From a virus, in IMG/VR virus record IMGVR_UViG_3300009177_000007, positions 1 through 62,661 of that record: a stretch of DNA of 62,661 nt; one strand, given 5' to 3'. Position 1 is the stretch's first letter. Each line of letters starts with the position of its first letter. A program made the translations under genes and the position numbers. The notes beneath the pieces were generated by a model, which was given only the letters and a program-made list of their open reading frames with translations, did no database searches and was not told the origin of the DNA. This document shows positions 1 through 62,661 of the stretch, in pieces.

Positions 1-123
1 GGTCGCCGCTCCAAATATGGAATTGCCAGGCATCATATCGGGCCCGGAAATAGAAGCGCTTGGCATCGAAGCTTCCTTCGGCCTGAACGGGACAGTTCCC
101 GCCGCAAGACTCGATCGTGATAC
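1..123. repeat. terminal direct repeat (circular overlap), copy 1
   Basis: These 123 bases are identical to 62539-62661 at the other end of the window. One open frame continues through the joint and stays coding, so the simplest reading is an assembly overlap of a circular molecule of 62,538 bp. A true short terminal repeat on a linear virion genome is the less likely alternative, because the repeat lies inside a gene and far from the terminase genes. Confidence 0.95.
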
Positions 124-310
124 CAAGGGCGGCTGCTCTCGCCTCGGCGCCAAGGCCCTCACGTTTCCATGTCTCCTCCTGCTCCGCGAAGACGGGACCG
201 AGATGAGCCCTCAGTGCATCTACGAACTTATGAACATCGGTGATCTCATAAACCACAGGGGGGTCGCCAATCGGCTTCGTGTGCTTCATAAGCTTGGGAG
301 TGTCAGCCAT
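1..310 (-). CDS. conserved hypothetical protein, 5' part (gene crosses the circular joint)
   Basis: The start codon is at 310-308 and the frame is open to the window edge. It continues at 62538 and stops at 62384, giving 154 residues. The N-terminus reads MADTPKLMKHTKPIGDPP and the middle contains ESCGGNCPV. I do not recognise a family. The product is acidic and soluble-looking, with no membrane segment. It overlaps the upstream 60-residue gene by 8 bases and the downstream DUF4326 gene by an ATGGCTGA overlap, so it is one cistron of the long leftward operon. Confidence 0.8.
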   Translation of the reverse strand, partial: MADTPKLMKHTKPIGDPPVVYEITDVHKFVDALRAHLGPVFAEQEETWKREGLGAEARAAALGITIESCGGNCPVQAEGSFDAKRFYFRARYDAWQFHIWSGD

Positions 311-485
311 TGGACATTTCCTTTGAGGCCTTAAGCATCAACTCAGTTGACTGCGCGAAATGGTTCCGAAGCTCATCCTGGCCCTTGCCGATCAGCGCGG
401 CCGCCATCTGGAGCTGAAGCGCACCCATGGCTTTGAGCTGGATGCCGAGCAGCTCGCGGAGCTGTTTCTGAAGCGGATCAGGCAT
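303..485 (-). CDS. small hypothetical protein (60 aa)
   Basis: Starts MPDPLQKQLRELLGIQLKAM and ends KASKEMSNG. The ATG at 485 overlaps the TGA of the upstream gene by one base (TGATG), a translational-coupling signature, so I prefer it to the longer upstream in-frame start. The sequence is mostly amphipathic helix, rich in Leu, Gln and Met. It may be an oligomerising or DNA-binding accessory protein, but no family is recognised. Confidence 0.7.
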   Translation of the reverse strand: MPDPLQKQLRELLGIQLKAMGALQLQMAAALIGKGQDELRNHFAQSTELMLKASKEMSNG

Positions 486-931
486 CAATTCTGCACCGCG
501 AGCATGGCAGCCGACGCCTTGAACTTGAACATCGCCGACTGGCCGTCTGCCGGGTTGGCGGCACGAGACCCGCAAACGGCAATTTCAAACCTCGTAAAAT
601 CGAGCGTGAACCGGCCTTCGGCGTCGCGCGCGCTGAGCGTCAGGCAGTAACCTCCGCCCTTTTGCCTGCGGGCTTCAAATGGGCCGTCCTCGTCGAGAAA
701 AACCCCGATCATGCCGGCATCGGCCGCGGAGCCCAACATCAGCCGCGCCGGGTGCTCTGCATCCTTCAATCCCAGCCGCCCGGCCAGTTGCGTTCCAATA
801 CTGATCTTGATGTAACGCAGCTCCTGCCCGCCCCAGGCTAGGGTCCTTTGGACCATCACTGCCACGCCATCGGCAGGAACGGAGCGCTTGCGCCGGACTT
901 CCGAAACCTTCTCGATCAGCGTCCAGCTCAT
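485..931 (-). CDS. conserved hypothetical phage protein (148 aa)
   Basis: The start at 931 (MSWTLIEKVSEVRRKRS) forms an ATGA overlap with the gene before it, so a longer in-frame start at 964 is rejected. The chain mixes short beta stretches with charged loops and has no membrane segment or metal-binding cluster. Function is unknown. Position in the leftward early operon suggests a lysogeny or host-takeover accessory role. Confidence 0.75.
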   Translation of the reverse strand: MSWTLIEKVSEVRRKRSVPADGVAVMVQRTLAWGGQELRYIKISIGTQLAGRLGLKDAEHPARLMLGSAADAGMIGVFLDEDGPFEARRQKGGGYCLTLSARDAEGRFTLDFTRFEIAVCGSRAANPADGQSAMFKFKASAAMLAVQN

Positions 932-1104
932 CGACCCAATCCTTCGCTCGGCGCCAAGATGCAACGCGTGATCGCGGATAGGACATGCCCCGATATCGTC
1001 TGCGTCATGGCTTTGGCGCCGTCGGGATCGATCCTGCCCGCAACTACCAACGAGAGTATGATCTTCCTTGCCGCCTCCTCGGCCGCGAGCTTTGGGTCAG
1101 TCAC
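928..1104 (-). CDS. small hypothetical protein with GTG start (58 aa)
   Basis: The GTG at 1104 overlaps the stop of the DUF1643 gene in a GTGA, and the frame ends in an ATGA with the next gene. Residues read VTDPKLAAEEAARKIILSL, then VVAGRIDPDGAKAM, suggesting two helices. The long reading of this frame above 1104 is out-of-frame DUF1643 sequence and is not used. Family unknown. Confidence 0.65.
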   Translation of the reverse strand: MTDPKLAAEEAARKIILSLVVAGRIDPDGAKAMTQTISGHVLSAITRCILAPSEGLGR

Positions 1105-1676
1105 GCGGCATATCTCCAAGGAAGAGCGGGAAGTCGGGCCGACAGGTAGAGCGGATGCTTTGGCTGGCCGGCGTTGGTGAAATCGAGCGCACAGAGCGGC
1201 ACATTCGTCATGGCGAGCAGCTTGCGGACTTGAACGTCGCGGCCGCGCCAGTCGCCATGAACACCCCAACCGGCGATGTTCTTCTCGCAATCGCGGACCG
1301 CCATGAGCGTCGCGGTATCGTTGGCCGGGCCCACCGGATCCCCGGCTTGCTTCATGTCGGCCGGATCGGTCGAGCGCCAGGCGAACAGGTTCCACACGAT
1401 CAGGCCACCCGCGCCGCCAGCACTCGCCCGGAAGAAACAGCGCTTGATCGTTGGGTCCATGACTTCGTGGTCAGCGGTCGATGGATTGAGCATGCCAAAT
1501 GACCAGAGCGGCAGATCCGGCTGCCACACGCGCCAGAGCAGGTAGCGATAGCTCTGGCACTGGCTGAACATCGCTCCGCCAATCTCGCCATCGGCACGCT
1601 GCGAAGTCCTGACGACAAGGTCGAACCCGACCGCGGCATTCATCGTGCGGTTGATGGCCTCCGCTGCGCCGATCAT
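1101..1676 (-). CDS. DUF1643 family protein
   Basis: This 191-residue protein carries the DUF1643 signature: YLLWRVWQPDLPLWSFGMLNPSTAD (shown here as YLLWRVW, then FGMLNPSTAD, residues about 44-70), followed by DPTIKRC and the central GGLIVWNLFAWRSTDP. DUF1643 proteins are common in phages and bacterial accessory DNA and have no assigned biochemical role. It is coupled by ATGA (1673-1676) to the MazG-like gene upstream and by GTGA to the 58-residue gene downstream. Confidence 0.88.
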   Translation of the reverse strand: MIGAAEAINRTMNAAVGFDLVVRTSQRADGEIGGAMFSQCQSYRYLLWRVWQPDLPLWSFGMLNPSTADHEVMDPTIKRCFFRASAGGAGGLIVWNLFAWRSTDPADMKQAGDPVGPANDTATLMAVRDCEKNIAGWGVHGDWRGRDVQVRKLLAMTNVPLCALDFTNAGQPKHPLYLSARLPALPWRYAA

Positions 1677-2338
1677 CCTTGATCTCCATGAACTTCATCG
1701 GCCCAGCTCTGGCCGCGCACTGCAGTCCAATCCGCGCATCCTCGGCTTAACTGGTGCGGACATCGGCCGAGCGGGTTACCGTGGCGGCACAATTGAACGG
1801 TGGGCAGAGTCGATGGACCAGGAAGCGGGCCGTGCTTTGGCTTCGCAGCCTGCTTGGCGCGGATCTTGTCGATATTGTCCCAGCAGCGCGCGAGCTCGAC
1901 GTCACCGGCGGCGTGCATGTCGAGGGCATGGGCCAGGCAGAGCGCGGCGAGTGTTACCATAACGCCGCCCGCTTCCTGCATCGGCTCACCGATCGGACGG
2001 CCGAACACATAGTCGACCAGCTGGTGCGCCTCGCTGGCGGTGCAGCCGCAGGCCTGGACAAGCTCCAGCGCCTCCTCGAGGAAGCGATGGTTTCGCTCCA
2101 CGCCATCGATCGCGATCTCGAGGCCGAAGCAACGCAGCATCCATGGCTTCACGCGCCACTGGAAGCTCACATCGGGCGATGCTTGATCAGCCCGCAGCGC
2201 CTCGTCGCAGAGTGTCCTCATCTGCTCGAATGACCAAGCCCTCTCGGGAACGCCGGCGCCGGGCGCTCCAAGATGAAGTCGCATTTCCTCGGCAAATCTC
2301 ACGCGGCATGCCGCCACCGTTTCGCGAAGTGACTTCAT
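1673..2338 (-). CDS. MazG-like / nucleotide pyrophosphohydrolase-like protein
   Basis: The 221-residue chain has an all-helical centre with HRFLEEALELVQACG, LVDYVFGRPIGEP and GGVMVTLAALCLAHALD (about residues 83-140), a pattern found in phage MazG-like proteins. The EExxEL-type acidic helix would hold Mg2+ for nucleotide pyrophosphate cleavage. The tail after KPKHGPLPG is longer than usual and Cys/His-containing, and may be an appended segment. A nucleotide-pool or (p)ppGpp-lowering role is inference. Confidence 0.72.
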   Translation of the reverse strand: MKSLRETVAACRVRFAEEMRLHLGAPGAGVPERAWSFEQMRTLCDEALRADQASPDVSFQWRVKPWMLRCFGLEIAIDGVERNHRFLEEALELVQACGCTASEAHQLVDYVFGRPIGEPMQEAGGVMVTLAALCLAHALDMHAAGDVELARCWDNIDKIRAKQAAKPKHGPLPGPSTLPTVQLCRHGNPLGRCPHQLSRGCADWTAVRGQSWADEVHGDQG

Positions 2339-3375
2339 GCGATGATCCTTTTGGGTGAGACAGGAAAGCCATTGTGCTCGACGCCATCGAGCAACCGCCC
2401 GGCCGCCTTCTTGCCGACGCGATAGATGATATCCAGGCCGTCCGCCGACCCGAAATGTCGATAGCGTTTCAGCTGATTGTCGACGACGATCGAATAGGCC
2501 TGCAAGGTCACCTGTCGCTCAGAGAGATGAACATGTTCACCCCATTGCTTGAAGAGGAACGGTATTCCGGCGGATGCGCATTGATCGCGCAGTGACCGCG
2601 CCCAATCAGGATGCATCGGGCGGGCATGTGGTCCACTTTCTCCGCCGACAACTATCCAGTCAAATATCAGCCGATCGCCCTGAATGCCGTGGCCCTCGGG
2701 GAAATCCATCCATTCAACGGCGGGACAATCTATCTCGACGGCGCCGAGCAATGGCTCGCAACTGAGCCACCGAATCGCGGCCGGGGTCTGTAGAAGATCA
2801 GGAATTCGAGAGTTAGCGGCATCTTGATCCTCAACCGAGACACCTAGCCAGACGTTCGGTAGGGGCTCCCGTGCCGTCATTCCCCACAGAGCCGCCGAGT
2901 TTGCCGGCGTGTTGCTTGCGCCAAGGTCACTCATTGCACTGAGGACGCGTCGGCGACCGTCCATCAGCGCTGTTTGATATTCTCGCATCCGATCTGCGCG
3001 TTTAGTGAGAATTTGGAATGTGTGCTGTGGGCAGAGTGCCATGATCGCGAAGACCTGGTCGATCATCTCGTCCGGCACGAAATCCGCAAAGAGATCGGTC
3101 ATCGAGCAGACGAAGATCTTGCGCGGCCGCTTCCAGCGCAGCGGATCCTTCAGCTGCTTATCGTTGATGAAGATTTCGACATCTTTGCGGTGACCTGGCT
3201 TATAGGGCAGGCCTGTGCCGATCCCTCTCCGGTTCATCGTCTCCGCGTAGCGGTTTCGGCACCCTTCCGAAGCGTGGACGCAATACCAGCCAAGGCGGGA
3301 AGGATCTGAGAGCAGGCGCGCCCGGATCGGGTTCCACGTCGCATCGGTCCATTCGATCTTGCTGCCGTCAGCCAT
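2335..3375 (-). CDS. phage Gp37/Gp68 family protein (DUF5131)
   Basis: The product has 346 residues from the ATG at 3375 (MADGSKIEWTDATWNPI). Conserved family blocks are visible: KIEWTDATWNP, YKPGHRKDVEIF, RKIFVCSMTDLFADFVP, CPQHTFQILTKRADRM, WLGVSVEDQ and WIVVGGESGPHARPMHP. The family is usually suspected to bind an Fe-S cluster through an N-terminal Cys group that includes GCxNCYAE. Here that motif reads GCRNRYAE, so one Cys is Arg (codon CGC). The gene overlaps the upstream MarR-like gene by 8 bases. Function is unknown. Confidence 0.9.
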   Translation of the reverse strand: MADGSKIEWTDATWNPIRARLLSDPSRLGWYCVHASEGCRNRYAETMNRRGIGTGLPYKPGHRKDVEIFINDKQLKDPLRWKRPRKIFVCSMTDLFADFVPDEMIDQVFAIMALCPQHTFQILTKRADRMREYQTALMDGRRRVLSAMSDLGASNTPANSAALWGMTAREPLPNVWLGVSVEDQDAANSRIPDLLQTPAAIRWLSCEPLLGAVEIDCPAVEWMDFPEGHGIQGDRLIFDWIVVGGESGPHARPMHPDWARSLRDQCASAGIPFLFKQWGEHVHLSERQVTLQAYSIVVDNQLKRYRHFGSADGLDIIYRVGKKAAGRLLDGVEHNGFPVSPKRIIA

Positions 3376-3679
3376 CGGTGCGCGCCTGAAGAAGCAGATC
3401 ATCGCGCAGCCGGCGGCCATCCAGCGTCAGTAAGAGGAAGACGTTTCGCCGATCGCGCGGATCGCGGCGGCGCTCGATCAGCTGCCAGAGGGTCGTGATC
3501 GCCCGGCAAACGACCGGCTTCGAAAGCTGTAAACGCGCTGCAATGCCGCGGATGGTGTGCGGACCCGGTTCATCCGCAATTACGCCGAGGATCGCGACCT
3601 GGCGCAGAGTGAAGTCGCGCCATGCCGGCGAGCATGTGAACCGCAGAGCGAGGCTGGCAAGATCATTTAGCTTGGCCAT
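3368..3679 (-). CDS. MarR-like winged-helix regulator
   Basis: In this 103-residue protein, FTLRQVAILGVIADEPG is followed by IRGIAARLQLSKPVVCRAI, the recognition-helix region of a winged helix, then RRRDPRDRRNVFLLLTLDGRR, a MarR-type wing. It lies in the leftward early operon, coupled by TAATG to the gene upstream. It may tune phage or host transcription; no target site is evident. Confidence 0.75.
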   Translation of the reverse strand: MAKLNDLASLALRFTCSPAWRDFTLRQVAILGVIADEPGPHTIRGIAARLQLSKPVVCRAITTLWQLIERRRDPRDRRNVFLLLTLDGRRLRDDLLLQARTDG

Positions 3680-4017
3680 TAGTGATCATCACGCAGAAAG
3701 CGGGGGTTGAAGTCCTCTACTTCCTCGTCGTCTTCCGGCGCGGGGAGCGCCTCCCGCTCGCGATATTCGACGGGCCGGATCGGGCGCAGATCGGTGTAGC
3801 GTGCTGCATCGCGCGCAATCTCCTCGCTCACGGGCCGAAGCGCGTAGACCGAGGCGACGCCGTAGAACTCGGTGATGACGGTGTCGTTCTCGCCGTGCAC
3901 GTCGACGCGAAGCATCTTGCCGCCGGCAATTTCGACTTCGCGCACAAAACCCGGCCGCTTGCGATGGCCCATCAGTTCCAGCACTGCCCATGACTCGAAC
4001 GGCGGTTCTGTGCTCAT
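3679..4017 (-). CDS. conserved hypothetical phage protein
   Basis: The N-terminus of this 112-residue protein is FESWAVLELMGHRKRPGFVREVEIAGG, which I cite as ESWAVLELMGHR then GFVREVE; that block recurs in phages and prophages of alphaproteobacteria as an unassigned family. The first 80 residues look like a small beta-barrel, and the C-terminus is an acidic tail (EDDEEVEDFNP). It forms an ATGA overlap with the gene upstream. No function is assigned. Confidence 0.75.
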   Translation of the reverse strand: MSTEPPFESWAVLELMGHRKRPGFVREVEIAGGKMLRVDVHGENDTVITEFYGVASVYALRPVSEEIARDAARYTDLRPIRPVEYREREALPAPEDDEEVEDFNPRFLRDDH

Positions 4018-4313
4018 GCGATGATCTTTCCATTCTGAAGGGTGACGTAATTGGGCTCGCTGGCGAGAAGCCGGATCGTGATGCCCTTGAGGACGACGTC
4101 GCCGTCCGCGGCGAGTGCGATGCGGATGCCGCCGTCAGTCTTGATCTTGACGACTTCGCCCGGCTGATAGGCATCGTCGCCGCGCCCATAGCGGCTGGCC
4201 ACTCCGTCCATTTCTCCGAGGCTGGTGCAGATGCGGCATTCGGTACCGTTGACTTTGACCGGCGAGCCGTATGGTATGCGCTCGGCGGCGATGCTGTCGC
4301 GGAAGCGCGTCAT
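4014..4313 (-). CDS. hypothetical protein (99 aa)
   Basis: Starts MTRFRDSIAAERIPYGSPVK and contains ECRICTSLGE and YQPGEVVKIKTDGG. It has two nearby Cys (CRIC) but no partner pair, so metal binding is uncertain. It is mostly beta with a basic middle. It overlaps the J-domain gene upstream by 4 bases (ATGA). Family not recognised. Confidence 0.7.
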   Translation of the reverse strand: MTRFRDSIAAERIPYGSPVKVNGTECRICTSLGEMDGVASRYGRGDDAYQPGEVVKIKTDGGIRIALAADGDVVLKGITIRLLASEPNYVTLQNGKIIA

Positions 4314-4894
4314 GCAGACACGTCCCGCTTGGCGGCGGAGCGAGCCAGGTTCAGCCGGGCCATTTCCGCCTCGGAGCCACCCGGCTTATCGGGATGCGCC
4401 TTCTCGGCGCGCTCGCGATACGCGGCATCGATGGCGCCCGGCGTGACCATTTCCGATGGACGGAAGCCAAGGACCTTGCGCCAGTCGACCGCGTCGGGCG
4501 AGGGCAGGGCGAGAAAGCCCTTGAAGGTTTGCCGCACGATGTGAATGCCGCCATGGCGCAACTCGACGCGGCGTGCCTCCAGCACATGGTGGATGGCCTG
4601 CAGATTATCCTGCGGCGTGGGGTAGCGATCGACGGCAATGCATCGCTGCCCATCGTCCCATTCGAACCAAAGCGACACGCCGGGGTCGGCCGGCTTTTCG
4701 ACACCGAGCGTCACGTTCGACGATATGACGATGCTCGCGGGATCAATCGGCTTGTTGCTGTCCCGCCCGAAGGCGACCAGAGAATCGCGCACGTTCTTGA
4801 GCGCGCCATTCAAGCCGGTCCGGAACGGCGAGGCCACCCGCCGCTCGGTCCGCGGCATCAGTTCGGGCCACTGGAGCGGATAGGCCTGTGTCAT
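4310..4894 (-). CDS. J-domain-containing protein
   Basis: The 194-residue protein has a C-terminal half-J-domain: AIDAAYRERAEKAHPDKPGG with the invariant HPD at residues 167-169, followed by a helix rich in Ala and Arg. J domains stimulate Hsp70 (DnaK) ATPase, so the protein could recruit host DnaK. The 150-residue N-terminal part is not recognised. The start at 4894 overlaps the upstream stop in TAATG, which rules out the in-frame ATG 57 bases earlier. Confidence 0.8.
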   Translation of the reverse strand: MTQAYPLQWPELMPRTERRVASPFRTGLNGALKNVRDSLVAFGRDSNKPIDPASIVISSNVTLGVEKPADPGVSLWFEWDDGQRCIAVDRYPTPQDNLQAIHHVLEARRVELRHGGIHIVRQTFKGFLALPSPDAVDWRKVLGFRPSEMVTPGAIDAAYRERAEKAHPDKPGGSEAEMARLNLARSAAKRDVSA

Positions 4895-5229
4895 TATCCC
4901 TGCGCCATCAAGAAAAGGAAGAGGTCCTCGATCGTGGTCGAGCGCGCACAATCCATGCAGATGTTCGCCGGCTGATAATCATCGAGGATGACGCCCGGAT
5001 CGCGAGAAGCGAAAACTTCGGCCAGTGTCAGCCCGGCCGCGCCGGCGCCCCACATGTGGGCGAGGCCGACCCGCTCGCGGATCGCGCGGTTGTCGAGGCC
5101 AGCGCGTTGCACAGTGAGACGAAAGAATAGCGGCAGGCTGGCCTCTACCAGCTGCTTGCGACACGCCACGCATGGCGTAAGCTGGTCGGTCTTGAGCTTC
5201 GGTAGCCGGTCAAGTTCGGGCTGGATCAT
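4894..5229 (-). CDS. putative zinc-binding protein (two CxxC pairs)
   Basis: CVAC at residues 20-23 and CMDC near residue 91 would form one zinc site bringing the ends together. The central part, GLAHMWGAGAAGLTLAEVF, is a hydrophobic helix but too broken for a clear membrane span. The start overlaps the stop of the 34-residue membrane protein in ATGA. Function unknown. Confidence 0.7.
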   Translation of the reverse strand: MIQPELDRLPKLKTDQLTPCVACRKQLVEASLPLFFRLTVQRAGLDNRAIRERVGLAHMWGAGAAGLTLAEVFASRDPGVILDDYQPANICMDCARSTTIEDLFLFLMAQG

Positions 5230-5330
5230 TGGAATGGGTCCGCTGGAATGGACGCCGCGTCGCTGATGACGAAATAGGCGATGATCAGCAGGGCGATGAT
5301 CACGAGGCCGAGGATCTGGCGCTGGCTCAT
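5226..5330 (-). CDS. small membrane protein (34 aa)
   Basis: This reading frame is short. It starts MSQRQILGLVII and has one strong membrane segment (about residues 6-22, LGLVIIALLIIAYFVI), then a short tail ending DPFQ. It forms ATGA overlaps with both neighbours (5226-5229 and 5327-5330), good evidence that it is translated as part of the operon. Its role may be superinfection exclusion or membrane anchoring, both speculative. Confidence 0.75.
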   Translation of the reverse strand: MSQRQILGLVIIALLIIAYFVISDAASIPADPFQ

Positions 5331-5506
5331 GCCCCGACCTCGTGGCGGATTGCTTCGGGTCGCAGGCCCCAGCGTCGATTTGCGCTCATCCAGCGGCTGC
5401 AGGCTTCCTTGAGCGCGTTGTCGCGTTCACGGGCAGCTTTGGCGGCCTCGTCTGCCGCGCGGAACATGCGCCGCATCTCGGCGCTGGTGGGTGCCGCGGC
5501 GCTCAT
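5327..5506 (-). CDS. small hypothetical protein (59 aa)
   Basis: The start at 5506 (MSAAAPTSAEMRRMF) sits in an ATGA overlap with the upstream gene, so the earlier in-frame ATG at 5521 is not used. The chain is one long Ala/Arg/Glu helix (AADEAAKAARERDNALKEA) followed by CSRWMSANRRWGLRPEA, a basic segment. Family unknown. Confidence 0.65.
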   Translation of the reverse strand: MSAAAPTSAEMRRMFRAADEAAKAARERDNALKEACSRWMSANRRWGLRPEAIRHEVGA

Positions 5507-5715
5507 GCGTGCGGATGCCACATCAGCATTGCGGCGAACGCGACGTAGAAGAGAGCGATCGAGACCGCGAAAGCCATTGTGAGCTTCCGCATGACAGGCC
5601 TGTTCAGCTCGGCCTCGGCGACCTCATAAGCGCGGTGATACCACGCCATATCCGGTTCCTGATCCGGATCTTCCTGCAACGCCTCAGCCGGCACTAATTC
5701 AATGGAATGACGCAT
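5503..5715 (-). CDS. first cistron of leftward operon, small membrane protein (70 aa)
   Basis: A GGGAGGG ribosome-binding site lies 6 bases before the ATG at 5715, choosing MRHSIELVPAEAL over two upstream in-frame ATGs that would lie inside the promoter/operator. The C-terminal third is a membrane span (about residues 46-66, LTMAFAVSIALFYVAFAAML). Being first after the repressor-controlled promoter, it would be expressed early. Function unknown. Confidence 0.75.
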   Translation of the reverse strand: MRHSIELVPAEALQEDPDQEPDMAWYHRAYEVAEAELNRPVMRKLTMAFAVSIALFYVAFAAMLMWHPHA

Positions 5716-5790
5716 ATTGCCCTCCCGCATAATCACCAATATATGCGCATACGAATATGCACAAGGTATTTTTATGCGCAAGCGCATTTT
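5716..5790 (-). promoter_or_regulatory. leftward early promoter with operators
   Basis: The word at 5741-5760 is the exact reverse complement of 6593-6612 in the cro promoter and contains the palindrome TATGCGCATA. A second dyad, ATGCGCAAGCGCAT, lies at 5774-5787. On the minus strand TTGTGC precedes the palindrome and an AT-rich CATATATT follows it, a plausible though weak promoter. The shared word implies that one repressor controls both early operons. Confidence 0.72.
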
Positions 5791-6038
5791 AACCATGACA
5801 GGCGCGCGGCGAGGGGGTTACCTGCTTGACAGGTCGCGAAAGGATCAAGCGACGGAGCGGGGAGAGGTCGCAAAAAAGGGCGCGACCGGGACGGGAAACA
5901 GCCCTCGCCACGGACGTGTGATCCAGAAAAAGGATGCACATGAGCTTGGGGAACAAGGGATGTACGCGTGTTCAAGTCGCGATTTTGCGCCGTGCGACTC
6001 GGCGGATGACTATGAAGAGATTAGGACGGCAGTGTTGC
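5791..6038. other. region between repressor stop and leftward promoter, no confident gene
   Basis: An open frame on the plus strand (from about 5777) runs through this stretch into the antisense of the repressor C-terminus. It has several unsupported ATGs and no good ribosome-binding site. A short minus-strand frame is also open. I see no convincing gene. Confidence 0.4.
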
Positions 6039-6551
6039 TTACGACCCGCGACTGGCTGAGGTCTGAGGTTTGCCGTCTGGAAGGGCATTGTCGATCGCGC
6101 CGATGTCCGAGCGATGAGCTGATTGGCGCCCTAAGATCTGCGCGAGCCCATTTGGAAGAGTCTGAGCGAGCCGTTGCGCAACTACGCGCTGGTCAGTCTC
6201 CTTTCGGAGGGGAGCAAGCAGGCCTTCGAACATTGCGGTTAGCTCGGCTTCACTAGGAAGAAGCACAGGCAGAAGAAGGGCTTGGCCTCCGCTGACGATC
6301 GGCGGAGGTGCCTTCGCGGCCTGGCCGTCGATTAGCTGGGTGGTCAGATCTTCGGTGCTGCATCCGGCAAGATTGGCGAGCTTGACCATGGCATCGTGCT
6401 TCGGCTCGGCGCCGCCTTCCCATCGCGCGACGGTGCCTTGAGTAGTGCCGATACGTTCGGCAAATTCGGTTTGGTTCTCGCCGAACCGAGTTCGCAGGGC
6501 TTTGATGTTAGCCGCAAGGATCGATGCCATTGCGGCTGTTAACGTGCGCAT
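6039..6551 (-). CDS. CI-like prophage repressor (XRE family)
   Basis: The 170-residue protein has an N-terminal helix-turn-helix at about residues 13-65: ANIKALRTRFGENQTEFAERIG, cited as LRTRFGENQTEFAERIG and TTQGTVARWEGGAEP. I chose the ATG at 6551 because GGAG stands 8 bases upstream. The C-terminus lacks a LexA-type peptidase Ser/Lys pair that I can see, so induction may not go through RecA-stimulated self-cleavage. It is divergent from the Cro-like gene across shared operators, the classic lysogeny switch. Confidence 0.85.
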   Translation of the reverse strand: MRTLTAAMASILAANIKALRTRFGENQTEFAERIGTTQGTVARWEGGAEPKHDAMVKLANLAGCSTEDLTTQLIDGQAAKAPPPIVSGGQALLLPVLLPSEAELTAMFEGLLAPLRKETDQRVVAQRLAQTLPNGLAQILGRQSAHRSDIGAIDNALPDGKPQTSASRGS

Positions 6552-6621
6552 CGCGAAATCTCCAATTCGCCCATGCATAACACTGTTGACGCGCATATTC
6601 GTATGCGCATATACGTCCGTT
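6552..6621 (+). promoter_or_regulatory. cro promoter / operator, lysogeny switch
   Basis: TTGACG (6586-6591) and ATATAC (6609-6614) are 17 bases apart, a good sigma-70-type promoter. The operator word GCATATTCGTATGCGCATAT fills 6593-6612, so a bound repressor would block polymerase. The expected transcription start is about 6620-6622, at the cro ATG. A weaker opposing promoter (TTGGCA at 6628-6623, CATACG at 6605-6600) could serve the repressor. Confidence 0.78.
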
Positions 6622-6936
6622 ATGCCAATCGATGCAGATCTTGCCGTCACGCGGCGCTCCCTTGGATTATCGCAGATCCAGCTGGCGGCGTTGCTCGGGG
6701 TCACGCAGGGCACCGTTTCACGCGCTGAAACCAGCGAAGCGCCGGATCGGCGCTACGTGCTGGCGATGGAAGGGCTCGCAGCGCGCGCCGACAAGGGAGA
6801 CGATCTCGTCGCAGCTGCCAACGCGATCACTGCGGGCGTGGCCATGTGTTCGGCTTGCGAGGCTCCAGCGGACGATCCGAAGGTGCAAAGCTGCACGGCT
6901 CCGGAATGTCCTCATATTGGCCGGGAGGCAGCATGA
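6622..6936 (+). CDS. Cro-like XRE regulator with Cys-rich tail
   Basis: The 104-residue protein has an N-terminal helix-turn-helix: RRSLGLSQIQLAALLGVTQG then TVSRAETSEAPDRR (residues 11-45). The tail has CSAC near residue 76 and two further Cys (CTAPEC), a possible small zinc knuckle not usual in Cro. No ribosome-binding site precedes the ATG and the predicted transcript starts at or next to it, so the message looks leaderless. It is presumably the first gene of the rightward early operon. Confidence 0.82.
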   Translation: MPIDADLAVTRRSLGLSQIQLAALLGVTQGTVSRAETSEAPDRRYVLAMEGLAARADKGDDLVAAANAITAGVAMCSACEAPADDPKVQSCTAPECPHIGREAA

Positions 6937-6998
6937 AGTCTTCGTTTTCCGAAGCCGCCGCACGGGCGGCCGGGTCGCCGGCGCGGCGGGGGGCCGTA

Positions 6999-7199
6999 TC
7001 ATCGACATTCCGCCGCGCCAATCGATTTATATCCGACGTGATAAGTCCTCGATTGCTTGCGCGCCGTCGAATCCGGCAAAGGCTGGCGGAGATCGCGGAA
7101 TATCGTGTCGATCCGCTCGTTGGTAAGCGCTTTCAGCCGCGCCCTTATCGCGCCTCGACTGGTCATCATCATAGGCAGATGGTTCATCATGTTCATCAT
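6999..7199 (-). CDS. possible small minus-strand gene (66 aa), uncertain
   Basis: Starts MMNMMNHLPMMMTSRGAI, with AGGA 6 bases upstream, and contains IRARLKALTNERIDTIFRDL, a plausible basic helix. An overlapping plus-strand frame starting by ATGA overlap with cro (6933-7373) is also open but is Arg-rich with poor composition. One of the two may be real. I lean slightly to the minus frame and cannot settle it by eye. Confidence 0.3.
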   Translation of the reverse strand: MMNMMNHLPMMMTSRGAIRARLKALTNERIDTIFRDLRQPLPDSTARKQSRTYHVGYKSIGAAECR

Positions 7200-7511
7200 G
7201 GTGTGTCCTGTAGGTCTGATCGTGTGGCGAGAGAGAGTGCATCAACTTTCTCATGCGGAATGAATACATGGAGTTCGTTTCGCCGTCGCCGCGGGCAAGT
7301 GGTTAAACTGATTGGTAAATTGAGTCAGATTGGCACGCTGCGGCGCAATAATGCCGCCGCTCGGCCATGCTGAAGAGTTTCGCGGGGGCATCATCCGCCT
7401 GACCGGCGGCCGGATCAACGCATCACATTGAGAGAATTCAGCGGCCCTTTGCCGCTTGGAATTTTGCGCCCGGCGCACGGGGCGGTCGCGTGCGCGTGGA
7501 GGGAGTGAAGG
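7200..7511. other. non-coding leader before the rightward early genes
   Basis: No convincing gene. The stretch holds an AT-rich patch near 7300-7330, a possible stem-loop with GCGGC/GCCGC arms around CAATAAT (near 7340-7360), and at the end a purine-rich GGAGGGAGTGAAGG ribosome-binding site for the gene at 7512. It may carry an early promoter or an antitermination site. Confidence 0.4.
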
Positions 7512-7934
7512 ATGATGACAGACAAGAACGAATCCGGCCCGATCATCGACCAGCCGTCGCGGGCAGCTGATGGCGGATATGTTCCCGGCGCCTGCAATAC
7601 GTTGGCAGAATTCGTGCGCACTCTTGAGGACGGGCAGTTCGACGCTGACTGCTACGCCGCCATCCGTGACCTTGCGGCCAAGATGAACGAGCACGCTTGG
7701 CACAATGGCGGGAAGTCAAAGGGCAAGGTCACGATCACGTTGGATTTTGGGCAGGAGGGGCAGGTCTGCTCCATCAAGTCCGCATTCAAGATCACTGAGC
7801 CTGTTGATACCAGGCCGAAGTCCATCCTCTGGCAGACGGAGGATCACCGCTTCACCCGAGCCCAACCGGGCCAGCAGCAGCTCTTCGGTATCCGCGATGT
7901 CAGCGGCGGCGATCGCGGCTTCCGCGACGCCTGA
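7512..7934 (+). CDS. hypothetical early protein (140 aa)
   Basis: Two adjacent ATGs (7512 and 7515) follow a strong GGAGGGAG site. The sequence contains LAEFVRTLEDGQFDADCYAA then IRDLAAKMNEHAWHNGGKSK, and KGKVTITLDFGQEGQVCSIK, a beta-rich segment. Alphaproteobacterial phages often have such a protein directly before DUF2303. No biochemical function is known to me. It is spaced 29 bases before the DUF2303 gene. Confidence 0.75.
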   Translation: MMTDKNESGPIIDQPSRAADGGYVPGACNTLAEFVRTLEDGQFDADCYAAIRDLAAKMNEHAWHNGGKSKGKVTITLDFGQEGQVCSIKSAFKITEPVDTRPKSILWQTEDHRFTRAQPGQQQLFGIRDVSGGDRGFRDA

Positions 7935-7963
7935 CCTCACCGATCAACCACAGGAGATAAGCA

Positions 7964-8890
7964 ATGGATGACACTACCAAGGGGCCGATCGGCGAGGCCC
8001 GGGACTTCATCGAGACGTATTTCAAGCATGAATTGCTCGAGGTGACTGAGCCTGGCACCGGAACGGCCGCGCTGTTCGAAGTCACTCCAAAAGAGGGCTA
8101 CCGGGTTATCTCGGCGAATAGTTTCGATACTTATCGCGAGCGACCTATCCGGCGTAAGGGCACGGCACACCTTTTCGCGCTGGACAGTCTGATCGAACAC
8201 AGCAACCGTTTCAGCGACAGCGACAGCGTTATTTTCGCGGATGATGACCGCAAGGCACCATCGATCACCACGGTGCTGGATTATCACCGCGCCCAGGCAG
8301 ACGGCGATCCGCGCTTTGGCGTTCACCGCAACCATTTCGCATTCCCGCTTTCGGACGAATGGCAGGCGTGGACGAAGTCCAACAGCGTCGTGATGAAGAT
8401 GGCGCAATTCGCCGAGTTCCTCGAAGACAGGATCATCGACGTGCTGCATCTCATCCCAGGCGAGGATGACCTTTCCGAGGAGCTGAAGAAATTCATTTCA
8501 GCGGGCGGCGGGGAGGCGATTATAGCGACGCCGCAAAAGTTGTTCGAACTGGCGCGCGGCCTCAAGGTCAACGAGGAAGCGGTAGTCCAGGAGGCTGTGA
8601 CGCTCGCAAGCGGCGAGGGCCAGGTCCGCTTCGAGGTTTCGCACCGGGATGGCGCGGGTGCACCGTTGAGGGTGCCAAGCCTGTTCCTGATCGCCATCCC
8701 AGTATTTCGCAACGACATGCTTTACCGGCTTGCGGCACGCCTCAGATATCGCAAGACGGCCGAGGGCATCGTTTTCTGGTACGATCTATGGCGGGCCGAC
8801 CGCACATTTGATCACGCCTTCAAGGAAGCGTGCGAGCGGGTCCGGGTCGAGACTGAGCTGCCGCTCTTCTACGGTAAACCAGAAGCCTGA
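7964..8890 (+). CDS. DUF2303 (YfdQ) family protein
   Basis: The 308-residue protein matches the DUF2303 layout: an N-terminal ARDFIETYFKHELLEV, FADDDRKAPSITTVLDYHRA, a central SDEWQAWTKSNSVVMKMAQF followed by AEFLEDRIIDVL, and a C-terminal VSLFLIAIPVFRN-like strand (VPSLFLIAIPVF). The family is common in early regions of temperate phages. Its role is undefined, though placement beside recombination genes is usual. An AGGAGATAAGCA site precedes the ATG. Confidence 0.9.
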   Translation: MDDTTKGPIGEARDFIETYFKHELLEVTEPGTGTAALFEVTPKEGYRVISANSFDTYRERPIRRKGTAHLFALDSLIEHSNRFSDSDSVIFADDDRKAPSITTVLDYHRAQADGDPRFGVHRNHFAFPLSDEWQAWTKSNSVVMKMAQFAEFLEDRIIDVLHLIPGEDDLSEELKKFISAGGGEAIIATPQKLFELARGLKVNEEAVVQEAVTLASGEGQVRFEVSHRDGAGAPLRVPSLFLIAIPVFRNDMLYRLAARLRYRKTAEGIVFWYDLWRADRTFDHAFKEACERVRVETELPLFYGKPEA

Positions 8891-8900
8891 GGCGAAGGCC

Positions 8901-9113
8901 ATGGCGACGCCTTCGCTCGGGCTGTTCCGGGTATCGGAGCATCAGGATCAGCCGCGCGATAAGCGCGGCCGGTTCAAGCATGTCGAATATAGCAGCACAC
9001 GGCAGGCCATACTTCGGAAAGCGATCGAGATCCGCGAGGGATTGGGGCTTCCGCATGATGGCCGGCTGGTGCCGTTCAACATGTCGCCGGAAACACGGGA
9101 TCCGATCGCATGA
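8901..9113 (+). CDS. small hypothetical protein (70 aa)
   Basis: I chose the ATG at 8901 (MATPSLGLFRVSEHQDQPRD) because a GAAGGCC site precedes it and the earlier open frame is antisense-like DUF2303 shadow. The body, KRGRFKHVEYSSTRQAILRK then AIEIREGLGLPHDG, is basic and helical. It ends in an ATGA overlap with the RusA-like gene, with which it is probably co-translated. Family unknown. Confidence 0.65.
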   Translation: MATPSLGLFRVSEHQDQPRDKRGRFKHVEYSSTRQAILRKAIEIREGLGLPHDGRLVPFNMSPETRDPIA

Positions 9114-9595
9114 GGGCCGCGCTCGCCAAGCTGCTCATGCCGGAGCCGAAGAAGAAGCGGCAGATCCAGGAGCGTCCGGCGCCGATGCCGATCGACGACG
9201 TCAAGGACCTGCCAGCCGGCAAGCGCGTCATTCTGCATTTCCCGCCCGTGCTGTGCAATCCGAACACGCATGTGCATGAGCGGCTGAAGGCGCGGTCCCG
9301 CAAGCAATATCGGATCGCCTGCGCCTATGATGCGCATGCGGCCGGCTTCAATTTCCGGCTGCCCGTGATCCGCGCCGCGACCGGCAAAGTGCATATGGAG
9401 GTGGCATTCTTCCGGCCGCCCGGCGTGGCGCTCGATCGCGACAATGTTATCGCCAGCTTCAAGGCCGGACAGGACGGGATCGCCGACGCGCTCCATATCG
9501 ACGATAGCCGGTTCGTCATCGACTATCAGTTCCGGCGCGAAGCCCGCTCGTGCGTCGTCGTCACGATCCTCGAGAATAGCGAGGTGGGCGGATGA
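9110..9595 (+). CDS. rusA: RusA-like Holliday junction resolvase
   Basis: In this 161-residue protein, the C-terminal half has the RusA pattern of acidic metal ligands: DRDNVIASFKAGQDGIADAL with D109 and D111, K118 and D122, followed by HIDDSRFVID (D131, D132). RusA enzymes are dimers that cut four-way DNA junctions during recombination and packaging. The N-terminal 40 residues are a basic extension. It is coupled on both sides by ATGA overlaps. Confidence 0.82.
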   Translation: MRAALAKLLMPEPKKKRQIQERPAPMPIDDVKDLPAGKRVILHFPPVLCNPNTHVHERLKARSRKQYRIACAYDAHAAGFNFRLPVIRAATGKVHMEVAFFRPPGVALDRDNVIASFKAGQDGIADALHIDDSRFVIDYQFRREARSCVVVTILENSEVGG

Positions 9596-9888
9596 CGAAG
9601 CCTCTGACGCGGCCTCTCGACCGCCAGCGCTGGAGCCCTGAAGAGGACGCACTGCTCGCCCGGTTGCGAGCCGAGAACGTCTCCTACGCCGAGATCAGCA
9701 AAAAGCACCTGCCACACCGGAGCGTCCGATCGATCGAGCTCCGCGCCCTGACCGGCGTTCACGACAGCTTCGATTCGGAACGGGTCAATCGCGCTAAACT
9801 GATCGAAGCGAACCGGCAGTTCGTGAAAGCCATCAACAAGCTTCGGGAGAAGGTCGCCCGGCGTCAAGCGACGGGGGCGCGGGCATGA
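9592..9888 (+). CDS. Myb/SANT-like DNA-binding protein (98 aa)
   Basis: RQRWSPEEDALLARLRAENV (residues 12-31) followed by YAEISKKHLPHRSVRSIELR is a typical SANT/Myb helix set (W-S-x-E-E-D). The C-terminus is a basic helix. Such small proteins in phages are likely DNA binders. It is embedded in the early operon between RusA and a Cys-rich protein, with ATGA overlaps. Confidence 0.7.
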   Translation: MTKPLTRPLDRQRWSPEEDALLARLRAENVSYAEISKKHLPHRSVRSIELRALTGVHDSFDSERVNRAKLIEANRQFVKAINKLREKVARRQATGARA

Positions 9889-10268
9889 AGCACGCTGCTC
9901 CGTCGCTGGGTTGCCGCTGTCGCCACTGCAAGTCGGCGCGTCTTTGCCTATGGGACCGGCTGTCCGATCAAAAGCGTAAGTTGTTGAAGGCACTTAGCTT
10001 CGCAGTGCCGAGACATCAGTCCGATCTCCCCGGTCGCACGTCGACCCGGCAGGCTCTTCGTACACAAGGTCTCATCCGGCTTCATTACCTCATCTCCGAA
10101 GATGATCCGTGCAAGGCGGCCATGCCCTATTTCACGCTCAGCCAAGCCGGTGATGAGCTTGTGCGCGCCGGCACAGCCGACGACGCAAGAATGCAGCTTG
10201 CGGTGGTGAACGGGTTGAAATCGTCAGGCGCCATTCCTGCCGATTATCAGCCGAGGATGGCGCGATGA
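9885..10268 (+). CDS. hypothetical protein with Cys-rich N-terminus (127 aa)
   Basis: LGCRCRHCKSARLCLWDRL (residues 8-26) packs four Cys, suggesting a zinc or Fe-S site. A winged-helix-like body follows (HQSDLPGRTSTRQALRTQGL, IRLHYLISEDD, YFTLSQAGDELVRAG). This could be a small regulator with a metal site. The stop overlaps the helicase-methylase start by 4 bases. Confidence 0.7.
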   Translation: MKHAAPSLGCRCRHCKSARLCLWDRLSDQKRKLLKALSFAVPRHQSDLPGRTSTRQALRTQGLIRLHYLISEDDPCKAAMPYFTLSQAGDELVRAGTADDARMQLAVVNGLKSSGAIPADYQPRMAR

Positions 10269-13030
10269 ACGCGCTCACGCTCGAACAGATCGGGTTCGCA
10301 CAGCCCGATTACATGGACTTCCTCAAGGCCAAGATCGCGGCCGCGCCGACCTTCGGGTTCGAAGTCGATCGATCGATGCTATCGCCGTGCCTGAAGCCGC
10401 ACCAGGGCGATATCTCTGCTTGGGCGGTGAAGGGCGGCCGGCGCGCGGTGTTCGCCAATTTCGGGCTCGGCAAGACGCTGATCCAGCTCGAAATCATGCG
10501 CCTGGTGCTGCAGCATGCTGGCGGCTTCGGCCTAATCGTCGCGCCGCTCAACGTGATCCTTGAAGGCACGTTCGCTGCGGACGGCGCCAAGATCGGCGTG
10601 GAGCCTGTCTTCATCAAATCGACTGCAGAGTTTTTCGAGAAAGGTGGCGCGGCAACTGGCAGCCAAGGCGCGGGTTCGTCCCCCCTGTCCACCAGCCGGC
10701 CGGAGCAAGCGGACGCTGACGCCGCACCAAACGCTCCGGCCGGCACCCCAAGATTGTTCATCACCAACTATGAGAGCGTCCGCGACGGGAAGATCGACCT
10801 GTCGCTCTTCTCAGCCGCATCGCTCGATGAAGCCGATTGCCTGCGTGGCTTCGGTGGCACCAAGACCTTCCGCGAATTCATGCGGCTGTTCGATGGCATG
10901 CCGTACAAGTTCGTGGCTACGGCCACTCCGGCGCCTAACGAATATATCGAGCTACTCGCATACGCCGCGTTCCTCGAGGTGATGGACGTCGGGCAGGCGA
11001 AGACGCGCTTCTTCCGGCGCAACAGCGAGAAGGCCGATCAGCTCACACTTCATCCGCATAAGGAAGCCGAGTTCTGGCATTGGGTGAACAGCTGGGCGGC
11101 GTTCGTGCAGAAGCCGTCCGATCTCGGCCACAGCGACGAAGGCTATGATCTGCCGCCAATCGAGGTGCGCTGGCATGAGGTGCCGACGAACCATGGCGCG
11201 GCCGGTACCGACAAGGCAGGGCAGGGGCTGCTGCTGAAGGCCGAGGCGATCGGCGTGATCGAGGCCTCGCGCGAGAAGCGCGACAGCCTCGACGCTCGCA
11301 TTGCGAAGATGCTGGAACTGCGCGCCGATGATCCGGCCGCGCACCGGCTGCTGTGGCATGATCTCGAAGCCGAGCGGCTGGCGATCGAGGCCGCCATTCC
11401 TGGCGTCACCAGCGTGTGGGGATCGCAGGATCTCGAAGACCGTGCCGTCGCCTTCAAGGGCTTCTCCGACGGCAGCATAGCTGAATTAGCCACCAAGCCG
11501 GTCATCGCGGGCGCCGGATGCAATTTCCAGAAGCATTGCTCGTGGGCGATCTTCACCGGGATCGGCTTCAAGTTCAGAGACTTCATCCAGGCGATCCACC
11601 GGATACAGAGATTCCTGCAGCCGAACGTCGTCCGGATCGACCTGATCTACACCGAAGCGGAGCGCGCCGTCCGGCGCGAACTTGAGCGCAAATGGCGCGA
11701 TCACGACGCGATGACAGCGCGCATGAGCGAGATCATCCGCACCTACGGGCTTGGGCTGTCGGGCGCGGCGGGGACGCTCGAGCGGACGATCACGGACGGG
11801 TCCGCGCCGCGGGTGGAGACCGGAACTGGCTGGCGCGTCGTCAATGATGACACCGTGCTCGAAACCAAGCGCATGGCGAGCGACAGCGTCGGCCTGGTCG
11901 TCACCTCGATCCCCTTCTCGACGCAGTATGAATACACGCCGAGCTACAATGATTTCGGCCATACGGACGACAACGCCCATTTCTTCGCCCAGCTCGATTA
12001 TCTGACGCCGGAGCTGCTGCGCGTGCTGAAGCCCGGCCGGACCGCGGCAATCCACGTTAAAGATCGAATTCGCCCGGGCGGCATGGACGGGCTCGGCTTC
12101 CAGACGGTCGATCCATTCCACGCGCAGTGCATCGACCATTACCGTGGCCACGGCTTCGCCTATCTCGGGATGATCACGGTCGCGACCGATGTCGTCCGCG
12201 AGAATAATCAGACCTATCGGCTCGGCTGGACCGAGCAATGCAAGGATGGCTCGCGGCAGGGCGTCGGCATGCCGGAATATGTGCTCCTGTTTCGCAAGCC
12301 GCAGACGGATCGCTCGCGCGGCTACGCCGATGATCCGGTCATCAAGCGCAAGCCCGATCTCGCCTGGGAAGTGACGGACGATCCCGATGGCGGCCAATGG
12401 GCAGACGGTCCCTGGGATGACGGTATCGCGGATCTACGCTCGGCCAGCATCGTGCCAGGCACCGGCTATTCGCGCGCCCGGTGGCAGATCGACGCGGCCG
12501 GCTTCTGGCGCTCGAGCGGCGACCGGATGCTTTCGATCGAGGATTTCGCCGGGCTGCCGCATGACGCAATCTACCGGCTGTTCCGCGGGCACAATTGGGC
12601 GACGGTCTACGACTATGAGGCGCACGTCCGCATCTCGGAAGAGATGGAGGCGAAGCACGCGCTGCCAACCGATTTCGCCTTGTTGCCGGCAACAAGCTGG
12701 CATCCGGATATCTGGACCGATGTCGCCCGGATGCGGACGCTCAACGGCGAGCAGGCGGCGAAGGGGCGCGAGATGCATCTCTGCCCCTTGCAGTTCGATA
12801 TCGTCGACCGGCTGATCGTCCAGCGCTCCATGCCCGGCGAGCTGGTCTACGACCCGTTCGGTGGCCTGATGACGGTACCGTTGCGCGCCGTGAAGCTCGG
12901 CCGCACCGGCGCGGCTGCCGAACTCAACCCCGGCTACTTCGACGACGGCGTCCGGCACCTGCGCGCGCACGACGCGGCGCAGGCGACGCCAAGCCTTTTC
13001 GATCTTCTCGACATGGAGGAAGCGGCGTGA
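10265..13030 (+). CDS. SNF2-type helicase / DNA methyltransferase fusion
   Basis: The 921-residue protein is built of two parts. The N-terminal half is an SF2 ATPase: Walker A FGLGKT (about 66-71), DEAD (188-191), VATATPAP (217-224) and a motif VI-like IHRIQRFLQ. The C-terminal third is an amino-methyltransferase with catalytic motif TSIPFS (547-552) and SAM-site motif YDPFGG (862-867), followed by TGAAAELNPGYFDDGV. The order IV-then-I suggests a beta-class N6-adenine or N4-cytosine enzyme. A low-complexity insert (about 125-162) separates motifs Ia and II. It may mark phage DNA against restriction while translocating. Confidence 0.88.
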   Translation: MNALTLEQIGFAQPDYMDFLKAKIAAAPTFGFEVDRSMLSPCLKPHQGDISAWAVKGGRRAVFANFGLGKTLIQLEIMRLVLQHAGGFGLIVAPLNVILEGTFAADGAKIGVEPVFIKSTAEFFEKGGAATGSQGAGSSPLSTSRPEQADADAAPNAPAGTPRLFITNYESVRDGKIDLSLFSAASLDEADCLRGFGGTKTFREFMRLFDGMPYKFVATATPAPNEYIELLAYAAFLEVMDVGQAKTRFFRRNSEKADQLTLHPHKEAEFWHWVNSWAAFVQKPSDLGHSDEGYDLPPIEVRWHEVPTNHGAAGTDKAGQGLLLKAEAIGVIEASREKRDSLDARIAKMLELRADDPAAHRLLWHDLEAERLAIEAAIPGVTSVWGSQDLEDRAVAFKGFSDGSIAELATKPVIAGAGCNFQKHCSWAIFTGIGFKFRDFIQAIHRIQRFLQPNVVRIDLIYTEAERAVRRELERKWRDHDAMTARMSEIIRTYGLGLSGAAGTLERTITDGSAPRVETGTGWRVVNDDTVLETKRMASDSVGLVVTSIPFSTQYEYTPSYNDFGHTDDNAHFFAQLDYLTPELLRVLKPGRTAAIHVKDRIRPGGMDGLGFQTVDPFHAQCIDHYRGHGFAYLGMITVATDVVRENNQTYRLGWTEQCKDGSRQGVGMPEYVLLFRKPQTDRSRGYADDPVIKRKPDLAWEVTDDPDGGQWADGPWDDGIADLRSASIVPGTGYSRARWQIDAAGFWRSSGDRMLSIEDFAGLPHDAIYRLFRGHNWATVYDYEAHVRISEEMEAKHALPTDFALLPATSWHPDIWTDVARMRTLNGEQAAKGREMHLCPLQFDIVDRLIVQRSMPGELVYDPFGGLMTVPLRAVKLGRTGAAAELNPGYFDDGVRHLRAHDAAQATPSLFDLLDMEEAA

Positions 13031-13716
13031 ACGCTCTTGCACGGGTTAAGGATGAAGTTGCCGGCCACATGGATCAGATCCTCGCGCTCTGGAAGCCGGG
13101 CCGGAAGATAACCGTGATCGTCCGGTCGCCCGGCGTGCCAGATCAAGACTTCATGATGACCAATGACGAAATGCCGGAAGTGCGCGAACTTATTAGGCGT
13201 CGCGAGCTCGGCGAAGTGGATCTCGACTGCCATAAACTAGATAACCCGCGCCAGGTCTTCTTCTACGAGCAAGACTTCTATGTGCTGTCGAACTTCTCAG
13301 CATTCTCATTGGTTTGGGGCGGATATCGCTTCGATACTTCCGAGCATGCATATCATTGGGAGAAGTTCAGGCTCGACGACACGATAGGCGGACAAGAACG
13401 CGATATTCAGCGCCGCATTCGCATAGCTCCGTCGGCGCATGACGCGTTCAAGTTCGCTGAGCTCAATCGCGAATTTCGTCGCCCGGATTGGGATCAGATC
13501 AAGGTCGACGTGATGCGCCACATTCTGTGGAGCAAGGTCGGACAGCATGAATATGTCCGTCGCAAGCTGCTGGCCACCGGCGACCGCCAACTTATCGAGG
13601 ATAGCTGGCGCGACGATTTCTGGGGTTGGGGTCAGAACCGCGACGGTCAGAACATGCTCGGCAAGCTCTGGATGGAGATCCGCGAGGAGCTTCGCGGCAA
13701 CGGGGCTGCGGCGTGA
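13027..13716 (+). CDS. NADAR-domain protein (YbiA-like N-glycosidase fold)
   Basis: The 229-residue protein has a C-terminal NADAR domain (about 75-225): QVFFYEQDFYVLSNFSAF, FDTSEHAYHWEKF, then IEDSWRDDFWGWGQNRDGQN and MLGKLWMEIREEL, which are family hallmarks. Known members cleave N-glycosidic bonds in riboflavin intermediates, and some remove ADP-ribose from guanine in DNA. Here a counter-defence role against DNA ADP-ribosylating toxins is possible but inferred. The N-terminal 70 residues are not recognised. ATGA overlap with the helicase gene. Confidence 0.87.
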   Translation: MNALARVKDEVAGHMDQILALWKPGRKITVIVRSPGVPDQDFMMTNDEMPEVRELIRRRELGEVDLDCHKLDNPRQVFFYEQDFYVLSNFSAFSLVWGGYRFDTSEHAYHWEKFRLDDTIGGQERDIQRRIRIAPSAHDAFKFAELNREFRRPDWDQIKVDVMRHILWSKVGQHEYVRRKLLATGDRQLIEDSWRDDFWGWGQNRDGQNMLGKLWMEIREELRGNGAAA

Positions 13717-13976
13717 TCGCGAAACGCTACCGCTTCGAGGCCATTGACGAGCGCGCGATCCGGCTGCGGCTGGTCTCGGGCGATCTGTTCAACACCTACA
13801 AGCAGGCTGGCGATGGCGGTTGGCTGGTCGCCCTCGGCCCCATCTCGGATTGCGCCCGCATCGCCGACGCGCCGGATGAGGCATCGGCCGATCAACTCGT
13901 GGATTTGCTGCGCCTGTGCTCGAAACAACCCCGTGTTCTCCGTCCGCCTGAGGACGATCAGGAACCTCGGGGATGA
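13713..13976 (+). CDS. small hypothetical protein, GTG start (87 aa)
   Basis: The GTG at 13713 overlaps the NADAR stop (GTGA) and gives VIAKRYRFEAIDERAIRLRL. The earlier in-frame ATG lies in NADAR coding sequence. The segment SGDLFNTYKQAGDGGWLVAL looks like two strands and a turn. It ends with an ATGA overlap into the ParB-like gene. Its tight coupling to NADAR suggests a joint role, but the family is unknown. Confidence 0.65.
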   Translation: MIAKRYRFEAIDERAIRLRLVSGDLFNTYKQAGDGGWLVALGPISDCARIADAPDEASADQLVDLLRLCSKQPRVLRPPEDDQEPRG

Positions 13977-14791
13977 GCCGCCCCGCCACCACGCGACTGA
14001 AGATCAACGCGCCGACCGGCACGCCGCCGACGCTGGAGTGGATCGTGCCCGGCGATCTCTCGATCGACGAAGGCTATCAGCGCTCGCTGGCGACTGAAAA
14101 CGCGCAGGCGTTGATCCGGCGCATCGCGATGTTCTGGGACTGGAGCCTCTGCCAGCCAATCAACGTCGCCCGGCGTGAGAACGGCGCGCTCATGGTCGTG
14201 GATGGCCAGCACCGTCATGCCGCGGCCATGCTGCGTGGCGACATCAAGGCGCTCCCGTGCGTGATCGCCGACTATCCTGATCGCGCGGCCGAGGCGGCGG
14301 CCTTCGTTGCGCTGAACAAGGAACGGCGCCCGCTGAACTCAGTCGACGTCTGGCGCGCGCAGCTCGCGGCCGGCGATGATCTGGCAAGGCAGGTGGCCGA
14401 CCTGATCGCATCGGCCGGGCTGGCAGTCGCGACGCACAGCAACTATGTCGCGTGGAAGCCGCGCACCATCTATTGCGTGCCGGGCATCATCAAGGCCTAT
14501 CGCGCGCACGGCCGACACGTAACTTCGGCGGCATTGGTGGCGCTGGCGGAAGCGTTCGACGGCAAGGTGCTGCGCTATGCCGGCCAATTGCTGCGGGCGC
14601 TTGTCCGCTTCTACGCGCTGTCGCTTCACGATGATGGGTTCGATCCCGATGCCTTCCTCGAACGGCTGGCGCTGAACACTCAGGAAGAGTGGATGCGCGC
14701 GGCAGCCGAACGCATGGCGCGGCAGGGCGGCACACAGATGGCCGCGCTAACCGATTGCTTCATCCACGCAACTCAGCAGCAAGCCGCATGA
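13973..14791 (+). CDS. ParB/Srx-like nuclease-fold protein
   Basis: The 272-residue protein has LEWIVPGDLSIDEGYQRSL (about 22-40) and GALMVVDGQHRHAAAMLRGD (about 71-90), where VDGQHR is the conserved ParB-N motif. The helical rest (DVWRAQLAAGDDLARQVADL) resembles phage ParB-like proteins of the DUF6551 type. These bind nucleotide and DNA, but a partition role is not implied without ParA, and none is present. Coupled by ATGA both sides. Confidence 0.78.
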   Translation: MSRPATTRLKINAPTGTPPTLEWIVPGDLSIDEGYQRSLATENAQALIRRIAMFWDWSLCQPINVARRENGALMVVDGQHRHAAAMLRGDIKALPCVIADYPDRAAEAAAFVALNKERRPLNSVDVWRAQLAAGDDLARQVADLIASAGLAVATHSNYVAWKPRTIYCVPGIIKAYRAHGRHVTSAALVALAEAFDGKVLRYAGQLLRALVRFYALSLHDDGFDPDAFLERLALNTQEEWMRAAAERMARQGGTQMAALTDCFIHATQQQAA

Positions 14792-15585
14792 GGGGCCGTC
14801 CGTCAGGCACAGCCATCGGTGCGACCAAGCGAAAGATACCGCCCTACGGTGGCGTGCTGCGACGCTTCGCAACGTCGACACCGTCCGGCAACGGCATCAC
14901 GCTCTCCGCGATCCATCCCGCTTATCGGCATGGTCGCACGCTGTTCCCGTCACGCGTCTTCGATCCCGACGAGGTGCCGCGGGTGCTCAAATCGGGTCTG
15001 CACAGCCGTAAGATCGGCAAGACGGTGATGAAGGGGCGTCTGAAGGGCGCGCCCATCTTCACGTTGACCCTCGAGGAGCGCGCGACCTGTCCGCGCAGCT
15101 GTGAGGCGTGGGCGATCTGCTACGGCAACAACATGCAGGCGGCCGAGCGCATCACGCCCGGGCCCGCGCTTGAGCAATCCCTCTGGGGTGAGCTCGAGAA
15201 TATGCAGGAAGATTATCCAGGCGGTTTCCTCGTCCGGCTCCACGTGCTCGGCGATTTCTATTCGGTCGATTATGTCGAGATGTGGGGCAGGGCGCTCGCC
15301 GCTTTCCCGGCGCTGCACATCTTCGGCTATACCGCCCGGCTTCCCGGCACCCCCATCGGAGACGCGATCGAGCGGCTGGCCGAGGGTGATTGGGGCCGAT
15401 TCGCGATCCGGTTTTCGGGGCGCGATGCACCGCTGAAATCGGCTGTTTTGGGCGATCATCGGGCCGATTCACACCCGGCCGGCGGCGCGATCATATGCCC
15501 CGCTCAAACCGAAAAGACAGACTGCTGCGCCACCTGCGCGCTCTGCTGGCAATCCGATCGATCCATCATGTTTCTGAGGCACTGA
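14788..15585 (+). CDS. Cys-rich phage protein, gp88-like
   Basis: The 265-residue protein starts in an ATGA overlap with the ParB-like gene. Two Cys clusters stand out: ATCPRSCEAWAICYGNNM (about 104-121) and IICPAQTEKTDCCATCALCW (about 236-255), with FLVRLHVLGDFYSVDYV between. This arrangement recurs in actinophage gp88-like and alphaproteobacterial phage proteins and suggests a metal or Fe-S cluster. Enzymatic activity is unknown. It lies directly before the cytosine methylase. Confidence 0.72.
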   Translation: MRGRPSGTAIGATKRKIPPYGGVLRRFATSTPSGNGITLSAIHPAYRHGRTLFPSRVFDPDEVPRVLKSGLHSRKIGKTVMKGRLKGAPIFTLTLEERATCPRSCEAWAICYGNNMQAAERITPGPALEQSLWGELENMQEDYPGGFLVRLHVLGDFYSVDYVEMWGRALAAFPALHIFGYTARLPGTPIGDAIERLAEGDWGRFAIRFSGRDAPLKSAVLGDHRADSHPAGGAIICPAQTEKTDCCATCALCWQSDRSIMFLRH

Positions 15586-15586
15586 A

Positions 15587-17692
15587 ATGGCAACAAACAA
15601 GCGTCCCCGCCTGACCGCCGGCCGCCCGGATGGCGGCAATCACAAGCAACCCGTGCTCCGACTGGTCGAGCACTCGCCGAAGGTCGAGCGTGACTATTCC
15701 GTCGGCATCATAGTGGACAATTTCGCCGGCGGTGGCGGTGCATCGACAGGCATCGAAGCCGCGGCGGGGCGCGATGTCGACGTGGCGATCAACCACGATG
15801 CCGAAGCGGTAGCGATGCATGCTGCGAACCATCCTCGCACTCGGCATCATTGCCAGAGCATTTGGAGCGTGGATCCGCTCGACGCGGTGACCATCGACGG
15901 CGTCCAGCAACCGGTCTGGCTCGCCTGGTTCTCGCCGGACTGCACTCATCATTCGAATGCCCGTGGCGGCAAACCGCGCGAGAAGGGCATCCGCGATCTC
16001 GCATGGGTGGTCATCCACTGGATCAAGCGTCTCGGGCCCAAGCTGCGCCCGGCCATCATCAAGGTCGAGAACGTCGAGGAGTTCCTGACATGGGGACCGC
16101 TCGACGAAGAGGGCAGGCGCATCCCCGAGCGCAATGGTGAGATCTTTCGCCAGTGGATCGGGGAGATGCGCAAGGCCGGATACAAGGTCGAATGGCGGGT
16201 CATCCGCGCCTGCGACGTCGGGACGCCGACGATCCGAAAGCGGCTGTGCCTGATCGCGCGCTGTGATGGCAAGCCGATCATGTGGCCGGTACCGACGCAC
16301 GGGCCCGGTCGCGCCAAGCCATACCGTACCGCCGCTGAATGCATCGACTGGTCGATACCATGCCCGTCGATCTTTCTCACGGCCGAGGAAGGCCGCGCGA
16401 TCGGCGTCAAGCGGCCGCTCGCCGAAGCGACCATGCGCCGCATTGCGCGTGGCGTGCAGCGCTACGTGATCGACGCCGCGCAGCCCTTCATCGTCAGCCT
16501 TACGCATCATGGCGCGGATCGCGTCGAATCTCTCGAGGATCCGATGATGACGGTCACCGGGGCGCACCGGGGAGAAAAGGCGCTCATCGTGCCGACGATC
16601 GTCGGTTGCGGCGGCCGGGCAGGGCAATCCCGGCCACGCGGCGGTGATGAGCCTTTCGCCACCACGACGGCCAAGGCGGATGCCTGTCTGGTCGCCACCG
16701 TGCTGTCATATGCGCAGCAGGGCGGCGCCAATCGGAGCGTCGAGGATCCGATGCATACGGTGACTGCCTCGCCGAAGGATCAGAACACGCTGATCGCGGC
16801 GCACATCACGAAGTTTCATACCGGTTCGACCGGCCAGTCGCTGGACGATCCCCTTGCGACGGTCACGGCAAACAGCTTCGAGAAGCGTCCCGGCGGAGCA
16901 ACGCCGCTCGGTATCGTGGCCGCGACAATGGTGCAGACAGGCTATGGGGAGCGCCAAGGCCAGGTGCCGCGCGCGCTCGATATCGAGGAGCCGCTTGGCA
17001 CGGTCGTGGCCGGTGGCGGCAAGCATGCGCTCGTTTCGGCCTTCATGCAGAAGTTCGCCACCGGCAACGCACCGTCCGGTGCCGATGAACCCGCCCAAAC
17101 CATCGAAACGCATGAAAAACATGCCCTTACGGTCGCACATCTAGCGCAGTTCAACACCAACCCAGATGGCACCGTGAATGCCGGACATGATATTCGTGAG
17201 CCGCTGAGCACAATCTCAACTAAGGGGCCGCATCAAGCAGTCGTCGCGGCGCACCTGCTCAATCTCAAGGGCTCGGAGCGAAGGGATGCCCCGGTCGATG
17301 CGCCCGGACCCACGATCACGGCGGGCGGCTATCACGTCGCGGAGGTCCGAGCGTTCCTGCTCAAATATTACGGCACAGATCAAGATGCGCGCCTGGAAGA
17401 GCCTCTCCACACAGTGACGTCCAAAGATCGCTTCGGCCTCGTGATCGTCCATGGCGAGGCGTATCAGATCGTCGATATCGGGATGCGCATGCTGACGCCG
17501 CGTGAACTGTTCGCGGCGCAGGGCTTCCCCGCCGATTATATCATCGATCCGCCCGGCCCGAACGGAAAGCCGCTCACCAAGACGGCGCAGATCCGCATGT
17601 GCGGCAACAGCGTGTGTCCGCCGCTGGCGGAAGCGCTCGTGCGCGCGAACATCGGGCGCCCGGATGACCTCGAAGAGGCCAGCGCGGCATGA
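15587..17692 (+). CDS. DNA cytosine-5 methyltransferase with repeated target-recognition region
   Basis: The 701-residue protein has motif I FAGGGG (46-51), a motif IV variant FSPDCTHHSNA (catalytic C119, where P and C are split by D), and ENV at 161-163. Motifs IX/X are TPRELFAAQGFPADYI and CGNSVCPPLAEALV near the C-terminus. Between about 300 and 625 the chain is built of nine degenerate units, each with a D/E-P-x-x-T-[VI] core. Such an enlarged variable region probably recognises several targets. It likely protects phage DNA from host restriction. Confidence 0.9.
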   Translation: MATNKRPRLTAGRPDGGNHKQPVLRLVEHSPKVERDYSVGIIVDNFAGGGGASTGIEAAAGRDVDVAINHDAEAVAMHAANHPRTRHHCQSIWSVDPLDAVTIDGVQQPVWLAWFSPDCTHHSNARGGKPREKGIRDLAWVVIHWIKRLGPKLRPAIIKVENVEEFLTWGPLDEEGRRIPERNGEIFRQWIGEMRKAGYKVEWRVIRACDVGTPTIRKRLCLIARCDGKPIMWPVPTHGPGRAKPYRTAAECIDWSIPCPSIFLTAEEGRAIGVKRPLAEATMRRIARGVQRYVIDAAQPFIVSLTHHGADRVESLEDPMMTVTGAHRGEKALIVPTIVGCGGRAGQSRPRGGDEPFATTTAKADACLVATVLSYAQQGGANRSVEDPMHTVTASPKDQNTLIAAHITKFHTGSTGQSLDDPLATVTANSFEKRPGGATPLGIVAATMVQTGYGERQGQVPRALDIEEPLGTVVAGGGKHALVSAFMQKFATGNAPSGADEPAQTIETHEKHALTVAHLAQFNTNPDGTVNAGHDIREPLSTISTKGPHQAVVAAHLLNLKGSERRDAPVDAPGPTITAGGYHVAEVRAFLLKYYGTDQDARLEEPLHTVTSKDRFGLVIVHGEAYQIVDIGMRMLTPRELFAAQGFPADYIIDPPGPNGKPLTKTAQIRMCGNSVCPPLAEALVRANIGRPDDLEEASAA
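16482..17455 (+). repeat. degenerate protein repeats in cytosine methylase
   Basis: Nine units are recognisable by DPMMTVT, EPFATTT, DPMHTVT, DPLATVT, EPLGTVV, EPAQTIE, EPLSTIS, APGPTIT and EPLHTVT, spaced about 30-50 residues. Most end with a hydrophobic strand such as LIAAHITKF or ALVSAFMQKF. Unit length varies by insertion between the T-V-T core and the next strand. Confidence 0.8.
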
Positions 17693-18108
17693 AGCCGTCC
17701 GGTGCACAGCTTCGCCAATTACGCAGGGATAATCTGGCCTATCCCGCGACCTTGACGGAGATTCCTCGCGCGCAATGGCCAGCAGAGTTCAACCAGGCCG
17801 ATCAGCGCCGAATTCCCATCCGCGTCTGGCGCAGCCGCGCATTTCTCGTGCAGGCCTTCCAGCAGGGCGACACGCTGCGCCTTTCGATCAACCGCACTGA
17901 TTGGGACGAACGGCAGGGGCGCTATCGAGAGGATATTGGTTGGGAAGATATTCAGCGGCTGAAGGCCGAGGCCGGCTTTGGCGAGCGGGTCGCAGTCGAG
18001 CTTTATCCACCCGATGCCGAGGTCGTGAATGTCGCCAATATGCGGCACATCTTCTTACTTGATGAGGCACCATCCTTCATGTGGCGGGGCCGGAGGCCTA
18101 CAGTGTGA
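17689..18108 (+). CDS. conserved hypothetical phage protein (139 aa)
   Basis: Contains IPIRVWRSRAFLVQAFQQGD, LRLSINRTDWDERQGRYRED and VELYPPDAEVVNVANMRHIF then LLDEAP. This pattern recurs in phages of alpha- and gammaproteobacteria as an unassigned family (I believe DUF7694, not certain). It is soluble. It overlaps the methylase stop by 4 bases and the next gene by GTGA. Confidence 0.72.
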   Translation: MKPSGAQLRQLRRDNLAYPATLTEIPRAQWPAEFNQADQRRIPIRVWRSRAFLVQAFQQGDTLRLSINRTDWDERQGRYREDIGWEDIQRLKAEAGFGERVAVELYPPDAEVVNVANMRHIFLLDEAPSFMWRGRRPTV

Positions 18109-18578
18109 GCTGCATCGGCACGATCGTCCCGATGACGCTGCGCGAAGCAAACGACTTCGTGGAGAAGTACCATCGCCATAGCGCCCGGACGTCGAACGAC
18201 GGCGGCAAGTTCGCGATCGGGCTGCGCGTGAAGGGTGAGCTTGTGGGCGTGGCGATCGTTGGCCGCCCGGTGGCGCGCCTGCTTCAACGCGATCCGCTCA
18301 CCGCCGAATTGCTCCGTGTATGCGTGAGCCCATCAGCTCCGCGCACGGCCAACAGCATGCTGTATGGCCGCGCCTGCCGCGTCTGGCATGCCATGGGCGG
18401 CAGGAAGTTGGTATCTTACACGCTAAAGCGGGAAAGCGGTGCCAGTCTGCGGGGTGCTGGCTTCACAGCCGTCGCCGAGGTGAAAGCCGAGCCCTGGAGC
18501 AGGCCGTCACGGCAGCGCACCGCGAAAGCGATCGAAACCGAGCCGAAGATCCGTTGGGAGCGGGAGCTGCCAGCATGA
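18105..18578 (+). CDS. XF1762 / GNAT-like family protein
   Basis: The GTG at 18105 overlaps the preceding stop (GTGA) and is preferred to an in-frame ATG 24 bases earlier. The 157-residue chain has MTLREANDFVEKYHRHSART, GELVGVAIVGRPVARLL, LLRVCVSPSAPRTANSMLYG and RKLVSYTLKRESGASLRGAG, the acetyltransferase-like fold of the XF1762 family of phage proteins. Substrate unknown. Base or DNA-linked modification is one possibility. Confidence 0.78.
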   Translation: MSCIGTIVPMTLREANDFVEKYHRHSARTSNDGGKFAIGLRVKGELVGVAIVGRPVARLLQRDPLTAELLRVCVSPSAPRTANSMLYGRACRVWHAMGGRKLVSYTLKRESGASLRGAGFTAVAEVKAEPWSRPSRQRTAKAIETEPKIRWERELPA

Positions 18579-19639
18579 GCCAGGAAACCCAAGCCTGGGC
18601 GAAAGAAGTGCGCACGGGCGATCCGGTCAGCAAGGCCGTGCTCATTGAGATTGCCAATTGGGCGAAGCCTGACGGTTCGGTCGAATTCCTCAGCCTCGCC
18701 CGGCTGGCCGACGTGCTCGAAATCTCCAAGCGCAGCGTGCAGCGGCACCTCAACCGGCTCGAGTTCGACCTGGGCTTCATCCGCCGCAGCGCCCGGCATC
18801 GCGAGGACGGCGGGCAGGGCGCAAACAGCTTCGAACTGCTCGGATATCAGCCGCCGCTCAGCGCATTTGACCCCCGTGACAGATTGTCACTCCCCCGTGA
18901 CGCAGGCGTCATCCCCCCGCGACAAAATGGCCATCTCCCCCGTGACACTGCTGTCACCCGATTAGGAGACAAGAATATATTACCCCCTTCAGAGCCTGAC
19001 GGCTCTGAGCCCCCCAAGGGGGACGAACTGCCGCTTGGCGATGCAGAAAAAAAGAAAGAGGCCAAGCCGCCAGCGAAGCGTGAGCGTGCCCGTGGCGTCC
19101 GGATCGACCCGAACTGGAAAGCGCTCCCGATCGATCAACTTCCCGAGAGCATCCGGTCGTTCGTGCGTAACTGGGCGGATGGCGAATATCTGCGGCAGGC
19201 GGAAAAGTTCTTCAATCATTGGACCGCTGCGTCCGGTCGGAATGCCACCAAGCGTGACTGGACCGCGACGTGGCGTAATTGGCTGATAGAGGCCGAAGAG
19301 CGCGGGCTCATCAAGCGCTCGGTCATGGGCTCCGGTGCGCCCAACCGTGCAGCCTCAGCCGAAAATCCGCTGGTGCCGGTGCCGCGTGATGGTGAAGACA
19401 CCATCTCCGAGAAAATCCGCGCCCGGCTGGTCGCTCGGCTCGGCAAGCAGGCCTACACGATGTGGTTCGCGCCCTGTGCCGTGCTGGTGAGCGATTTCAA
19501 GGTCACGATGCGCTGTCCGTCTGCATTCCACGCCTCCTGGCTGCCGCAGCAGCACGAGGCGATGGTGATGCGGGCATGCCGCGACGTGCTCGGCGAGCGC
19601 TTCAGCGGCGTTCATTGGGTCGAATGGCGGCCGGGATGA
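18575..19639 (+). CDS. replication initiator-like protein (HTH plus DnaA-N-like domain)
   Basis: The 354-residue protein starts by ATGA overlap. Residues about 20-80 form a winged helix (SKAVLIEIANWAKPDG, LARLADVLEISKRSVQRHLN). A low-complexity linker follows (about 95-175) whose DNA contains four iterons. The C-terminus (about 275-354) resembles DnaA domain I: IRARLVARLGKQAYTMWFAP and VTMRCPSAFHASWLPQQ. This is the layout of phage O-type initiators, with the origin inside the gene. Its C-terminal domain may recruit host helicase or DnaB loader. Confidence 0.78.
   Translation: MSQETQAWAKEVRTGDPVSKAVLIEIANWAKPDGSVEFLSLARLADVLEISKRSVQRHLNRLEFDLGFIRRSARHREDGGQGANSFELLGYQPPLSAFDPRDRLSLPRDAGVIPPRQNGHLPRDTAVTRLGDKNILPPSEPDGSEPPKGDELPLGDAEKKKEAKPPAKRERARGVRIDPNWKALPIDQLPESIRSFVRNWADGEYLRQAEKFFNHWTAASGRNATKRDWTATWRNWLIEAEERGLIKRSVMGSGAPNRAASAENPLVPVPRDGEDTISEKIRARLVARLGKQAYTMWFAPCAVLVSDFKVTMRCPSAFHASWLPQQHEAMVMRACRDVLGERFSGVHWVEWRPG
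18871..18957 (+). repeat. four iterons inside the initiator gene, candidate replication origin
   Basis: Copies start at 18871, 18892, 18914 and 18937. Each begins CCCCCGTGAC (third copy CCCCCGCGAC) and carries a dyad GTGAC-N5/6-GTCAC with variable centre. An AT-rich stretch (18961-18982, including AAGAATATATTA) and an 8-bp stem-loop (18989-19008, arms TCAGAGCC/GGCTCTGA) follow. Iterons plus AT-rich DNA within an initiator gene matches the lambda-type origin plan. Confidence 0.75.
18989..19022 (+). other. stem-loops beside the iterons
   Basis: TCAGAGCC-TGAC-GGCTCTGA forms a perfect 8-bp stem with a 4-base loop, followed at once by CCCC-CAAG-GGGG (19011-19022 region). There is no T-run, so these look like origin or mRNA structure, not a terminator. 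Confidence 0.6.
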
Positions 19640-19696
19640 CCGGCTGAGAACAGAGCGGCGGGAACTGAACTTTGTTGATTGGGGGGATCTGGGGAA

Positions 19697-20254
19697 ATGA
19701 GCAATTGGTGCATTCTGCGCATGTCGGCCGGGAGCACGCTGAATGTGGCCAAAGGTCTGGCGGAAGCCGGATTTGAGGTTTGGACACCAATCGAACGGCA
19801 AGTGAAGCGCGTCCGCGCCTCCCGCACCCGCGTCGAGCATGACGTGCCGATGTTGCCCAGCTTCGTCTTCGCTCGTGATGATCGCCTGCTCGACCTGCTT
19901 GCTGCCTCGAAATCGCCAGCGCTGACCTATCAGCAATGGGATGCGGAGCAGAAGCGCATGGTGACCAAGGGCGTGCCATTCTTTCGCGTTTTTCGCTATC
20001 TGGAAGGATACCCGCGCATCGCCGATCGGCATCTCGATCCGTTGCGCCAGGCAGAGCAGCGGCGCAAGCCGCGCGAGAAGCGGAAGCGCCTGGCGATCGG
20101 AGCGGAGGTCAAATATCCCGACGCTGGATTTGATGGGCTGATCGGCAAGGTTGAGGCCATGCAGGGGCGCTATGCGCTGGTATGCTTTCCCGGGTTTCAC
20201 ATTCCAGTGAAGATCACGCCAGATTGCCTGATACCAGCGAGGCCATCCGCTTGA
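19697..20254 (+). CDS. NusG-like transcription antitermination protein
   Basis: The 185-residue protein has an N-terminal NGN-like domain, SNWCILRMSAGSTLNVAKGL then AEAGFEVWTPIERQVK and VPMLPSFVFARDD, and a C-terminal KOW-like block GAEVKYPDAGFDGLIGKVEA. NusG/RfaH-type proteins ride RNA polymerase and suppress pausing or termination. Sitting last in the early operon and just before HNH, terminase and the late genes, it is the natural candidate for late-gene antitermination. A GGGG-rich site precedes ATG 19697. Confidence 0.8.
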   Translation: MSNWCILRMSAGSTLNVAKGLAEAGFEVWTPIERQVKRVRASRTRVEHDVPMLPSFVFARDDRLLDLLAASKSPALTYQQWDAEQKRMVTKGVPFFRVFRYLEGYPRIADRHLDPLRQAEQRRKPREKRKRLAIGAEVKYPDAGFDGLIGKVEAMQGRYALVCFPGFHIPVKITPDCLIPARPSA

Positions 20255-20453
20255 CGCGCCCGATTATTTTACTGTATCTCAGCGTGCAAATAAATCGGCT
20301 GCCAGGAGCAGCATAGTGAGCGCGCTGGCCCTCTGAGCCACCCTTGCACCGCCAACCGGCAATTGCTTCGGGTGGCAGTGCGAAAGCGTGGTGATCCCCA
20401 GAACCATCCAACATCCAGCTCAGACGCGAGCCTGCCTCATATGGGATCGGTCC
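20255..20453 (+). promoter_or_regulatory. early/late junction with two stem-loops
   Basis: No gene. Two consecutive stem-loops can form: GCTGC-CAGGA-GCAGC (20298-20312) and GCCACCC...GGGTGGC (20337-20376, with a small inner GCC-AACC-GGC). Upstream is an AT-rich patch (GATTATTTTACTGTATCT). The position, right after a NusG-like gene and before the late operon, would suit an antiterminator loading site or a late promoter. This is inference from position. Confidence 0.4.
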
Positions 20454-20777
20454 ATGCGGCTTCCTATTGCCAAGCCCGGCCTGGTAGCCATTGGCGGCCG
20501 CCGCGTTGCCACGCTGCCCAAGGAAGCGCTTCCGCTTTATCAAACGCCTGAGTACCGCATATGGCGCGAGACGGTCATTGCCCGCGCTGGGGGGCGATGC
20601 GAGGAGATAGTGGACGGCAAGCGGTGCTGGAAGGCAGCCCCGAGGCACCGGATGTTCGCGGACCACAAGGTTGAGGTGAGGGACGGGGGCGCCCTGTTCG
20701 ACCCCGAGAACGGCCGCTGCCTATGCGGCGCCCATCACACCGCGAAGACCGCGAAGGCGCGGGCCGAGCGCCGCTGA
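20454..20777 (+). CDS. HNH endonuclease
   Basis: In this 107-residue protein, a Cys pair (GGRCEE, GKRCW) and CLCGAHH near the end bracket the HNH core: FADHKVEVRDGGALFDPENG then RCLCGAHHTAKTAKARAERR. HNH proteins beside the terminase small subunit help HK97-type phages cut concatemers at cos sites. Its location two genes before TerL supports this packaging role. Confidence 0.85.
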   Translation: MRLPIAKPGLVAIGGRRVATLPKEALPLYQTPEYRIWRETVIARAGGRCEEIVDGKRCWKAAPRHRMFADHKVEVRDGGALFDPENGRCLCGAHHTAKTAKARAERR

Positions 20778-20958
20778 GCCCCTCGGGCCGCGGCGACGGC
20801 GGATGGCGCCCTCCTTGGAGGGGTAGGGGGTTTGGCTTTGCCCTGATCGCGCGCCGTCAACCGCATTGGACCGCACGCAGAGATTTTTTTTCGACCTTAG
20901 GATTTTGGGCGATGCCTCTCAGAGGGCCGATGGAAAAATAATCGAGGGCGATAATCCT
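20778..20958 (+). other. gap before terminase, candidate cos/pac region
   Basis: No gene is seen. Notable are an inverted repeat CCCTCC-TT-GGAGGG (near 20811-20824), a GGGG-rich tract and a run of nine T (20884-20892). Packaging sites usually lie near this position in HNH-TerS-TerL phages. A terminator is possible but no strong stem directly precedes the T-run. Confidence 0.35.
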
Positions 20959-21564
20959 ATGGGTAAGCGCGGACGCCCGACCAAGGAGCCGACTGCCGAT
21001 GAGAAGGCGAAAGTCGCGGAATTGGTAGAGAAAAAGCTGCCACAGGCAGACATTGCTCGCATCCTCGGGATGACCGTCCCGACATTCCGGAAATATTTTC
21101 ACGAGGAATTTTTTTCCGGTAAAAAAAATATGGCTCCGGCTTTGCCAAGTAGAGCCATCACAGATGCCCAGCGCGAAAAGGTGAAGCTGTATCTCGGCTA
21201 CGGCATGTCACCTGAGGACATTGCTCTGGCGCTCGATTACACCCGCGACGGTGAGTTCGAGAGTTTCTGTAGCGACTTCGCGATAGAGCTTCGGATCGGC
21301 AAAGCGGTGACGCGCGCCGAAACGATCGAACGGCTGGTTAATCAGAGCAAGGGCGGCCTGATAGGGGCCACTACGAAATTAGAGGCGCTGAGCAGACCCG
21401 TCGTGCCAAGCGACGGCGCCGCGCCGACCGGCGCTGCTTATGTCGGCAAGAAGGAGGCGGCCAAAGCCGACGCCGCAAGCGCGGTGGCAGGTACCAGCAA
21501 GTTCGCACCACGGTCCGCGCCGCGGCTGGCGACATCGGGCGGAAGACCGGTTGACACCCCGTGA
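20959..21564 (+). CDS. terS: terminase small subunit-like DNA-binding protein
   Basis: The 201-residue protein starts at ATG 20959 after GAGGGCGAT. An N-terminal helix-turn-helix is visible: AELVEKKLPQADIARILGMT then VPTFRKYFHEEF. A second helical unit, YLGYGMSPEDIALALDY, resembles another HTH. It would recognise the packaging site and load TerL. The coding DNA contains T7-CCGGT-A8 (21109-21128), striking in a GC-rich gene. The C-terminal 50 residues are low-complexity. Confidence 0.75.
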   Translation: MGKRGRPTKEPTADEKAKVAELVEKKLPQADIARILGMTVPTFRKYFHEEFFSGKKNMAPALPSRAITDAQREKVKLYLGYGMSPEDIALALDYTRDGEFESFCSDFAIELRIGKAVTRAETIERLVNQSKGGLIGATTKLEALSRPVVPSDGAAPTGAAYVGKKEAAKADAASAVAGTSKFAPRSAPRLATSGGRPVDTP

Positions 21565-23345
21565 CGCTTACCTGGTCGACCGCATGTCCGGATTGGCGTG
21601 AGCGGATTATTGCCGGGCAGTCGCTTCTCCCTTGCCCGCCGCTGTTTCCCGCGGAAGCAGAGGATGCGCTGGAGGTGTTCCGCGATCTTCCCATCGTGGA
21701 CGTCATGGGGAAGCCAAGCTTCGGGGATATCGGCCGCGACTGGATCTTCGACCTGCCCAGCGCGCTCTTCGGGGCGTATAATCCGGAAACAGGTCGCCGG
21801 GAGATCAACGAATTTTTCGAGCTGATCTCGAAAAAGAACACGAAGTCGACCCGCGCCGCGGGCATTATGATCACGGAGCTGATCCGCAATCAGCGGCACT
21901 CGGCGGAATTCATAATCGTCGCGCCCACCATCGAAATTGCGAAAAACAGCGCCGATCCCGCCATGGATATGGTGGCCGAGCATCCTGAGCTGCGCCGTAT
22001 CCTCAAACCGGTCGCGCATCAGCGGCTGATTAAGCACCTTGGCACTGGCGCCGAACTCAAAATCGTCGCGGCCGACACAGATACGGTTGGCGGAAAGAAG
22101 GCCACCGGCGTCCTGATCGACGAGCTGTGGATCTTCGGTAAGCGCGCGAATGCAAAGAACATGCTGCGCGAAGCTATGGGTGGTCTCGCGAGCAGGCCGG
22201 AAGGCTTCGTTATCGCGCTGACGACGCAGAGCGACGAACCGCCAACCGGCGTATTTCTGGATTGGCTTCGTAAGTTTCGCGACGTTCGCGACGGCAAGCT
22301 GATCGCTCCTCGCTCGCTTGGCATACTTTACGAATTCCCCGACGAGATGATCAGGGCAGGGGAGCATCTGAAGCCTGAGAATTTCTACATCACCAATCCC
22401 AACCTTGGGGCTTCGGTCGATGAGCAATTCATTCTGGATCAATATGATAATGCGAGGCGGGAAGGTCAGCGATCGCTGGTGGGATTCCTCGCCAAGCATC
22501 TGAACGTCGAACCTGGCATCGCAGCCAGGGCTGATAGCTGGGCAGGCTCGGAATTCTGGAAGCAGCGGGCCGATCCATCAATATCGATCGACGACATTCT
22601 CGAACGCTGCGAGGTCGTTATCGTCGGTCTCGACGGCGGCGGCCTGGATGACCTTTACGGCATGACTGTGCTGGGCCGTGAAAGCTTAGAATTCGAAATC
22701 GATGCTGCGGACGCGCCCGAGGAGGTTCAAGATCCGGTCGCTGGCAAGAAGCTGATCAAACGCTGGCTGTCATGGAGCCATGCCTGGGCGCATCACATCG
22801 TGCTCGACCGCCGCAAGACGATCGAGAGCAAGCTGCTTGAACTTGAACAAGCAGGAGAGGTGACGATCCTCGGCGACGGCGAGATGGACGAAAGCCTGTT
22901 GCCAGCCGACATCGCGCAGATCCTGAAGATCATTGTGCGCATCAAGGATGCGGGACTGCTTTGCTGCGTGGCCGTCGACCCAGCAGGTCTTGGCGAACTC
23001 GTTGATGCGCTGGCCGAGGCCGGCATAACGGTCGACAATCGCGAAACAGGACAAGATTATCTCATCGGCGCGCCGCAAGGCTACGCGATGATGAACGCGC
23101 TGAAGACGGCGGAGCGGAAATTGGCCAACGGCACGCTGCTCCATGCCGATCAAGCGCTGATGGATTGGTGCGTTGCTAACCTCAAGATCGAGGCAACCGC
23201 GACCGCCATCCGCGCCACGAAACAAAATGCAGGCGATGCGAAAATCGACCCGGCGATGGCTTTGTTCAATGCCGTGACGATCATGGCCACAAACCCTGAT
23301 AGCTGCCGCTCGCCATATGAGGAGCGCGGTTTGCTGATTGTGTAG
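21561..23345 (+). CDS. terL: terminase large subunit
   Basis: The 594-residue protein begins at GTG 21561 in a GTGA overlap with TerS. ATPase: Walker A KKNTKST (91-97), Walker B VLIDE (184-188) and coupling motif TTQSDEPP. Nuclease domain: IVGLDGGGLDDLYGM with paired Asp for metal. This is the HK97-like terminase that pumps and cuts DNA at the portal. It is full length for the family. Confidence 0.95.
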   Translation: MTLTWSTACPDWRERIIAGQSLLPCPPLFPAEAEDALEVFRDLPIVDVMGKPSFGDIGRDWIFDLPSALFGAYNPETGRREINEFFELISKKNTKSTRAAGIMITELIRNQRHSAEFIIVAPTIEIAKNSADPAMDMVAEHPELRRILKPVAHQRLIKHLGTGAELKIVAADTDTVGGKKATGVLIDELWIFGKRANAKNMLREAMGGLASRPEGFVIALTTQSDEPPTGVFLDWLRKFRDVRDGKLIAPRSLGILYEFPDEMIRAGEHLKPENFYITNPNLGASVDEQFILDQYDNARREGQRSLVGFLAKHLNVEPGIAARADSWAGSEFWKQRADPSISIDDILERCEVVIVGLDGGGLDDLYGMTVLGRESLEFEIDAADAPEEVQDPVAGKKLIKRWLSWSHAWAHHIVLDRRKTIESKLLELEQAGEVTILGDGEMDESLLPADIAQILKIIVRIKDAGLLCCVAVDPAGLGELVDALAEAGITVDNRETGQDYLIGAPQGYAMMNALKTAERKLANGTLLHADQALMDWCVANLKIEATATAIRATKQNAGDAKIDPAMALFNAVTIMATNPDSCRSPYEERGLLIV

Positions 23346-23353
23346 AGGTTCCG

Positions 23354-23560
23354 ATGACCGAACAGGATCCGCAAACTGTTGATGACGATGATGAGGCCGT
23401 TCGCGGCTTTGCAGAGAATGTGGTGGATGCCGCCGCCCTTGCGGGAAGCGGGTTCATCACATTCGGCGCCTGGCTCATCTTCCATCCCGCTGGATTTATC
23501 GTCCTTGGAATGTTCCTGCTGGCTGGAGCGTGGCTTGCGGCTGGCAGGGCAGAAGACTGA
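23354..23560 (+). CDS. small membrane protein between terminase and portal (68 aa)
   Basis: The acidic start (MTEQDPQTVDDDDEAV) is followed by two close hydrophobic stretches, ALAGSGFITFGAWLIF and AGFIVLGMFLLAGAWLA, predicting a hairpin in the membrane. It is coupled to the portal gene by TGATG. Small membrane proteins in this slot occur in alphaproteobacterial phages; function unknown. Confidence 0.72.
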   Translation: MTEQDPQTVDDDDEAVRGFAENVVDAAALAGSGFITFGAWLIFHPAGFIVLGMFLLAGAWLAAGRAED

Positions 23561-24894
23561 TGGTCTTCAGCAGACTAGTCACGTCGAAGAGAGGCCGCGC
23601 TTCTGATCAAGAGAAGGCCGGTATGTCGATCGACGATTGGTGGGCCGAATATGGCCCCACGTCGACAAGTTCCGGCGGCATGGCCGTCACGCAAGTCACC
23701 GCGCTCCAAGTTGCGACGGTCCTGGCCTGCGTCTCTATTCGAGCCGAAGACGTGGCCAAATTGCCCGCTCATGTCTATCGCAAGAAGGCGGACGGCACCA
23801 AGTATATCGTGGCGGACCATCCGCTCGAGCGGCTATTGCAGAGGCCGAACAGCTATCAGAGCCGCTTCGAATTTATCGAGCAGATGATGGTCTCCTATCT
23901 GCTCCGCAGCAACGGCTATGCTGTAATCATTCGCAACGGCCGTGGGCAGCCGACTAGCCTAATCCCGGTCAATCCTGACCGGGTGTGGATCTTCGAGGCA
24001 CCAGGAGGCGAGGTATTCTATCAGGTCGCGCGGCGTGGCCTGCATGAGACCGCGGTTCTCAGTAACGAACCGCTGATGATCCCTGCAGAGGATATCCTGC
24101 ATCTGCGCTGGATCGCTCTGGATAGCTCCCTGCACGGCGCGTCGCGCATCGGCCTCGCGCGCGAGGCGATTGGTCTTGCGCTGTCACAACAGGAGCTTGC
24201 TGGGCGGCTGTCGTCGAATGCCACCAACCTGGGCGGTATCCTGACGACGGACCAGAAGCTCAGCAAGGAGGCGGCGCAGCGGCTCGCGCAGGCGTGGAAG
24301 GAGCGGAAGCAAGGCCTGCGCAATGCCGGCGATACGGCCGTGCTCGAGGCAGGCCTCAAATGGCAGCCGCTTGGCATGACGGCGAAAGACGCGGAAATGA
24401 TCGCTGCCAGGCAATTGTCCGTGCAGGAGATCGCCCGGCTCTATCGCATGCCGATGCACAAGCTCGGCGTCGTTGATCGCGGCGCCGGCGCATCGCTGGA
24501 TCAGCTGGACCAGGATTACATGAACAACGTCGTTTCTAGCGATCTGATGCGCTGGGAAACGAAGCTTGATCACGCGTTCGGGCTGTCCGAGGAAGGGGTC
24601 TTCGTTGAGTTCGATGTGTCGGGCTTCCTGCGCGCGGCGCTGCAGCTGCGGTACCAGGCATATCGCACGGGCATCGTCGGCATGTTCCTGACCCCGAACG
24701 AAGCGCGCCGTGCGGAAGGTCTACCGGACCATCCGGAAGGCGACACGCTCTACCAGCCGACAAATGTCGCACCGATCGGCTTCGAGCCGAAAGGGAATGA
24801 AACCGGGCCTGGCAGCGATGTGACCGGCCACGAAGCACCCGGCGGTCGCGGCGATCCAGCCGCCGTCGAAGACGATAGCGCGCCCGAGGACTGA
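23560..24894 (+). CDS. HK97-family portal protein
   Basis: The 444-residue protein shows portal landmarks: TALQVATVLACVSIRAEDVA, ADHPLERLLQRPNSYQSRFE, SNGYAVIIRNGRGQ, ILHLRWIALDSSLHGASRIG, and a C-terminal RLYRMPMHKLGVVDRGAGAS. Portals form the 12-mer DNA gate at one capsid vertex. The start was chosen from the TGATG overlap with the preceding gene. The acidic Gly/Pro tail (about 415-444) is typical. Confidence 0.93.
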   Translation: MVFSRLVTSKRGRASDQEKAGMSIDDWWAEYGPTSTSSGGMAVTQVTALQVATVLACVSIRAEDVAKLPAHVYRKKADGTKYIVADHPLERLLQRPNSYQSRFEFIEQMMVSYLLRSNGYAVIIRNGRGQPTSLIPVNPDRVWIFEAPGGEVFYQVARRGLHETAVLSNEPLMIPAEDILHLRWIALDSSLHGASRIGLAREAIGLALSQQELAGRLSSNATNLGGILTTDQKLSKEAAQRLAQAWKERKQGLRNAGDTAVLEAGLKWQPLGMTAKDAEMIAARQLSVQEIARLYRMPMHKLGVVDRGAGASLDQLDQDYMNNVVSSDLMRWETKLDHAFGLSEEGVFVEFDVSGFLRAALQLRYQAYRTGIVGMFLTPNEARRAEGLPDHPEGDTLYQPTNVAPIGFEPKGNETGPGSDVTGHEAPGGRGDPAAVEDDSAPED

Positions 24895-24909
24895 GCGAGG
24901 ATCTAAAGC

Positions 24910-25965
24910 ATGGCAAAAGCATTTCCAGGCTCCGGCCCTGAGGTTTGGTCGCTTTATGAGCGGGCCGGCAAATGGCTGCTCGCGACGATCTGCGAACGCA
25001 AGGCCTCGCGCGAGTGGTGCGACCGCAAGGGCATCGCGATCACCAAGGCGCAATCTGAGGGCATGGGCAGCAGTGGCGGCTTCCTCGTGCCGACCGAACT
25101 GGAGAACGCCATCCTCGATCTGCGCGATACCTTCGGAGCATTTAGGCGCCGCGCCTGCGTGTGGCCAATGGGTTCGGACAGTTCATTGTTTCCGCGCCGC
25201 ACGGGGACCGCGGCGGCCTATTTCATCGCTGAAGGGGCAGCGGCCTCGTCAACGTCGACGAATATGGACGGCGTTGCCCTCACCGCGAAGAAGCTCGGTG
25301 CCATGGTCACTCTTTCGAGCGAACTCAATGAGGATGCGATCGTCGACATGGTCGACTATGTGGCGACGGAAGTCGCGTGGGCACTGGCTGCAAAAGAGGA
25401 CGATTGCGCATTCAACGGCGACGGCACGAGCACCTATGGCGGAATGACCGGCCTGGGTAAGCTCGTGCTCGATGGCAATCATGCCAAGGCGAAAGTCACG
25501 GCCGCTGGCGGCCATAACACCTATGGCCTTCTCGACAGTTCTGACCTCGGCAATATGATAGCCGGGATCAAGGCATCGGCCATGCCCCGCGCTGCGTGGT
25601 ATGTCAGTTCGGTCGGCTTCGCCCTCACCTTTGCGCGCATCGCTGCGGCAACCGGCGGATTGCTTACCCCAGGCATGGTCGATGGCATCCCGACCCAATT
25701 CTATAATGGGTTTCCGGTCATCCTCACGCAGAAACTTCCACAGGTCGCGACGACGCTTTCGGGGCAGATGATGATGGCGTTTGGCGACATGTACGGCGCG
25801 GCCGTCATGGGTCAGCGCCGTGGCCTCACCATCGCGCGCAGCGATCATCGCTATCTGGAAAATGACCAGATGGCGGTGCTTGTGACTGAGCGCTTCGATG
25901 CCGTGATCCATGATGCTGGCGACAATAATAATCTCGGCAGCATTGCCGCGCTGGTCGCGCCGTAA
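24910..25965 (+). CDS. HK97-type major capsid protein, paralog A (no delta domain)
   Basis: The 351-residue protein has clear HK97 capsid features: SSGGFLVPTELENAILDLRD, LTAKKLGAMVTLSSEL, AAKEDDCAFNGDGTS and a C-terminal RSDHRYLENDQMAVLVTERF. It starts almost directly where the second capsid protein's mature part starts, so it lacks an N-terminal scaffolding (delta) domain. Strong similarity to the 438-residue paralog at 27236 indicates duplication. It may be a minor or vertex capsomer, or assembled with scaffold from elsewhere. Located between portal and protease. Confidence 0.9.
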   Translation: MAKAFPGSGPEVWSLYERAGKWLLATICERKASREWCDRKGIAITKAQSEGMGSSGGFLVPTELENAILDLRDTFGAFRRRACVWPMGSDSSLFPRRTGTAAAYFIAEGAAASSTSTNMDGVALTAKKLGAMVTLSSELNEDAIVDMVDYVATEVAWALAAKEDDCAFNGDGTSTYGGMTGLGKLVLDGNHAKAKVTAAGGHNTYGLLDSSDLGNMIAGIKASAMPRAAWYVSSVGFALTFARIAAATGGLLTPGMVDGIPTQFYNGFPVILTQKLPQVATTLSGQMMMAFGDMYGAAVMGQRRGLTIARSDHRYLENDQMAVLVTERFDAVIHDAGDNNNLGSIAALVAP

Positions 25966-25976
25966 GGAGCCCTTTC

Positions 25977-27134
25977 ATGCCAATGAAGCTTTTGAGCGCC
26001 GACGATTTTCGTGATGCGGCCAAAGATGGCGGCCATCCCGATGGAACCGTCTTTCGTTTCGCGACAGTTGAACCGGAAACCGTTGACGGTGCCGAGCGCA
26101 CCAAGCGCTTCATCTTCAGCGATGCGACGGTTGATCATGCTGGCGACAGCATCGATCCAAAGGGCTGGGACCTCAGTGTCTTCAGGCGCAACCCAGTCGC
26201 GCTTTTCAGCCACATGTCGTGGGAACCGCCGATCGGCCGCGCTTCGAACGTCAAGGTCGAGAGTGGTAAACTCGTGGGCGATATCGAGTTTGCGAGCGCG
26301 GACATCTACCCCTTCGCAGACACGATCTATAATCTCGTCGCAGCTGGCTATCTGAAGGCTGTGAGCGTCGGGTTCAAGCCGAAAGAATGGACGTTCACCA
26401 ACGATAAGGATCGGCCCTACGGAATCGACTTTAAGAAGCAGACGCTTCTCGAAATCAGTGTCTGTGCCGTGCCCTGTAATCCTAACGCGCTCGGCGAGGC
26501 TCGCAGCGCCGGGATCGACACTGCGCCGCTGATGGAATGGGCCGAGAAGGTACTCGATAGTGGGGATACGGTGTTTCTGCCGCGTAAGGAGCTGGAAGGC
26601 CTACGAGCTCAGGCTTCTGAGCACCCCGCACCGCGCTACTACGTCCATAGCAGCAAAACGCTCCACCCGGATGCAGCGAAGCATATCCGCGAGGCGGTCC
26701 AGCGCTGGCAGGACGATCCGAACGAGGTGCTGATCCTCGAAAGCGGCTTCGAACTGCGCACCATCGGCGACGCTGCCCATCAGCAGGAAAGCGAAGTCGA
26801 GGCACTGGATGATGCTGTTGTAGGTCCCCTTCTGCTGAAGATCGACGCCGCCGACTTGCGCGCCGAAATCGCCGAAGTGATCAAGGCCGGCCGCCGCGTC
26901 TCGGCCGCCACCAAGGCGAAATTGCAAGAGGCGATGGACCATCATGAAGCCACCGCCAAGTGCATCAAGGATTTGATGGACGGCGATGGTACCGATGATG
27001 AGCAGGATCCGAATGATCCCACGGAGCAGCCGATCGGCACGGTCGTGACAGAATCTGACGATAACCTGTCGCCCGAGGAGTTGCGTCTGAAGGAAGTTCG
27101 CGCGCTCCGCGAGACGCTTCCAACCAACGACTGA
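25977..27134 (+). CDS. HK97-type prohead protease with long C-terminal extension
   Basis: The 385-residue protein has catalytic candidates: H79 (LFSHMSWEPPIGR), S130 (LKAVSVGFKP) and E159 (LLEISVCAVPCNP), as in S78-family proteases. The usual protease domain ends near 190. The remaining 190 residues include RYYVHSSKTLHPDAAKHIRE and a helical DLRAEIAEVIKAGRRVSAAT, perhaps a scaffold. It lies between two capsid genes, so it likely processes one or both. AGGAG precedes the ATG. Confidence 0.9.
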   Translation: MPMKLLSADDFRDAAKDGGHPDGTVFRFATVEPETVDGAERTKRFIFSDATVDHAGDSIDPKGWDLSVFRRNPVALFSHMSWEPPIGRASNVKVESGKLVGDIEFASADIYPFADTIYNLVAAGYLKAVSVGFKPKEWTFTNDKDRPYGIDFKKQTLLEISVCAVPCNPNALGEARSAGIDTAPLMEWAEKVLDSGDTVFLPRKELEGLRAQASEHPAPRYYVHSSKTLHPDAAKHIREAVQRWQDDPNEVLILESGFELRTIGDAAHQQESEVEALDDAVVGPLLLKIDAADLRAEIAEVIKAGRRVSAATKAKLQEAMDHHEATAKCIKDLMDGDGTDDEQDPNDPTEQPIGTVVTESDDNLSPEELRLKEVRALRETLPTND

Positions 27135-27235
27135 TTTTACGACTTCGCCGCTTGGCGAATGCCCACCCCGGCCTTGGGCAAGCCGCTTAGCGCACGCCGC
27201 GATGGCGTCCGCATTCCCGCAGATGGAGCCCTATT

Positions 27236-28552
27236 ATGGCTAAAAAGCATGAGCTGCGCCAAGCGCTGAGCAAGGCCGCAGATGAACTGGAAGCGATGGC
27301 CGGCAAGTCCGAAGCCGAAGGTTTCAAGCAGGACGTTTATGACGCCCTGAAGGAGAAAATCGCCGATCTGCAGACGCAGCTGAAGCGCGTAGAAGAAGCC
27401 GAGCAGGTGGCGGCGAGCCTCGCGACGCCAGTCCCCGGCCAGGATCGCATGACGCCGTCGGCGCCGGCCAGCGCGCACAAGCTCTTCGGCTCGCTGAAGC
27501 ACTTCAAGGATCGCGAGATCGCAGGCCAGACTGTCCGCGCGGTCGACCAGGCCTATGCCGCCGGCATGTGGTTCAAGGCGACGATCTTCGGCAACGCAGA
27601 GGCGATCGAATGGTGCAAATCGCGCGGCGTTCCCGTCACCAAGGCGCAGGGCGAAGGCGTCGACAGCGCTGGCGGCTTCCTCGTGCCGGAAGAGCTGCTC
27701 TCCAACATCATCGTGCTTCGCGAGCAGTTCGGCGTCTTCCGTCAGGAATGCCAGGTCATTCCGATGGGAAGCGACACGCTGAACTGGCCGCGCCGCGTAG
27801 GCGGTCTCACCGCTTACTTTACCGGCGAGAACACCGCGGTCGCGGAATCTCAGGCCTCCTGGGATAACGTCAACCTGACCGCGAAGAAGCTCGGCGCGCT
27901 GACCCGCATGTCGAACGAAATCGCCGAGGACGCCGTGGTCTCGATCGCGGACTGGCTCGTTGGCGAAATCGCTTATGCCTTCGCGCTGAAAGAGGACGAT
28001 GCCGGCTTCAACGGAGATGGCACCTCGAACTTCGGTGGCATCCGCGGCGTGACGCAGATCTTCGTCGATGGTTCGCACTCCGCTGGGCAGTATACGACTT
28101 CGAGTGCAACGCTCACGTCGCTCACCGTCGCGGACTTTACCGGCGTGATGGGCAAGCTGCCGCAATATGCTCTGCCAGGCGCCAAGTGGTACATGAGCCA
28201 GCAGATGTTCTACAGTGCAGCCGGCACCGTTCTGGCGAAGGCGGGTGGCAATACGATCGCCACGCTCGCGACTGATCCGATGAACCCGCGTCTGCTCGGC
28301 TTCCCGGTGAAGATCGCGCAAAAGCTCCCGATCGCCGCGCCGGGTTCTGGCAAGGTGCAGTTCCTCTTCGGCGACCTTTCCAAGTCATCGGCCTTGGGCG
28401 AACGCCGTGGTGTGACGATCCGCCGGTCGGATCATCGCTACTTCGAGAACGACCAGATCGGCCTTCTCGGCACGGAGCGGTTTGACATCAACAACCACGA
28501 TCTCGGCGACACCACGAACGCCGGCCCGCTGGTTGCGGCTGTCTCGCCGTAA
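27236..28552 (+). CDS. HK97-type major capsid protein, paralog B (with delta domain)
   Basis: In this 438-residue protein, residues 1-105 are a Glu/Lys/Ala coiled coil typical of the cleaved delta domain (LRQALSKAADELEAMAGKSE, KEKIADLQTQLKRVEEAEQV). The mature fold follows: SAGGFLVPEELLSNIIVLRE, LTAKKLGALTRMSNEIAEDA, FNGDGTSNFGGIRG, and RSDHRYFENDQIGLLGTERF. It is the likely main shell protein. The 100-base gap before it holds a TGCCCA/TGGGCA stem-loop (27160-27180), possibly an mRNA processing or attenuation element. Confidence 0.95.
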   Translation: MAKKHELRQALSKAADELEAMAGKSEAEGFKQDVYDALKEKIADLQTQLKRVEEAEQVAASLATPVPGQDRMTPSAPASAHKLFGSLKHFKDREIAGQTVRAVDQAYAAGMWFKATIFGNAEAIEWCKSRGVPVTKAQGEGVDSAGGFLVPEELLSNIIVLREQFGVFRQECQVIPMGSDTLNWPRRVGGLTAYFTGENTAVAESQASWDNVNLTAKKLGALTRMSNEIAEDAVVSIADWLVGEIAYAFALKEDDAGFNGDGTSNFGGIRGVTQIFVDGSHSAGQYTTSSATLTSLTVADFTGVMGKLPQYALPGAKWYMSQQMFYSAAGTVLAKAGGNTIATLATDPMNPRLLGFPVKIAQKLPIAAPGSGKVQFLFGDLSKSSALGERRGVTIRRSDHRYFENDQIGLLGTERFDINNHDLGDTTNAGPLVAAVSP

Positions 28553-28601
28553 TCGCCACCGATCAAAACCCCCGCAATTTCAGATCCACAGGAGAAGCAC
28601 A

Positions 28602-29036
28602 ATGACTCCTCAATTGAAGACCATCGTCGCGGTGAACGCCGTCTCGAAGACCAACGGCGCCACCGCATCTGGCATCATCGACACGCTTGGTTTCGACTGG
28701 GCGACGATCGATATCATCGCCACCACGGCCGACGTCGTGTCGAACAAGCCGACCGTCTGCAAACTGCAGGAGGCGGACGATACGAACGCCACCAGCTTCG
28801 CCGACATCACCGCGTTCGCGACCCCGACGATCCCGAATGCGAACACGGCGGCTACTGCGGTGCTGCAGAACAACTATAAGTTCAACGTCGATTGCCGCGC
28901 CCGCAAGCGGTATCTGCAGCCGGTCTACAGCCCCCAGACCACGCAGACCGTCACCATCGTCGCCAACCTCGGACGTGGCGAGCAGGCTCCGGTCTCGGCG
29001 GCGAAAGCCAACGCCATGACCTTGGTGGAGGGTTAA
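28602..29036 (+). CDS. putative head decoration protein (144 aa)
   Basis: Starts MTPQLKTIVAVNAVSKTNGA after AGGAGAAGCACA. Contains IDTLGFDWATIDIIATTADV and RKRYLQPVYSPQTTQTVTIV, a beta-rich fold seen in small structural proteins that directly follow the capsid gene in alphaproteobacterial phages. Capsid decoration or cement is the best guess from position and composition. Confidence 0.7.
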   Translation: MTPQLKTIVAVNAVSKTNGATASGIIDTLGFDWATIDIIATTADVVSNKPTVCKLQEADDTNATSFADITAFATPTIPNANTAATAVLQNNYKFNVDCRARKRYLQPVYSPQTTQTVTIVANLGRGEQAPVSAAKANAMTLVEG

Positions 29037-29040
29037 GACG

Positions 29041-29211
29041 ATGGCCGCCAAGAATGACATCGCCAGCCTCCAGAAGGCGCGGGATGAGGCCTACGAGGCC
29101 TATGCGCAGGCCGCTGCCAAGCTCGACGAGGCGGAAGCCGCTGCTGCGGTCGAAACCGCTCCGGCTGAAGAAGAGGCAGCTGCGCCCGCACCGGAAACCG
29201 GCTCCGAATAA
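29041..29211 (+). CDS. small acidic Ala/Glu-rich protein (56 aa)
   Basis: This short frame follows 4 bases after the previous stop. It starts MAAKNDIASLQKARDEAYEA and is an Ala/Glu helix followed by a Pro/Ala/Glu tail ending PETGSE. Comparable tiny acidic proteins occur between capsid and connector genes. It may be a scaffold or adaptor. No domain. Confidence 0.65.
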   Translation: MAAKNDIASLQKARDEAYEAYAQAAAKLDEAEAAAAVETAPAEEEAAAPAPETGSE

Positions 29212-29308
29212 CAAGCTCCGGGCCGACACCCGGAACATGGTCGGCGTGAGCCGATAGACGGGCGTGGTGTCGGCCGCGCCCGTCGACCCCTTCCGACAGA
29301 GGGACATC

Positions 29309-30613
29309 ATGAAAACAGCATTCATCACCGGAATCACCGGGCAGGACGGCTCATATTTGGCCGAACTGCTTTTGACGAAAGGCTACGAGGTCCACGGCAT
29401 GGTACGCCGGGTGTCGCAGCCCACGTTCGGGAACCTTGCCGCGATCCGCGACCAGATTGTTCTGCACACCGGCGACATGACGGACGGTCCTAGCCTATTC
29501 CGCATCCTGCAGGATCTGGGCCCCGACGAAATCTATAATCTCGCGGCCATGTCACAGGTGCGAGATTCCTATGATCACCCCGAGGTGACGCAGGATATTA
29601 ATGCGGGCGGCCTGCTGCGGATCCTGGAAAGCTGTCGCACGCTCAAGCTCGACGCGAGGATCTATCAGGCCTGCTCAAGCGAGATGTTCGGCCGGGTTCG
29701 CGAAACGCCGCAGACCGAGGCGACGCCTTTCTATCCACGCTCCCCTTACGGCGCCTCGAAGGTTTCCGCCTTCCACATGGCCAAGGTCTGGCGCGAGGCG
29801 TATGGCGCGCGCGTCTCCTGTGGCATCCTGTTCAACCATGAAAGCCCGCGCCGCGGTGAAGCGTTCCTCAGCCGCAAGGTGTGCAAGGCCGTCGCTGAAA
29901 TAGCGACAGGACAGCGCGAGCGGCTGGTGCTCGGCAATCTCTCGGCGAAGCGCGACTGGGGCTATGCTCCCGAATATGTCGAATGGATCTGGCGCATCCT
30001 GCAACATCCGGAACCGGATGATTTCGTGATCGCCACCGGCGAAACCCATTCGGTGGAGGAGTTCGTCGCCGCTGCGTTCGCGCATGCGGGCATCGTCAAC
30101 TGGCAGGATTATGTTGATTACGATCGGGACCTGACGCGCCCGGCCGAGGTCGACCTGCTGAAGGGCGATGCAAGCAAGAGCGCCCGGATCCTGGGCTTCG
30201 AGCCGAAGGTGAAATTCCCCGATCTCGTGAAGATCATGGTCGACGCCGAGATGGCCAAGCTTTCGACGAAGCACAGCGACGAGCGGCGCGATCTCCAATC
30301 CTTTCCGGAAGCAAAGGTCATCACGCTGAAAAAGGACGCCACGATCGGCGGCCATTATCACAAGCTGAAGGACGAGCATTTTATCCTGTCTGAAGGGGCG
30401 GGGTATCTGCGCACCGGCGCTGGGTTGGAACAGTGGCAGGAGCCGATGCAGATCGGCAAGATCTACACGGTGAAGGCTGGCACGCCGCATTGGTTTGACC
30501 TGACCTCCGGTAGCGTGCTTGTCGGGCTCAACAGCAGGCCCTTCGATCCGTCGGATGATTATCGCATTTCTAGCGATGGATATCGCCGCCACGTCGAGCC
30601 GGTCGCGGCCTGA
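29309..30613 (+). CDS. GDP-mannose 4,6-dehydratase fused to a cupin domain
   Basis: In this 434-residue protein, residues 1-320 are an extended SDR: NAD(P) motif GITGQDG (8-14), CSSEMFG (122-128), YGASK (147-151) and NHESPRRGEAF (176-186), hallmark of GDP-mannose 4,6-dehydratase, which makes GDP-4-keto-6-deoxymannose. Residues about 335-434 are a cupin (GGHYHKLKDEHFILSEGAG, GTPHWFDL), which may isomerise the keto-sugar or be structural. A host dehydratase normally lacks this domain. It lies in the head-to-tail interval with its own GAGGG site. Confidence 0.9.
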   Translation: MKTAFITGITGQDGSYLAELLLTKGYEVHGMVRRVSQPTFGNLAAIRDQIVLHTGDMTDGPSLFRILQDLGPDEIYNLAAMSQVRDSYDHPEVTQDINAGGLLRILESCRTLKLDARIYQACSSEMFGRVRETPQTEATPFYPRSPYGASKVSAFHMAKVWREAYGARVSCGILFNHESPRRGEAFLSRKVCKAVAEIATGQRERLVLGNLSAKRDWGYAPEYVEWIWRILQHPEPDDFVIATGETHSVEEFVAAAFAHAGIVNWQDYVDYDRDLTRPAEVDLLKGDASKSARILGFEPKVKFPDLVKIMVDAEMAKLSTKHSDERRDLQSFPEAKVITLKKDATIGGHYHKLKDEHFILSEGAGYLRTGAGLEQWQEPMQIGKIYTVKAGTPHWFDLTSGSVLVGLNSRPFDPSDDYRISSDGYRRHVEPVAA

Positions 30614-31782
30614 TGCGTTGCCTCGATTTGGGCGCCGGCGATATGTCGCCGCCCGGCTTCATCCCGATGGGCAACGCCCACGGCTCGGCTGTGTATCCGC
30701 TCGCTGGCGTTGCCGATGGCAGCATAGATTGCGTTCGCGCGTCGCACGTGCTCGAGCATTTCGCGTCGGGCGAGATCGCCGACGTTCTCGCGGAGTGGGT
30801 GCGAGTACTTAAACCCGGCGGCGAGCTGCGCATCGCAGTGCCGGATTTCGCGAAGATCGCGGAAGGCTATCTCGCAGGCGCGCGCATGCCGACGGAGGCC
30901 TTCGTCATGGGCGGACAGTCCGCGCCTGATGATTTCCATAAGGCTCTGTTCGACGAAGCTCATCTGAAGACGGCGCTCGCCAAGGCCGGCTTGATGCTCA
31001 TCCGCCGATGGGAATCGGAGCTGCAGGACTGTGCGTCGCTGCCGATCTCGCTCAATCTGGCCGGCACGAAGCCGCACCAGGCTGAAATTGGCGTGTCGGC
31101 GGTCATGTCGGTGCCGCGGCTGGGCTTTATGGACAATATGTTTGCGGCGATCGAAGCCCTGCCATCACTTGGCGTGAAGCTTCGCCGCCACACCGGCGCC
31201 TATTGGGGCCAGTGCATGGAACGCGTCATGGAAGAGGCGCTCCGCGAGGATGCGCCCGATGCGATCCTGACGCTCGACTATGATTCGGTCTTCACGCGGC
31301 GTGATGTCTCAATGCTGATGCAGCTCATGTGCTGCCATCCCGAGATCGATGCGATCGCGGCGGTGCAGGCGGGAAGGGGAACGGCAAGCGGGCGCCTGTT
31401 CACCATTAAAGGTGAAGATGGCGCGAGCCTGTCGCAGGTGCCCGGAGAGATCTTCTCCGGCGATGTGACCAAGGTTGCGACGGCGCACTTTGGATTGACC
31501 CTAATCCGGGCCGACAAGCTCGCGGCATTGCCAAAGCCATGGTTTGCCGATGTACCGGCGCCCGACGGTTCATGGAACGATGGCCGCACGGATGCCGATA
31601 TCGCGTTCTGGCGCGGTTGGGAGGCGGCTGGAAACGGCCTCTACATCGCCAATCGCGTCCCGATTGGTCACCTGGAATTGACGGTCCTTTGGCCAGCCCC
31701 GCTCGGGCCGGAAACTACGCCGCTGACGCAGCCCGTAGGCGAATGGCGGGAAAACGGACGGCCCATGGAGGCGTGGCAATGA
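30613..31782 (+). CDS. SAM methyltransferase / glycosyltransferase-like fusion
   Basis: The 389-residue protein starts in a TGATG overlap. Residues 1-130 are a class I methyltransferase: CLDLGAGD (3-10), DGSIDCVRASHVLEHF and VLKPGGELRIAVPDF. Residues about 160-389 carry DAILTLDYDSVFTRRDV with a D-x-D at 222-224 and a later FADVPAPDGSWNDGRTDADI, the look of a GT-A glycosyltransferase. With the adjacent dehydratase this makes a sugar-modifying cassette. Target (virion protein, DNA or host glycan) is unknown. Confidence 0.8.
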   Translation: MRCLDLGAGDMSPPGFIPMGNAHGSAVYPLAGVADGSIDCVRASHVLEHFASGEIADVLAEWVRVLKPGGELRIAVPDFAKIAEGYLAGARMPTEAFVMGGQSAPDDFHKALFDEAHLKTALAKAGLMLIRRWESELQDCASLPISLNLAGTKPHQAEIGVSAVMSVPRLGFMDNMFAAIEALPSLGVKLRRHTGAYWGQCMERVMEEALREDAPDAILTLDYDSVFTRRDVSMLMQLMCCHPEIDAIAAVQAGRGTASGRLFTIKGEDGASLSQVPGEIFSGDVTKVATAHFGLTLIRADKLAALPKPWFADVPAPDGSWNDGRTDADIAFWRGWEAAGNGLYIANRVPIGHLELTVLWPAPLGPETTPLTQPVGEWRENGRPMEAWQ

Positions 31783-31810
31783 ATTCGAACATCGCGACGG
31801 CTGGCTGAGC

Positions 31811-32701
31811 ATGGGCTTTTCCGCCGTCTCCTCGATTATCTCGCCCGCGGCGAACTATGATCTTACGGATCTCGCCTCCGCCAAGGTGGAGTTGAGCATC
31901 ACGACGACGACGGATGATGCATGGCTCGCAAAAGCGGTCAGCCAGGTTTCCCGGGCGATTTCAACCGAGACGCAGCGCGTGCTGGTCCCGGAAGTCGTGC
32001 AGGATCTGTTCGAACTCGATCGGCAAGCGTTGCGCCGAGGCTCAGCGCGGCTGGCTTTAGAGGTGCAACTTTCGCGCTGGCCCGTCATCGATATCATTTC
32101 GGTGGTCCAGACGCTCTCGACGGGGCTCACACAGACGCTGGTCCAAGGAACCGATTTCCGGGTCGATCCCGAGAATGGGACCTTGACGCGTCTCGAGCCG
32201 GTCAGCGGCGCGGTCCTGTCATGGGAAGCCGACCCGCTGACGGTTATCTACATGGCCGGCTATGGCGCGCTGGCTACTGAAACCCATTCTGTGCCAGCAT
32301 CGCCATATCAGGTCACGGTCAGTCAGAGCGCGGCGTTCTCCTGCGACCAGTCCGTCAAATATTCGAGCGGAACGGCGCTCACGCGCGTCAGTGGTTCCCC
32401 GGCGGCCGGGCAGTACAGCGTTGCGGCCGGCGTCTACACCTTCGCCGGGGCGGACAGCGGGCAATCTCTGACCTTCACATATGGCGTGAAGGTCATTCCC
32501 GATGATCTGGCCGAGATTTGCCTCCGCCTCATCAACGGGCGCTATCGCGGGAAGGATCGCGACCCGTCGCTCGTGCAGCAGGAAACACCTGGCGTCGGCA
32601 TGCGGCGATGGTGGTTTGGCGGCGCGCCAGGGCAGAAGGGACAGTTCGCTCCGGATATTGCCGCGGCGCTTGAGCGTTTTTGTATGCCGGTTGTCGGCTG
32701 A
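31811..32701 (+). CDS. head-tail connector (gp6-like) with inserted beta module
   Basis: In this 296-residue protein, the N-terminal SIISPAANYDLTDLASAKVE and WLAKAVSQVSRAIS and the C-terminal DDLAEICLRLINGRYRGKDR are connector-like helices. Between them (about 161-228) is an inserted domain with SPYQVTV, GSPAAGQYSVAAGVYTF and LTFTYG, also present in the tail tube and DUF2460 proteins. The gp6-type assignment rests on position and the helix pattern. Confidence 0.75.
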   Translation: MGFSAVSSIISPAANYDLTDLASAKVELSITTTTDDAWLAKAVSQVSRAISTETQRVLVPEVVQDLFELDRQALRRGSARLALEVQLSRWPVIDIISVVQTLSTGLTQTLVQGTDFRVDPENGTLTRLEPVSGAVLSWEADPLTVIYMAGYGALATETHSVPASPYQVTVSQSAAFSCDQSVKYSSGTALTRVSGSPAAGQYSVAAGVYTFAGADSGQSLTFTYGVKVIPDDLAEICLRLINGRYRGKDRDPSLVQQETPGVGMRRWWFGGAPGQKGQFAPDIAAALERFCMPVVG

Positions 32702-33204
32702 TGGATAATATCAGGATTAATATCACCGGCGAGCGGCAAGCGGGCCTGAAGTTCGAAGAGTTTCCCGACGATCTCTATGACGATCTGCGGCGGGAAATCG
32801 ATGCGCTGACGCACGAGCTTTTCGGCCTGGTCCAGGCCGCGACGCCGGATCGGACGGGCAGGCTGCGCAGTCAGGAGCGGGTCCGGATCTTCACCGACAA
32901 GAACCGGATCACCGGCTATATCGACGTGGCCGGCGAGAAGGGATCGCAGGACTTCGCGAAGGCTGCCGCTATTGAATATGGCGCCCATCGCAAGACGAAA
33001 GTTTCAGAGCACTCGATGAAGCTCGACCACGCGTGGGGCGAGATGCTCAACGCGCCGATCACAGTCATGGTGGCCGCTTATGAGCGCACGCCGAACATCG
33101 CCGCGCATGCCTTCGAGCGGGGCCCGCTAGCGGTCATGCAGCCGCAGATCATCGCCCGGTTGAATGATGCGGTGAGCCAAGCTGTCGCGAAGGCCAACGA
33201 ATGA
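32701..33204 (+). CDS. HK97 gp10-like tail completion protein
   Basis: In this 167-residue protein, VQAATPDRTGRLRSQERVR and AAAIEYGAHRKTKVSEHSMK match the gp10 family, whose members sit at the head-tail joint and permit tail attachment. The C-terminus (YERTPNIAAHAFERGPLAVM) is helical. Starts in a TGATG overlap with the connector and overlaps the next start by ATGA. Confidence 0.78.
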   Translation: MDNIRINITGERQAGLKFEEFPDDLYDDLRREIDALTHELFGLVQAATPDRTGRLRSQERVRIFTDKNRITGYIDVAGEKGSQDFAKAAAIEYGAHRKTKVSEHSMKLDHAWGEMLNAPITVMVAAYERTPNIAAHAFERGPLAVMQPQIIARLNDAVSQAVAKANE

Positions 33205-33626
33205 ACGTGGACATCGAAGCCGTCATGGAAGCGCTGCTGACGCACATCACCAGTGCGGTTCCGGACTTCATCACCAGCGGCCGGCGCGTGAAGCATTGGA
33301 CGGAGGTGTCCGATCAGCCCGCGTTCTTCCTGCGCCGCACCGGCATGATGGACAGTTTCAATGGCTCCATGCCGATCGTTACGATGGATTGCGAGGCCTG
33401 GATATACTGCAACGCGGGCAAGAGCCCGGATGTCGCGCCGGACGAACAGCTGACCCTCCTCGAGACGAAGCTCCGCGATAGTTTGGCGCCAAATGACCAG
33501 ATGAGATTCACGCTGAACGGTCTCGTTTACTGGTGCCGGATCGAAGGCAAGAGCGACATTTCCCCGGGCGATCAAGGGCCTCAGGCCATAGCTCGCATTC
33601 CCATCCGTATCACCTTGCCATTCTGA
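33201..33626 (+). CDS. tail terminator-like protein
   Basis: The 141-residue protein opens with an N-terminal helix MNVDIEAVMEALLTHITSAV, then alternating strands ending PQAIARIPIRITLPF. Order (connector, gp10, this, tail tube) is that of siphovirus tail terminators, which cap the tube and join it to the head. Direct sequence recognition is weak; assignment is mostly by synteny. Confidence 0.65.
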   Translation: MNVDIEAVMEALLTHITSAVPDFITSGRRVKHWTEVSDQPAFFLRRTGMMDSFNGSMPIVTMDCEAWIYCNAGKSPDVAPDEQLTLLETKLRDSLAPNDQMRFTLNGLVYWCRIEGKSDISPGDQGPQAIARIPIRITLPF

Positions 33627-33636
33627 GGAGAAAATC

Positions 33637-33870
33637 ATGCGCTACACGGCTCCCGCACACGTTTCTGGGATCAATCTTTCGATCGGCCCGGTTGTCGTGG
33701 TCGACGGCTTCGTTGAGGTGCCTGACGATCTTGGGGCGGGCGACCTCGGCGGCCTGGCAATGAACGGCTTCACGCCGGTTCCGGCCGACGAACCCGCGCC
33801 AGTTCCGGCGAAGACACCGAAGGTCGATCCGGCATCAACGGCTGCTTCCGGCCCGAAAGAGGGTCAATGA
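33637..33870 (+). CDS. small hypothetical structural protein (77 aa)
   Basis: MRYTAPAHVSGINLSIGPVV then VVDGFVEVPDDLGAGDLGGL is a short beta motif, followed by a Pro/Ala-rich tail (PADEPAPVPAKTPKVD). Small proteins like this are often found before the tail tube in alphaproteobacterial phages. ATGA overlap with the next gene. Function unknown. Confidence 0.65.
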   Translation: MRYTAPAHVSGINLSIGPVVVVDGFVEVPDDLGAGDLGGLAMNGFTPVPADEPAPVPAKTPKVDPASTAASGPKEGQ

Positions 33871-34127
33871 GCTCCACGACGAACCTCGCCGCGGCTTCCG
33901 GCAGGCAGCTTGCATCGGGGTTTTTCTTCGGGCTCAGCCCGGAGGCCATTGCAGCTTCGCTGCGGGCGCTCGCTGAAGAAATCGAGCGGGAGGCGATACC
34001 GGTGCAAGACCTCCGCCACATTACTCGCGCTGCACCAGACGATTTTGTCATGCACACGCTCATTCTGCGGTTCGCCGCGAGGGCGGAACTTGAAACGCAG
34101 CCGGCGGATGGGGGCGCTGGCACCTAA
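33867..34127 (+). CDS. hypothetical protein before tail tube (86 aa)
   Basis: Coupled by ATGA to the preceding gene. A helical stretch FGLSPEAIAASLRALAEEIE and VQDLRHITRAAPDDFVMHTL dominate. The tail is Ala/Gly/Thr-rich. No domain recognised; soluble. A 67-base gap with a GAAGGAAC site follows before the tail tube gene. Confidence 0.6.
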   Translation: MSSTTNLAAASGRQLASGFFFGLSPEAIAASLRALAEEIEREAIPVQDLRHITRAAPDDFVMHTLILRFAARAELETQPADGGAGT

Positions 34128-34194
34128 AGCTCTCAACATCCCCATTCCCAATGCCCGTCGTGAGACGCGCAGTCCCACAGAAGGAACTTGAAAA

Positions 34195-34959
34195 ATGGCC
34201 TCAAACGATACCTTTTCGTTCGGCGCTGGCGTGCTTTGGGCGACCCAGTTGACCGATTACACCGGCGCAGCGGTTGCGTTGCCGACGCCCCTCATGCTTG
34301 GCACCTTGCAGGATGTCAGCATCGACATCAGCTACGACAGCAAGCCGCTGCATGGGCAGAACGCGTTCGCAGTCGCCAATGCGCGCGGTAAGGGCAAGGT
34401 CTCGGGCAAGGCGAAGTTCGCACGCCTGGATGGTCTGCTGTTCCAGTCGGTTATCAGCGGCATGCCGATCACTTCGGGCATTGCCAGCGTCGTCTACGAC
34501 ACGACCGGCGCAGCCATTCCATCCACGCCTTATACCATCACGCCGACGGTTCCTGGTTCGGGTACTTTCGGCCGTGTGCTCGCGGTGCGCGATGGCATCG
34601 GCAACGAATATACCCAGGTGGCGAGCGGCCCGACCACCGGGCAGTATTCGCTCTCGGCTGGCGTCTTCACCTTTGCTGCCGCCGATACCGGCAAGACGGT
34701 CTATATCGACTATGCGTACACCGCGACGTCGACCTCAGCAAAGAAGGCGCTTGTTACCAACCAGCCCATGGGTTACGCACCGACCTTCCGCGCCGATTTC
34801 CTCAATCCTCGCTCCGGCATGTCGCTGGTTTTGTTCGCCTGCATGGCCAACAAGTTTGCCTATGCTACCAAGATCGACGACTGGGCGATCAACGAGCTTG
34901 ATTTCGAGGCCTTCGCCGATAGCAACCAGCAGGTCTATCAGTTCGGAACGATCGCATAA
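34195..34959 (+). CDS. major tail (tube) protein with inserted beta module
   Basis: The 254-residue protein sits right before the tail chaperones. GKGKVSGKAKFARLDGLLFQ and the C-terminal KIDDWAINELDFEAFADSNQ fit siphovirus tube proteins. Residues about 109-177 are the same inserted module as in the connector: STPYTITPTV, GPTTGQYSLSAGVFTF and VYIDYAY. On a tube this module would repeat along the tail surface. Confidence 0.82.
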   Translation: MASNDTFSFGAGVLWATQLTDYTGAAVALPTPLMLGTLQDVSIDISYDSKPLHGQNAFAVANARGKGKVSGKAKFARLDGLLFQSVISGMPITSGIASVVYDTTGAAIPSTPYTITPTVPGSGTFGRVLAVRDGIGNEYTQVASGPTTGQYSLSAGVFTFAAADTGKTVYIDYAYTATSTSAKKALVTNQPMGYAPTFRADFLNPRSGMSLVLFACMANKFAYATKIDDWAINELDFEAFADSNQQVYQFGTIA

Positions 34960-35300
34960 TGGTAACGCTGACGCTCGCGGGGCGGTCTTTCGAGATCGCC
35001 CCTTATGACATCGATGACATGCTGGTAGCCGCGCCCCATGTTGACGCGTTGAAGGGGCGAAAGAGGCCTGAAACGATCACCGAATCTCTGGAAGAAATTA
35101 AGCAGATTGCCGCAGTCGTGACTGTCGGATTGAAGAAGATTGATCCCGACATCACCATCACGTCGGTCATAAAGATGGCGTTGCCTGACGGGGTGGAAAC
35201 GCTCTCTCTGGCGATGCAGGAGATCCTCAACGAGTTCGGCCTCAAACCTGCGGGGGAAGCGAAGGCTCCTGCCAAGCGGCGCAAGGCAGCGGGAGCTTAG
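34959..35300 (+). CDS. tail assembly chaperone, short form
   Basis: The 113-residue protein starts at the last base of the tail tube stop. MVTLTLAGRSFEIAPYDIDD and VVTVGLKKIDPDITITSVIK are typical of the G-type tail chaperone. The zero frame ends at TAG 35298-35300, but the -1 frame is open through the stop and encodes conserved sequence, so a longer frameshift form is likely. Low-complexity Ala/Lys tail just before the stop. Confidence 0.82.
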   Translation: MVTLTLAGRSFEIAPYDIDDMLVAAPHVDALKGRKRPETITESLEEIKQIAAVVTVGLKKIDPDITITSVIKMALPDGVETLSLAMQEILNEFGLKPAGEAKAPAKRRKAAGA

Positions 35301-35644
35301 AACAGCAACTTATCGACATCGTTTGCGGCCTAGTCGCCGCAGGCGTCGAGGGAGGATGCTGGGATCGCGTCACGAAATGGAACCTGAAACGGGCCCGGGC
35401 AATGTACTCTTACTGGGCGCGCAACGGGCCGCCGCCATATCTCGCGCTGCAGTCCATCGGCCGCGCGGTTGGCGTTGATTGGAAGCTGGAGACTGAAGAG
35501 CCGGAAATTTTGTCAACACGTTCCATGACTGATCCTGCTCAGCCCGTTCCTACCATAGCAGAGGTTGCCGCCGCCGCTCCAAAGCCCGGCGCTGATCTCA
35601 CGGAAACCAGCGCCGCGATCCTGCGGCAGATGGGAATCAGCTAG
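35252..35644 (+). CDS. tail assembly chaperone frameshift extension (GT-type)
   Basis: The -1 frame is open from before 35222 to the TAG at 35642-35644. It reads GSLEQQLIDIVCGLVAAGVE then CWDRVTKWNLKRARAMYSYW and ARNGPPPYLALQSIGRAVG, which is clearly coding though it has no good start before 35402. A candidate slippery heptamer G-GGG-GAA is at 35252-35258, giving about 100 + 128 residues. This follows the G/GT plan of lambda-like tails. Confidence 0.75.
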   Translation, partial: GGSEGSCQAAQGSGSLEQQLIDIVCGLVAAGVEGGCWDRVTKWNLKRARAMYSYWARNGPPPYLALQSIGRAVGVDWKLETEEPEILSTRSMTDPAQPVPTIAEVAAAAPKPGADLTETSAAILRQMGIS

Positions 35645-35967
35645 CCATATTTGGCGTAGAACGTCGCATCATTGGACGTGAACAGCAGGATCGCGTCGAT
35701 CAGCGACAGCAGAAACGGAATTAAGGTCCAGCAAAAGACCAGATAAAGGACGCCCGCGCCGGTGCGGCCGAGATAAAACTTATGCATGCCGATTGCACCG
35801 AAGAACAGCGCAAGCACTGCCGCCACGGTCCGGTTGCGTGACGTGCTGGCCACCGCTCCAGGTTGAGGCGCTCCACAATCAGGACATTGCTGCGCTGACT
35901 GATGCAACGCCTTTCCGCATCCGGGACAATACTTCGTGAGCGCCGGGTCGATATTCGCGGTCGCCAT
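35641..35967 (-). CDS. TM2-domain membrane protein with zinc ribbon (moron)
   Basis: The 108-residue protein has an N-terminal zinc ribbon CPGCGK...CPDCGA (residues 14-31), then two membrane segments in a TM2 domain: VAAVLALFFGAIGMHKFYLG and GVLYLVFCWTLIPFLL. TM2 proteins are host-type membrane proteins. It is on the opposite strand between tail chaperone and tape measure, with its own promoter (35995-36022) and GAGGA site, so it can be expressed in lysogens. Confidence 0.85.
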   Translation of the reverse strand: MATANIDPALTKYCPGCGKALHQSAQQCPDCGAPQPGAVASTSRNRTVAAVLALFFGAIGMHKFYLGRTGAGVLYLVFCWTLIPFLLSLIDAILLFTSNDATFYAKYG

Positions 35968-35994
35968 TCTCAGATCCTCGCTTTGGCAACTCCG

Positions 35995-36022
35995 CCATTA
36001 CCGAGGCGCCGCTCATTCGCAA
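35995..36022 (-). promoter_or_regulatory. putative promoter of the TM2 moron
   Basis: On the minus strand TTGCGA (36022-36017) and TAATGG (36000-35995) are 16 bases apart, upstream of the ATG at 35967. The elements are moderate matches. An independent promoter is expected for a gene opposing the late operon. Confidence 0.45.
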
Positions 36023-36072
36023 CTATGATGATCGGACTTTCGTGAGCGACTGTCCCGAATTTGGAGGTGATG

Positions 36073-38982
36073 ATGGCCAATAATATTGCGGTCTCTATCA
36101 CCGCCGATGTGGTCGATCTTCAGGCGAAGCGGGCAATCATGTCCGCGGAACTGAAGGCCGCGACCAAGGACCTAAACGCGTTTGCGAAAGAGGCGGCCAG
36201 CACCGGCGGGACCGATCAGCTCCGCGCCGGCATGCTCGCGAGCGCCGAAGCCGCCGAGAAGGCGCGCGCCAAAATCGCGCTCGTCACCCAAGAGATCAAG
36301 GAACTAAATCACGTCCCCGAACCGCCGAGGCATGGTTTTGAAGCGCTTACCGCCACTGTTAGTCAGACGGGAATTCACCTCAAAGAAACCGTTGGCCAGT
36401 TCGGTGAATTTCGCGCCGCACTTGCTGAGGTCGCGGAAGTCCTCATAGTCGCCTTCGCGGTCGAAAGGATCGCCGAGTGGGCCGAGCACATGGGCGAGGC
36501 CGCCGAGAAGACTAAGCACATGGCCGAGACCTTCGGGATGACGGTCCCTGAGGTTCAAGGTCTGTCAGCAGTCGCCAAAGAAACTGGCATGGACGTGGAT
36601 GCACTCGCCAAAGGCATGGGCATCCTCGATAAAAACACCGTCACTGCAGGCGAAGGCAATGGTAAGATCGCGGCGGCGCTGAAAGCGGTTGGCATCGCGG
36701 CCAATGACGGGCGGTCGCAGATGGAGCGGATGCTCGTCATCGCCGACCGGTTCAAGGACATGGACGACGGGCCAAAGAAGGTCGCGCTCGCCATGGAACT
36801 CTTCGGCAAATCCGGCAAGGAACTGATCCCGGTCCTAAATATGGGCGCGGAAGGCCTGCAAGAGATGGACCGCGTCACCCAGGAATATGGTGCCGGTGCC
36901 CTGTTTGCGAGCGCCGCCAATAAGGAGCTGCGCGACTGGCTCGACCAGGTGAATGCGCGAGGCATGGCGCTCGCTGATGCCACCGACACGACCAAGGTTG
37001 CGATGCAAGGCCTCGGAAACGTCATGACCGATGCCTTCGCGCCGATCCTGACCTCGCTCACCGATGGCCTGAATTCCATGATCAAGGCCTTCATCGACAG
37101 CTACCGCGAAGGGGGCATTGTCGCCGTGGTCATGGGCACCATCACCACTGCGCTTGAGGCAGTGTGGGAAGTCGTGAAGGCGCTCGGCCAAATCTTCTAC
37201 GAAGTGTTCAGCGCGATCGTGGAATTGGTCGGCGACGTCGTGGCGGACATCATGGATGCCTTCGGGATCAAGACGCCGCAGGCCATGCATGCTGCCGAAA
37301 TCGCCTGGAATGTCTTCAAGGATGCCGTCGTCATCGCGAAGGATATCATCCTCGTCGCGATCGACGCGATCATTGGCATCGTCGAGCAGCTGGTCGGAAA
37401 TCTTGTCACGTTCGGCAAGGTCGCGTGGGACGCCTTTTCCCTGAACTGGGGCGCGATCGAGGGCGATTGGGCGTCCGGTATGGCGCGCGTCGAAAAGCAA
37501 ATCGAAGCATCGTCTGCCCGGATCAAAGGCCACGTTGCCGAGATGAATGCAGCGCTCACCGCAGCTGCGCACGGAGAGGCGCTTCCGGGCAAGCCCGCGG
37601 AAACGCACGAGCCGAAAGGCGTGAAGGATTTCGACCCCGATCTAGCCGGCGCGGGCAAGAAAGGACCGAAAACCACCATCGCCCAGAAGCTCGAAGAGGA
37701 GCTGGAAGCGAAGAAGACCGCTTGGGCGATGGAGCAGGACGCTCAGGGCACCTATCAGCAATATTCGCTGCAGTCCGAGGCTGATTTCTGGCAACAGGCA
37801 CTCAAGCGGACCGATCTCAGTGCCAAGGACAAGCTGGAGATCGAGCGGAAGTATCTCGCCGCGCGGCAGGCGCTGATCAAGGAAAAGCAGCAGCAGGAGA
37901 CCGATGACGCCAAGCAGAGCGAGGCTCTCGCGATCGAGGCGGCCAAGACGCAAAATGACCTCGCCCGGCTCGGCATCCAGGCCAAGCTTAATGCGATAGA
38001 GGAAGCGCGGCGGCTCGGTACGATTTCGGCCAACGAGGCGGTCCAGCAGCATCGGGACCTGAACGCGCAGCTATATCAGCTCGACGTCGATCTCGAGAAC
38101 AAGGAACATGCGATCAAGCTCAAGGGCTTGCAGGACCAACGCGCGATCCTCGGTCAGAACTCTGAATATTATCGCAAGATTGACCAGCAGATCGAGCTGC
38201 TCGAAAAGCAGCACCAAGATAAGATCACCGTGCTCAACGCGCAGGGTAATCAGAAGCGGCTTCAGGATGATCGAAAGGTTTACGAGCAGACGCATAAGTT
38301 GCAGCTCGATGCCATCCACAGCCTTAGCCAGTCCTGGAGCAGCACGCTCGGCAAAATGCTGACACTGCAGACCTCGTTCGCGAACGGCATCAAGTCGATG
38401 TGGCAGGGGCTCGTTGGCGTGATCGGCGATGCTCTCGGCCACATGATCGAGAAGTGGCTCGAAAAGCAGCTCACCGCTCTTATTCTCGGGCGGGCGCAGC
38501 AAGCCGTGACGGGCGTTGCACAGGTGACTTCGAACGCCGCTGTGGCGGCCTCCGGCGCCTACGCGGCCACGGCGATGATCCCGATCATTGGCCCAGCGCT
38601 GGCTCCCGCTGCCGCGGCGACTGCGCTCGCCGGCGCCATGTCGTTCGCGCCGCTCGCATCGGCCGAGGGCGGTGACTGGCAGGTGCGCGGCGGCCTCTAT
38701 AATTTGCACCCGGATGAAATGGTGCTGCCTGCACATCTCGCCCGGCCGATGCGGGCCATGATCGAAGGCGGCGCGAACGACAATACGTCCTCAACCTCTT
38801 TCGGGCGGAGTGCTGCAGCATCAGGTTCGCGCGGCGGCGATGTCCACAACCATAACTACAATATCAAGGCCCTGGACGGTCACAGCGTCAAACGCGTCCT
38901 GATGAACAATCTGGGCCATTTCGCCACAGCATCGAAGGAAGCACGCCGCCAAGGCCACTTCGCGGGGATGCGGCGAGCGTGA
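36073..38982 (+). CDS. tail tape measure protein
   Basis: The 969-residue protein starts at ATG 36073, 5 bases after GGAGG. The N-terminus is coiled coil (IMSAELKAATKDLNAFAKEA). It has a hydrophobic centre (VVMGTITTALEAVWEVVKAL), a long Gln/Glu coiled coil (KEKQQQETDDAKQSEALAIE) and Gly/Ala membrane-like segments near 800-860. The C-terminus has LYNLHPDEMVLPAHLARPMR, common in these proteins. It sets tail length and aids DNA entry. At about 1.5 angstrom per residue it predicts a tail near 145 nm. Confidence 0.92.
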   Translation: MANNIAVSITADVVDLQAKRAIMSAELKAATKDLNAFAKEAASTGGTDQLRAGMLASAEAAEKARAKIALVTQEIKELNHVPEPPRHGFEALTATVSQTGIHLKETVGQFGEFRAALAEVAEVLIVAFAVERIAEWAEHMGEAAEKTKHMAETFGMTVPEVQGLSAVAKETGMDVDALAKGMGILDKNTVTAGEGNGKIAAALKAVGIAANDGRSQMERMLVIADRFKDMDDGPKKVALAMELFGKSGKELIPVLNMGAEGLQEMDRVTQEYGAGALFASAANKELRDWLDQVNARGMALADATDTTKVAMQGLGNVMTDAFAPILTSLTDGLNSMIKAFIDSYREGGIVAVVMGTITTALEAVWEVVKALGQIFYEVFSAIVELVGDVVADIMDAFGIKTPQAMHAAEIAWNVFKDAVVIAKDIILVAIDAIIGIVEQLVGNLVTFGKVAWDAFSLNWGAIEGDWASGMARVEKQIEASSARIKGHVAEMNAALTAAAHGEALPGKPAETHEPKGVKDFDPDLAGAGKKGPKTTIAQKLEEELEAKKTAWAMEQDAQGTYQQYSLQSEADFWQQALKRTDLSAKDKLEIERKYLAARQALIKEKQQQETDDAKQSEALAIEAAKTQNDLARLGIQAKLNAIEEARRLGTISANEAVQQHRDLNAQLYQLDVDLENKEHAIKLKGLQDQRAILGQNSEYYRKIDQQIELLEKQHQDKITVLNAQGNQKRLQDDRKVYEQTHKLQLDAIHSLSQSWSSTLGKMLTLQTSFANGIKSMWQGLVGVIGDALGHMIEKWLEKQLTALILGRAQQAVTGVAQVTSNAAVAASGAYAATAMIPIIGPALAPAAAATALAGAMSFAPLASAEGGDWQVRGGLYNLHPDEMVLPAHLARPMRAMIEGGANDNTSSTSFGRSAAASGSRGGDVHNHNYNIKALDGHSVKRVLMNNLGHFATASKEARRQGHFAGMRRA

Positions 38983-40025
38983 CTATCCGCAAATACACCA
39001 GTTTCGATTTAGGCATATCCCAGACGCTGCTTGCCGCCGATGGCTTCTATGGTGACATATTCGTGGATATGTCGCAGGGGACCGGACGGTTCGGCCGTGG
39101 CTACGCCTGGGGCATTAACGATTCGATCTTCAATCGCGATCGATATTGGAGTCTCGACGACTTCATCGGACCCACGATCTTCTTCACCGCCGGCGTCATG
39201 CTGCCGACAGCCTACCAGGGCAACTGCACCATCTACTTCTGGGATAGCCACAATGGCGCCGCCGCATCGGTGCGCTTCGGATCGCTGGGCGAAATCTATG
39301 TCTACAATTCGGCTGGAACGCTGATCGCACAGACGCCCATCGGCGTGTGGGCGTCCGATCGGTGGTTTCAGTTCGAAATGAAGGTCTACATGCACAATAC
39401 GGCCGGAACGATCGAGGTCCGGTACAACACCAAGGTGGTGATTTCCGCCGACGCGGTCGATACGCTACCAGGCACCAGCACAGGCATCGACGCGATCCGC
39501 TTCTATCGCCCGCAATCGACCGAGAACAATATCTCCATCTGGTTCAACGAACTGATCGCCCATGACGACCAGGGTTCGGTGAACAACGACTATCTCGGCA
39601 ACGTGAATGTCAACAGCCAGCTCGTCATCGGCAACGGCTATGCCAACCAATTCTCGATCGGCGGCAGCGCGCCAGCGGGGACCAACTGGCAATCCGTCCT
39701 CAACACGGCGCTCGACGATACCAAATATGTCTATTCACCCAATGTCGGCGATATCGATTTCTATACGCCCAATCCGACGCTCAACAGCCCGGTGGTCTAT
39801 GCGACGCAGGTGAAGGCCGCCATGCGCCAGGACGATTCGACCCAGCGCATCGGCCGCGTCGGGCTCCGCGTCGGATCGACCACCTATATGGGCTCGAAGG
39901 ACTTCTATCTGGATCAGACCTATCGCCTCTACAGCGATATGTGGGAGCTTAATCCTTCCACCGGTGTGGGCTGGACGGGCAGCGAGGTCAACGGCATCCA
40001 GATCGGCGTCAAGGTCAATGCCTGA
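38979..40025 (+). CDS. tail structural protein, beta-rich (348 aa)
   Basis: The GTG start overlaps the tape measure stop (GTGA). The chain is beta-rich with many Asn, Tyr and Thr: GNCTIYFWDSHNGAAASVRF, WFQFEMKVYMHNTAGTIEVR, and VGLRVGSTTYMGSKDFYLDQ. It resembles concanavalin-like lectin folds by pattern, not by a proven motif. The position after the tape measure suggests a distal tail or carbohydrate-binding component. Confidence 0.7.
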   Translation: MTIRKYTSFDLGISQTLLAADGFYGDIFVDMSQGTGRFGRGYAWGINDSIFNRDRYWSLDDFIGPTIFFTAGVMLPTAYQGNCTIYFWDSHNGAAASVRFGSLGEIYVYNSAGTLIAQTPIGVWASDRWFQFEMKVYMHNTAGTIEVRYNTKVVISADAVDTLPGTSTGIDAIRFYRPQSTENNISIWFNELIAHDDQGSVNNDYLGNVNVNSQLVIGNGYANQFSIGGSAPAGTNWQSVLNTALDDTKYVYSPNVGDIDFYTPNPTLNSPVVYATQVKAAMRQDDSTQRIGRVGLRVGSTTYMGSKDFYLDQTYRLYSDMWELNPSTGVGWTGSEVNGIQIGVKVNA

Positions 40026-41182
40026 TGCCCACCAACATCAGGGTCAACGTCAGCTTCGCTGAAACGATCGGCCGAGGGTCCCCGAACATCCGGGTCAGCG
40101 CCGAGGCGATCGAAGCACTCTCCGGCGGGTATCCGAATGTCCGGGCCGACCTCGTCTACAACGAAGCTTTGTCGGGGGGACGGCCTAATGTCCGGGTCGA
40201 TCTGGCATTCACCGAAGCGCTGGCCAACGGCTACCCTAACGTCCGCATCCAGGCCGTCCTGATCGAGACGATTGTCCAGAATCCATTGGAGTATCCTGTG
40301 GTCACAGCCATTCTGCCCGGCTTCGGCAACTCGGTGGCCACCCCGAGCATCCCCGAGGCCGCAAATCCCGCAACCGGCGCAACGCCCGGCCTAGCCTTCT
40401 CCGTTCACATGAAGCCCAAGTTCAACACGCGGATTTCCACCTCGGTCAATTTCAAATCGATCCGCTCGCCGCTCGCGCCTTATCCGAGCTGGGAATTCGA
40501 ACTGCCCTATGAATTTCTGTCCGACCGCGACCAGGCCAATTCCAGCTTACGGACGCTGATGGGTTTCTATTGCGCGCGACTGGGCGCTGCTGAGCCGTTT
40601 CTGGTCAAGGTTCCAGAATTTTTTCTCGCGAGCGACGCCACGATTGGCACGGCCGACGATGTCCGCCTGCAATGGGATTTCTTGCGCTGGATAGGCTCGG
40701 AATATTTTGAACCGGTCGGGCAGGTGGATATCGCCAACACCGTCAAGGTCTACCTGACGCTTAACGAGACCGTCAGCGTGCCGGGATCGGGCCCCTATAC
40801 CGTCACCGTGGCGCATGCCGCCGCCTTCGTGGAGGACAAAGGTGTCACCATCGGCGGGACTCCGCTGACGAAGGTCACATCCTCGCCGGCGGCCATGCAA
40901 TATTCGGTCGCGGCGGGCGTCTACACGTTCAACTCGGCGCAGCATGGCGCTTCGGCCGTTATCGACTATCGCTATCTAGTCGACCCGAGCGCCTACTCTG
41001 TCACGCTTCCGAACAAGATCGTCTTTGGAACCGCGCCCACGCCGGCAGGCGCCCGGATCAGCTGGGACGGGCAATATTTCTTCACCTGCTATTTCGATGA
41101 GGATATGGCGGACTTCGAGAAGTTCGCGGACAAGCTCTGGACGCTCCAGCAGTTGACCTTTCACAGTGAATTGCTTGCATGA
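40025..41182 (+). CDS. DUF2460-like distal tail protein with repeats and inserted module
   Basis: The 385-residue protein opens with five 17-residue repeats (4-88) before the DUF2460 core: FNTRISTSVNFKSIRSPLAP, WEFELPYEFLSDRDQ and LTFHSELLA at the end. Residues 247-319 are the shared beta module (GSGPYTVTV, SPAAMQYSVAAGVYTF). DUF2460 is part of the alphaproteobacterial gene transfer agent-type tail tip, followed as here by DUF2163 and NlpC/P60. It shares its first base with the previous stop. Confidence 0.85.
   Translation: MPTNIRVNVSFAETIGRGSPNIRVSAEAIEALSGGYPNVRADLVYNEALSGGRPNVRVDLAFTEALANGYPNVRIQAVLIETIVQNPLEYPVVTAILPGFGNSVATPSIPEAANPATGATPGLAFSVHMKPKFNTRISTSVNFKSIRSPLAPYPSWEFELPYEFLSDRDQANSSLRTLMGFYCARLGAAEPFLVKVPEFFLASDATIGTADDVRLQWDFLRWIGSEYFEPVGQVDIANTVKVYLTLNETVSVPGSGPYTVTVAHAAAFVEDKGVTIGGTPLTKVTSSPAAMQYSVAAGVYTFNSAQHGASAVIDYRYLVDPSAYSVTLPNKIVFGTAPTPAGARISWDGQYFFTCYFDEDMADFEKFADKLWTLQQLTFHSELLA
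40034..40288 (+). repeat. five tandem 17-residue repeats in distal tail protein
   Basis: Units begin NIRVNVSF, NIRVSAEA, NVRADLVY, NVRVDLAF and NVRIQAVL; the first four end G-x-P and the fifth breaks down after IVQNP. The consensus is N-V-R-V-x-[LA]-x-x-x-E-[AT]-[LI]-x-G-G-Y-P. The period is exact at 51 bases across the first four units. Confidence 0.9.
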
Positions 41183-42090
41183 GGCCGATCACCGCTCAGC
41201 CGGGGCACGTCGAAGCCGATGTGGTGGACGCGCTGGCGTCAAAGAACTTCGTCTATACCGATTGCTTCACGATCACGCCGCTGATCGGCAGCCCGCTCTA
41301 TTACACGAACGCCGCCCGCGACGTGACCGTCGTGCCGCTGGGCGGCCTGATCCGGCAGACCTATCTTGGCGGTTCCGTGCTCGTGCAGGGGCTCCGGTCG
41401 CACATCAAGATCGGGATCGAGGTCGACGAGCAGCAGCTGGTGCTCGATTATACCAACGAGCTTGATTTCCAGGCACGGCTTCCCTGGCCGAAAGCATTGC
41501 TGCTCGGATATCTGGATGGGGCATCGATCCGGCGCGACCGCTTCATCGCCGGTGCGTGGGGCGATGATCTCTCCTATCCCTGGCTTGGCGGCATGCCGAT
41601 GTTCGACGGCATAGTCGCGGGGCTCACGCAGGTCGGGCGGCAGTCGGCGACCCTCAGCGTCAAATCCGCCATCAATGTGCTCGACACCGAGATGCCGCGC
41701 GATCTGTACCGGCCGCGCTGCAAGAATGTGTGGGGCGATCTCAGTTGCGGCGTCGACCAAAGCGCGTTCGCATCGATCGTCACCATCAGCTCTGGATCGC
41801 CCACCACGACCTTCCTGCCGTGGACTGGAGCCAATGCGAATTATGTCGAGGGGAAAGTCCACATCGACAATGGCGATTCGGTCACTCGGGTGCGCAAGAT
41901 CCAGCGCGCCGACACGGCAGGCCTGTGGTTGGTATACCCGCTCGATTTTACGCCGACGATCGGAACGACCTTCACGGCATTTCCCGGCTGCCCCGGCACT
42001 ATGACGCGGTGCCAGGACTTTCATGGGTCTTCGTGGCTCACGCGGTTCAAGGGCTTTCCCTATATCCCTGTGGTTGAATCGAGCTTCTAG
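41179..42090 (+). CDS. DUF2163 (phage BR0599-type) tail protein
   Basis: The 303-residue protein shows TDCFTITPLIGSPLYYTNAA and the C-terminal Cys signature LYRPRCKNVWGDLSCGVD, then GCPGTMTRCQDF and FKGFPYIPVVESSF, which define the family. In gene transfer agents the equivalent protein forms the tail tip hub with bound metal or cluster. It is coupled by ATGA to the DUF2460 gene and abuts the NlpC gene. Confidence 0.92.
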   Translation: MRPITAQPGHVEADVVDALASKNFVYTDCFTITPLIGSPLYYTNAARDVTVVPLGGLIRQTYLGGSVLVQGLRSHIKIGIEVDEQQLVLDYTNELDFQARLPWPKALLLGYLDGASIRRDRFIAGAWGDDLSYPWLGGMPMFDGIVAGLTQVGRQSATLSVKSAINVLDTEMPRDLYRPRCKNVWGDLSCGVDQSAFASIVTISSGSPTTTFLPWTGANANYVEGKVHIDNGDSVTRVRKIQRADTAGLWLVYPLDFTPTIGTTFTAFPGCPGTMTRCQDFHGSSWLTRFKGFPYIPVVESSF

Positions 42091-42576
42091 ATGTCTGACG
42101 GCTCACAAGAAGCTACCGAACGCGTCGCGGCGGTCACAGAAGCACGGGCATGGGTTGGCACGCCATATTGCCACGCCGCACGGGTGAAAGGTGCGGCAGT
42201 GGATTGCGCGCAGATCTTGGCGGGAGTGTTCGCAGGCGCAGGCCTTATCCCGGACGTCACCATCGCGCCCTATCCGCCGGACTGGCACCTGCATCGCGGT
42301 GAAGAGCGGTATCTCGCACACCTCGAGATTTATTTCGGTCGCGTCGATGATGACGACCGGCCGCTCTGTAAACGCGGCGCCGATTTCCGCGCCAAGTCCG
42401 GCGACATTCTCATGTGGCGCTGGGGTAGGACCTTCTCGCACAGCGCGATCGTCACGGATTGGCCGAATGTCATTCATGCCTTCGCGAGCGAGCGGTTCGT
42501 GGTCGAGTGCGATGTGCAGGGAACGCCGATGACCACGCATCCCATGCGAGTTTATTCCTATTGGAGCGGCAAATGA
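42091..42576 (+). CDS. NlpC/P60 tail-associated cell wall peptidase
   Basis: The 161-residue protein has catalytic Cys39 in GAAVDCAQILAGVF and His117 in GRTFSHSAIVTDWP, with AKSGDILMWRWG between, as in NlpC/P60 phage proteins. It would open peptidoglycan at the tail tip during entry. It is in the canonical slot after DUF2163. The stop overlaps the winged-helix gene in ATGA. Confidence 0.9.
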   Translation: MSDGSQEATERVAAVTEARAWVGTPYCHAARVKGAAVDCAQILAGVFAGAGLIPDVTIAPYPPDWHLHRGEERYLAHLEIYFGRVDDDDRPLCKRGADFRAKSGDILMWRWGRTFSHSAIVTDWPNVIHAFASERFVVECDVQGTPMTTHPMRVYSYWSGK

Positions 42577-42911
42577 GCTTTTGCCCCAGCTGCGGCTTCA
42601 ATCTGGATCGCGACAAAGTTCTCCAGCTCGATGGTTTCACACTGGATCCACGTGGCGAGGTTCATTTCGGCGAAACGCGTGTTGAGCTGAGCCATCATGA
42701 GGCGCTCGTAATGCACACCGTGGCAGCAGCCGCAGGCCGCCCAGTAAAGACCGAGACTATCGCCTGTCGCGTCTCGGACGGAGAAGATCCGCACTGCGCT
42801 TCGGTGTTCATCCATCGTGCGCGCCGCCGTCTGCTCGCCGCCGGCATCCCTAATCCTATCCAGACGGCTTTTCGTCGCGGATATCGTTGGAGCGTGAAGT
42901 GGGTTTCCTAG
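42573..42911 (+). CDS. zinc ribbon plus OmpR/PhoB-type winged-helix protein
   Basis: The 112-residue protein begins MSFCPSCGFNLDRDK (one CxxC) and continues FTLDPRGEVHFGETRVELSH, a typical OmpR-type beta platform. The recognition helix region ASVFIHRARRRLLAAGIPNP and the wing AFRRGYRWS follow. No receiver domain is present. A DNA-binding protein inside the tail tip module is unusual; it may regulate late genes or ride in the virion. Confidence 0.85.
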   Translation: MSFCPSCGFNLDRDKVLQLDGFTLDPRGEVHFGETRVELSHHEALVMHTVAAAAGRPVKTETIACRVSDGEDPHCASVFIHRARRRLLAAGIPNPIQTAFRRGYRWSVKWVS

Positions 42912-45547
42912 GTCTTGGCGGCCACAAGACCAAGCCTGAATATACCGGCCTCGCCACTCAGACTTCGACCTCAAACATCGCGATCGCCATTGTCATGGGC
43001 GAGAACCGCGGTTCGCCCAACATCATCTGGCAGGGCGATTTCCAGGCGCACAAACATAGCGCAGGTGGCAAGGGCGGCGGAGGGAAGGGGGGATCGACCT
43101 ACACCTATTCGGGCAGCTTTTGGCTGGCCTTGTGCTGGGGTCCGATCCACGGAATCGGTACGGTCTACAAAGACAAGGAGCTTACCACCCTTGCCGCACT
43201 AGGTTTCACGCTCTTTACGGGCACGACGCCTCAATCGCCCTGGGGTTATCTCACCACGGCGCACCCAAGCGAGGCGCTTGGCTATGCCGGGATCGCTGGT
43301 TGCACGAAGGCGAACTACGACCTCGGCAGCTCCAATGCCCTTTCGCAGCACAGCTTCGAGATCCAGGGGCTGCTCTGGAATACCGCAACATGGACTGGTG
43401 GCAACGACGCCGATATCGGGCTCGGCATTCAGGCATACATTTCCGACCCTACATGGGGCGTCGGGTTCGACACGTCCTTCCTGAACACGGATAGCCTGCT
43501 TTCGACGCCAGCAGCCGCGACGACGGGCGACAATGCTCTCCAGACTTATTGCCAGGCGATGGGATGGGGCTTCTCGCCCAACCTCGTCGATCAAACCGCC
43601 GCATCCGACACGATCAAGCGCTGGTGCGATCTGTTCAACGCCGCGCCGATCTGGACGGGCTACAATCTCAAATTCCTGCCATACTGCACGGAAAGCATCA
43701 CGGCCAACGGGGTGACATATCTGCCCAGCTTCCCGGTTGCCTACGTCATCACCGACGACGATTTCCTCGGTGACGCAAGCGCGGATCCGATCAGTTTCGA
43801 TCGGGCGGATCCTGCCGATTGCAAGAACCAGTTTCAGATCACGATCTCGAACAAGGCGAACCAGTATAACGACCTCCCCGTCATGTGGGAGGATCTGGCG
43901 CTGATCGACCAATATGGCGTCAAGCCCGACAGCGGCTTCGAGGCCAAGGAGATTACCTCAGAAACGATGGCGCAGCAGATGGTTGCGCTCTATGGCCAGC
44001 GCAACACCTATGTCCGCAATCGCTTCGCGCTGAACCTCGGCGTCAATTTCATGCGGCTGGAGCCTGGCGACATCATCCAGGCGGTCGACCCGGTGCTCGG
44101 CACGCTGACGCTCATGGTTGAGGAGATCACTGAGCAGGACGACGATAGCTTGGACCTCGTGGCATTTGAATGGAACGACAGCGTCACGCTGGCACCGACC
44201 ATCCCGACACAGCCGGTCTCCGGCAACAACGTCGACACAGGCGTCGCGGCAAGCGCCGTGAACACGCCGATCCTGTTCGAGCCGCCTTCGACCCTGGCCG
44301 GCACGCCGCAGGTTTGGGCGGCGGTCTCGGGCGGAAACGGCACCACGGCCGATCCGCTCTGGGGCGGCTGCAATGTATGGATCTCGACGGACAATGCGAC
44401 CTACACGCAGATCGGCACGATCAACGAGCCGGCGCGGATGGGCGTCACGACTGCTACGCTCGCGGCCTATGGGGGCAGCAATCCCGATGCCGGTCATACG
44501 CTCTCGGTCAACCTCGCCGAAAGTGCCGGAGCGCTCATCAGCGCGAGTTCAGCGGCCGACGCCGCGGCCGGCGCGAACCTCTGCTATGTTGGCGGCGAAT
44601 TCGTCTCGCCGCAGACCGTCACGCCGACCGCGACCTATGCGTTCAATTGCACGAACCTCTATCGTGCGCTCTACGGTTCAACGGCTGGCTCGCACGCCTC
44701 GGGATCGCCGATCGCCCGGCTGGACGGGAACGTCTTCAAATATGACCTGCCAGCGGCTTACATTGGCATCACGCTCTATCTGAAGTTTCAGAGCTTCAAC
44801 GTCTATGGCGGTGGCGTGCAGGATCTTTCGACCTGCACGGCATACACGATCACCACGACCGGCGCGGGCTTCGGGACCGGCACCGCCGGCGCGCCGGCGA
44901 CGCCAACAGGGCTCAGCGCGACCGCAGGTTATGCGCAGGTGGCGCTCAGCTGGACGGCGAATGTCGCCAACGACAATGTGACATCCTACGAGGTCTGGCG
45001 GGCGAATGGCACCGGCGCGTCGTTCGGGTCCGCCAGCAAGATCGCGACCGTTGCAGGGCTTGCCTATACCGATACAGGCCTCGCGGCTTCGACCGGCTAC
45101 ACCTATTTCCTGAAGGCGGTGAATATCGTGGGCCCATCAAGCCCGACGGGCGGCGTGAACGCGACGACCAGCGCGACCGGCTTTGGAGGACCATCCGCAA
45201 CCATCACCACGTCGGAAGCGCTCTCGGCCGGAAACGTCTGCAACATTTATACGAGTGGCGGCGCGGCGCGGGTCCAGAAGGCGAATGCAACCGATCTCAC
45301 CAAGCCGGCCAATGCCTTCGTGCTGGCATCGGTGGGCTCCGGTGCATCGGCCACGACGTATTTCGCGGGCTCGGTCATCACTGGGCTCACCAGCCTGACG
45401 CCAGGTACGACCTATTGGCTGGATACGACCGGTGGCGCGGTCACGGCGACACCGCCATCCGGTTCCGGCAACGGCGTGCAGGAGATAGGCGTCGCTCTGT
45501 CTGCCACCACGCTTCTCTTCGATCCTCAACCGATGATTGGGCTATGA
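42899..45547 (+). CDS. tail tip / host-specificity protein with fibronectin III domain
   Basis: The GTG start at 42899 lies inside the end of the previous gene. The 882-residue protein starts VGFLGLGGHKTKPEYTGLAT. The N-terminal half is a hub-like fold (SGSFWLALCWGPIHGIGTVY, QNRFALNLGVN-type region near 370). A fibronectin III domain lies near 665-760: PATPTGLSATAGYAQVALSW and YTDTGLAASTGYTYFLKAVN. It is last in the GTA-like module and probably carries receptor binding or anchors fibres. Confidence 0.85.
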   Translation: MGFLGLGGHKTKPEYTGLATQTSTSNIAIAIVMGENRGSPNIIWQGDFQAHKHSAGGKGGGGKGGSTYTYSGSFWLALCWGPIHGIGTVYKDKELTTLAALGFTLFTGTTPQSPWGYLTTAHPSEALGYAGIAGCTKANYDLGSSNALSQHSFEIQGLLWNTATWTGGNDADIGLGIQAYISDPTWGVGFDTSFLNTDSLLSTPAAATTGDNALQTYCQAMGWGFSPNLVDQTAASDTIKRWCDLFNAAPIWTGYNLKFLPYCTESITANGVTYLPSFPVAYVITDDDFLGDASADPISFDRADPADCKNQFQITISNKANQYNDLPVMWEDLALIDQYGVKPDSGFEAKEITSETMAQQMVALYGQRNTYVRNRFALNLGVNFMRLEPGDIIQAVDPVLGTLTLMVEEITEQDDDSLDLVAFEWNDSVTLAPTIPTQPVSGNNVDTGVAASAVNTPILFEPPSTLAGTPQVWAAVSGGNGTTADPLWGGCNVWISTDNATYTQIGTINEPARMGVTTATLAAYGGSNPDAGHTLSVNLAESAGALISASSAADAAAGANLCYVGGEFVSPQTVTPTATYAFNCTNLYRALYGSTAGSHASGSPIARLDGNVFKYDLPAAYIGITLYLKFQSFNVYGGGVQDLSTCTAYTITTTGAGFGTGTAGAPATPTGLSATAGYAQVALSWTANVANDNVTSYEVWRANGTGASFGSASKIATVAGLAYTDTGLAASTGYTYFLKAVNIVGPSSPTGGVNATTSATGFGGPSATITTSEALSAGNVCNIYTSGGAARVQKANATDLTKPANAFVLASVGSGASATTYFAGSVITGLTSLTPGTTYWLDTTGGAVTATPPSGSGNGVQEIGVALSATTLLFDPQPMIGL

Positions 45548-46536
45548 TGATGATCAAACGTCTGGCAGGTGCTCTCGTCGCGGCGCTGACACTCGCTTCC
45601 GGTGCTTTCGCCGCGGACAAGCCACTCGTGATCGAGAGCGGGCAGGTAAAGCAACTGCCATCGGCAACGTCGCTTCAGCTGCAAGCGCCAACCACGTCGA
45701 ACGCCACGATCAACCTGCCCCATGGCACCGCGCCGACATCGCCCGCCAACGGCGATTGCTGGACCACGACTGGCGGGCTTTATTGTCGGATCAATGGGAC
45801 CACCCTCTCGGCGACATCGGGAATTACGGCGAATAGCGTCACGTTTAACAGCAGCGGCGGGGCATCACCGGGTGCATCGTTCAACGGCTCTGCGGCGGTG
45901 GCGGTCGATTACTCCACGGTCGGTGCTCAGCAGTCATTTACCGTTGGCAACGGCCTTTCGCTCAGCGGCGGCGTGCTCACTGCAACCGGCGCGGTCGGAA
46001 CGCAGAAAACTATTGTTTCCGACACACTGCTTGGGATCTCGACAACCTTCACGGCCAGCACCTCCGCATTTGCGGCGAAAGGGTCAGTGATCAAGCCAAC
46101 CGAGAATTTTGACCTGCTGGCTATCCAACCATATTTTACGCCGGTTAACGGCGCGACATACAAGTGTGTCGCTCTTCAAATAAACGGATCGAACGTCGTC
46201 ACTGCGGTCGCCGGTACCACCGCGAGCTTGACGATTAGCGGCACGACGACGGGTGTATATCGCTTCAAATTTGCTTCACCGGTAACCGTGTCAGCCGGAA
46301 GCACCTACGCTATCATGTTAGTGCGAACAGATTCCACAACAACTTATGCATTGCCGTTATTTGCAACCGGCTTGGGAGCCGGCAATGAGACCAGTTATCG
46401 GTTGCTGCCAACGGCCACCGCGACAACGATCCTCCGCATTGCGTCCGTCAATCCCGGAGTTGGAGACACTCTCGATAATAATAGCGGCACGGTTGCTGGC
46501 TTCTTCATCGGGATCGTTGCCCAGGTGTCGAACTGA
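45544..46536 (+). CDS. tail fibre-like protein with signal-peptide-like N-terminus
   Basis: The 330-residue protein starts among three ATGs (45544-45552) in an ATGA overlap. The N-terminus MIKRLAGALVAALTLASGAF followed by AADKP looks like a Sec signal peptide with an AFA cleavage site. The body is Thr/Ser/Gly-rich beta (SGITANSVTFNSSGGASPGA, GNGLSLSGGVLTATGAVG), as in fibres. Either it is exported, or the hydrophobic start is used in assembly; I cannot decide. Confidence 0.75.
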   Translation: MMMIKRLAGALVAALTLASGAFAADKPLVIESGQVKQLPSATSLQLQAPTTSNATINLPHGTAPTSPANGDCWTTTGGLYCRINGTTLSATSGITANSVTFNSSGGASPGASFNGSAAVAVDYSTVGAQQSFTVGNGLSLSGGVLTATGAVGTQKTIVSDTLLGISTTFTASTSAFAAKGSVIKPTENFDLLAIQPYFTPVNGATYKCVALQINGSNVVTAVAGTTASLTISGTTTGVYRFKFASPVTVSAGSTYAIMLVRTDSTTTYALPLFATGLGAGNETSYRLLPTATATTILRIASVNPGVGDTLDNNSGTVAGFFIGIVAQVSN

Positions 46537-46560
46537 AACCGCTTGGGGGGTAACATCGAA

Positions 46561-47388
46561 CTAGCGATAGGACGAAGACTGGAACGGATGAAGCAGCTGA
46601 AGGACGAAGCTCCTGCCGGTCTCGCCATCAACGCCCGTCCGGCCTGGTTTATGGTCTGGAAGATAGTACGTGCCGAAAATCCAGTCATAGGCTGAGAATA
46701 TCGTGGCGAAATTCTGCGCTCGGACGCTGCTATCGGTGACATGATGCCAGCGGTGAAACACAGGTGAGACAAAGATCCGTTTGAATATGCCATAGGTCCA
46801 GGGAAGATCGGCATGTATCCAGATACCATACCAGTGGCGAACGATATTGTTGATGACGATGGCGTAGGCGGGAAAGCCCAGCGCATAGAGAGTTAGGCCG
46901 TCGATTAGCGACGTGCTTAGCCTGTTGAGGGGATGGAATCGATAGCCCGTCGTCCAGCTCATGCGGCCATCCGAATGATGCAGTGCGTGGCTAGGCCACA
47001 GCCAGCGGCAGTGCTCAATGCGATGCCTCCAATAGCTGACCAGATCACCCGCACAGATGGCAGCCACGATGATTAACGGAGGCAGGTCGTACCGGAGCAA
47101 CCCGAGCTGATGGCGTGGCAGAATGGCATCTATCGGCGTTCTCGCGAGCGAAATCGCGATAAGCATGATTGGTGCAATTGCCAGGCTGTCGATCACGGCC
47201 AGAATAATATTGAAAGTGATTTCGCGGCGCGCCTCGCGTAAATGCTGAATAGCTGCCCGTTTTCGGACGATCACCGCGAGCAGGCTGAACATCAGCGCGA
47301 GCAGGCAAAGCTCCGCGATGAATTTTGGCAGGTTTGTCATCAATCGATCTGCGCTCCTCAGAATAACCCCAGCGTAGCAGAAAGTCAT
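46561..47388 (-). CDS. sterol desaturase / fatty acid hydroxylase family membrane enzyme (moron)
   Basis: The 275-residue protein has four to five membrane segments and the family's His boxes: HRIEH (HxxxH), HALHH (HxxHH), and HRWHH (HxxHH) later, which bind two irons. The segment WTTGYRFHPLNRLSTSL is also typical. These enzymes hydroxylate lipids or carotenoids. It opposes the late genes, so it could act in lysogens, altering membrane lipids. The alternative start at 47340 (MTNLPKFIAELCLLAL) is possible. Confidence 0.88.
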   Translation of the reverse strand: MTFCYAGVILRSADRLMTNLPKFIAELCLLALMFSLLAVIVRKRAAIQHLREARREITFNIILAVIDSLAIAPIMLIAISLARTPIDAILPRHQLGLLRYDLPPLIIVAAICAGDLVSYWRHRIEHCRWLWPSHALHHSDGRMSWTTGYRFHPLNRLSTSLIDGLTLYALGFPAYAIVINNIVRHWYGIWIHADLPWTYGIFKRIFVSPVFHRWHHVTDSSVRAQNFATIFSAYDWIFGTYYLPDHKPGRTGVDGETGRSFVLQLLHPFQSSSYR

Positions 47389-47699
47389 GAACGATTCATC
47401 ACCTGCTGATTTTTGCCGTGCGGCTCATTGTAGGAGCATCTCCATACGCACTCCTTGCTAGGTTCTCCTGATGCTTCCTAAGGGTTACGGGCACATCAGA
47501 GATCTGACTTATCAGGTGATCGCAAACCCCGGTGATCATGCTCGCCTCTTTGGTACCAATGCTTTTGAGGGCGTTTACTTCTGATCGTGATCATCGCCCG
47601 CGCGACGCTGCGCAGAATTAGCTCAATATCTAACAACCCGTCCGACCAGCCGGTTTTTGGCTGACGGCGCGCTACCACAACCTGGCCAAGGAACCCACA
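47389..47699. other. 311-bp gap between moron and fibre genes
   Basis: No convincing gene. GATC occurs five times between 47501 and 47593. A weak hairpin AGCC-GGTTTTT-GGCT lies just before the next gene. The stretch probably holds the minus-strand promoter for the desaturase and perhaps a plus-strand promoter for the fibre genes, but I cannot pick clear elements. Confidence 0.4.
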
Positions 47700-48260
47700 A
47701 TGACGCTCCAATACGGCACGACGCTGCGAAACGCCCGACAGGATCAGAACGAAACCACGATCGGCACGGCGCCCGTCATCCAGTTCCGCACCGGCGCGCC
47801 GCCAGCCAATTGCGGATCGGCCGATAGCGGCACACTCATCGGTTCGATGACGCTTCCTTCCGACTGGATGGCTAACGCGTCCGGCGGTAGCAAATCCAAG
47901 TCCGGCACATGGTCGATGACCACCTCCGCCGGCGGTCGCATCGCGCACGCGCGGCTCAAGGACAGCGGCCTGACCACCTGTCATATGCAATGGATCGTCG
48001 CCATGCCGTGGCAGGCTAGCTATGCCTATTCGACCGGCGACTATGTCACCAATGATAGCGGCAAGCTCTATAAGGCGACCGCTGGCGGCACATCGGCCAG
48101 TTCAGGCGGTCCGACCGGTACTGGAGCCAGCATCACGGACAATGGTGTCACCTGGGCCTATCAGCAGGCCGCCGCGGACATGACGATCGATAATGCCGTC
48201 GTCGTGTCTGGACAGACGGTCAACGTCAGCACCTTCCAAACCACTGACGGTAATCCATAG
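47700..48260 (+). CDS. structural/fibre-associated protein (186 aa)
   Basis: Starts MTLQYGTTLRNARQDQNETT after CAAGGAACC. The C-terminal third, YAYSTGDYVTNDSGKLYKAT then GGPTGTGASITDNGVTWAYQ, is a short beta module seen in tail fibres of alphaproteobacterial phages. Likely a virion surface protein. The minus-strand frame opposite is a shadow. Confidence 0.72.
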   Translation: MTLQYGTTLRNARQDQNETTIGTAPVIQFRTGAPPANCGSADSGTLIGSMTLPSDWMANASGGSKSKSGTWSMTTSAGGRIAHARLKDSGLTTCHMQWIVAMPWQASYAYSTGDYVTNDSGKLYKATAGGTSASSGGPTGTGASITDNGVTWAYQQAAADMTIDNAVVVSGQTVNVSTFQTTDGNP

Positions 48261-48277
48261 GCGCCCGGGAGACGTAG

Positions 48278-48757
48278 ATGGCTGATATCAAGCAGAAATT
48301 CGGTACGAACAATCAGGCACTGACGATCACGCTGGCGTCACTAGCCAGTGCCGCGATGCGCGAATGCACGGCCGTCGACAATACGACCGACCTGTTCATG
48401 GACGTGAAGGTAGCCGTTAAGGTGAAAACAGGCGCGAGCGGCGTCTCGTCGACGGGCTCGATCAATATCTATGCCTATGCTTCGGTGGACGGCGGCACAT
48501 CGTACACGTCAAGCGCGACCGGATCGGACGCCGTCTATTCGGGCAGACAATCTAACCTCATTTATCTCGGCTCGCTCGACGCGGTGAACAATGCCGTCAC
48601 CTATTCGAGCACGTTCAGCCTGTCGCGGATATTCGGTTATGGCGGCATCCCGGCGAAGTGGGGCATCATTATCGAAAATCTAAGCGGCGCCGCGCTGGAT
48701 GCCACTGGCGGAAACCACAGCGTCACCTATCAGGGCGTGCTGGCACAGGCCGTCTGA
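48278..48757 (+). CDS. structural protein, beta-rich (159 aa)
   Basis: MADIKQKFGTNNQALTITLA opens a Ser/Thr/Ala-rich beta protein (SSTGSINIYAYASVDGGTSY, SRQSNLIYLG-like segment near 90). Located among fibre genes with short gaps; probably virion-associated. No known domain recognised. Confidence 0.7.
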   Translation: MADIKQKFGTNNQALTITLASLASAAMRECTAVDNTTDLFMDVKVAVKVKTGASGVSSTGSINIYAYASVDGGTSYTSSATGSDAVYSGRQSNLIYLGSLDAVNNAVTYSSTFSLSRIFGYGGIPAKWGIIIENLSGAALDATGGNHSVTYQGVLAQAV

Positions 48758-48760
48758 CCG

Positions 48761-50017
48761 ATGGCGCGGGGGTTTTCCACCACGCTTGGTGTCGGCACGA
48801 CGGATGTTGTGACGACGGGAACGTGTCCGGCCGCGAACATTCGAACATACTCAATCTGGTACAATGGGCGTGTCCTCACGGGATCCCCGCGCCTCTGGTA
48901 CGACGCCAACCAGATGCTGCAGTTCAACGTGTCACCGTTTCAACTGCTCTTCACGCGAGGATTTTCCACCACCAGCGGGGTTTGGCTCATCACGGGCGGA
49001 TCGCAGGCGACGACCGGCGTCTGGAATCATTTCGTCATCAGCTTCGACAACAGCAGCACCGCAGATCCGGTGGCGTGGATCAATGGCCAGTCCGCAACTG
49101 TCGCGGTGAGCACTGCGCCGGTGGGTACGCCAAACGCGATTGCGACCAGCCACGTTATTGGCAATCGCACGGCGCAGGATCGCGTGTTCGATGGCCTGCT
49201 CGGAGACTTCGCGCTCTGGAATGGAGTGGCACTCACTCAGGCGCAAGTGCTCGCTCTGTACAAGGGCGCCCGGCCGGACAAGATCGCGCGCGGGGCGCTG
49301 GCTGAATGGATCGACCTGCAGAGCGGGCGGCCGGTGTCGCGCGCCGGCAGGACGCCACCCAGCCTTGTCGGGACTAAGATCAGGCCGGACAGTTCGCGCT
49401 ATATTTGGCCCATAGAGTCGAACGCGCCGTTCGGCGGCTTCCTATTGCCCGTCACGGCCACCTTCAACGTGACGGAGTTGAGTGACGGCATTTCCGCCAG
49501 TGCCTCCGCCACGGTGGCGGCAAGCAGTGCTGTGACTGAGGCTGCTGACGGACAAAGCGCCGCCGCGGCCGCCGCCATAGCGGCAGCAGCATCGCTCACG
49601 GAAAGTCCTGATACCATCGTGGCCTCGGCGTCCGCTCAAATCGCCGCCGCATTGGCTTTGATCGAGGCACCGGACAGCGGCACGGCCAGCGCGACAGCCG
49701 CGATATCGGCGCTGCTGAATATGGCCGAAAGTCCGGACGCGGTTGCCGGATCCGCGAGCGCTGCCATCGTGGCGAGCGCCGCTATGAGCGAAGCGCTCGA
49801 TATCATCGCCGCCGCCGCGGCATCGGGCGTCACGGCGACGGCGATTTTGTTTGAAGCGGCGGACACGCTCATCGGTGCCATTCGGGACCTCGCAGATCTG
49901 GTCATTCCCGCCGGCCACCTTGTCAAGCCAGCAGCCCGCGTCCGCCTGGTCACGCCCAAAGCGCGCGTCCGAACCGTCAAACCAGCCGCCCGTATCCGCT
50001 ATGTGAGGCCAAAATGA
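48761..50017 (+). CDS. LamG-like tail fibre with 21-residue repeats
   Basis: In this 418-residue protein, residues 1-180 look like a concanavalin/LamG jellyroll (TTGVWNHFVISFDNSSTADP, GLLGDFALWNGVALTQAQVL), probably sugar binding. Residues 238-373 are six and a half exact 21-residue repeats. The C-terminus (LVKPAARVRLVTPKARVRTV) is basic and repetitive. It overlaps the next gene in ATGA. Likely a host-recognition fibre. Confidence 0.82.
   Translation: MARGFSTTLGVGTTDVVTTGTCPAANIRTYSIWYNGRVLTGSPRLWYDANQMLQFNVSPFQLLFTRGFSTTSGVWLITGGSQATTGVWNHFVISFDNSSTADPVAWINGQSATVAVSTAPVGTPNAIATSHVIGNRTAQDRVFDGLLGDFALWNGVALTQAQVLALYKGARPDKIARGALAEWIDLQSGRPVSRAGRTPPSLVGTKIRPDSSRYIWPIESNAPFGGFLLPVTATFNVTELSDGISASASATVAASSAVTEAADGQSAAAAAAIAAAASLTESPDTIVASASAQIAAALALIEAPDSGTASATAAISALLNMAESPDAVAGSASAAIVASAAMSEALDIIAAAAASGVTATAILFEAADTLIGAIRDLADLVIPAGHLVKPAARVRLVTPKARVRTVKPAARIRYVRPK
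49472..49879 (+). repeat. 21-residue tandem repeats in fibre
   Basis: Units begin TELSDG, TEAADG, TESPDT, IEAPDS, AESPDA, SEALDI and FEAADT. Consensus x-E-x-x-D-x-x-x-A-S-A-[ST]-A-x-[IV]-x-A-x-x-x-[LM]. The period is 63 bases throughout, but DNA identity between units is limited, so the repeat is old or under protein-level selection. Confidence 0.9.
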
Positions 50018-50298
50018 TCTATAAGTGGGATTACAAATATTCTGAGGAAGGTGATTTCTTCTATCATGATTGGGAGGACATGCTGGGCGGCGACACGATG
50101 CTCGGAGAGCCGACGCCCACCGCGCTCGATTGCCCCGGCCTCACATTTGGCTCCGTCGTCACCACCGGAACGATTACCAAGATCTTCATCAGCGGCGGCA
50201 CGCCGACCCCGCTCGCGAGGGTCAAGTTAAGTGTGAACACTGCTGCCGGACGGGTGCCGCTCGTCTCTGTCATCGGCCTGCCGGTCCTGCCGGCCTGA
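50014..50298 (+). CDS. phage fibre-tail adaptor-like protein (94 aa)
   Basis: YKWDYKYSEEGDFFYHDWED and GLTFGSVVTTGTITKIFISG then TPTPLARVKLSVNT and GRVPLVSVIG match small proteins annotated as fibre-tail adaptors, beta sandwiches of about 90 residues next to fibre genes. Start is in an ATGA overlap with the fibre gene. It ends the structural block. Confidence 0.72.
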   Translation: MIYKWDYKYSEEGDFFYHDWEDMLGGDTMLGEPTPTALDCPGLTFGSVVTTGTITKIFISGGTPTPLARVKLSVNTAAGRVPLVSVIGLPVLPA

Positions 50299-50340
50299 CC
50301 AAAAATAAAATTCACCAAGTTCTAAAAGGGGATAGACTTG

Positions 50341-50751
50341 ATGAGCGTGCCATCCCAAGGTCGCAGCATAGACGAAATGAGCAAGTGGCTGGGCAAGATC
50401 GAAGGCGTCGTCGAGGGACTAGAGCGCTATGTCCACGAATTCCGTCATGATGAGCGCAATCGGCGCCAGGTGGATCAGACATTCCAGGATAAGGTCATCG
50501 CCCGGCTCGACAAGATGCGGGACGATATCGAGGAAATGCGAGCGAAGGATGCCGCGGCGCTCGCGGCCGTTCGCCTCGCCGACCGTGAAGAATTCGAAGG
50601 CCTCCGCTCCGACGTCGAGGAACTTAAGCGGGCCAATGACAAGCGCGAGGGCGTCTGGGGCGCGATCGACTGGCTGATCAATAGCCCACTTATCGGATGG
50701 CTGGCAGCTGCCGCCGCAATCTTCTGGGGCATGCTGAAAACCAAGCACTGA
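50341..50751 (+). CDS. coiled-coil protein with C-terminal membrane segment (lysis-associated)
   Basis: The 136-residue protein follows AAAGGGGATAGACTTG. A long charged coiled coil (DKVIARLDKMRDDIEEMRAK) leads to a C-terminal span (INSPLIGWLAAAAAIFWGML). This layout occurs in phage proteins of lysis cassettes and of the DUF1515 type. It could be a holin accessory or an antiholin. Followed 43 bases later by endolysin. Confidence 0.68.
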   Translation: MSVPSQGRSIDEMSKWLGKIEGVVEGLERYVHEFRHDERNRRQVDQTFQDKVIARLDKMRDDIEEMRAKDAAALAAVRLADREEFEGLRSDVEELKRANDKREGVWGAIDWLINSPLIGWLAAAAAIFWGMLKTKH

Positions 50752-50794
50752 ACCCCGCGCCGCATCGGCGCCAACTTCAACAGGGAAAATCGAA

Positions 50795-51259
50795 ATGCAA
50801 CCATCAGCGGACATTGTCGCCGCCGCGCAGGCGTGCGAGCGCAAATGGAAGATCCCGGCGTCTGTGAGCCTTGCCCAATGGGCGCTCGAGAGCGGCTGGG
50901 GCAAGCACGATCTGGGGTGTTTCAACTATTTCGGAATGAAGGCGCCTTGCGGTGCCGACCATATCCCGCTGACGCCATTCGTGATGATGCGGACCCGCGA
51001 GCAGGATCGCTTCGGCCACGATTATTACATCCAGGCGCCGTTTCGAAAGTTCGCCTCGGCCGAGGAGGCATTCGACGAGCACGGCAAGCTGCTCGCGACG
51101 AAGCACGCCTATGCCGCGGCCTTCGCCAAGCTCCCCGACGTCGAGGCGTTCATCGACGGCATGGCGCCCGTCTACGCGACCGACAAGGGCTACGCGAAGG
51201 CGCTGCGCGCGGTGATCCACGGATCGAACCTGCATCAATATGACGGGGGACACGCATGA
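50795..51259 (+). CDS. endolysin, glucosaminidase (FlgJ-like) family
   Basis: In this 154-residue protein, VSLAQWALESGWGKHDLGCF places catalytic Glu32 in the family signature, then FNYFGMKAP and FRKFASAEEAFDEHGKLLAT. These enzymes cut the glycan strand of peptidoglycan. No signal peptide is seen, so release depends on a holin, probably the next gene. A GGGAAAATCGAA site precedes ATG. Confidence 0.9.
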   Translation: MQPSADIVAAAQACERKWKIPASVSLAQWALESGWGKHDLGCFNYFGMKAPCGADHIPLTPFVMMRTREQDRFGHDYYIQAPFRKFASAEEAFDEHGKLLATKHAYAAAFAKLPDVEAFIDGMAPVYATDKGYAKALRAVIHGSNLHQYDGGHA

Positions 51260-51525
51260 ACTGGAATATTCTTCGCAATGTCGCGGGCGAGTTCGAACTC
51301 GGCCGCGTGTACCTCGGCCTCGGCGGCATCCTGGCCATGGTCTCGCCGATCGGTTTCGAGGGCTGGGACATGTGGAAGAACGGCGCGCACTTCGACGTGA
51401 CGGCCTGGTGCGTCGCCTATCCCGGCGGCTTGGCTGCGCTCGCCGCGCTCGGTCTCTTCTCGATCGGGCGCAAGGAAAAGGACATTGCCGCCGCCCGGGT
51501 GACGACGCAGGCGGCGCAGCAATGA
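51256..51525 (+). CDS. putative holin (89 aa)
   Basis: Two hydrophobic spans, RVYLGLGGILAMVSPIGF and TAWCVAYPGGLAALAALGLF, are separated by a short polar loop, and the tail is charged (GRKEKDIAAARVTTQ). This small two-span plan directly after the endolysin fits a class II-like holin. Coupled by ATGA overlaps to both neighbours. Confidence 0.72.
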   Translation: MNWNILRNVAGEFELGRVYLGLGGILAMVSPIGFEGWDMWKNGAHFDVTAWCVAYPGGLAALAALGLFSIGRKEKDIAAARVTTQAAQQ

Positions 51526-52136
51526 GCAAAATTCCCGTCTTCTTCCTGGAGCCGACGGAACGCGAACGCGCTTCGCTTCGGCGATATCGATCGAGCGCCA
51601 ATGGCTCATGCGGCAGTTCTGGCATCGGCTATTGCAACGCTCAGTTCGATACCGGCGAACGGCCGATATCAGCGAGCAGATCGTTCGGATCGAAAGACGA
51701 GGCGCTTCTGTTCGACCATCGTTGGCCGACGCATTGCGCCTGCGGATACAAATTCGCGGATGATGACGCTTGGCAGGACTTCAGCCGGGAGATTTATCGG
51801 CGCGCAGACAATGGCGAAGAGATGACGCTCCACGACGCGCCGGTCGGCGCTTGCTGGAACGCATCATGGTTTGCTGAACACGGGCGCCATGTCGGTCCTG
51901 ACGGCCGATCCCTCGTAGTGAAGACGCCGGGTGGAGAGTGGATGATCGACAGTCGTGCCAGCAATTGCACCATGCCGGACGATAACGCCCATCGCTGCTG
52001 GGTTCGCCATGGCCGCCCCGAGGATGGAACGCTCCACGTCGATAAGAACGGCCTGACGTGTGCGGCGGGCGGTGGCTCGATTCTGGCCGGCAATTACCAT
52101 GGCTTCTTGCATCATGGCCACCTGGTCGAGTGCTGA
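51522..52136 (+). CDS. hypothetical Cys/His-rich protein in lysis block (204 aa)
   Basis: Starts MSKIPVFFLEPTERERASLR. Contains FDHRWPTHCACGYKFADDDA and VGACWNASWFAEHGRHVGPD, then CAAGGGSILAGNYHGFLHHG. The Cys and His content suggests a metal site. Similar proteins occur beside endolysin genes in alphaproteobacterial phages; function unknown. The longer upstream frame is holin shadow. Confidence 0.7.
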   Translation: MSKIPVFFLEPTERERASLRRYRSSANGSCGSSGIGYCNAQFDTGERPISASRSFGSKDEALLFDHRWPTHCACGYKFADDDAWQDFSREIYRRADNGEEMTLHDAPVGACWNASWFAEHGRHVGPDGRSLVVKTPGGEWMIDSRASNCTMPDDNAHRCWVRHGRPEDGTLHVDKNGLTCAAGGGSILAGNYHGFLHHGHLVEC

Positions 52137-52253
52137 TCTGATCCCAGGCCATCATCGGCACGGCGTGCCGGCTTAGTTTCCCCGGTCATTTAGGAACACT
52201 TTCGCCCAGGGATGCGACCGGCAAACCCTGTGCCTCCAAGCAAGGATATCGCT

Positions 52254-52517
52254 ATGTCTTATAGTTTCACAGTTCGCGCGTCGAACAAGGCCGATCTGAT
52301 CGCGCTGGCGACGGATGAGTTGCAGAAGGTCGTGACCGCGCAGCCAGTGCACGAGGTCGATCAGGCTCAAGCTCTCGATGCTGTGAAGAGCTTCGTCGCG
52401 CTCGTTGGTGAGGCGGAAGGTTTCGATTATCAGCTCTCCGTCCACGGCTCGGTCAGCAGCTGGGATGGAGTGCTCCGCAGCGCAGCCGTCGGCGTCAACG
52501 TCACCCTCGTTTCGTAA
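52254..52517 (+). CDS. small hypothetical protein (87 aa)
   Basis: The ATG at 52254 follows AAGGATATCGCT. MSYSFTVRASNKADLIALAT then LDAVKSFVALVGEAEGFDYQ and VGVNVTLVS suggest a small alpha/beta fold. The motif resembles short phage proteins of unknown role in lysis regions. The earlier in-frame start lacks a ribosome-binding site. Confidence 0.7.
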   Translation: MSYSFTVRASNKADLIALATDELQKVVTAQPVHEVDQAQALDAVKSFVALVGEAEGFDYQLSVHGSVSSWDGVLRSAAVGVNVTLVS

Positions 52518-52583
52518 CCAGCAGAAGAATGAGCTCGCCGGCTTCCGCCGGCAGCCCTCGCTTCGCCATCAGGAGCAACCAAA

Positions 52584-53159
52584 ATGGTCGAGGGAACTAT
52601 CCTCGAGGCCCTCGTTGCTGGCGCAAAATTCATCGGCCGCAACTGGAAATGGTTTGGCCTGGCCGCGCTGCTCCTGCTCGTAAAATGCGAGCATGATGGC
52701 AAGCTCCACTGGAAGGCCAAGGCGGCCCAACGGGAAGCTGAGCTCAAGACCTTCGCTGACCGTGTGGACGCGGCGACCGCGAAGTTCCGCGCCGCCGGGC
52801 TGGAGCGCCTCGTGCACGTCCAGCAAGCCCAGATCAACACATTGCAGAAGGATCGGGACGATGCGCGCTCTCTTGCTGCTCAGCGCCTTGCTGAGTTTAA
52901 CCGCGTGCGGCAAAACACTGCCGACGCCCGTGGCGGACGGCTTGAGCCCGTGTCCGCCATTCCCGAAACGGCCGGCGGATTTATCGCCGATCCCGCCCAT
53001 CCGGGATTTTATTCGATACTTGCCTCAGACGCCATCACGCTGATGCAGAACTGCCAGGGCTGGGCCGATGCCTATGAAGGCCTGGCGCACGCGTGGGACC
53101 ATCAGGCGGCCGTGACGGTCGACCTGCCGCCCGCGCAGCCTATTTCTCCGAACCCTTAA
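52584..53159 (+). CDS. i-spanin, Rz-like
   Basis: The 191-residue protein has an N-terminal membrane anchor (WKWFGLAALLLLV, residues about 21-33) followed by a periplasmic helix (KAAQREAELKTFADRVDAAT, VHVQQAQINTLQKDRDDARS). This is the inner-membrane spanin plan. An o-spanin frame is nested inside in the +1 frame. The C-terminus is an extra globular part (YSILASDAITLMQNCQGWAD). Together they would fuse inner and outer membranes at lysis. Confidence 0.85.
   Translation: MVEGTILEALVAGAKFIGRNWKWFGLAALLLLVKCEHDGKLHWKAKAAQREAELKTFADRVDAATAKFRAAGLERLVHVQQAQINTLQKDRDDARSLAAQRLAEFNRVRQNTADARGGRLEPVSAIPETAGGFIADPAHPGFYSILASDAITLMQNCQGWADAYEGLAHAWDHQAAVTVDLPPAQPISPNP
52861..53043 (+). CDS. nested o-spanin lipoprotein, Rz1-like
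   Basis: A 60-residue frame lies wholly inside the Rz-like gene in the +1 frame. It begins MRALLLLSALLSLTACGKTL: a lipoprotein signal with lipobox LTAC and Cys16, then a Pro-rich chain (PTPVADGLSPCPPFPKRPAD, SPIPP). This is the classic Rz1 design. A GGGACG stretch lies before the ATG. Confidence 0.87.
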   Translation: MRALLLLSALLSLTACGKTLPTPVADGLSPCPPFPKRPADLSPIPPIRDFIRYLPQTPSR

Positions 53160-53170
53160 AGGAACCCGCC

Positions 53171-54439
53171 ATGCGCAGATTGCTCACGGGGCTGCTCAGC
53201 CTCGCGATTTCGCTCGTCTTCATGTCCGTGGCCATCCCGGCGCACGCCACGCTCGCGGACGCGCAGTGGGTATGCACGCATCAGAGCACGCATACCGCGG
53301 CACAGATCGCCTGGGCCGAGACGCTGGTGCCGGGGTGCATCGTCACGCCGACGCCTGCTCCGGCTCCCGCGCCAACGCCATCAACCCCACCGGCGGGCAT
53401 CAAGGTGACCAGCTCCAGCGGTCTGCTGACCGCGCTGATGAACGCGAAGGGCGGCGAGACCTTCCTGCTCGCAGATGGCGTTGGCTACAGCGTCACGCTA
53501 TCGAGCAAGGGCTACGCCAGCCCGGTGACCATCACCTCGGCCGATCCGGCCCACCGCGCCAAGATCAGCTGGTTTTCGCTCGCCAATGTCGGCAACCTCA
53601 CCTTCCTGAACGTCGACATTGCGCGCAACGCGAAGGATCCGGCCAATCCCAATGTCGAGAATCTCGGCAAGATCAATGGGGGCAAGAACATCGTCTTCGA
53701 TGGGGTCTACTTCCACGGCTCGCTGGATAACAATGCGCTAAACGATATCATTGGCCCGAACATCGGCGGCGTCGATGGCCTGAGGATCGTCAACAGCCGC
53801 TTCGAGCAGCTGATGGCCGGCTTCCGAATCGGCGGCTGCAACAATGTGACGATCGCCAATAACGTGGCCACGGCACTGCGCTCCGACGGCTTCGACTTTG
53901 CGGCCTCCGCGAACGTGCTGATCGAGCGCAACAGCTTCTCGAACTTCCAGCGGAACTCCACCGATCACCCGGACGCGATCCAGTTCTGGACGCAGGGATC
54001 GACCAAGCCCTCTACCAACATCACGATCCGCTACAATGTCGTGCTGCCGGCCGGCGGGAACGGAATGCAGGGGATTTTCTTGGCGGACCAGGTCGGCAAC
54101 CTGCCCTATTCGAATGTGCTGATCGAGAAGAACCTGATCGTCGGCCTCAACATGGCCAACGGCATTTTCCCCAGCCACGTCAACGGCCTCACCGTCCGGT
54201 ATAACACGGTCGTTTCGCCGCTCGACGATGGAAATTCGGTGTGGATCAGGGTCGACAAATCCACCGGCGTGAGCGTCATCGGTAATATCGCCGATATGTT
54301 CAACGGCGTTAGCGCCGCTGGCAATAAGCTGACCAGCGCCAGTGGGATCGACCTGAAGCTGCTCACGACGGCCAACCTGCCGAAACTCACGCCAGCGCAG
54401 TTGATCGTGCCCGGAATCGGGTATCAGCCGGTACAGTGA
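53171..54439 (+). CDS. secreted right-handed parallel beta-helix protein
   Basis: The 422-residue protein starts after AAAGGAACC with a signal peptide (MRRLLTGLLSLAISLVFMSV, AIPAHA cleavage). A PTPAPAPAPTPSTPP linker is followed by pectin-lyase-like coils: GKNIVFDGVYFHGSLDNNAL, GGCNNVTIANNVATALRSDG, and VNGLTVRYNTVVSPLDDGNS. Such folds include polysaccharide lyases and depolymerases. It lies after the spanins, last in the late block, and is likely exported by lysed or lysogenic cells. Confidence 0.85.
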   Translation: MRRLLTGLLSLAISLVFMSVAIPAHATLADAQWVCTHQSTHTAAQIAWAETLVPGCIVTPTPAPAPAPTPSTPPAGIKVTSSSGLLTALMNAKGGETFLLADGVGYSVTLSSKGYASPVTITSADPAHRAKISWFSLANVGNLTFLNVDIARNAKDPANPNVENLGKINGGKNIVFDGVYFHGSLDNNALNDIIGPNIGGVDGLRIVNSRFEQLMAGFRIGGCNNVTIANNVATALRSDGFDFAASANVLIERNSFSNFQRNSTDHPDAIQFWTQGSTKPSTNITIRYNVVLPAGGNGMQGIFLADQVGNLPYSNVLIEKNLIVGLNMANGIFPSHVNGLTVRYNTVVSPLDDGNSVWIRVDKSTGVSVIGNIADMFNGVSAAGNKLTSASGIDLKLLTTANLPKLTPAQLIVPGIGYQPVQ

Positions 54440-54454
54440 AGACCTGGGCAACAG

Positions 54455-54979
54455 TCAGCGTAGGTGCTCTGGCCGAAGTTCGTCCGGAAGGGTACCAATA
54501 ATCACTGACCGGCGATATTCTGGGATGCACAGGAACGCTCGGTGCACGTCCGCCGGCGGGATCTTGTAATAGACCGTCAGCTGCTGGAACAGGCCGAATA
54601 AGCGAAGCAGCCTGCCCGTCGTATCAAGGACCGGCCAAGGCATGGTGCATGCGCCAGCAGAAGCAGAATACACATCGTCGTCCTCATTGGGATGGGCCAC
54701 CACGACAACGGGAGCGGGAGCTGGCTCAAGAGGGTCCCAGAGCACCATGGCGTGCTCAAGAGGGACGTCACCATCCTGTTCATCCAATTCCCGATTGTCA
54801 TACATGGGCGCAGCATTGTTGAGGATATTGAACGCCGCTAGTTCGGTGCGCCGCTCGATCGGCGCGTCGCCGCGCTCCATCATGCTGACATAGGTTTGCG
54901 TCATCCCAAGGGCTTCGGCCATTTCGGCCTGCGTCATTCTTGCGGCCCTCCGCAACGCCTTCAGCTCTTCAGGTTGCAT
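54455..54979 (-). CDS. XRE-family regulator
   Basis: In this 174-residue protein, ELKALRRAARMTQAEMAEAL then GMTQTYVSMMERGDAPIERR (about residues 4-50) is a clear XRE helix-turn-helix. The C-terminal part (AHPNEDDDVYSASAG, KIPPADVHRAFLCIPEYRRS) is unassigned. GGAG is 8 bases before the ATG at 54979. It converges on the late operon and follows a 21-codon ORF from the same promoter, whose dyad it may bind. Confidence 0.82.
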   Translation of the reverse strand: MQPEELKALRRAARMTQAEMAEALGMTQTYVSMMERGDAPIERRTELAAFNILNNAAPMYDNRELDEQDGDVPLEHAMVLWDPLEPAPAPVVVVAHPNEDDDVYSASAGACTMPWPVLDTTGRLLRLFGLFQQLTVYYKIPPADVHRAFLCIPEYRRSVIIGTLPDELRPEHLR

Positions 54980-55055
54980 TAAACCGGCTCCGCTATTATC
55001 TTTGACACCTAGCACCGGTCCCGCTTCTCGTGGCGGTTCCCGGCGCTCCGTAGGG

Positions 55056-55121
55056 TCAGAAGCGGATTTCGATCTCGATCGTTATCCACTTCGTCACCAA
55101 CCGAAGGATGTAGCTAAGCAT
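55056..55121 (-). CDS. 21-residue hydrophobic peptide ORF
   Basis: ATG 55121 follows AAGGAG by 7 bases, one of the best ribosome-binding sites in the window. The peptide opens MLSYILRLVTKWITI and ends IEIRF: hydrophobic and basic, like a leader or a small membrane toxin. It precedes the XRE gene on one predicted transcript. Too short for homology; translation is the open question. Confidence 0.5.
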   Translation of the reverse strand: MLSYILRLVTKWITIEIEIRF

Positions 55122-55126
55122 AGCTA
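55111..55126. repeat. TAGCTA inverted pair
   Basis: TAGCTA-AGCA-TAGCTA overlaps the start of the 21-codon ORF. It could be a regulator site or simply mRNA structure around the start codon. Confidence 0.4.
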
Positions 55127-55172
55127 TTCTCCTTTGGTTTGTCGGTCGGGGTGTCGCCCGCCGACAAGAGAT

Positions 55173-55230
55173 TTATTAAGCCAGTTACTAAGTCCAGTCA
55201 AGGGATTTTAGTAACTGGCTTTATTTTTTG
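55173..55230 (-). promoter_or_regulatory. strong minus-strand promoter inside a 14-bp dyad; possible plus-strand terminator
   Basis: TTGACT (55201-55196) and TAATAA (55178-55173) are exactly 17 bases apart on the minus strand. Arms AAGCCAGTTACTAA (55178-55191) and TTAGTAACTGGCTT (55208-55221) flank and overlap them. Read on the plus strand, the dyad forms a 14-bp stem followed by TTATTTTTTG, so it may also end rightward late transcription. Probable operator of the XRE regulator. Confidence 0.78.
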
Positions 55231-55385
55231 ACATTCCAAGACACCACTCGCGGGCTCATCAGGCCAAGCGGGGGTGCCGGGTTGCCGCCCGGACACCGAC
55301 GGCTGAAGACCGTCACTAGCGGCCGGCCGTGCCGCATCGCCCCGCACCCGTGCACCGGGTGCGGCCTTCTGGAACGTAAACAATC
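55228..55385 (+). promoter_or_regulatory. leader of the Dam-type methylase with three stem-loops
   Basis: A perfect TTGACA lies at 55228-55233, but the -10 is poor. Downstream are three stems: GGTGCCGGG/CCCGGACACC (55273-55297, one bulge), GACGG/CCGTC (55298-55314), and CCGCACCCG/CGGGTGCGG (55342-55364, 9 bp, 5-base loop). No gene fits here. It may be a structured leader or a small RNA. Confidence 0.5.
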
Positions 55386-56228
55386 ATGGAGTCGAGAAAT
55401 CTGTTTGACGAGCTGGTGCGCCCGGTCGCGCCGGCAGCGGGTTATATTGGTGGCAAGCGGCGACTGGCGCGCGCCATCACGCGCGCGATCGATCGCTGTC
55501 CGCACGATCTCTACGCGGAAGTGTTCGTGGGCATGGGCGGTATCTTTCTTCGCCGCGGCCGCAAGCCACGCGTGGAAGTGATCAACGACTGGTCCGAGGA
55601 CGTTTCCACCTTCTTCCGCATCCTCCAGCGGCATTATGTCGCGTTCCTGGACATGCTGCGGTTTCAGCTGACGACGCGCGCCGGTTTCGAGCGCCTCCTT
55701 CGCGTCGATCCCTCCACCCAAACCGATTTGGAGCGCGCCGCGCGCTTCCTCTATCTCCAGCGCCTCGCCTTCGGCGGCAAGGTGGCCGGCCGCAACTTCG
55801 GCGTCGATCCCGGATCGCCCGGCTCGTTCGACGTCACCAAACTGGGGCCGCTCCTCGAGGCGATCCACGAGCGGCTCGCGGCCGTGACAATCGAGCGCTT
55901 GCCTTGGTCTGACTTCCTGTCCCGCTACGATCGGGGTGACGCGCTGTTCTACCTCGATCCGCCATATTGGGGCAGCGAGGGGGATTATGGCGCCGATCTG
56001 TTCGATCGAACGCAGTTCGAAGACATGGCCAAGCAGCTGGGCGCGGTCGCCGGCCGATTCCTGCTGAGCATCAACGATGTTCCCGAGATCCGCGCGATCT
56101 TCGCGGGCTTCTCGATGATCGAGCGGGGTTTGCTCTATACGATCGGTGGCGGCGGTAACGAGGTCGATGCCAAGGAACTGGTGATCAGCAACCTCGATCA
56201 GGTGCGCCTGGAGCAAATATTCACCTAG
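55386..56228 (+). CDS. Dam-type (D12 class) DNA adenine methyltransferase
   Basis: In this 280-residue protein, GYIGGKRRLARAI (about 19-31), SAM motif YAEVFVGMGGIFL (43-55) and catalytic DPPY (191-194) define the D12 class of N6-adenine methylases, often GATC-specific. It has the expected length. It is convergent with the leftward accessory operon and separately controlled from it. Plausible roles are protection from restriction and control of methylation-sensitive phage promoters. Confidence 0.92.
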   Translation: MESRNLFDELVRPVAPAAGYIGGKRRLARAITRAIDRCPHDLYAEVFVGMGGIFLRRGRKPRVEVINDWSEDVSTFFRILQRHYVAFLDMLRFQLTTRAGFERLLRVDPSTQTDLERAARFLYLQRLAFGGKVAGRNFGVDPGSPGSFDVTKLGPLLEAIHERLAAVTIERLPWSDFLSRYDRGDALFYLDPPYWGSEGDYGADLFDRTQFEDMAKQLGAVAGRFLLSINDVPEIRAIFAGFSMIERGLLYTIGGGGNEVDAKELVISNLDQVRLEQIFT

Positions 56229-56692
56229 AGGCTCCTTTTGACGATCAGGCGCACGAGATCGCGCAGGTCGAAAGCTCCATCGATCGAGACGCGTGACAGT
56301 TCGTCTGCGGCCACGGACAGGCCGCGCGCACGGAGATGAGCGATCGCGGCGTGGCAAATATCATCCAGTTTCTCACGCTTCATATCGATCGACATCCAGC
56401 GTTCCTCTTGCGCCCACGTGCTGAGGGGGTTGACCCATGTGCCGGTCGACCATCCGAAGACGTTCCAGCCGTCACATCCCGGCGTGAGGCGGCAGCGCGT
56501 GCGCCTGTCGAGAAGCCGGTAATCTCGGCCGAGTTTTGCTGTGAGGGCTGCGATATCGATCGTTTTGAACTGCCGACATTTTCGGCAACGCACCTGGATG
56601 TAGAATTCCGGGCGCTCGGCAATCATGTCGGCCATCGATCCCAGCGTCATCACCCACGATGGCGTGATCCCTTCATTTCTTCGCACACCCAT
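56225..56692 (-). CDS. hypothetical protein with Cys pairs (155 aa)
   Basis: FYIQVRCRKCRQFKTIDIAA has CRKC, and RRTRCRLTPGC has two more Cys, so a zinc ribbon at about residues 35-75 is likely. The C-terminus (ICHAAIAHLRARGLSVAADE) is helical. The stop overlaps the methylase stop region by 4 bases. The start is uncertain: ATG 56692 or an inner ATG (MTLGSMADM). Confidence 0.65.
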   Translation of the reverse strand: MGVRRNEGITPSWVMTLGSMADMIAERPEFYIQVRCRKCRQFKTIDIAALTAKLGRDYRLLDRRTRCRLTPGCDGWNVFGWSTGTWVNPLSTWAQEERWMSIDMKREKLDDICHAAIAHLRARGLSVAADELSRVSIDGAFDLRDLVRLIVKRSL

Positions 56693-56808
56693 GCGAACAG
56701 AAAGAGAACAGCGACTCGCGTCGAGTCAATCGCACCGATCACAAGAATGCGCCGGTGCTCATGCGTAGAGCAGGAAGGAGCGGCTTTTCGGGATAGGCTT
56801 TCCCATGG
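56693..56808 (-). promoter_or_regulatory. short intergenic region with two GANTC sites
   Basis: GACTC (56713-56717) and GAGTC (56723-56727) stand 5 bases apart upstream of the gene ending at 56225. No gene is visible. GANTC is the CcrM methylation target in alphaproteobacteria, so methylation-sensitive transcription is possible. Confidence 0.35.
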
Positions 56809-56985
56809 TCACTGCCGCGCCAGCGGCTCGTGACCAGGTTCGTCATGGTACAGCACGTCGCCGAGCAGCCGCATGTCCACTGCCTGGCCGCAATGGTTGC
56901 AGACATAGAAGTGCTCACGTTCATCAAGCACGGGCGCCAGCGGCTTGCCTTTCGAAGCGTTCAACATCTCGCGGTCGATCCTCAC
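56809..56985 (-). CDS. small zinc-binding protein, GTG start (58 aa)
   Basis: The GTG at 56985 overlaps the ligase stop in GTGA and gives VRIDREMLNASKGKPLAPVL. One CNHC pair in EHFYVCNHCGQAVDMRLLGD and a later H-D-E-P-G-H may bind zinc. The longer reading upstream is a ligase shadow. Function unknown; probably co-translated with the ligase. Confidence 0.65.
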   Translation of the reverse strand: MRIDREMLNASKGKPLAPVLDEREHFYVCNHCGQAVDMRLLGDVLYHDEPGHEPLARQ

Positions 56986-57854
56986 AGCAGCCCTCGCACG
57001 GTTGCATGGCGGAGCTTCCCGCCGCCCCTCAAAAACTGCACGCGGGCATGCACCTCGGGCTCGACCCATTGCGCGCCCTTGCGCTTGTCGACGCGCAGCG
57101 GTGGCCCCAGCCGCTTCAACCGCTCCATATCCGCCCAGAAACGATCCCGCTCATTGTCGGACAAGGTCAGCATCGCCCCGCCGACATATTCCAGCTCGCC
57201 ATCGTGCTCACGCGCCAACAGCGCCGTCGTCGGCCCGGTGCCGCGTTCGGTGCCAACCACCACGAAGTTTTCTTCCTCGAAGCACTTCACCTTCAACCAA
57301 GCCGTAGAGCGGCCGCTGACATAGCGGCTGTCGATGCGCTTCGAGACGATGCCCTCAAGCTCCATAACCCTGGCCTGGGCAAACATCGCATCGCCGTTGC
57401 CGACAACATGTTCGCTGAACTGGAGTGGCCATTTTGGATCGTGCCCGCCGATCAGCGCCCGGAGACTGTCGCGGCGGTCGATCAGGCCAACCTTGCGAAG
57501 ATCCTTGCCGTCGAGATGGAGCAAGTCGAAGGCATAGAGGATTAGGCCATGTGGCTTCCCGCTCAGTGATGCGCGCAGAGCGCGGAAATCGGAAACGCCG
57601 TTCTCGTCCTGAACGATCAGCTCGCCGTCAATAATGGCCCGATCGCAGGGAAGCGAGGCGGCGGCCTTGACGATGTTCGCATATTTTGCGGTCCAGTCGT
57701 GGCCGTTCCGCGTGAAAGCCCGAACGCTGGCACCATCCTTGATCAGCTGGGTGCGATAGCCATCATGCTTGATCTCATGCAGCCAGCCGTCTCCCGCAGG
57801 AGGATCGCTGACCGGCGTCGGCAGCAGCGGCGGGATGAAGCGCAGTTCGGACAT
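56982..57854 (-). CDS. ATP-dependent DNA ligase
   Basis: In this 290-residue protein, WLHEIKHDGYRTQ carries the nucleotidyl motif K-x-D-G with K29 as the AMP acceptor. IIDGELIVQD, FDLLHLDGKDL, MELEGIVSKRIDS and AWLKVKCF are motifs III to V, and an OB fold follows (FVVVGTERGTG). The size fits the short LigD/LigB-type ligases. It seals nicks during replication or repair. The preceding leader has four GANTC sites. Confidence 0.93.
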   Translation of the reverse strand: MSELRFIPPLLPTPVSDPPAGDGWLHEIKHDGYRTQLIKDGASVRAFTRNGHDWTAKYANIVKAAASLPCDRAIIDGELIVQDENGVSDFRALRASLSGKPHGLILYAFDLLHLDGKDLRKVGLIDRRDSLRALIGGHDPKWPLQFSEHVVGNGDAMFAQARVMELEGIVSKRIDSRYVSGRSTAWLKVKCFEEENFVVVGTERGTGPTTALLAREHDGELEYVGGAMLTLSDNERDRFWADMERLKRLGPPLRVDKRKGAQWVEPEVHARVQFLRGGGKLRHATVRGLL

Positions 57855-57924
57855 GGCGCGAGTCGACTCCCATGCGCCGAGTCGTGTTCCCGGTGAGTCG
57901 AAATGAATCTTTGGCCCGCGAAAC
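57855..57924 (-). promoter_or_regulatory. leader with GANTC cluster before the ligase gene
   Basis: GAGTC at 57860, GACTC at 57865, GAGTC at 57879 and GAGTC at 57895 give four CcrM target sites within 40 bases, two of them forming the palindrome GAGTCGACTC. This could be a CcrM-sensitive control region or a repressor operator. Confidence 0.45.
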
Positions 57925-58227
57925 TTATGTGTCTTTTCCGCTGTTGCTCATGAGGTAGGTTCGGAGCGAGATCCCAAGTGGGGTGAGTTGCTCCCATCCA
58001 GACGTAAACGTCGTGCAACCTTCCGGGCTGGTCATGGATCTTGAGGCGAGCCAATAATCTTCGCCGTCAATTTCGACATAAAGCGCGCCCGGCACATCCC
58101 ACCATTCTTCGCTGGGCGTCTTTTCAACACGCTCAATTGTGGGCTCGGCGGCTAGAAGCCATGCTCGCTGCGCCTCGCTCAGCTTCCCCGCGATCTCCGC
58201 CAATGCCTGGGATGCAGTGTCGGTCAC
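57925..58227 (-). CDS. hypothetical protein (100 aa)
   Basis: MTDTASQALAEIAGKLSEAQ then RAWLLAAEPTIERVEK is a helical start, and the second half (WDVPGALYVEIDGEDYWLAS) is beta. The opening resembles small phage proteins with a winged-helix feel (KLSEAQRAWLLAA), but no family is certain. ATGA overlap with the upstream gene. Confidence 0.65.
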   Translation of the reverse strand: MTDTASQALAEIAGKLSEAQRAWLLAAEPTIERVEKTPSEEWWDVPGALYVEIDGEDYWLASRSMTSPEGCTTFTSGWEQLTPLGISLRTYLMSNSGKDT

Positions 58228-58691
58228 CCTTCCGCTCCCTGATCGAGTGCGCTGCGGGCGCGGCGAAACATTTTCAGGTAAAATGTCGAGCGGATGTTTC
58301 GAATTGGCCCGGCGTCCTGCCAGACCTCAAAGCTATCGTCCTCGCCGTCATCATATTCATCCGCCACCGCAGCGAATGGAGCTAGCGCCTCCATCAATCG
58401 CGCATTCGCGGCTTCGGCCTTGGCGGCGCGGGCTTCGGAGTTGTAAACCGCTTCCAAATTTTCCAGAGCGCAGCTCTGCCAGCGCACGCGATCTTTGCGG
58501 TTCGCCTCTACCTCCTCCCGAAGCGCCTCCACCTCACCCTCCGCCGCGCTGGTCGCTGCGATGCGGGCTTTGGCGAACCGTTCTGCCAACGTAGCCGTGC
58601 ATCGGAATGCAGAGCTGAGATAATCGTTTGCCAGATCAATATCGGCCTGCGTCACCCCCTCGGGCGGCAGGGGCGTGGGATCAGCGGTCAT
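58224..58691 (-). CDS. coiled-coil hypothetical protein (155 aa)
   Basis: Start ATG 58691 (MTADPTPLPPEGVTQADIDL). The middle is a long helix, AAEGEVEALREEVEANRKDR then RAAKAEAANARLMEALAPFA, and the end has YDDGEDDSFEVWQDAG. Phage ead/Ea22-like proteins have the same plan. The longer reading above 58691 is a shadow. Function unknown. Confidence 0.7.
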   Translation of the reverse strand: MTADPTPLPPEGVTQADIDLANDYLSSAFRCTATLAERFAKARIAATSAAEGEVEALREEVEANRKDRVRWQSCALENLEAVYNSEARAAKAEAANARLMEALAPFAAVADEYDDGEDDSFEVWQDAGPIRNIRSTFYLKMFRRARSALDQGAEG

Positions 58692-58881
58692 GGCGAAGCA
58701 TCCTCTGCAAAGCGGCGCGTTCCTGCAGTTCGTGCGGGACAAGGCCGAACAGTTTTTCGTCTTCGGTAAGGGCATCGATCCGGCGCTGAGCCGCGTCGCG
58801 CCAGTACCAATCATTCTCGCCGCCAAGCCCCTCCCGAACGTCCTTCAGCCGGTTCGCCGAACGCTCCAGATCACCGCTCAT
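58681..58881 (-). CDS. small hypothetical protein (66 aa)
   Basis: The ATG at 58881 forms ATGA with the upstream stop, giving MSGDLERSANRLKDVREGLG. It overlaps the next gene by 11 bases. The sequence is helical and charged (AAQRRIDALTEDEKLFGLVP, HELQERAALQRML). Family unknown. Confidence 0.65.
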   Translation of the reverse strand: MSGDLERSANRLKDVREGLGGENDWYWRDAAQRRIDALTEDEKLFGLVPHELQERAALQRMLRHDR

Positions 58882-59273
58882 GGCGTTTGCTCCCCAAGGT
58901 TGGACACGCGCATCCCTTCGAACATCCGGAGCTGCCAAGTCTCGCCCCACTTCTCCTTGGCGTCGGCGCCGCGGCAGGCCTCACAATCGCACCGATTCGC
59001 GTCGAGCGGATTGGCAGGGTCCCACACGGCCCAAGCGTTGCGCCGATCGGCGCGGCTATGCCGCACGGGCATGAAGTTTCGGCCTGCGACGTAGCACTTC
59101 GCCGATTTATCGTAATCGACGTGCGGGTTTGCCTGCAGATAGGTCTGAATGTCGCCGGAAGCGACCGGGGCCGAGACCTGAAAATAGGTGATGATCTCCG
59201 TGCGGTTGACGCGCCGGTGGCGCACCAGCCTGTCTTCAATAAAATCGAGGCGGCGCTCTGCAAACCAGCTCAT
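58878..59273 (-). CDS. winged-helix-like hypothetical protein (131 aa)
   Basis: MSWFAERRLDFIEDRLVRHR then RVNRTEIITYFQVSAPVASG and DIQTYLQANP read as an HTH of the DeoR type with a wing. A Cys group (CDCEAC) lies near residue 105. Both sides are coupled by ATGA. DNA binding is likely; target unknown. Confidence 0.68.
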   Translation of the reverse strand: MSWFAERRLDFIEDRLVRHRRVNRTEIITYFQVSAPVASGDIQTYLQANPHVDYDKSAKCYVAGRNFMPVRHSRADRRNAWAVWDPANPLDANRCDCEACRGADAKEKWGETWQLRMFEGMRVSNLGEQTP

Positions 59274-59647
59274 GGGAGTCTGGGCTTATCAAAATAAGGA
59301 ATGAGTTCGGCGATGCGGTGAAGCCGCGCCAAGGCATCCAGCGAGTGGCTGCGTCGCGGCCCGAAGCCGATGCGCATCCGATAGCGAAACAGCTCATAAT
59401 GAAGATCATTGAGCCATGAGAAGCGAAGCGAATGATCCTTGCTCAGACGTCCAGGCTCGCCGCGACTATCGGAGACCATCGGGTTAGCCAGGCAGCGAAC
59501 GTTGATCGCCTGCTGCATGGCAAAGCGAACCGCATCGCGATCACGCTTCCACGGCTTCCTCTCGCGCGGATACTCCACGCCCTCGAGCGGATCTTCAGGC
59601 TCGGGCGGCTCAAGGTAATTGCGGTCGTCGAGATAATGGAAGCCCAT
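59270..59647 (-). CDS. hypothetical protein (125 aa)
   Basis: I prefer ATG 59647, 7 bases after GGGGA, to GTG 59650. MGFHYLDDRNYLEPPEPEDP is acidic, while the rest is basic and aromatic (RERKPWKRDRDAVRFAMQQA, LHYELFRYRMRIGFGPRRSH). Overlaps the next gene by ATGA. Family unknown. Confidence 0.65.
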   Translation of the reverse strand: MGFHYLDDRNYLEPPEPEDPLEGVEYPRERKPWKRDRDAVRFAMQQAINVRCLANPMVSDSRGEPGRLSKDHSLRFSWLNDLHYELFRYRMRIGFGPRRSHSLDALARLHRIAELIPYFDKPRLP

Positions 59648-59678
59648 CACTGTTCCCCACGTAAGGCTGCACCGCGCA

Positions 59679-59798
59679 TCAAGAATGCCAGCTTCGGAAA
59701 ATCATCAGAAGAACCGGCCCTGCCATCAGCAGGCCGCGAATCTCGTTGGCGACGATCAGCCATATGAGCAGGCGCCGCGAATGTCCGGTCGCCCTCAT
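59679..59798 (-). CDS. small membrane-like protein (39 aa)
   Basis: The start at 59798 lies in an ATGA overlap with the preceding gene. The chain opens MRATGHSRRLLIWLIVANEI and has one or two hydrophobic stretches (RLLIWLIVA; LLMAGPVLLMIF). Basic N-terminus and hydrophobic body suggest the inner membrane. Unknown function. Confidence 0.6.
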   Translation of the reverse strand: MRATGHSRRLLIWLIVANEIRGLLMAGPVLLMIFRSWHS

Positions 59799-60088
59799 TT
59801 CGCCGGCACCCATTTGAGGAAGCCGCGTGGGGTGACGATCTTCACCCGCTTCTCATTGGAGGTGCGCGCGATGATCGGGCACTGGATCGTCACGGGCGCC
59901 GGTGGCGGCTCCCAAATGCTCTGCTCATATTTGAGCTCTACGGGATAACAGTCGAAATCCTTTCGGTCCGGCCGCTCCTCCGCCAGCACGCGCAGCTGCT
60001 CGACCGTCCAGCGCGACCCCTCGACTGGCGTTCCCTCCCATATGTTGACTTTGGATGGCGCCACCCGTGCGGCCGGAAGAATGCGCAT
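59795..60088 (-). CDS. hypothetical protein, first gene of leftward accessory operon (97 aa)
   Basis: MRILPAARVAPSKVNIWEGT then RWTVEQLRVLAEERPDRKDF and IARTSNEKRVKIVTPRGFLK. It looks like a small alpha/beta protein. It begins just outside the attP region, so in a prophage it would be the terminal gene opposite integrase, where host DNA might supply its promoter. Family unknown. Confidence 0.65.
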   Translation of the reverse strand: MRILPAARVAPSKVNIWEGTPVEGSRWTVEQLRVLAEERPDRKDFDCYPVELKYEQSIWEPPPAPVTIQCPIIARTSNEKRVKIVTPRGFLKWVPAK

Positions 60089-60430
60089 CAGAGCGCCACG
60101 GCGCGTGCGGTAAAGTTGCGGTAAACAGCCCGCAAATTTATGGTTTGTTCTCTCGCCGTTCTAGTGCGCGTTCTAACGAAATCGATGCTTTTCTGCGCTT
60201 TTGAACCGCCAGCCTTGTATTGACATCGCAGAGCTCTCGGTCCCGGAAATAGGTTAGACAAGCATCGCGGGAGACGGCGGGAATGCGTGGGCCGACCGAA
60301 GCCGGTTAGGCAAGCTAAATGATTGAACTGGGCTGGTTTATAGAACCACGCCGGGGTCGCCACCCTCCCAATGAAAACGGGAGAATTCTGCGCTTCGGCG
60401 CCGAGGTTAGACAAATCCTTGGCTGCAAGG
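60089..60430. other. attP region
   Basis: This 342-bp stretch between integrase and the accessory operon contains a tRNA 3'-end-like core and four direct GGTTAGACA-type repeats, two on each side. A minus-strand frame open here (60088-60591) is judged not to be a gene. By plan it is the phage attachment site. Confidence 0.72.
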
Positions 60431-60437
60431 TTAGACA
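60252..60437 (+). repeat. four direct repeats, candidate integrase arm-type sites
   Basis: GGTTAGACAAGC at 60252-60263, GGTTAGGCAAGC at 60304-60315, GGTTAGACAA at 60405-60414 and GGTTAGACA at 60429-60437, all in the same direction. The last overlaps the integrase stop. Tyrosine integrases bind such short repeated arm sites on both flanks of the core. Confidence 0.72.
60343..60362 (+). other. candidate attP core resembling a tRNA 3' end
   Basis: GAACCACGCCGGGGTCGCCA reads as T-loop end GAAC, T-stem CACGC, acceptor strand CGGGGTC, discriminator G and CCA. No tRNA 5' part lies upstream. A CTCCC-AATGAAAAC-GGGAG stem (60365-60383 region) follows, like a tRNA terminator. Phages that integrate at tRNA genes carry this segment to rebuild the gene. 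Confidence 0.7.
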
Positions 60438-61513
60438 TTTTGCGAGTCGTCCTCGGTTGAGAATTTGCCAATGATGCGCGCCATTCCGGCATCCGCCTGG
60501 GTCTCTTGTTCCACCGCTTCGGTGTAGATCGTAACCTCTTCATCTTTTTTCCAACCGCCGACGGCCTTGATCTGTTTTTGCGTCGCTTCACTCTCGGCCA
60601 TTCGCCGAGCTATGGCTTTACGAAGGCCATGCGCCGTGCATTGCGGCAGGCCAGCGTCATTACACCATTCCCGCATTTTGTTGCCAAAGCCGGCTTTGCT
60701 GAAGGGCCTGCCTAGTTCATTGACCAAGTAAGTCGTGATACCAACGCTGGGCATCGCATCGATCGCCCGGCGCAGGTCAGGCGCGATCGGCAGCCAAAGA
60801 TCCATTTGGTTCTTGCTCGCGCGGAAATTGATCTTGCCGCGCACGACATGCTTCGGACCGAAGGATCGGGCATCGCCGCGGCGCTTGCCGGTCCAGAGGA
60901 TGATTTCGAGCGCCAATCGCGCTTTGGTGCCGAGCTTATGGTGCTTCTGATACTGCTTGATCTCGGCCTCGGTCCACGTGTGATAGCCCTCGATCCGCAG
61001 CTTTCCGACGCGATCAGCCTCCTCGACGGGATTGGACGTGATCCATTTGAGCTTTTTGGCATAAGCGAACAATCGCTGAAGCTGCTTTCGCAGGTTCGTG
61101 GCGGCCACCTCGCCGCCAACCTGCCGACCTTTGTCATTCAGCCGCTTCTTCGACCGCGTGATCAGTATCGCCTCGATATGTTCAAAGGTGAAATCAGAGA
61201 CGAGATCGTTGCCAAATTCCGCGCGAAAGCTTTCTATGAGGCCGCGCCTGCGCTTCTTGTCCTCTTCACCGCCTTTGGCCGCGAAATCAGCAGCTCGGTA
61301 GTAACGCGTCACAAGGTCATGGACGCTGCCGGGTGCGTGGCGAATCGGACTGATCGCAGCCCCGGCGCACAGCGCGCTATATTCCGCTTCGAAGCCCGGC
61401 TGATCTGGCAAAGTCTTCATGTACACCGGCTTTGCTCCGGCCTTGCGGAAGCGCGCGCGCAGCTTGCCATGCCGGTCGGGGTTCACCGTGACATTACGAT
61501 ACCGCGTCTTCAT
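60431..61513 (-). CDS. int: tyrosine integrase
   Basis: The 360-residue protein starts at 61513 (MKTRYRNVTVNPDRHGKLRA). Catalytic residues: R211 (WTGKRRGDA), K234 (RASKNQ), H295 and R298 (HGLRKA), W321 in the usual H/W place (GGWKKDEE), and Y330 (VTIYTEA). The basic N-terminal 60 residues probably bind arm sites, and residues about 60-160 are the core-binding domain. It is last in the leftward operon and next to attP. Confidence 0.93.
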   Translation of the reverse strand: MKTRYRNVTVNPDRHGKLRARFRKAGAKPVYMKTLPDQPGFEAEYSALCAGAAISPIRHAPGSVHDLVTRYYRAADFAAKGGEEDKKRRRGLIESFRAEFGNDLVSDFTFEHIEAILITRSKKRLNDKGRQVGGEVAATNLRKQLQRLFAYAKKLKWITSNPVEEADRVGKLRIEGYHTWTEAEIKQYQKHHKLGTKARLALEIILWTGKRRGDARSFGPKHVVRGKINFRASKNQMDLWLPIAPDLRRAIDAMPSVGITTYLVNELGRPFSKAGFGNKMREWCNDAGLPQCTAHGLRKAIARRMAESEATQKQIKAVGGWKKDEEVTIYTEAVEQETQADAGMARIIGKFSTEDDSQNV

Positions 61514-61706
61514 CGCGCCCCTCCAGCAATCGATCCAGTGGGTTCTTGCGTGTCGGCGTCGTTGTGGTTGCCGATTCTCCAATGATGACGTCGATGGTTC
61601 CGTTCTCAAAATCCATTCTGATGCGCGCTTGCTCAAAGCCGGCATTTTTCACCGCTTTGGTTGCACGCTCCATGTCAGCCTGGGTAATGCGAGCCGGGGC
61701 CGTCAT
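61494..61706 (-). CDS. small protein upstream of integrase (70 aa)
   Basis: MTAPARITQADMERATKAVK then NAGFEQARIRMDFENGTIDV, with a Thr-rich end (ESATTTTPTRKNPLDRLLE). Its 3' end overlaps the integrase start by 20 bases. Position suits an excisionase, but the fold looks different: this type occurs before many alphaproteobacterial phage integrases without known function. Confidence 0.7.
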   Translation of the reverse strand: MTAPARITQADMERATKAVKNAGFEQARIRMDFENGTIDVIIGESATTTTPTRKNPLDRLLEGRDEDAVS

Positions 61707-62023
61707 GCCGCCGAGCCTTCACTGCGCTGTCTGACCAATGCCCGCGCCTCGCGCGCCACAAACTGCACGATGTCCGCCCAGCCACCATCGCCGGCGAGCA
61801 TCGGCGCTTCGGCAGCCATCTTCTCCCAATGCTCGTGAAGCATGTGGCCGACCCGCTCGGCCTCGGTGAAGGTGAGCATCGGCATCGGCTCGGCCGAGAG
61901 GTGAGCGGCCACGCCATCAGCGATCAGTTCGGCACCGTGGGGGGTGGCGGCATCGGCGAAATGGACGCCATCATACAAGACCTGCTTGCCCATGCTGGTG
62001 ATTACGGGCGGCTTGAGCGTCAT
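61703..62023 (-). CDS. hypothetical protein (106 aa)
   Basis: MTLKPPVITSMGKQVLYDGV then HFADAATPHGAELIADGVAA and VGHMLHEHWEKMAAEAPMLA. Mostly helical C-terminus. Coupled by ATGA overlaps with DUF4326 upstream and the 70-residue gene downstream. Family unknown. Confidence 0.65.
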   Translation of the reverse strand: MTLKPPVITSMGKQVLYDGVHFADAATPHGAELIADGVAAHLSAEPMPMLTFTEAERVGHMLHEHWEKMAAEAPMLAGDGGWADIVQFVAREARALVRQRSEGSAA

Positions 62024-62391
62024 GCCGGTACGCCCGCGATCGGCCGGTTCACCGCTTCCCCGAGAATGTCAGCGTGGCACGGTGCGCAATCGGGGCAGTC
62101 GTCATCGAACGGTTTGCCGTTTTTGTGCGCCTCGCAAAGCCGGCACCAGCAAGCCAGGTTTTTGCCGCGAAGCGCACCGACGTCGGCTACCCCGCGAAGA
62201 TCGCGGCGACGAAACAGATCGACCGCCAGAGCGGCGTCGTTGATCTTCGCATAGCCCTTGCCGTTGAAATATCTCTCGCCGACGCGATAGTGGTTGCCGA
62301 AGCGAGAGCTTCTATCGACCTTCACCGTGTTCGCAGGCATGCGCCACCCCTTGGTGCGGCGAAGCTGAATGCGGACCGGCCGCTCAGCCAT
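62020..62391 (-). CDS. DUF4326 family protein
   Basis: In this 123-residue protein, RTKGWRMPANTVKVDRSSRF then GNHYRVGE, and LRGKNLACWCRLCEAHK followed by PCHADILGEAVNR are the DUF4326 signatures, including the conserved C-W-C and C-H residues. These are common phage proteins of unknown activity, sometimes suspected to bind nucleotides. The ATG at 62391 overlaps the stop of the joint-crossing gene. Confidence 0.88.
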   Translation of the reverse strand: MAERPVRIQLRRTKGWRMPANTVKVDRSSRFGNHYRVGERYFNGKGYAKINDAALAVDLFRRRDLRGVADVGALRGKNLACWCRLCEAHKNGKPFDDDCPDCAPCHADILGEAVNRPIAGVPA

Positions 62392-62661
62392 CGGCTTGCC
62401 CTTTGCGATATTCCTCAACGCAGTCGCAGATGAAGCCGATGGCCTCATGCTTGTGCATCCAGCCTGCGTCGAATTGGTCGCCATAATCGCGCTCGATAAC
62501 GAGCTCTTCCTCGCCGAAGGGAACGTCGAGATAGCGCTGGTCGCCGCTCCAAATATGGAATTGCCAGGCATCATATCGGGCCCGGAAATAGAAGCGCTTG
62601 GCATCGAAGCTTCCTTCGGCCTGAACGGGACAGTTCCCGCCGCAAGACTCGATCGTGATAC
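62384..62661 (-). CDS. conserved hypothetical protein, 3' part (gene crosses the joint)
   Basis: This continues the gene starting at 310 on the other side; bases 62539-62661 repeat 1-123. After the joint the protein reads QRYLDVPFGEEELVIERDYG, then DQFDAGWMHKHEAIGFICDC and ends VEEYRKGQADG. Overlaps the DUF4326 start by 8 bases. See the entry for the 5' part. Confidence 0.8.
   Translation of the reverse strand, partial: ITIESCGGNCPVQAEGSFDAKRFYFRARYDAWQFHIWSGDQRYLDVPFGEEELVIERDYGDQFDAGWMHKHEAIGFICDCVEEYRKGQADG
62539..62661. repeat. terminal direct repeat (circular overlap), copy 2
   Basis: Exact copy of 1-123. It should be counted only once when stating genome length. Confidence 0.95.

Follow-up and report, generated by a model that had tools for sequence, protein, structure and literature searches.

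The head-tail connector, the major tail tube protein and the distal tail protein (Dit) encoded in the window, which is the whole 62,661-nt stretch of viral DNA analysed (IMG/VR record IMGVR_UViG_3300009177_000007), almost certainly carry copies of one homologous plug-in domain. By analogy with known tail tube domains, this module is very probably an exterior decoration. The relevant features, in window positions, are as follows.

29264-31782, sugar cassette (GDP-mannose dehydratase with cupin, methyltransferase), adjoining the connector
31811-32701, + strand, head-tail connector (adaptor, gp6/RcGTA g6-like), 296 aa, module-bearing; PHROG 442, E 4e-15
32291-32494, + strand, module copy 1, connector residues 161-228; module profile E 4e-27
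33201-33626, + strand, tail terminator candidate (PHROG 8150), module-less, an empty site; the homologue in locus L109 has the module
34195-34959, + strand, major tail tube protein, 254 aa; PHROG 8234, E 1.3e-70
34516-34725, + strand, module copy 2, tail tube residues 108-177; module profile E 2e-23
40025-41182, + strand, distal tail protein (DUF2460, RcGTA g12-like), 385 aa; PF09343, E 1.9e-19, and PHROG 2913, E 3e-21
40763-40981, + strand, module copy 3, DUF2460 residues 247-319; module profile E 2e-26
41179-42090, + strand, baseplate hub (PF09931/PF09356), module-less; homologues in L073, L083, L263 and L269 have the module between the two Pfam domains
42887-45547, + strand, megatron-type tip protein (PHROG 1101, PF13550), module-less; homologues in L039, L068, L171 and L297-L299 have one or two modules

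Homology of the three copies

A module of about 65 residues had been placed in these three proteins by the initial annotation, and all three segments were found at their positions, the module proper being about 66-68 residues long. The proposed [SG]-x-[PG]-Y start held with a one-residue mismatch in the connector (A-S-P-Y), and the Y-x-Y-like last strand did not extend to the connector, which has Y-G-V instead. When the connector module was searched against the virus record using tblastn, it matched the DUF2460 copy at E 1.2e-15 (57% identity) and the tail tube copy at E 2.8e-11 (40% identity); pairwise identity among the window modules was 40-57%. A profile built from tail tube modules of other phages only scored the window modules at 81-90 bits each, compared with maxima of 11.8-15.7 bits for shuffled modules (3,000 shuffles per module, 9,000 in total, same profile). 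Profile-profile comparison, proposed earlier as a check on the one-module claim, gave 99.4-99.9% for module against module (E 1e-21 to 1e-33) and at most 5% for host core against host core; the excess similarity is thus present between the modules and absent between their hosts. A candidate fourth copy at 62009-62104 (tblastn E 0.011) was missed by the module profile and was rejected as a chance match.

Copies from the same genome were no more alike (0.444) than copies from different genomes (0.439), which points to old transfers and not to recent duplications. Recent intragenomic copying or gene conversion was rejected on this comparison, DNA similarity being limited to the GQYSVAAGVYTF hairpin.

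Fold, insertion sites and conservation

Structure prediction, another check proposed in the initial annotation, was run for the connector and the tail tube. In the two AF2 models, the modules (pLDDT ~96-97 and ~94-98, respectively) had an identical strand order, and the Dit copy would have this fold too, judging by its 57% identity to the connector copy. The module is predicted to be all-beta and matches the beta-sandwich insertions of the phage 812 stopper and the SPR tail tube. For the connector module alone, the best fold match was the external beta-sandwich of the phage 812 stopper (8qkh_A 142-209; Z 8.4, 1.8 A over 66 residues), and structure comparison also matched SPR tail tube residues 87-155. 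The phage 812 domain is an extra one, missing from relatives of that stopper (PMC12886913); it has no sequence similarity to the module, and a Z near 8 may mean a common arrangement only.

The predicted connector fold aligned with the RcGTA adaptor (6tba_2A) at Z 11.4 over 177 residues, comprising the attachment domain and tube helices. The module is placed between the beta attachment-type domain and the tube helices, and the aligned module-less connector of L136 has a gap exactly at this site. The DUF2460 protein scored 70.4 bits against PF09343 (curated cut-off 30.4). Residues 7-250 of the tail tube cover positions 4-251 of the PHROG 8234 profile, a full-length match, and the AF2 model (pLDDT 91.5) has a beta-sandwich core with a peripheral helix. 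This model aligned with 8xkn, 8rk3 and 6xgr at Z 12.5-14.6, the best matches being SPR (8xkn_B, Z 14.6, 222 residues aligned) and JBD30 (8rk3_f, Z 12.7). In the window protein, helix 80-87 precedes module 108-177 and the core resumes from about residue 197; in the JBD30 tail tube, helix 77-83 is followed by an Ig-like decoration domain (88-175) and the core from 184 (PMC11445458). The JBD30, YSD1 and SPR tubes likewise have a domain inserted after the peripheral helix, but their decoration domains have no detectable sequence relationship to the module, and the respective papers treat the domain in the tail tube only, whereas the module recurs in the neck, Dit, hub and tip.

Tube and connector modules shared a consensus residue at 24 columns and differed at 1, which argues that the module is conserved as a unit, regardless of host. 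At the common positions, Gly, Pro, hydrophobic and aromatic residues predominate; to judge from sequence, these positions probably form the fold core, with no obvious binding site among them. Where loci were selected by the tube core, entropy was 1.49 for the module versus 1.28 and 1.57 for the tube core, so that the module evolves no faster. An apparently stronger conservation of the module than of the tube core was gone in loci fetched by the tube core and is attributed to an ascertainment effect of module-based fetching.

No Pfam or NCBIfam family recognised the module. Among curated Ig-like Pfam models there was no match, DUF11 alone giving a sub-threshold 13-15 bits (cut-off 24.6), and even at E up to 1 no carbohydrate-binding module (CBM) model matched any of the three copies. 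When the PDB was searched by sequence, using the module profile and the host proteins, no phage relative was returned, and filamin appeared only below threshold (E 0.1).

Distribution in related phages

Across about 300 related loci, the module was found in at least nine protein contexts, namely connector, terminator, tail tube, Dit, hub, megatron tip, a podovirus-type protein, a jumbo-phage structural protein and an unknown ORF. The search with the module alone that had been proposed earlier therefore added at least six contexts to the three in the window, and every host that could be assigned is a virion protein, in most cases one of the tail axis. The module was present in 72 connectors and absent from 78; the corresponding counts were 17 and 112 for Dit (most DUF2460 relatives being empty), 7 and 97 for the hub, 13 and 81 for the megatron, and 1 and 151 for the terminator. 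In a separate, unbiased sample of loci chosen by the tail tube core alone, every untruncated tail tube carried it (78/78), as did 39 connectors, with 37 lacking it, and none of 65 Dits. The connector tree needs 9 changes of module state, of which well-supported branches force 3. The module tree is too short to separate one from several origins of the connector copies (a tree constraining these copies to a single group is not rejected, p-AU 0.68), and the module-bearing Dits fall in scattered lineages. Three modules each are also present in Polewnik and Strzyga, cultured Brevundimonas phages whose laboratory host is B. pondensis LVF1. A single consensus query of genome contigs returned 10 loci, each from a different genome; most of these genomes belong to Hyphomicrobiales and Rhodospirillales, and Geothrix and a Neisseria MAG were also represented.

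Transplantation of the module, as claimed in the initial annotation, is supported by the matching module profiles with non-matching host cores, the clean empty sites, the further contexts and the same predicted secondary structure in two hosts.

Origin and possible role of the module

On balance, a plug-in decoration model is favoured as a whole. A self-contained, probably Ig-like beta domain of ~66 residues, tethered at both ends, would insert in outward loops of ring-forming tail proteins. In the tail tube, it is a fixed part at the site where decoration domains are known to occur, after the peripheral helix and before the next core strand, and recombination would repeatedly have moved copies to other tail-axis proteins, mainly to the connector, where presence and absence of the module are about equally frequent, and more rarely to Dit, hub, megatron and terminator. 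The surface decoration put forward in the initial annotation gains support by analogy, from the tube insertion at this site, and the equivalent site likewise suggests an exterior position for the tube module. The decoration may be generic and of low specificity, most likely contacting host envelope material weakly, by avidity, over the full length of the tail; that weak envelope or glycan contact is the main role is proposed tentatively.

The hosts had been described as unrelated folds, which applies to the adaptor but not to the tail tube and Dit, which share one fold. The RcGTA stopper, terminator, tail tube and Dit derive from one ancestral fold by gene multiplication (PMC7296036), so the tube and Dit copies could be ancestral and the connector copy alone transplanted. 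This descent with the host fold is very unlikely: the modules are 43-57% identical while the host cores have no detectable similarity, Dit relatives are nearly all module-less (none of the 65 in the loci chosen by tube core has it), and the Dit copies are scattered among lineages. The module could also be a near-neutral mobile insert, small, stable and loop-compatible, which recombination (illegitimate or homologous) has spread and which its hosts tolerate, with no common function. Its patchiness in connectors, its sporadic single cases elsewhere and the structural look of its conserved positions agree with this, but it is present in every sampled tail tube and held there as tightly as the tube core, and its assigned hosts are not random genes, which makes a neutral insert improbable. 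Binding of every copy to a single glycan that the neighbouring sugar cassette makes or modifies, the ligand source first envisaged, is extremely unlikely. Although the cassette adjoins the connector and 11/11 cassette loci have a connector module, these loci look like one lineage, and 61/72 module-bearing connector loci (some truncated) have no detectable cassette. Polewnik and Strzyga both carry three modules, and Polewnik has no sugar gene annotated between capsid and connector; moreover, a cassette modifying the host surface would affect every phage of that host.

The main alternative to envelope contact is bracing of the tube ring: the module would pack on the next subunit of its own ring and stiffen it, and likewise in connector, Dit, hub and tip. 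This may perhaps be its role. The YSD1 tail tube domain, at the same insertion site, forms an extensive interface with the adjacent subunit (PMC8718954), and the authors of the R4C study credit the adaptor Ig-like domain with local stability (PMC10276861). Every sampled tail tube has the module, a fixation that a structural role fits at least as well as adhesion, and, whereas a diversifying receptor binder would evolve faster than the tube core, the module does not. However, connector, Dit, hub and terminator function without it in most relatives, and the 24 common columns against 1 host-specific column reveal no host-specific conserved interface. Neighbouring surfaces differ from ring to ring, and one conserved surface serving all rings is therefore unlikely unless modules contact each other.

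Decoration by promiscuous Ig-like domains is already known in phages (Fraser et al. 2006, as summarised in PMC9022992); what is new is one unnamed family reaching from neck to tip. The Big_1/Big_2, I-set and FN3 domains are likewise small and scattered over several virion protein classes, but a given protein class usually has a single Ig family, the tail tube being an exception (PMC9022992), whereas the module matches no such Pfam model and spans connector, terminator, tube, Dit, hub and tip. Neck, tube and distal tail are also decorated within one group, the 936 lactococcal phages, by CBMs in the neck passage structure, major tail protein and Dit (PMC6669499), and the RcGTA sugar-binding sites are a precedent for the same combination (PMC7296036). 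The 936 CBMs are larger, BppA-like and, for some, of demonstrated cell binding, while the module is smaller, lies within the adaptor ring itself and is described here from sequence and predicted structure.

Within the decoration model, a more specific reading is doubtful but would extend to the whole virion: the module would tag consecutive rings from neck to tip, its copies kept interchangeable because all recognise the same partner (an envelope ligand or one another), and domain-level recombination would make the tail one avidity surface. PHROG 8234, which includes the window tail tube, is a whole-protein family with no assigned function in which the module is not set apart as a unit, and its profile alone picks up the module in connector and Dit. 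The module explains such cross-hits of one profile to several tail proteins, a possible source of mis-annotation. It also provides a sequence handle for a decoration domain missed by Pfam and NCBIfam, and natural module-less homologues together with cultured three-copy phages make the role of tail decoration domains directly testable.

Homology and spread of the module

The beta module of about 65 residues was located as described in the initial annotation, in the connector (32291-32494), the major tail tube protein (34519-34725) and the DUF2460 distal tail protein, Dit (40763-40981). Using the connector module as the query against the 62.7-kb virus record, the Dit copy was recovered at E 1.2e-15 (57% identity) and the tail tube copy at E 2.8e-11 (40% identity). 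The three copies scored 81-90 bits with a profile built from tail tube modules of other phages only, and the top score from 3,000 shuffles per copy was 11.8-15.7 bits. In profile-profile comparisons, a check named in the initial annotation, modules from the tube, connector, Dit, hub and megatron matched one another at 99.4-99.9% (E 1e-21 to 1e-33), and the host cores with the module excised matched each other at ≤5%. Given these E values, the shuffle control and the profile-profile scores, the likeness is far beyond chance.

The module was traced through viral contigs and through phage and bacterial genomes by scans and by a module profile. Hosts were the tail tube, connector, Dit, baseplate hub, megatron tip (one or two copies), tail terminator (related locus L109), a podovirus-type 700-residue protein (loci L104 and L110) and a structural protein of a jumbo phage (locus L008, from Rhizobium phage RHEph12). 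In another locus, a 226-residue ORF (L274:1460-2137) lying upstream of the connector by about 3.7 kb also carries the module; this ORF has a C-terminal CxxC...C motif and no family match besides the module. Two neighbouring tail-tube-type genes with one module in each were seen at L277:4915-6450. The cultured Brevundimonas phages Polewnik and Strzyga both carry the module in connector, tube and Dit.

Among loci fetched by the module, counts with/without it were 161/0 for tail tubes, 72/78 for connectors, 17/112 for Dit, 13/81 for megatrons, 7/97 for hubs and 1/151 for terminators. A bias-free sample of 80 loci was fetched with the tube N-terminal core alone. Here the module was present in all 78 sufficiently complete tail tubes, the remaining two leaving the contig end at the module, and in 39 connectors, with 37 lacking it; carriers were 0/65 for Dit, 3/50 for hubs, 3/55 for megatrons and 0/79 for terminators. 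By these counts, the tube lineage has the module as a fixed part, and in other hosts its presence is optional.

Insertion sites, predicted structure and transfer history

Tail tube and connector were modelled with AlphaFold2 using alignments of the locus proteins, giving pLDDT values of 91.5 and 86.0, respectively, and about 94-98 in the module region. Both predicted modules have the same element order: short strand, helical turn, long strand, short strand, hairpin, helical turn and long last strand. The tube core resembled tail tube proteins, and the connector core resembled the RcGTA adaptor (Z 11.4). For the connector module alone, structural matches were the external beta-sandwich of the phage 812 stopper (Z 8.4, 1.8 Å over 66 residues), further insertions in phage baseplates and necks, and SPR tail tube residues 87-155 (22% identity). 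The SPR tail tube aligned with the tube model over 222 residues; as the tube without its module is shorter than this, the alignment takes in the module. Since the best Z values of the connector module are near 8, its matches are read as a shared type of fold and not as evidence that proves descent.

In the tail tube, the module is inserted after a peripheral helix (residues 80-87) and ahead of the next core strand, a site equivalent to those of the JBD30 Ig-like decoration domain (PMC11445458), YSD1 domain 2 (PMC8718954) and SPR domain D2 (PMC10981675). Its position in related phages' hubs is between the PF09931 and PF09356 domains. Aligned pairs showed a clean gap at the module site in module-less connector, hub and megatron homologues and a messier one in Dit; in the terminator pair the alignment was not clean, the module-less ORF having been read with an extension at its upstream end. 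The connector's own beta domain (residues 93-148, 32087-32254) adjoins the module. It matched the YSD1-type tail tube model NF052337 weakly and below the cut-off (E 0.0012), at the region of YSD1 domain 2; judged from this sequence match, this attachment domain, native to the connector, may be distantly related to another tube decoration domain.

The connector tree required at least nine changes of module state, three of them forced by well-supported branches. Connector-tube module likeness was 0.444 within the same genome and 0.439 between different genomes (permutation p 0.15), and DNA-level similarity among the window copies was limited to the GQYSVAAGVYTF hairpin. Transfers have therefore been repeated but are old. 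The proposed transplantation between virion proteins is supported. The module tree (68 columns) is compatible with one or several acquisitions by connectors. As for the supposedly unrelated host folds, this holds only for the adaptor, and tube and Dit share a fold; in RcGTA, tube, Dit, terminator and stopper have a common fold through gene multiplication (PMC7296036).

Sugar cassette and other genes in the window

24910-25965, +, first HK97-type major head protein gene (PHROG 10; PF05065, E 7e-34)
27236-28552, +, second HK97-type major head protein gene (PHROG 10)
29264-31782, +, sugar cassette, flanked by head and connector genes: a GDP-mannose dehydratase-cupin fusion, followed by a protein whose N-terminal domain is a methyltransferase
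35641-35967, -, zinc-ribbon and TM2-domain protein (PF05154), encoded between tail genes, on the strand opposite to theirs
40025-40280, +, start of the DUF2460 protein, whose N-terminal 85 residues consist of about four imperfect copies of a 20-residue repeat (type PNVRVDLxxxEALxGGYPNVR)
46561-47388, -, fatty acid hydroxylase (PF04116, E 2e-24), on the opposite strand within the phage late gene region

The suggested link between module and sugar cassette was not supported, the cassette being detected in only 11 of the 72 module-bearing connector loci, some of them truncated. In Polewnik, with its three modules, none of the annotated genes between capsid and connector is a sugar gene. The two major head protein genes flank a head protease gene, and the fatty acid hydroxylase gene is a possible auxiliary metabolic gene.

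Possible role and novelty

Tube and connector have a common consensus residue in 24 module columns and differ in one only; the module was shown to be a conserved domain that is preserved as a single unit in whatever host. Higher conservation of the module than of the tube core was considered and dropped, as the two were equally conserved in the core-fetched unbiased sample.

By analogy, the module is probably an exterior decoration. Weak envelope contact is tentatively favoured as its role, given its optional presence from neck through tube to tip and two precedents: 936 phages, whose carbohydrate-binding modules occupy these same three locations (PMC6669499), and RcGTA, with sugar-binding sites in Dit, hub, megatron and fibres (PMC7296036). 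Ring bracing, which would agree with fixation in the tail tube and has a precedent in YSD1, is possible and judged slightly less probable than envelope contact.

Promiscuous Ig-like domains on virions (Fraser et al. 2006, reviewed in PMC9022992) and tube decoration domains were known beforehand. The module family has no entry in Pfam or NCBIfam and, as far as the libraries and literature searched show, what is new is one unnamed sequence family extending from neck to tip.
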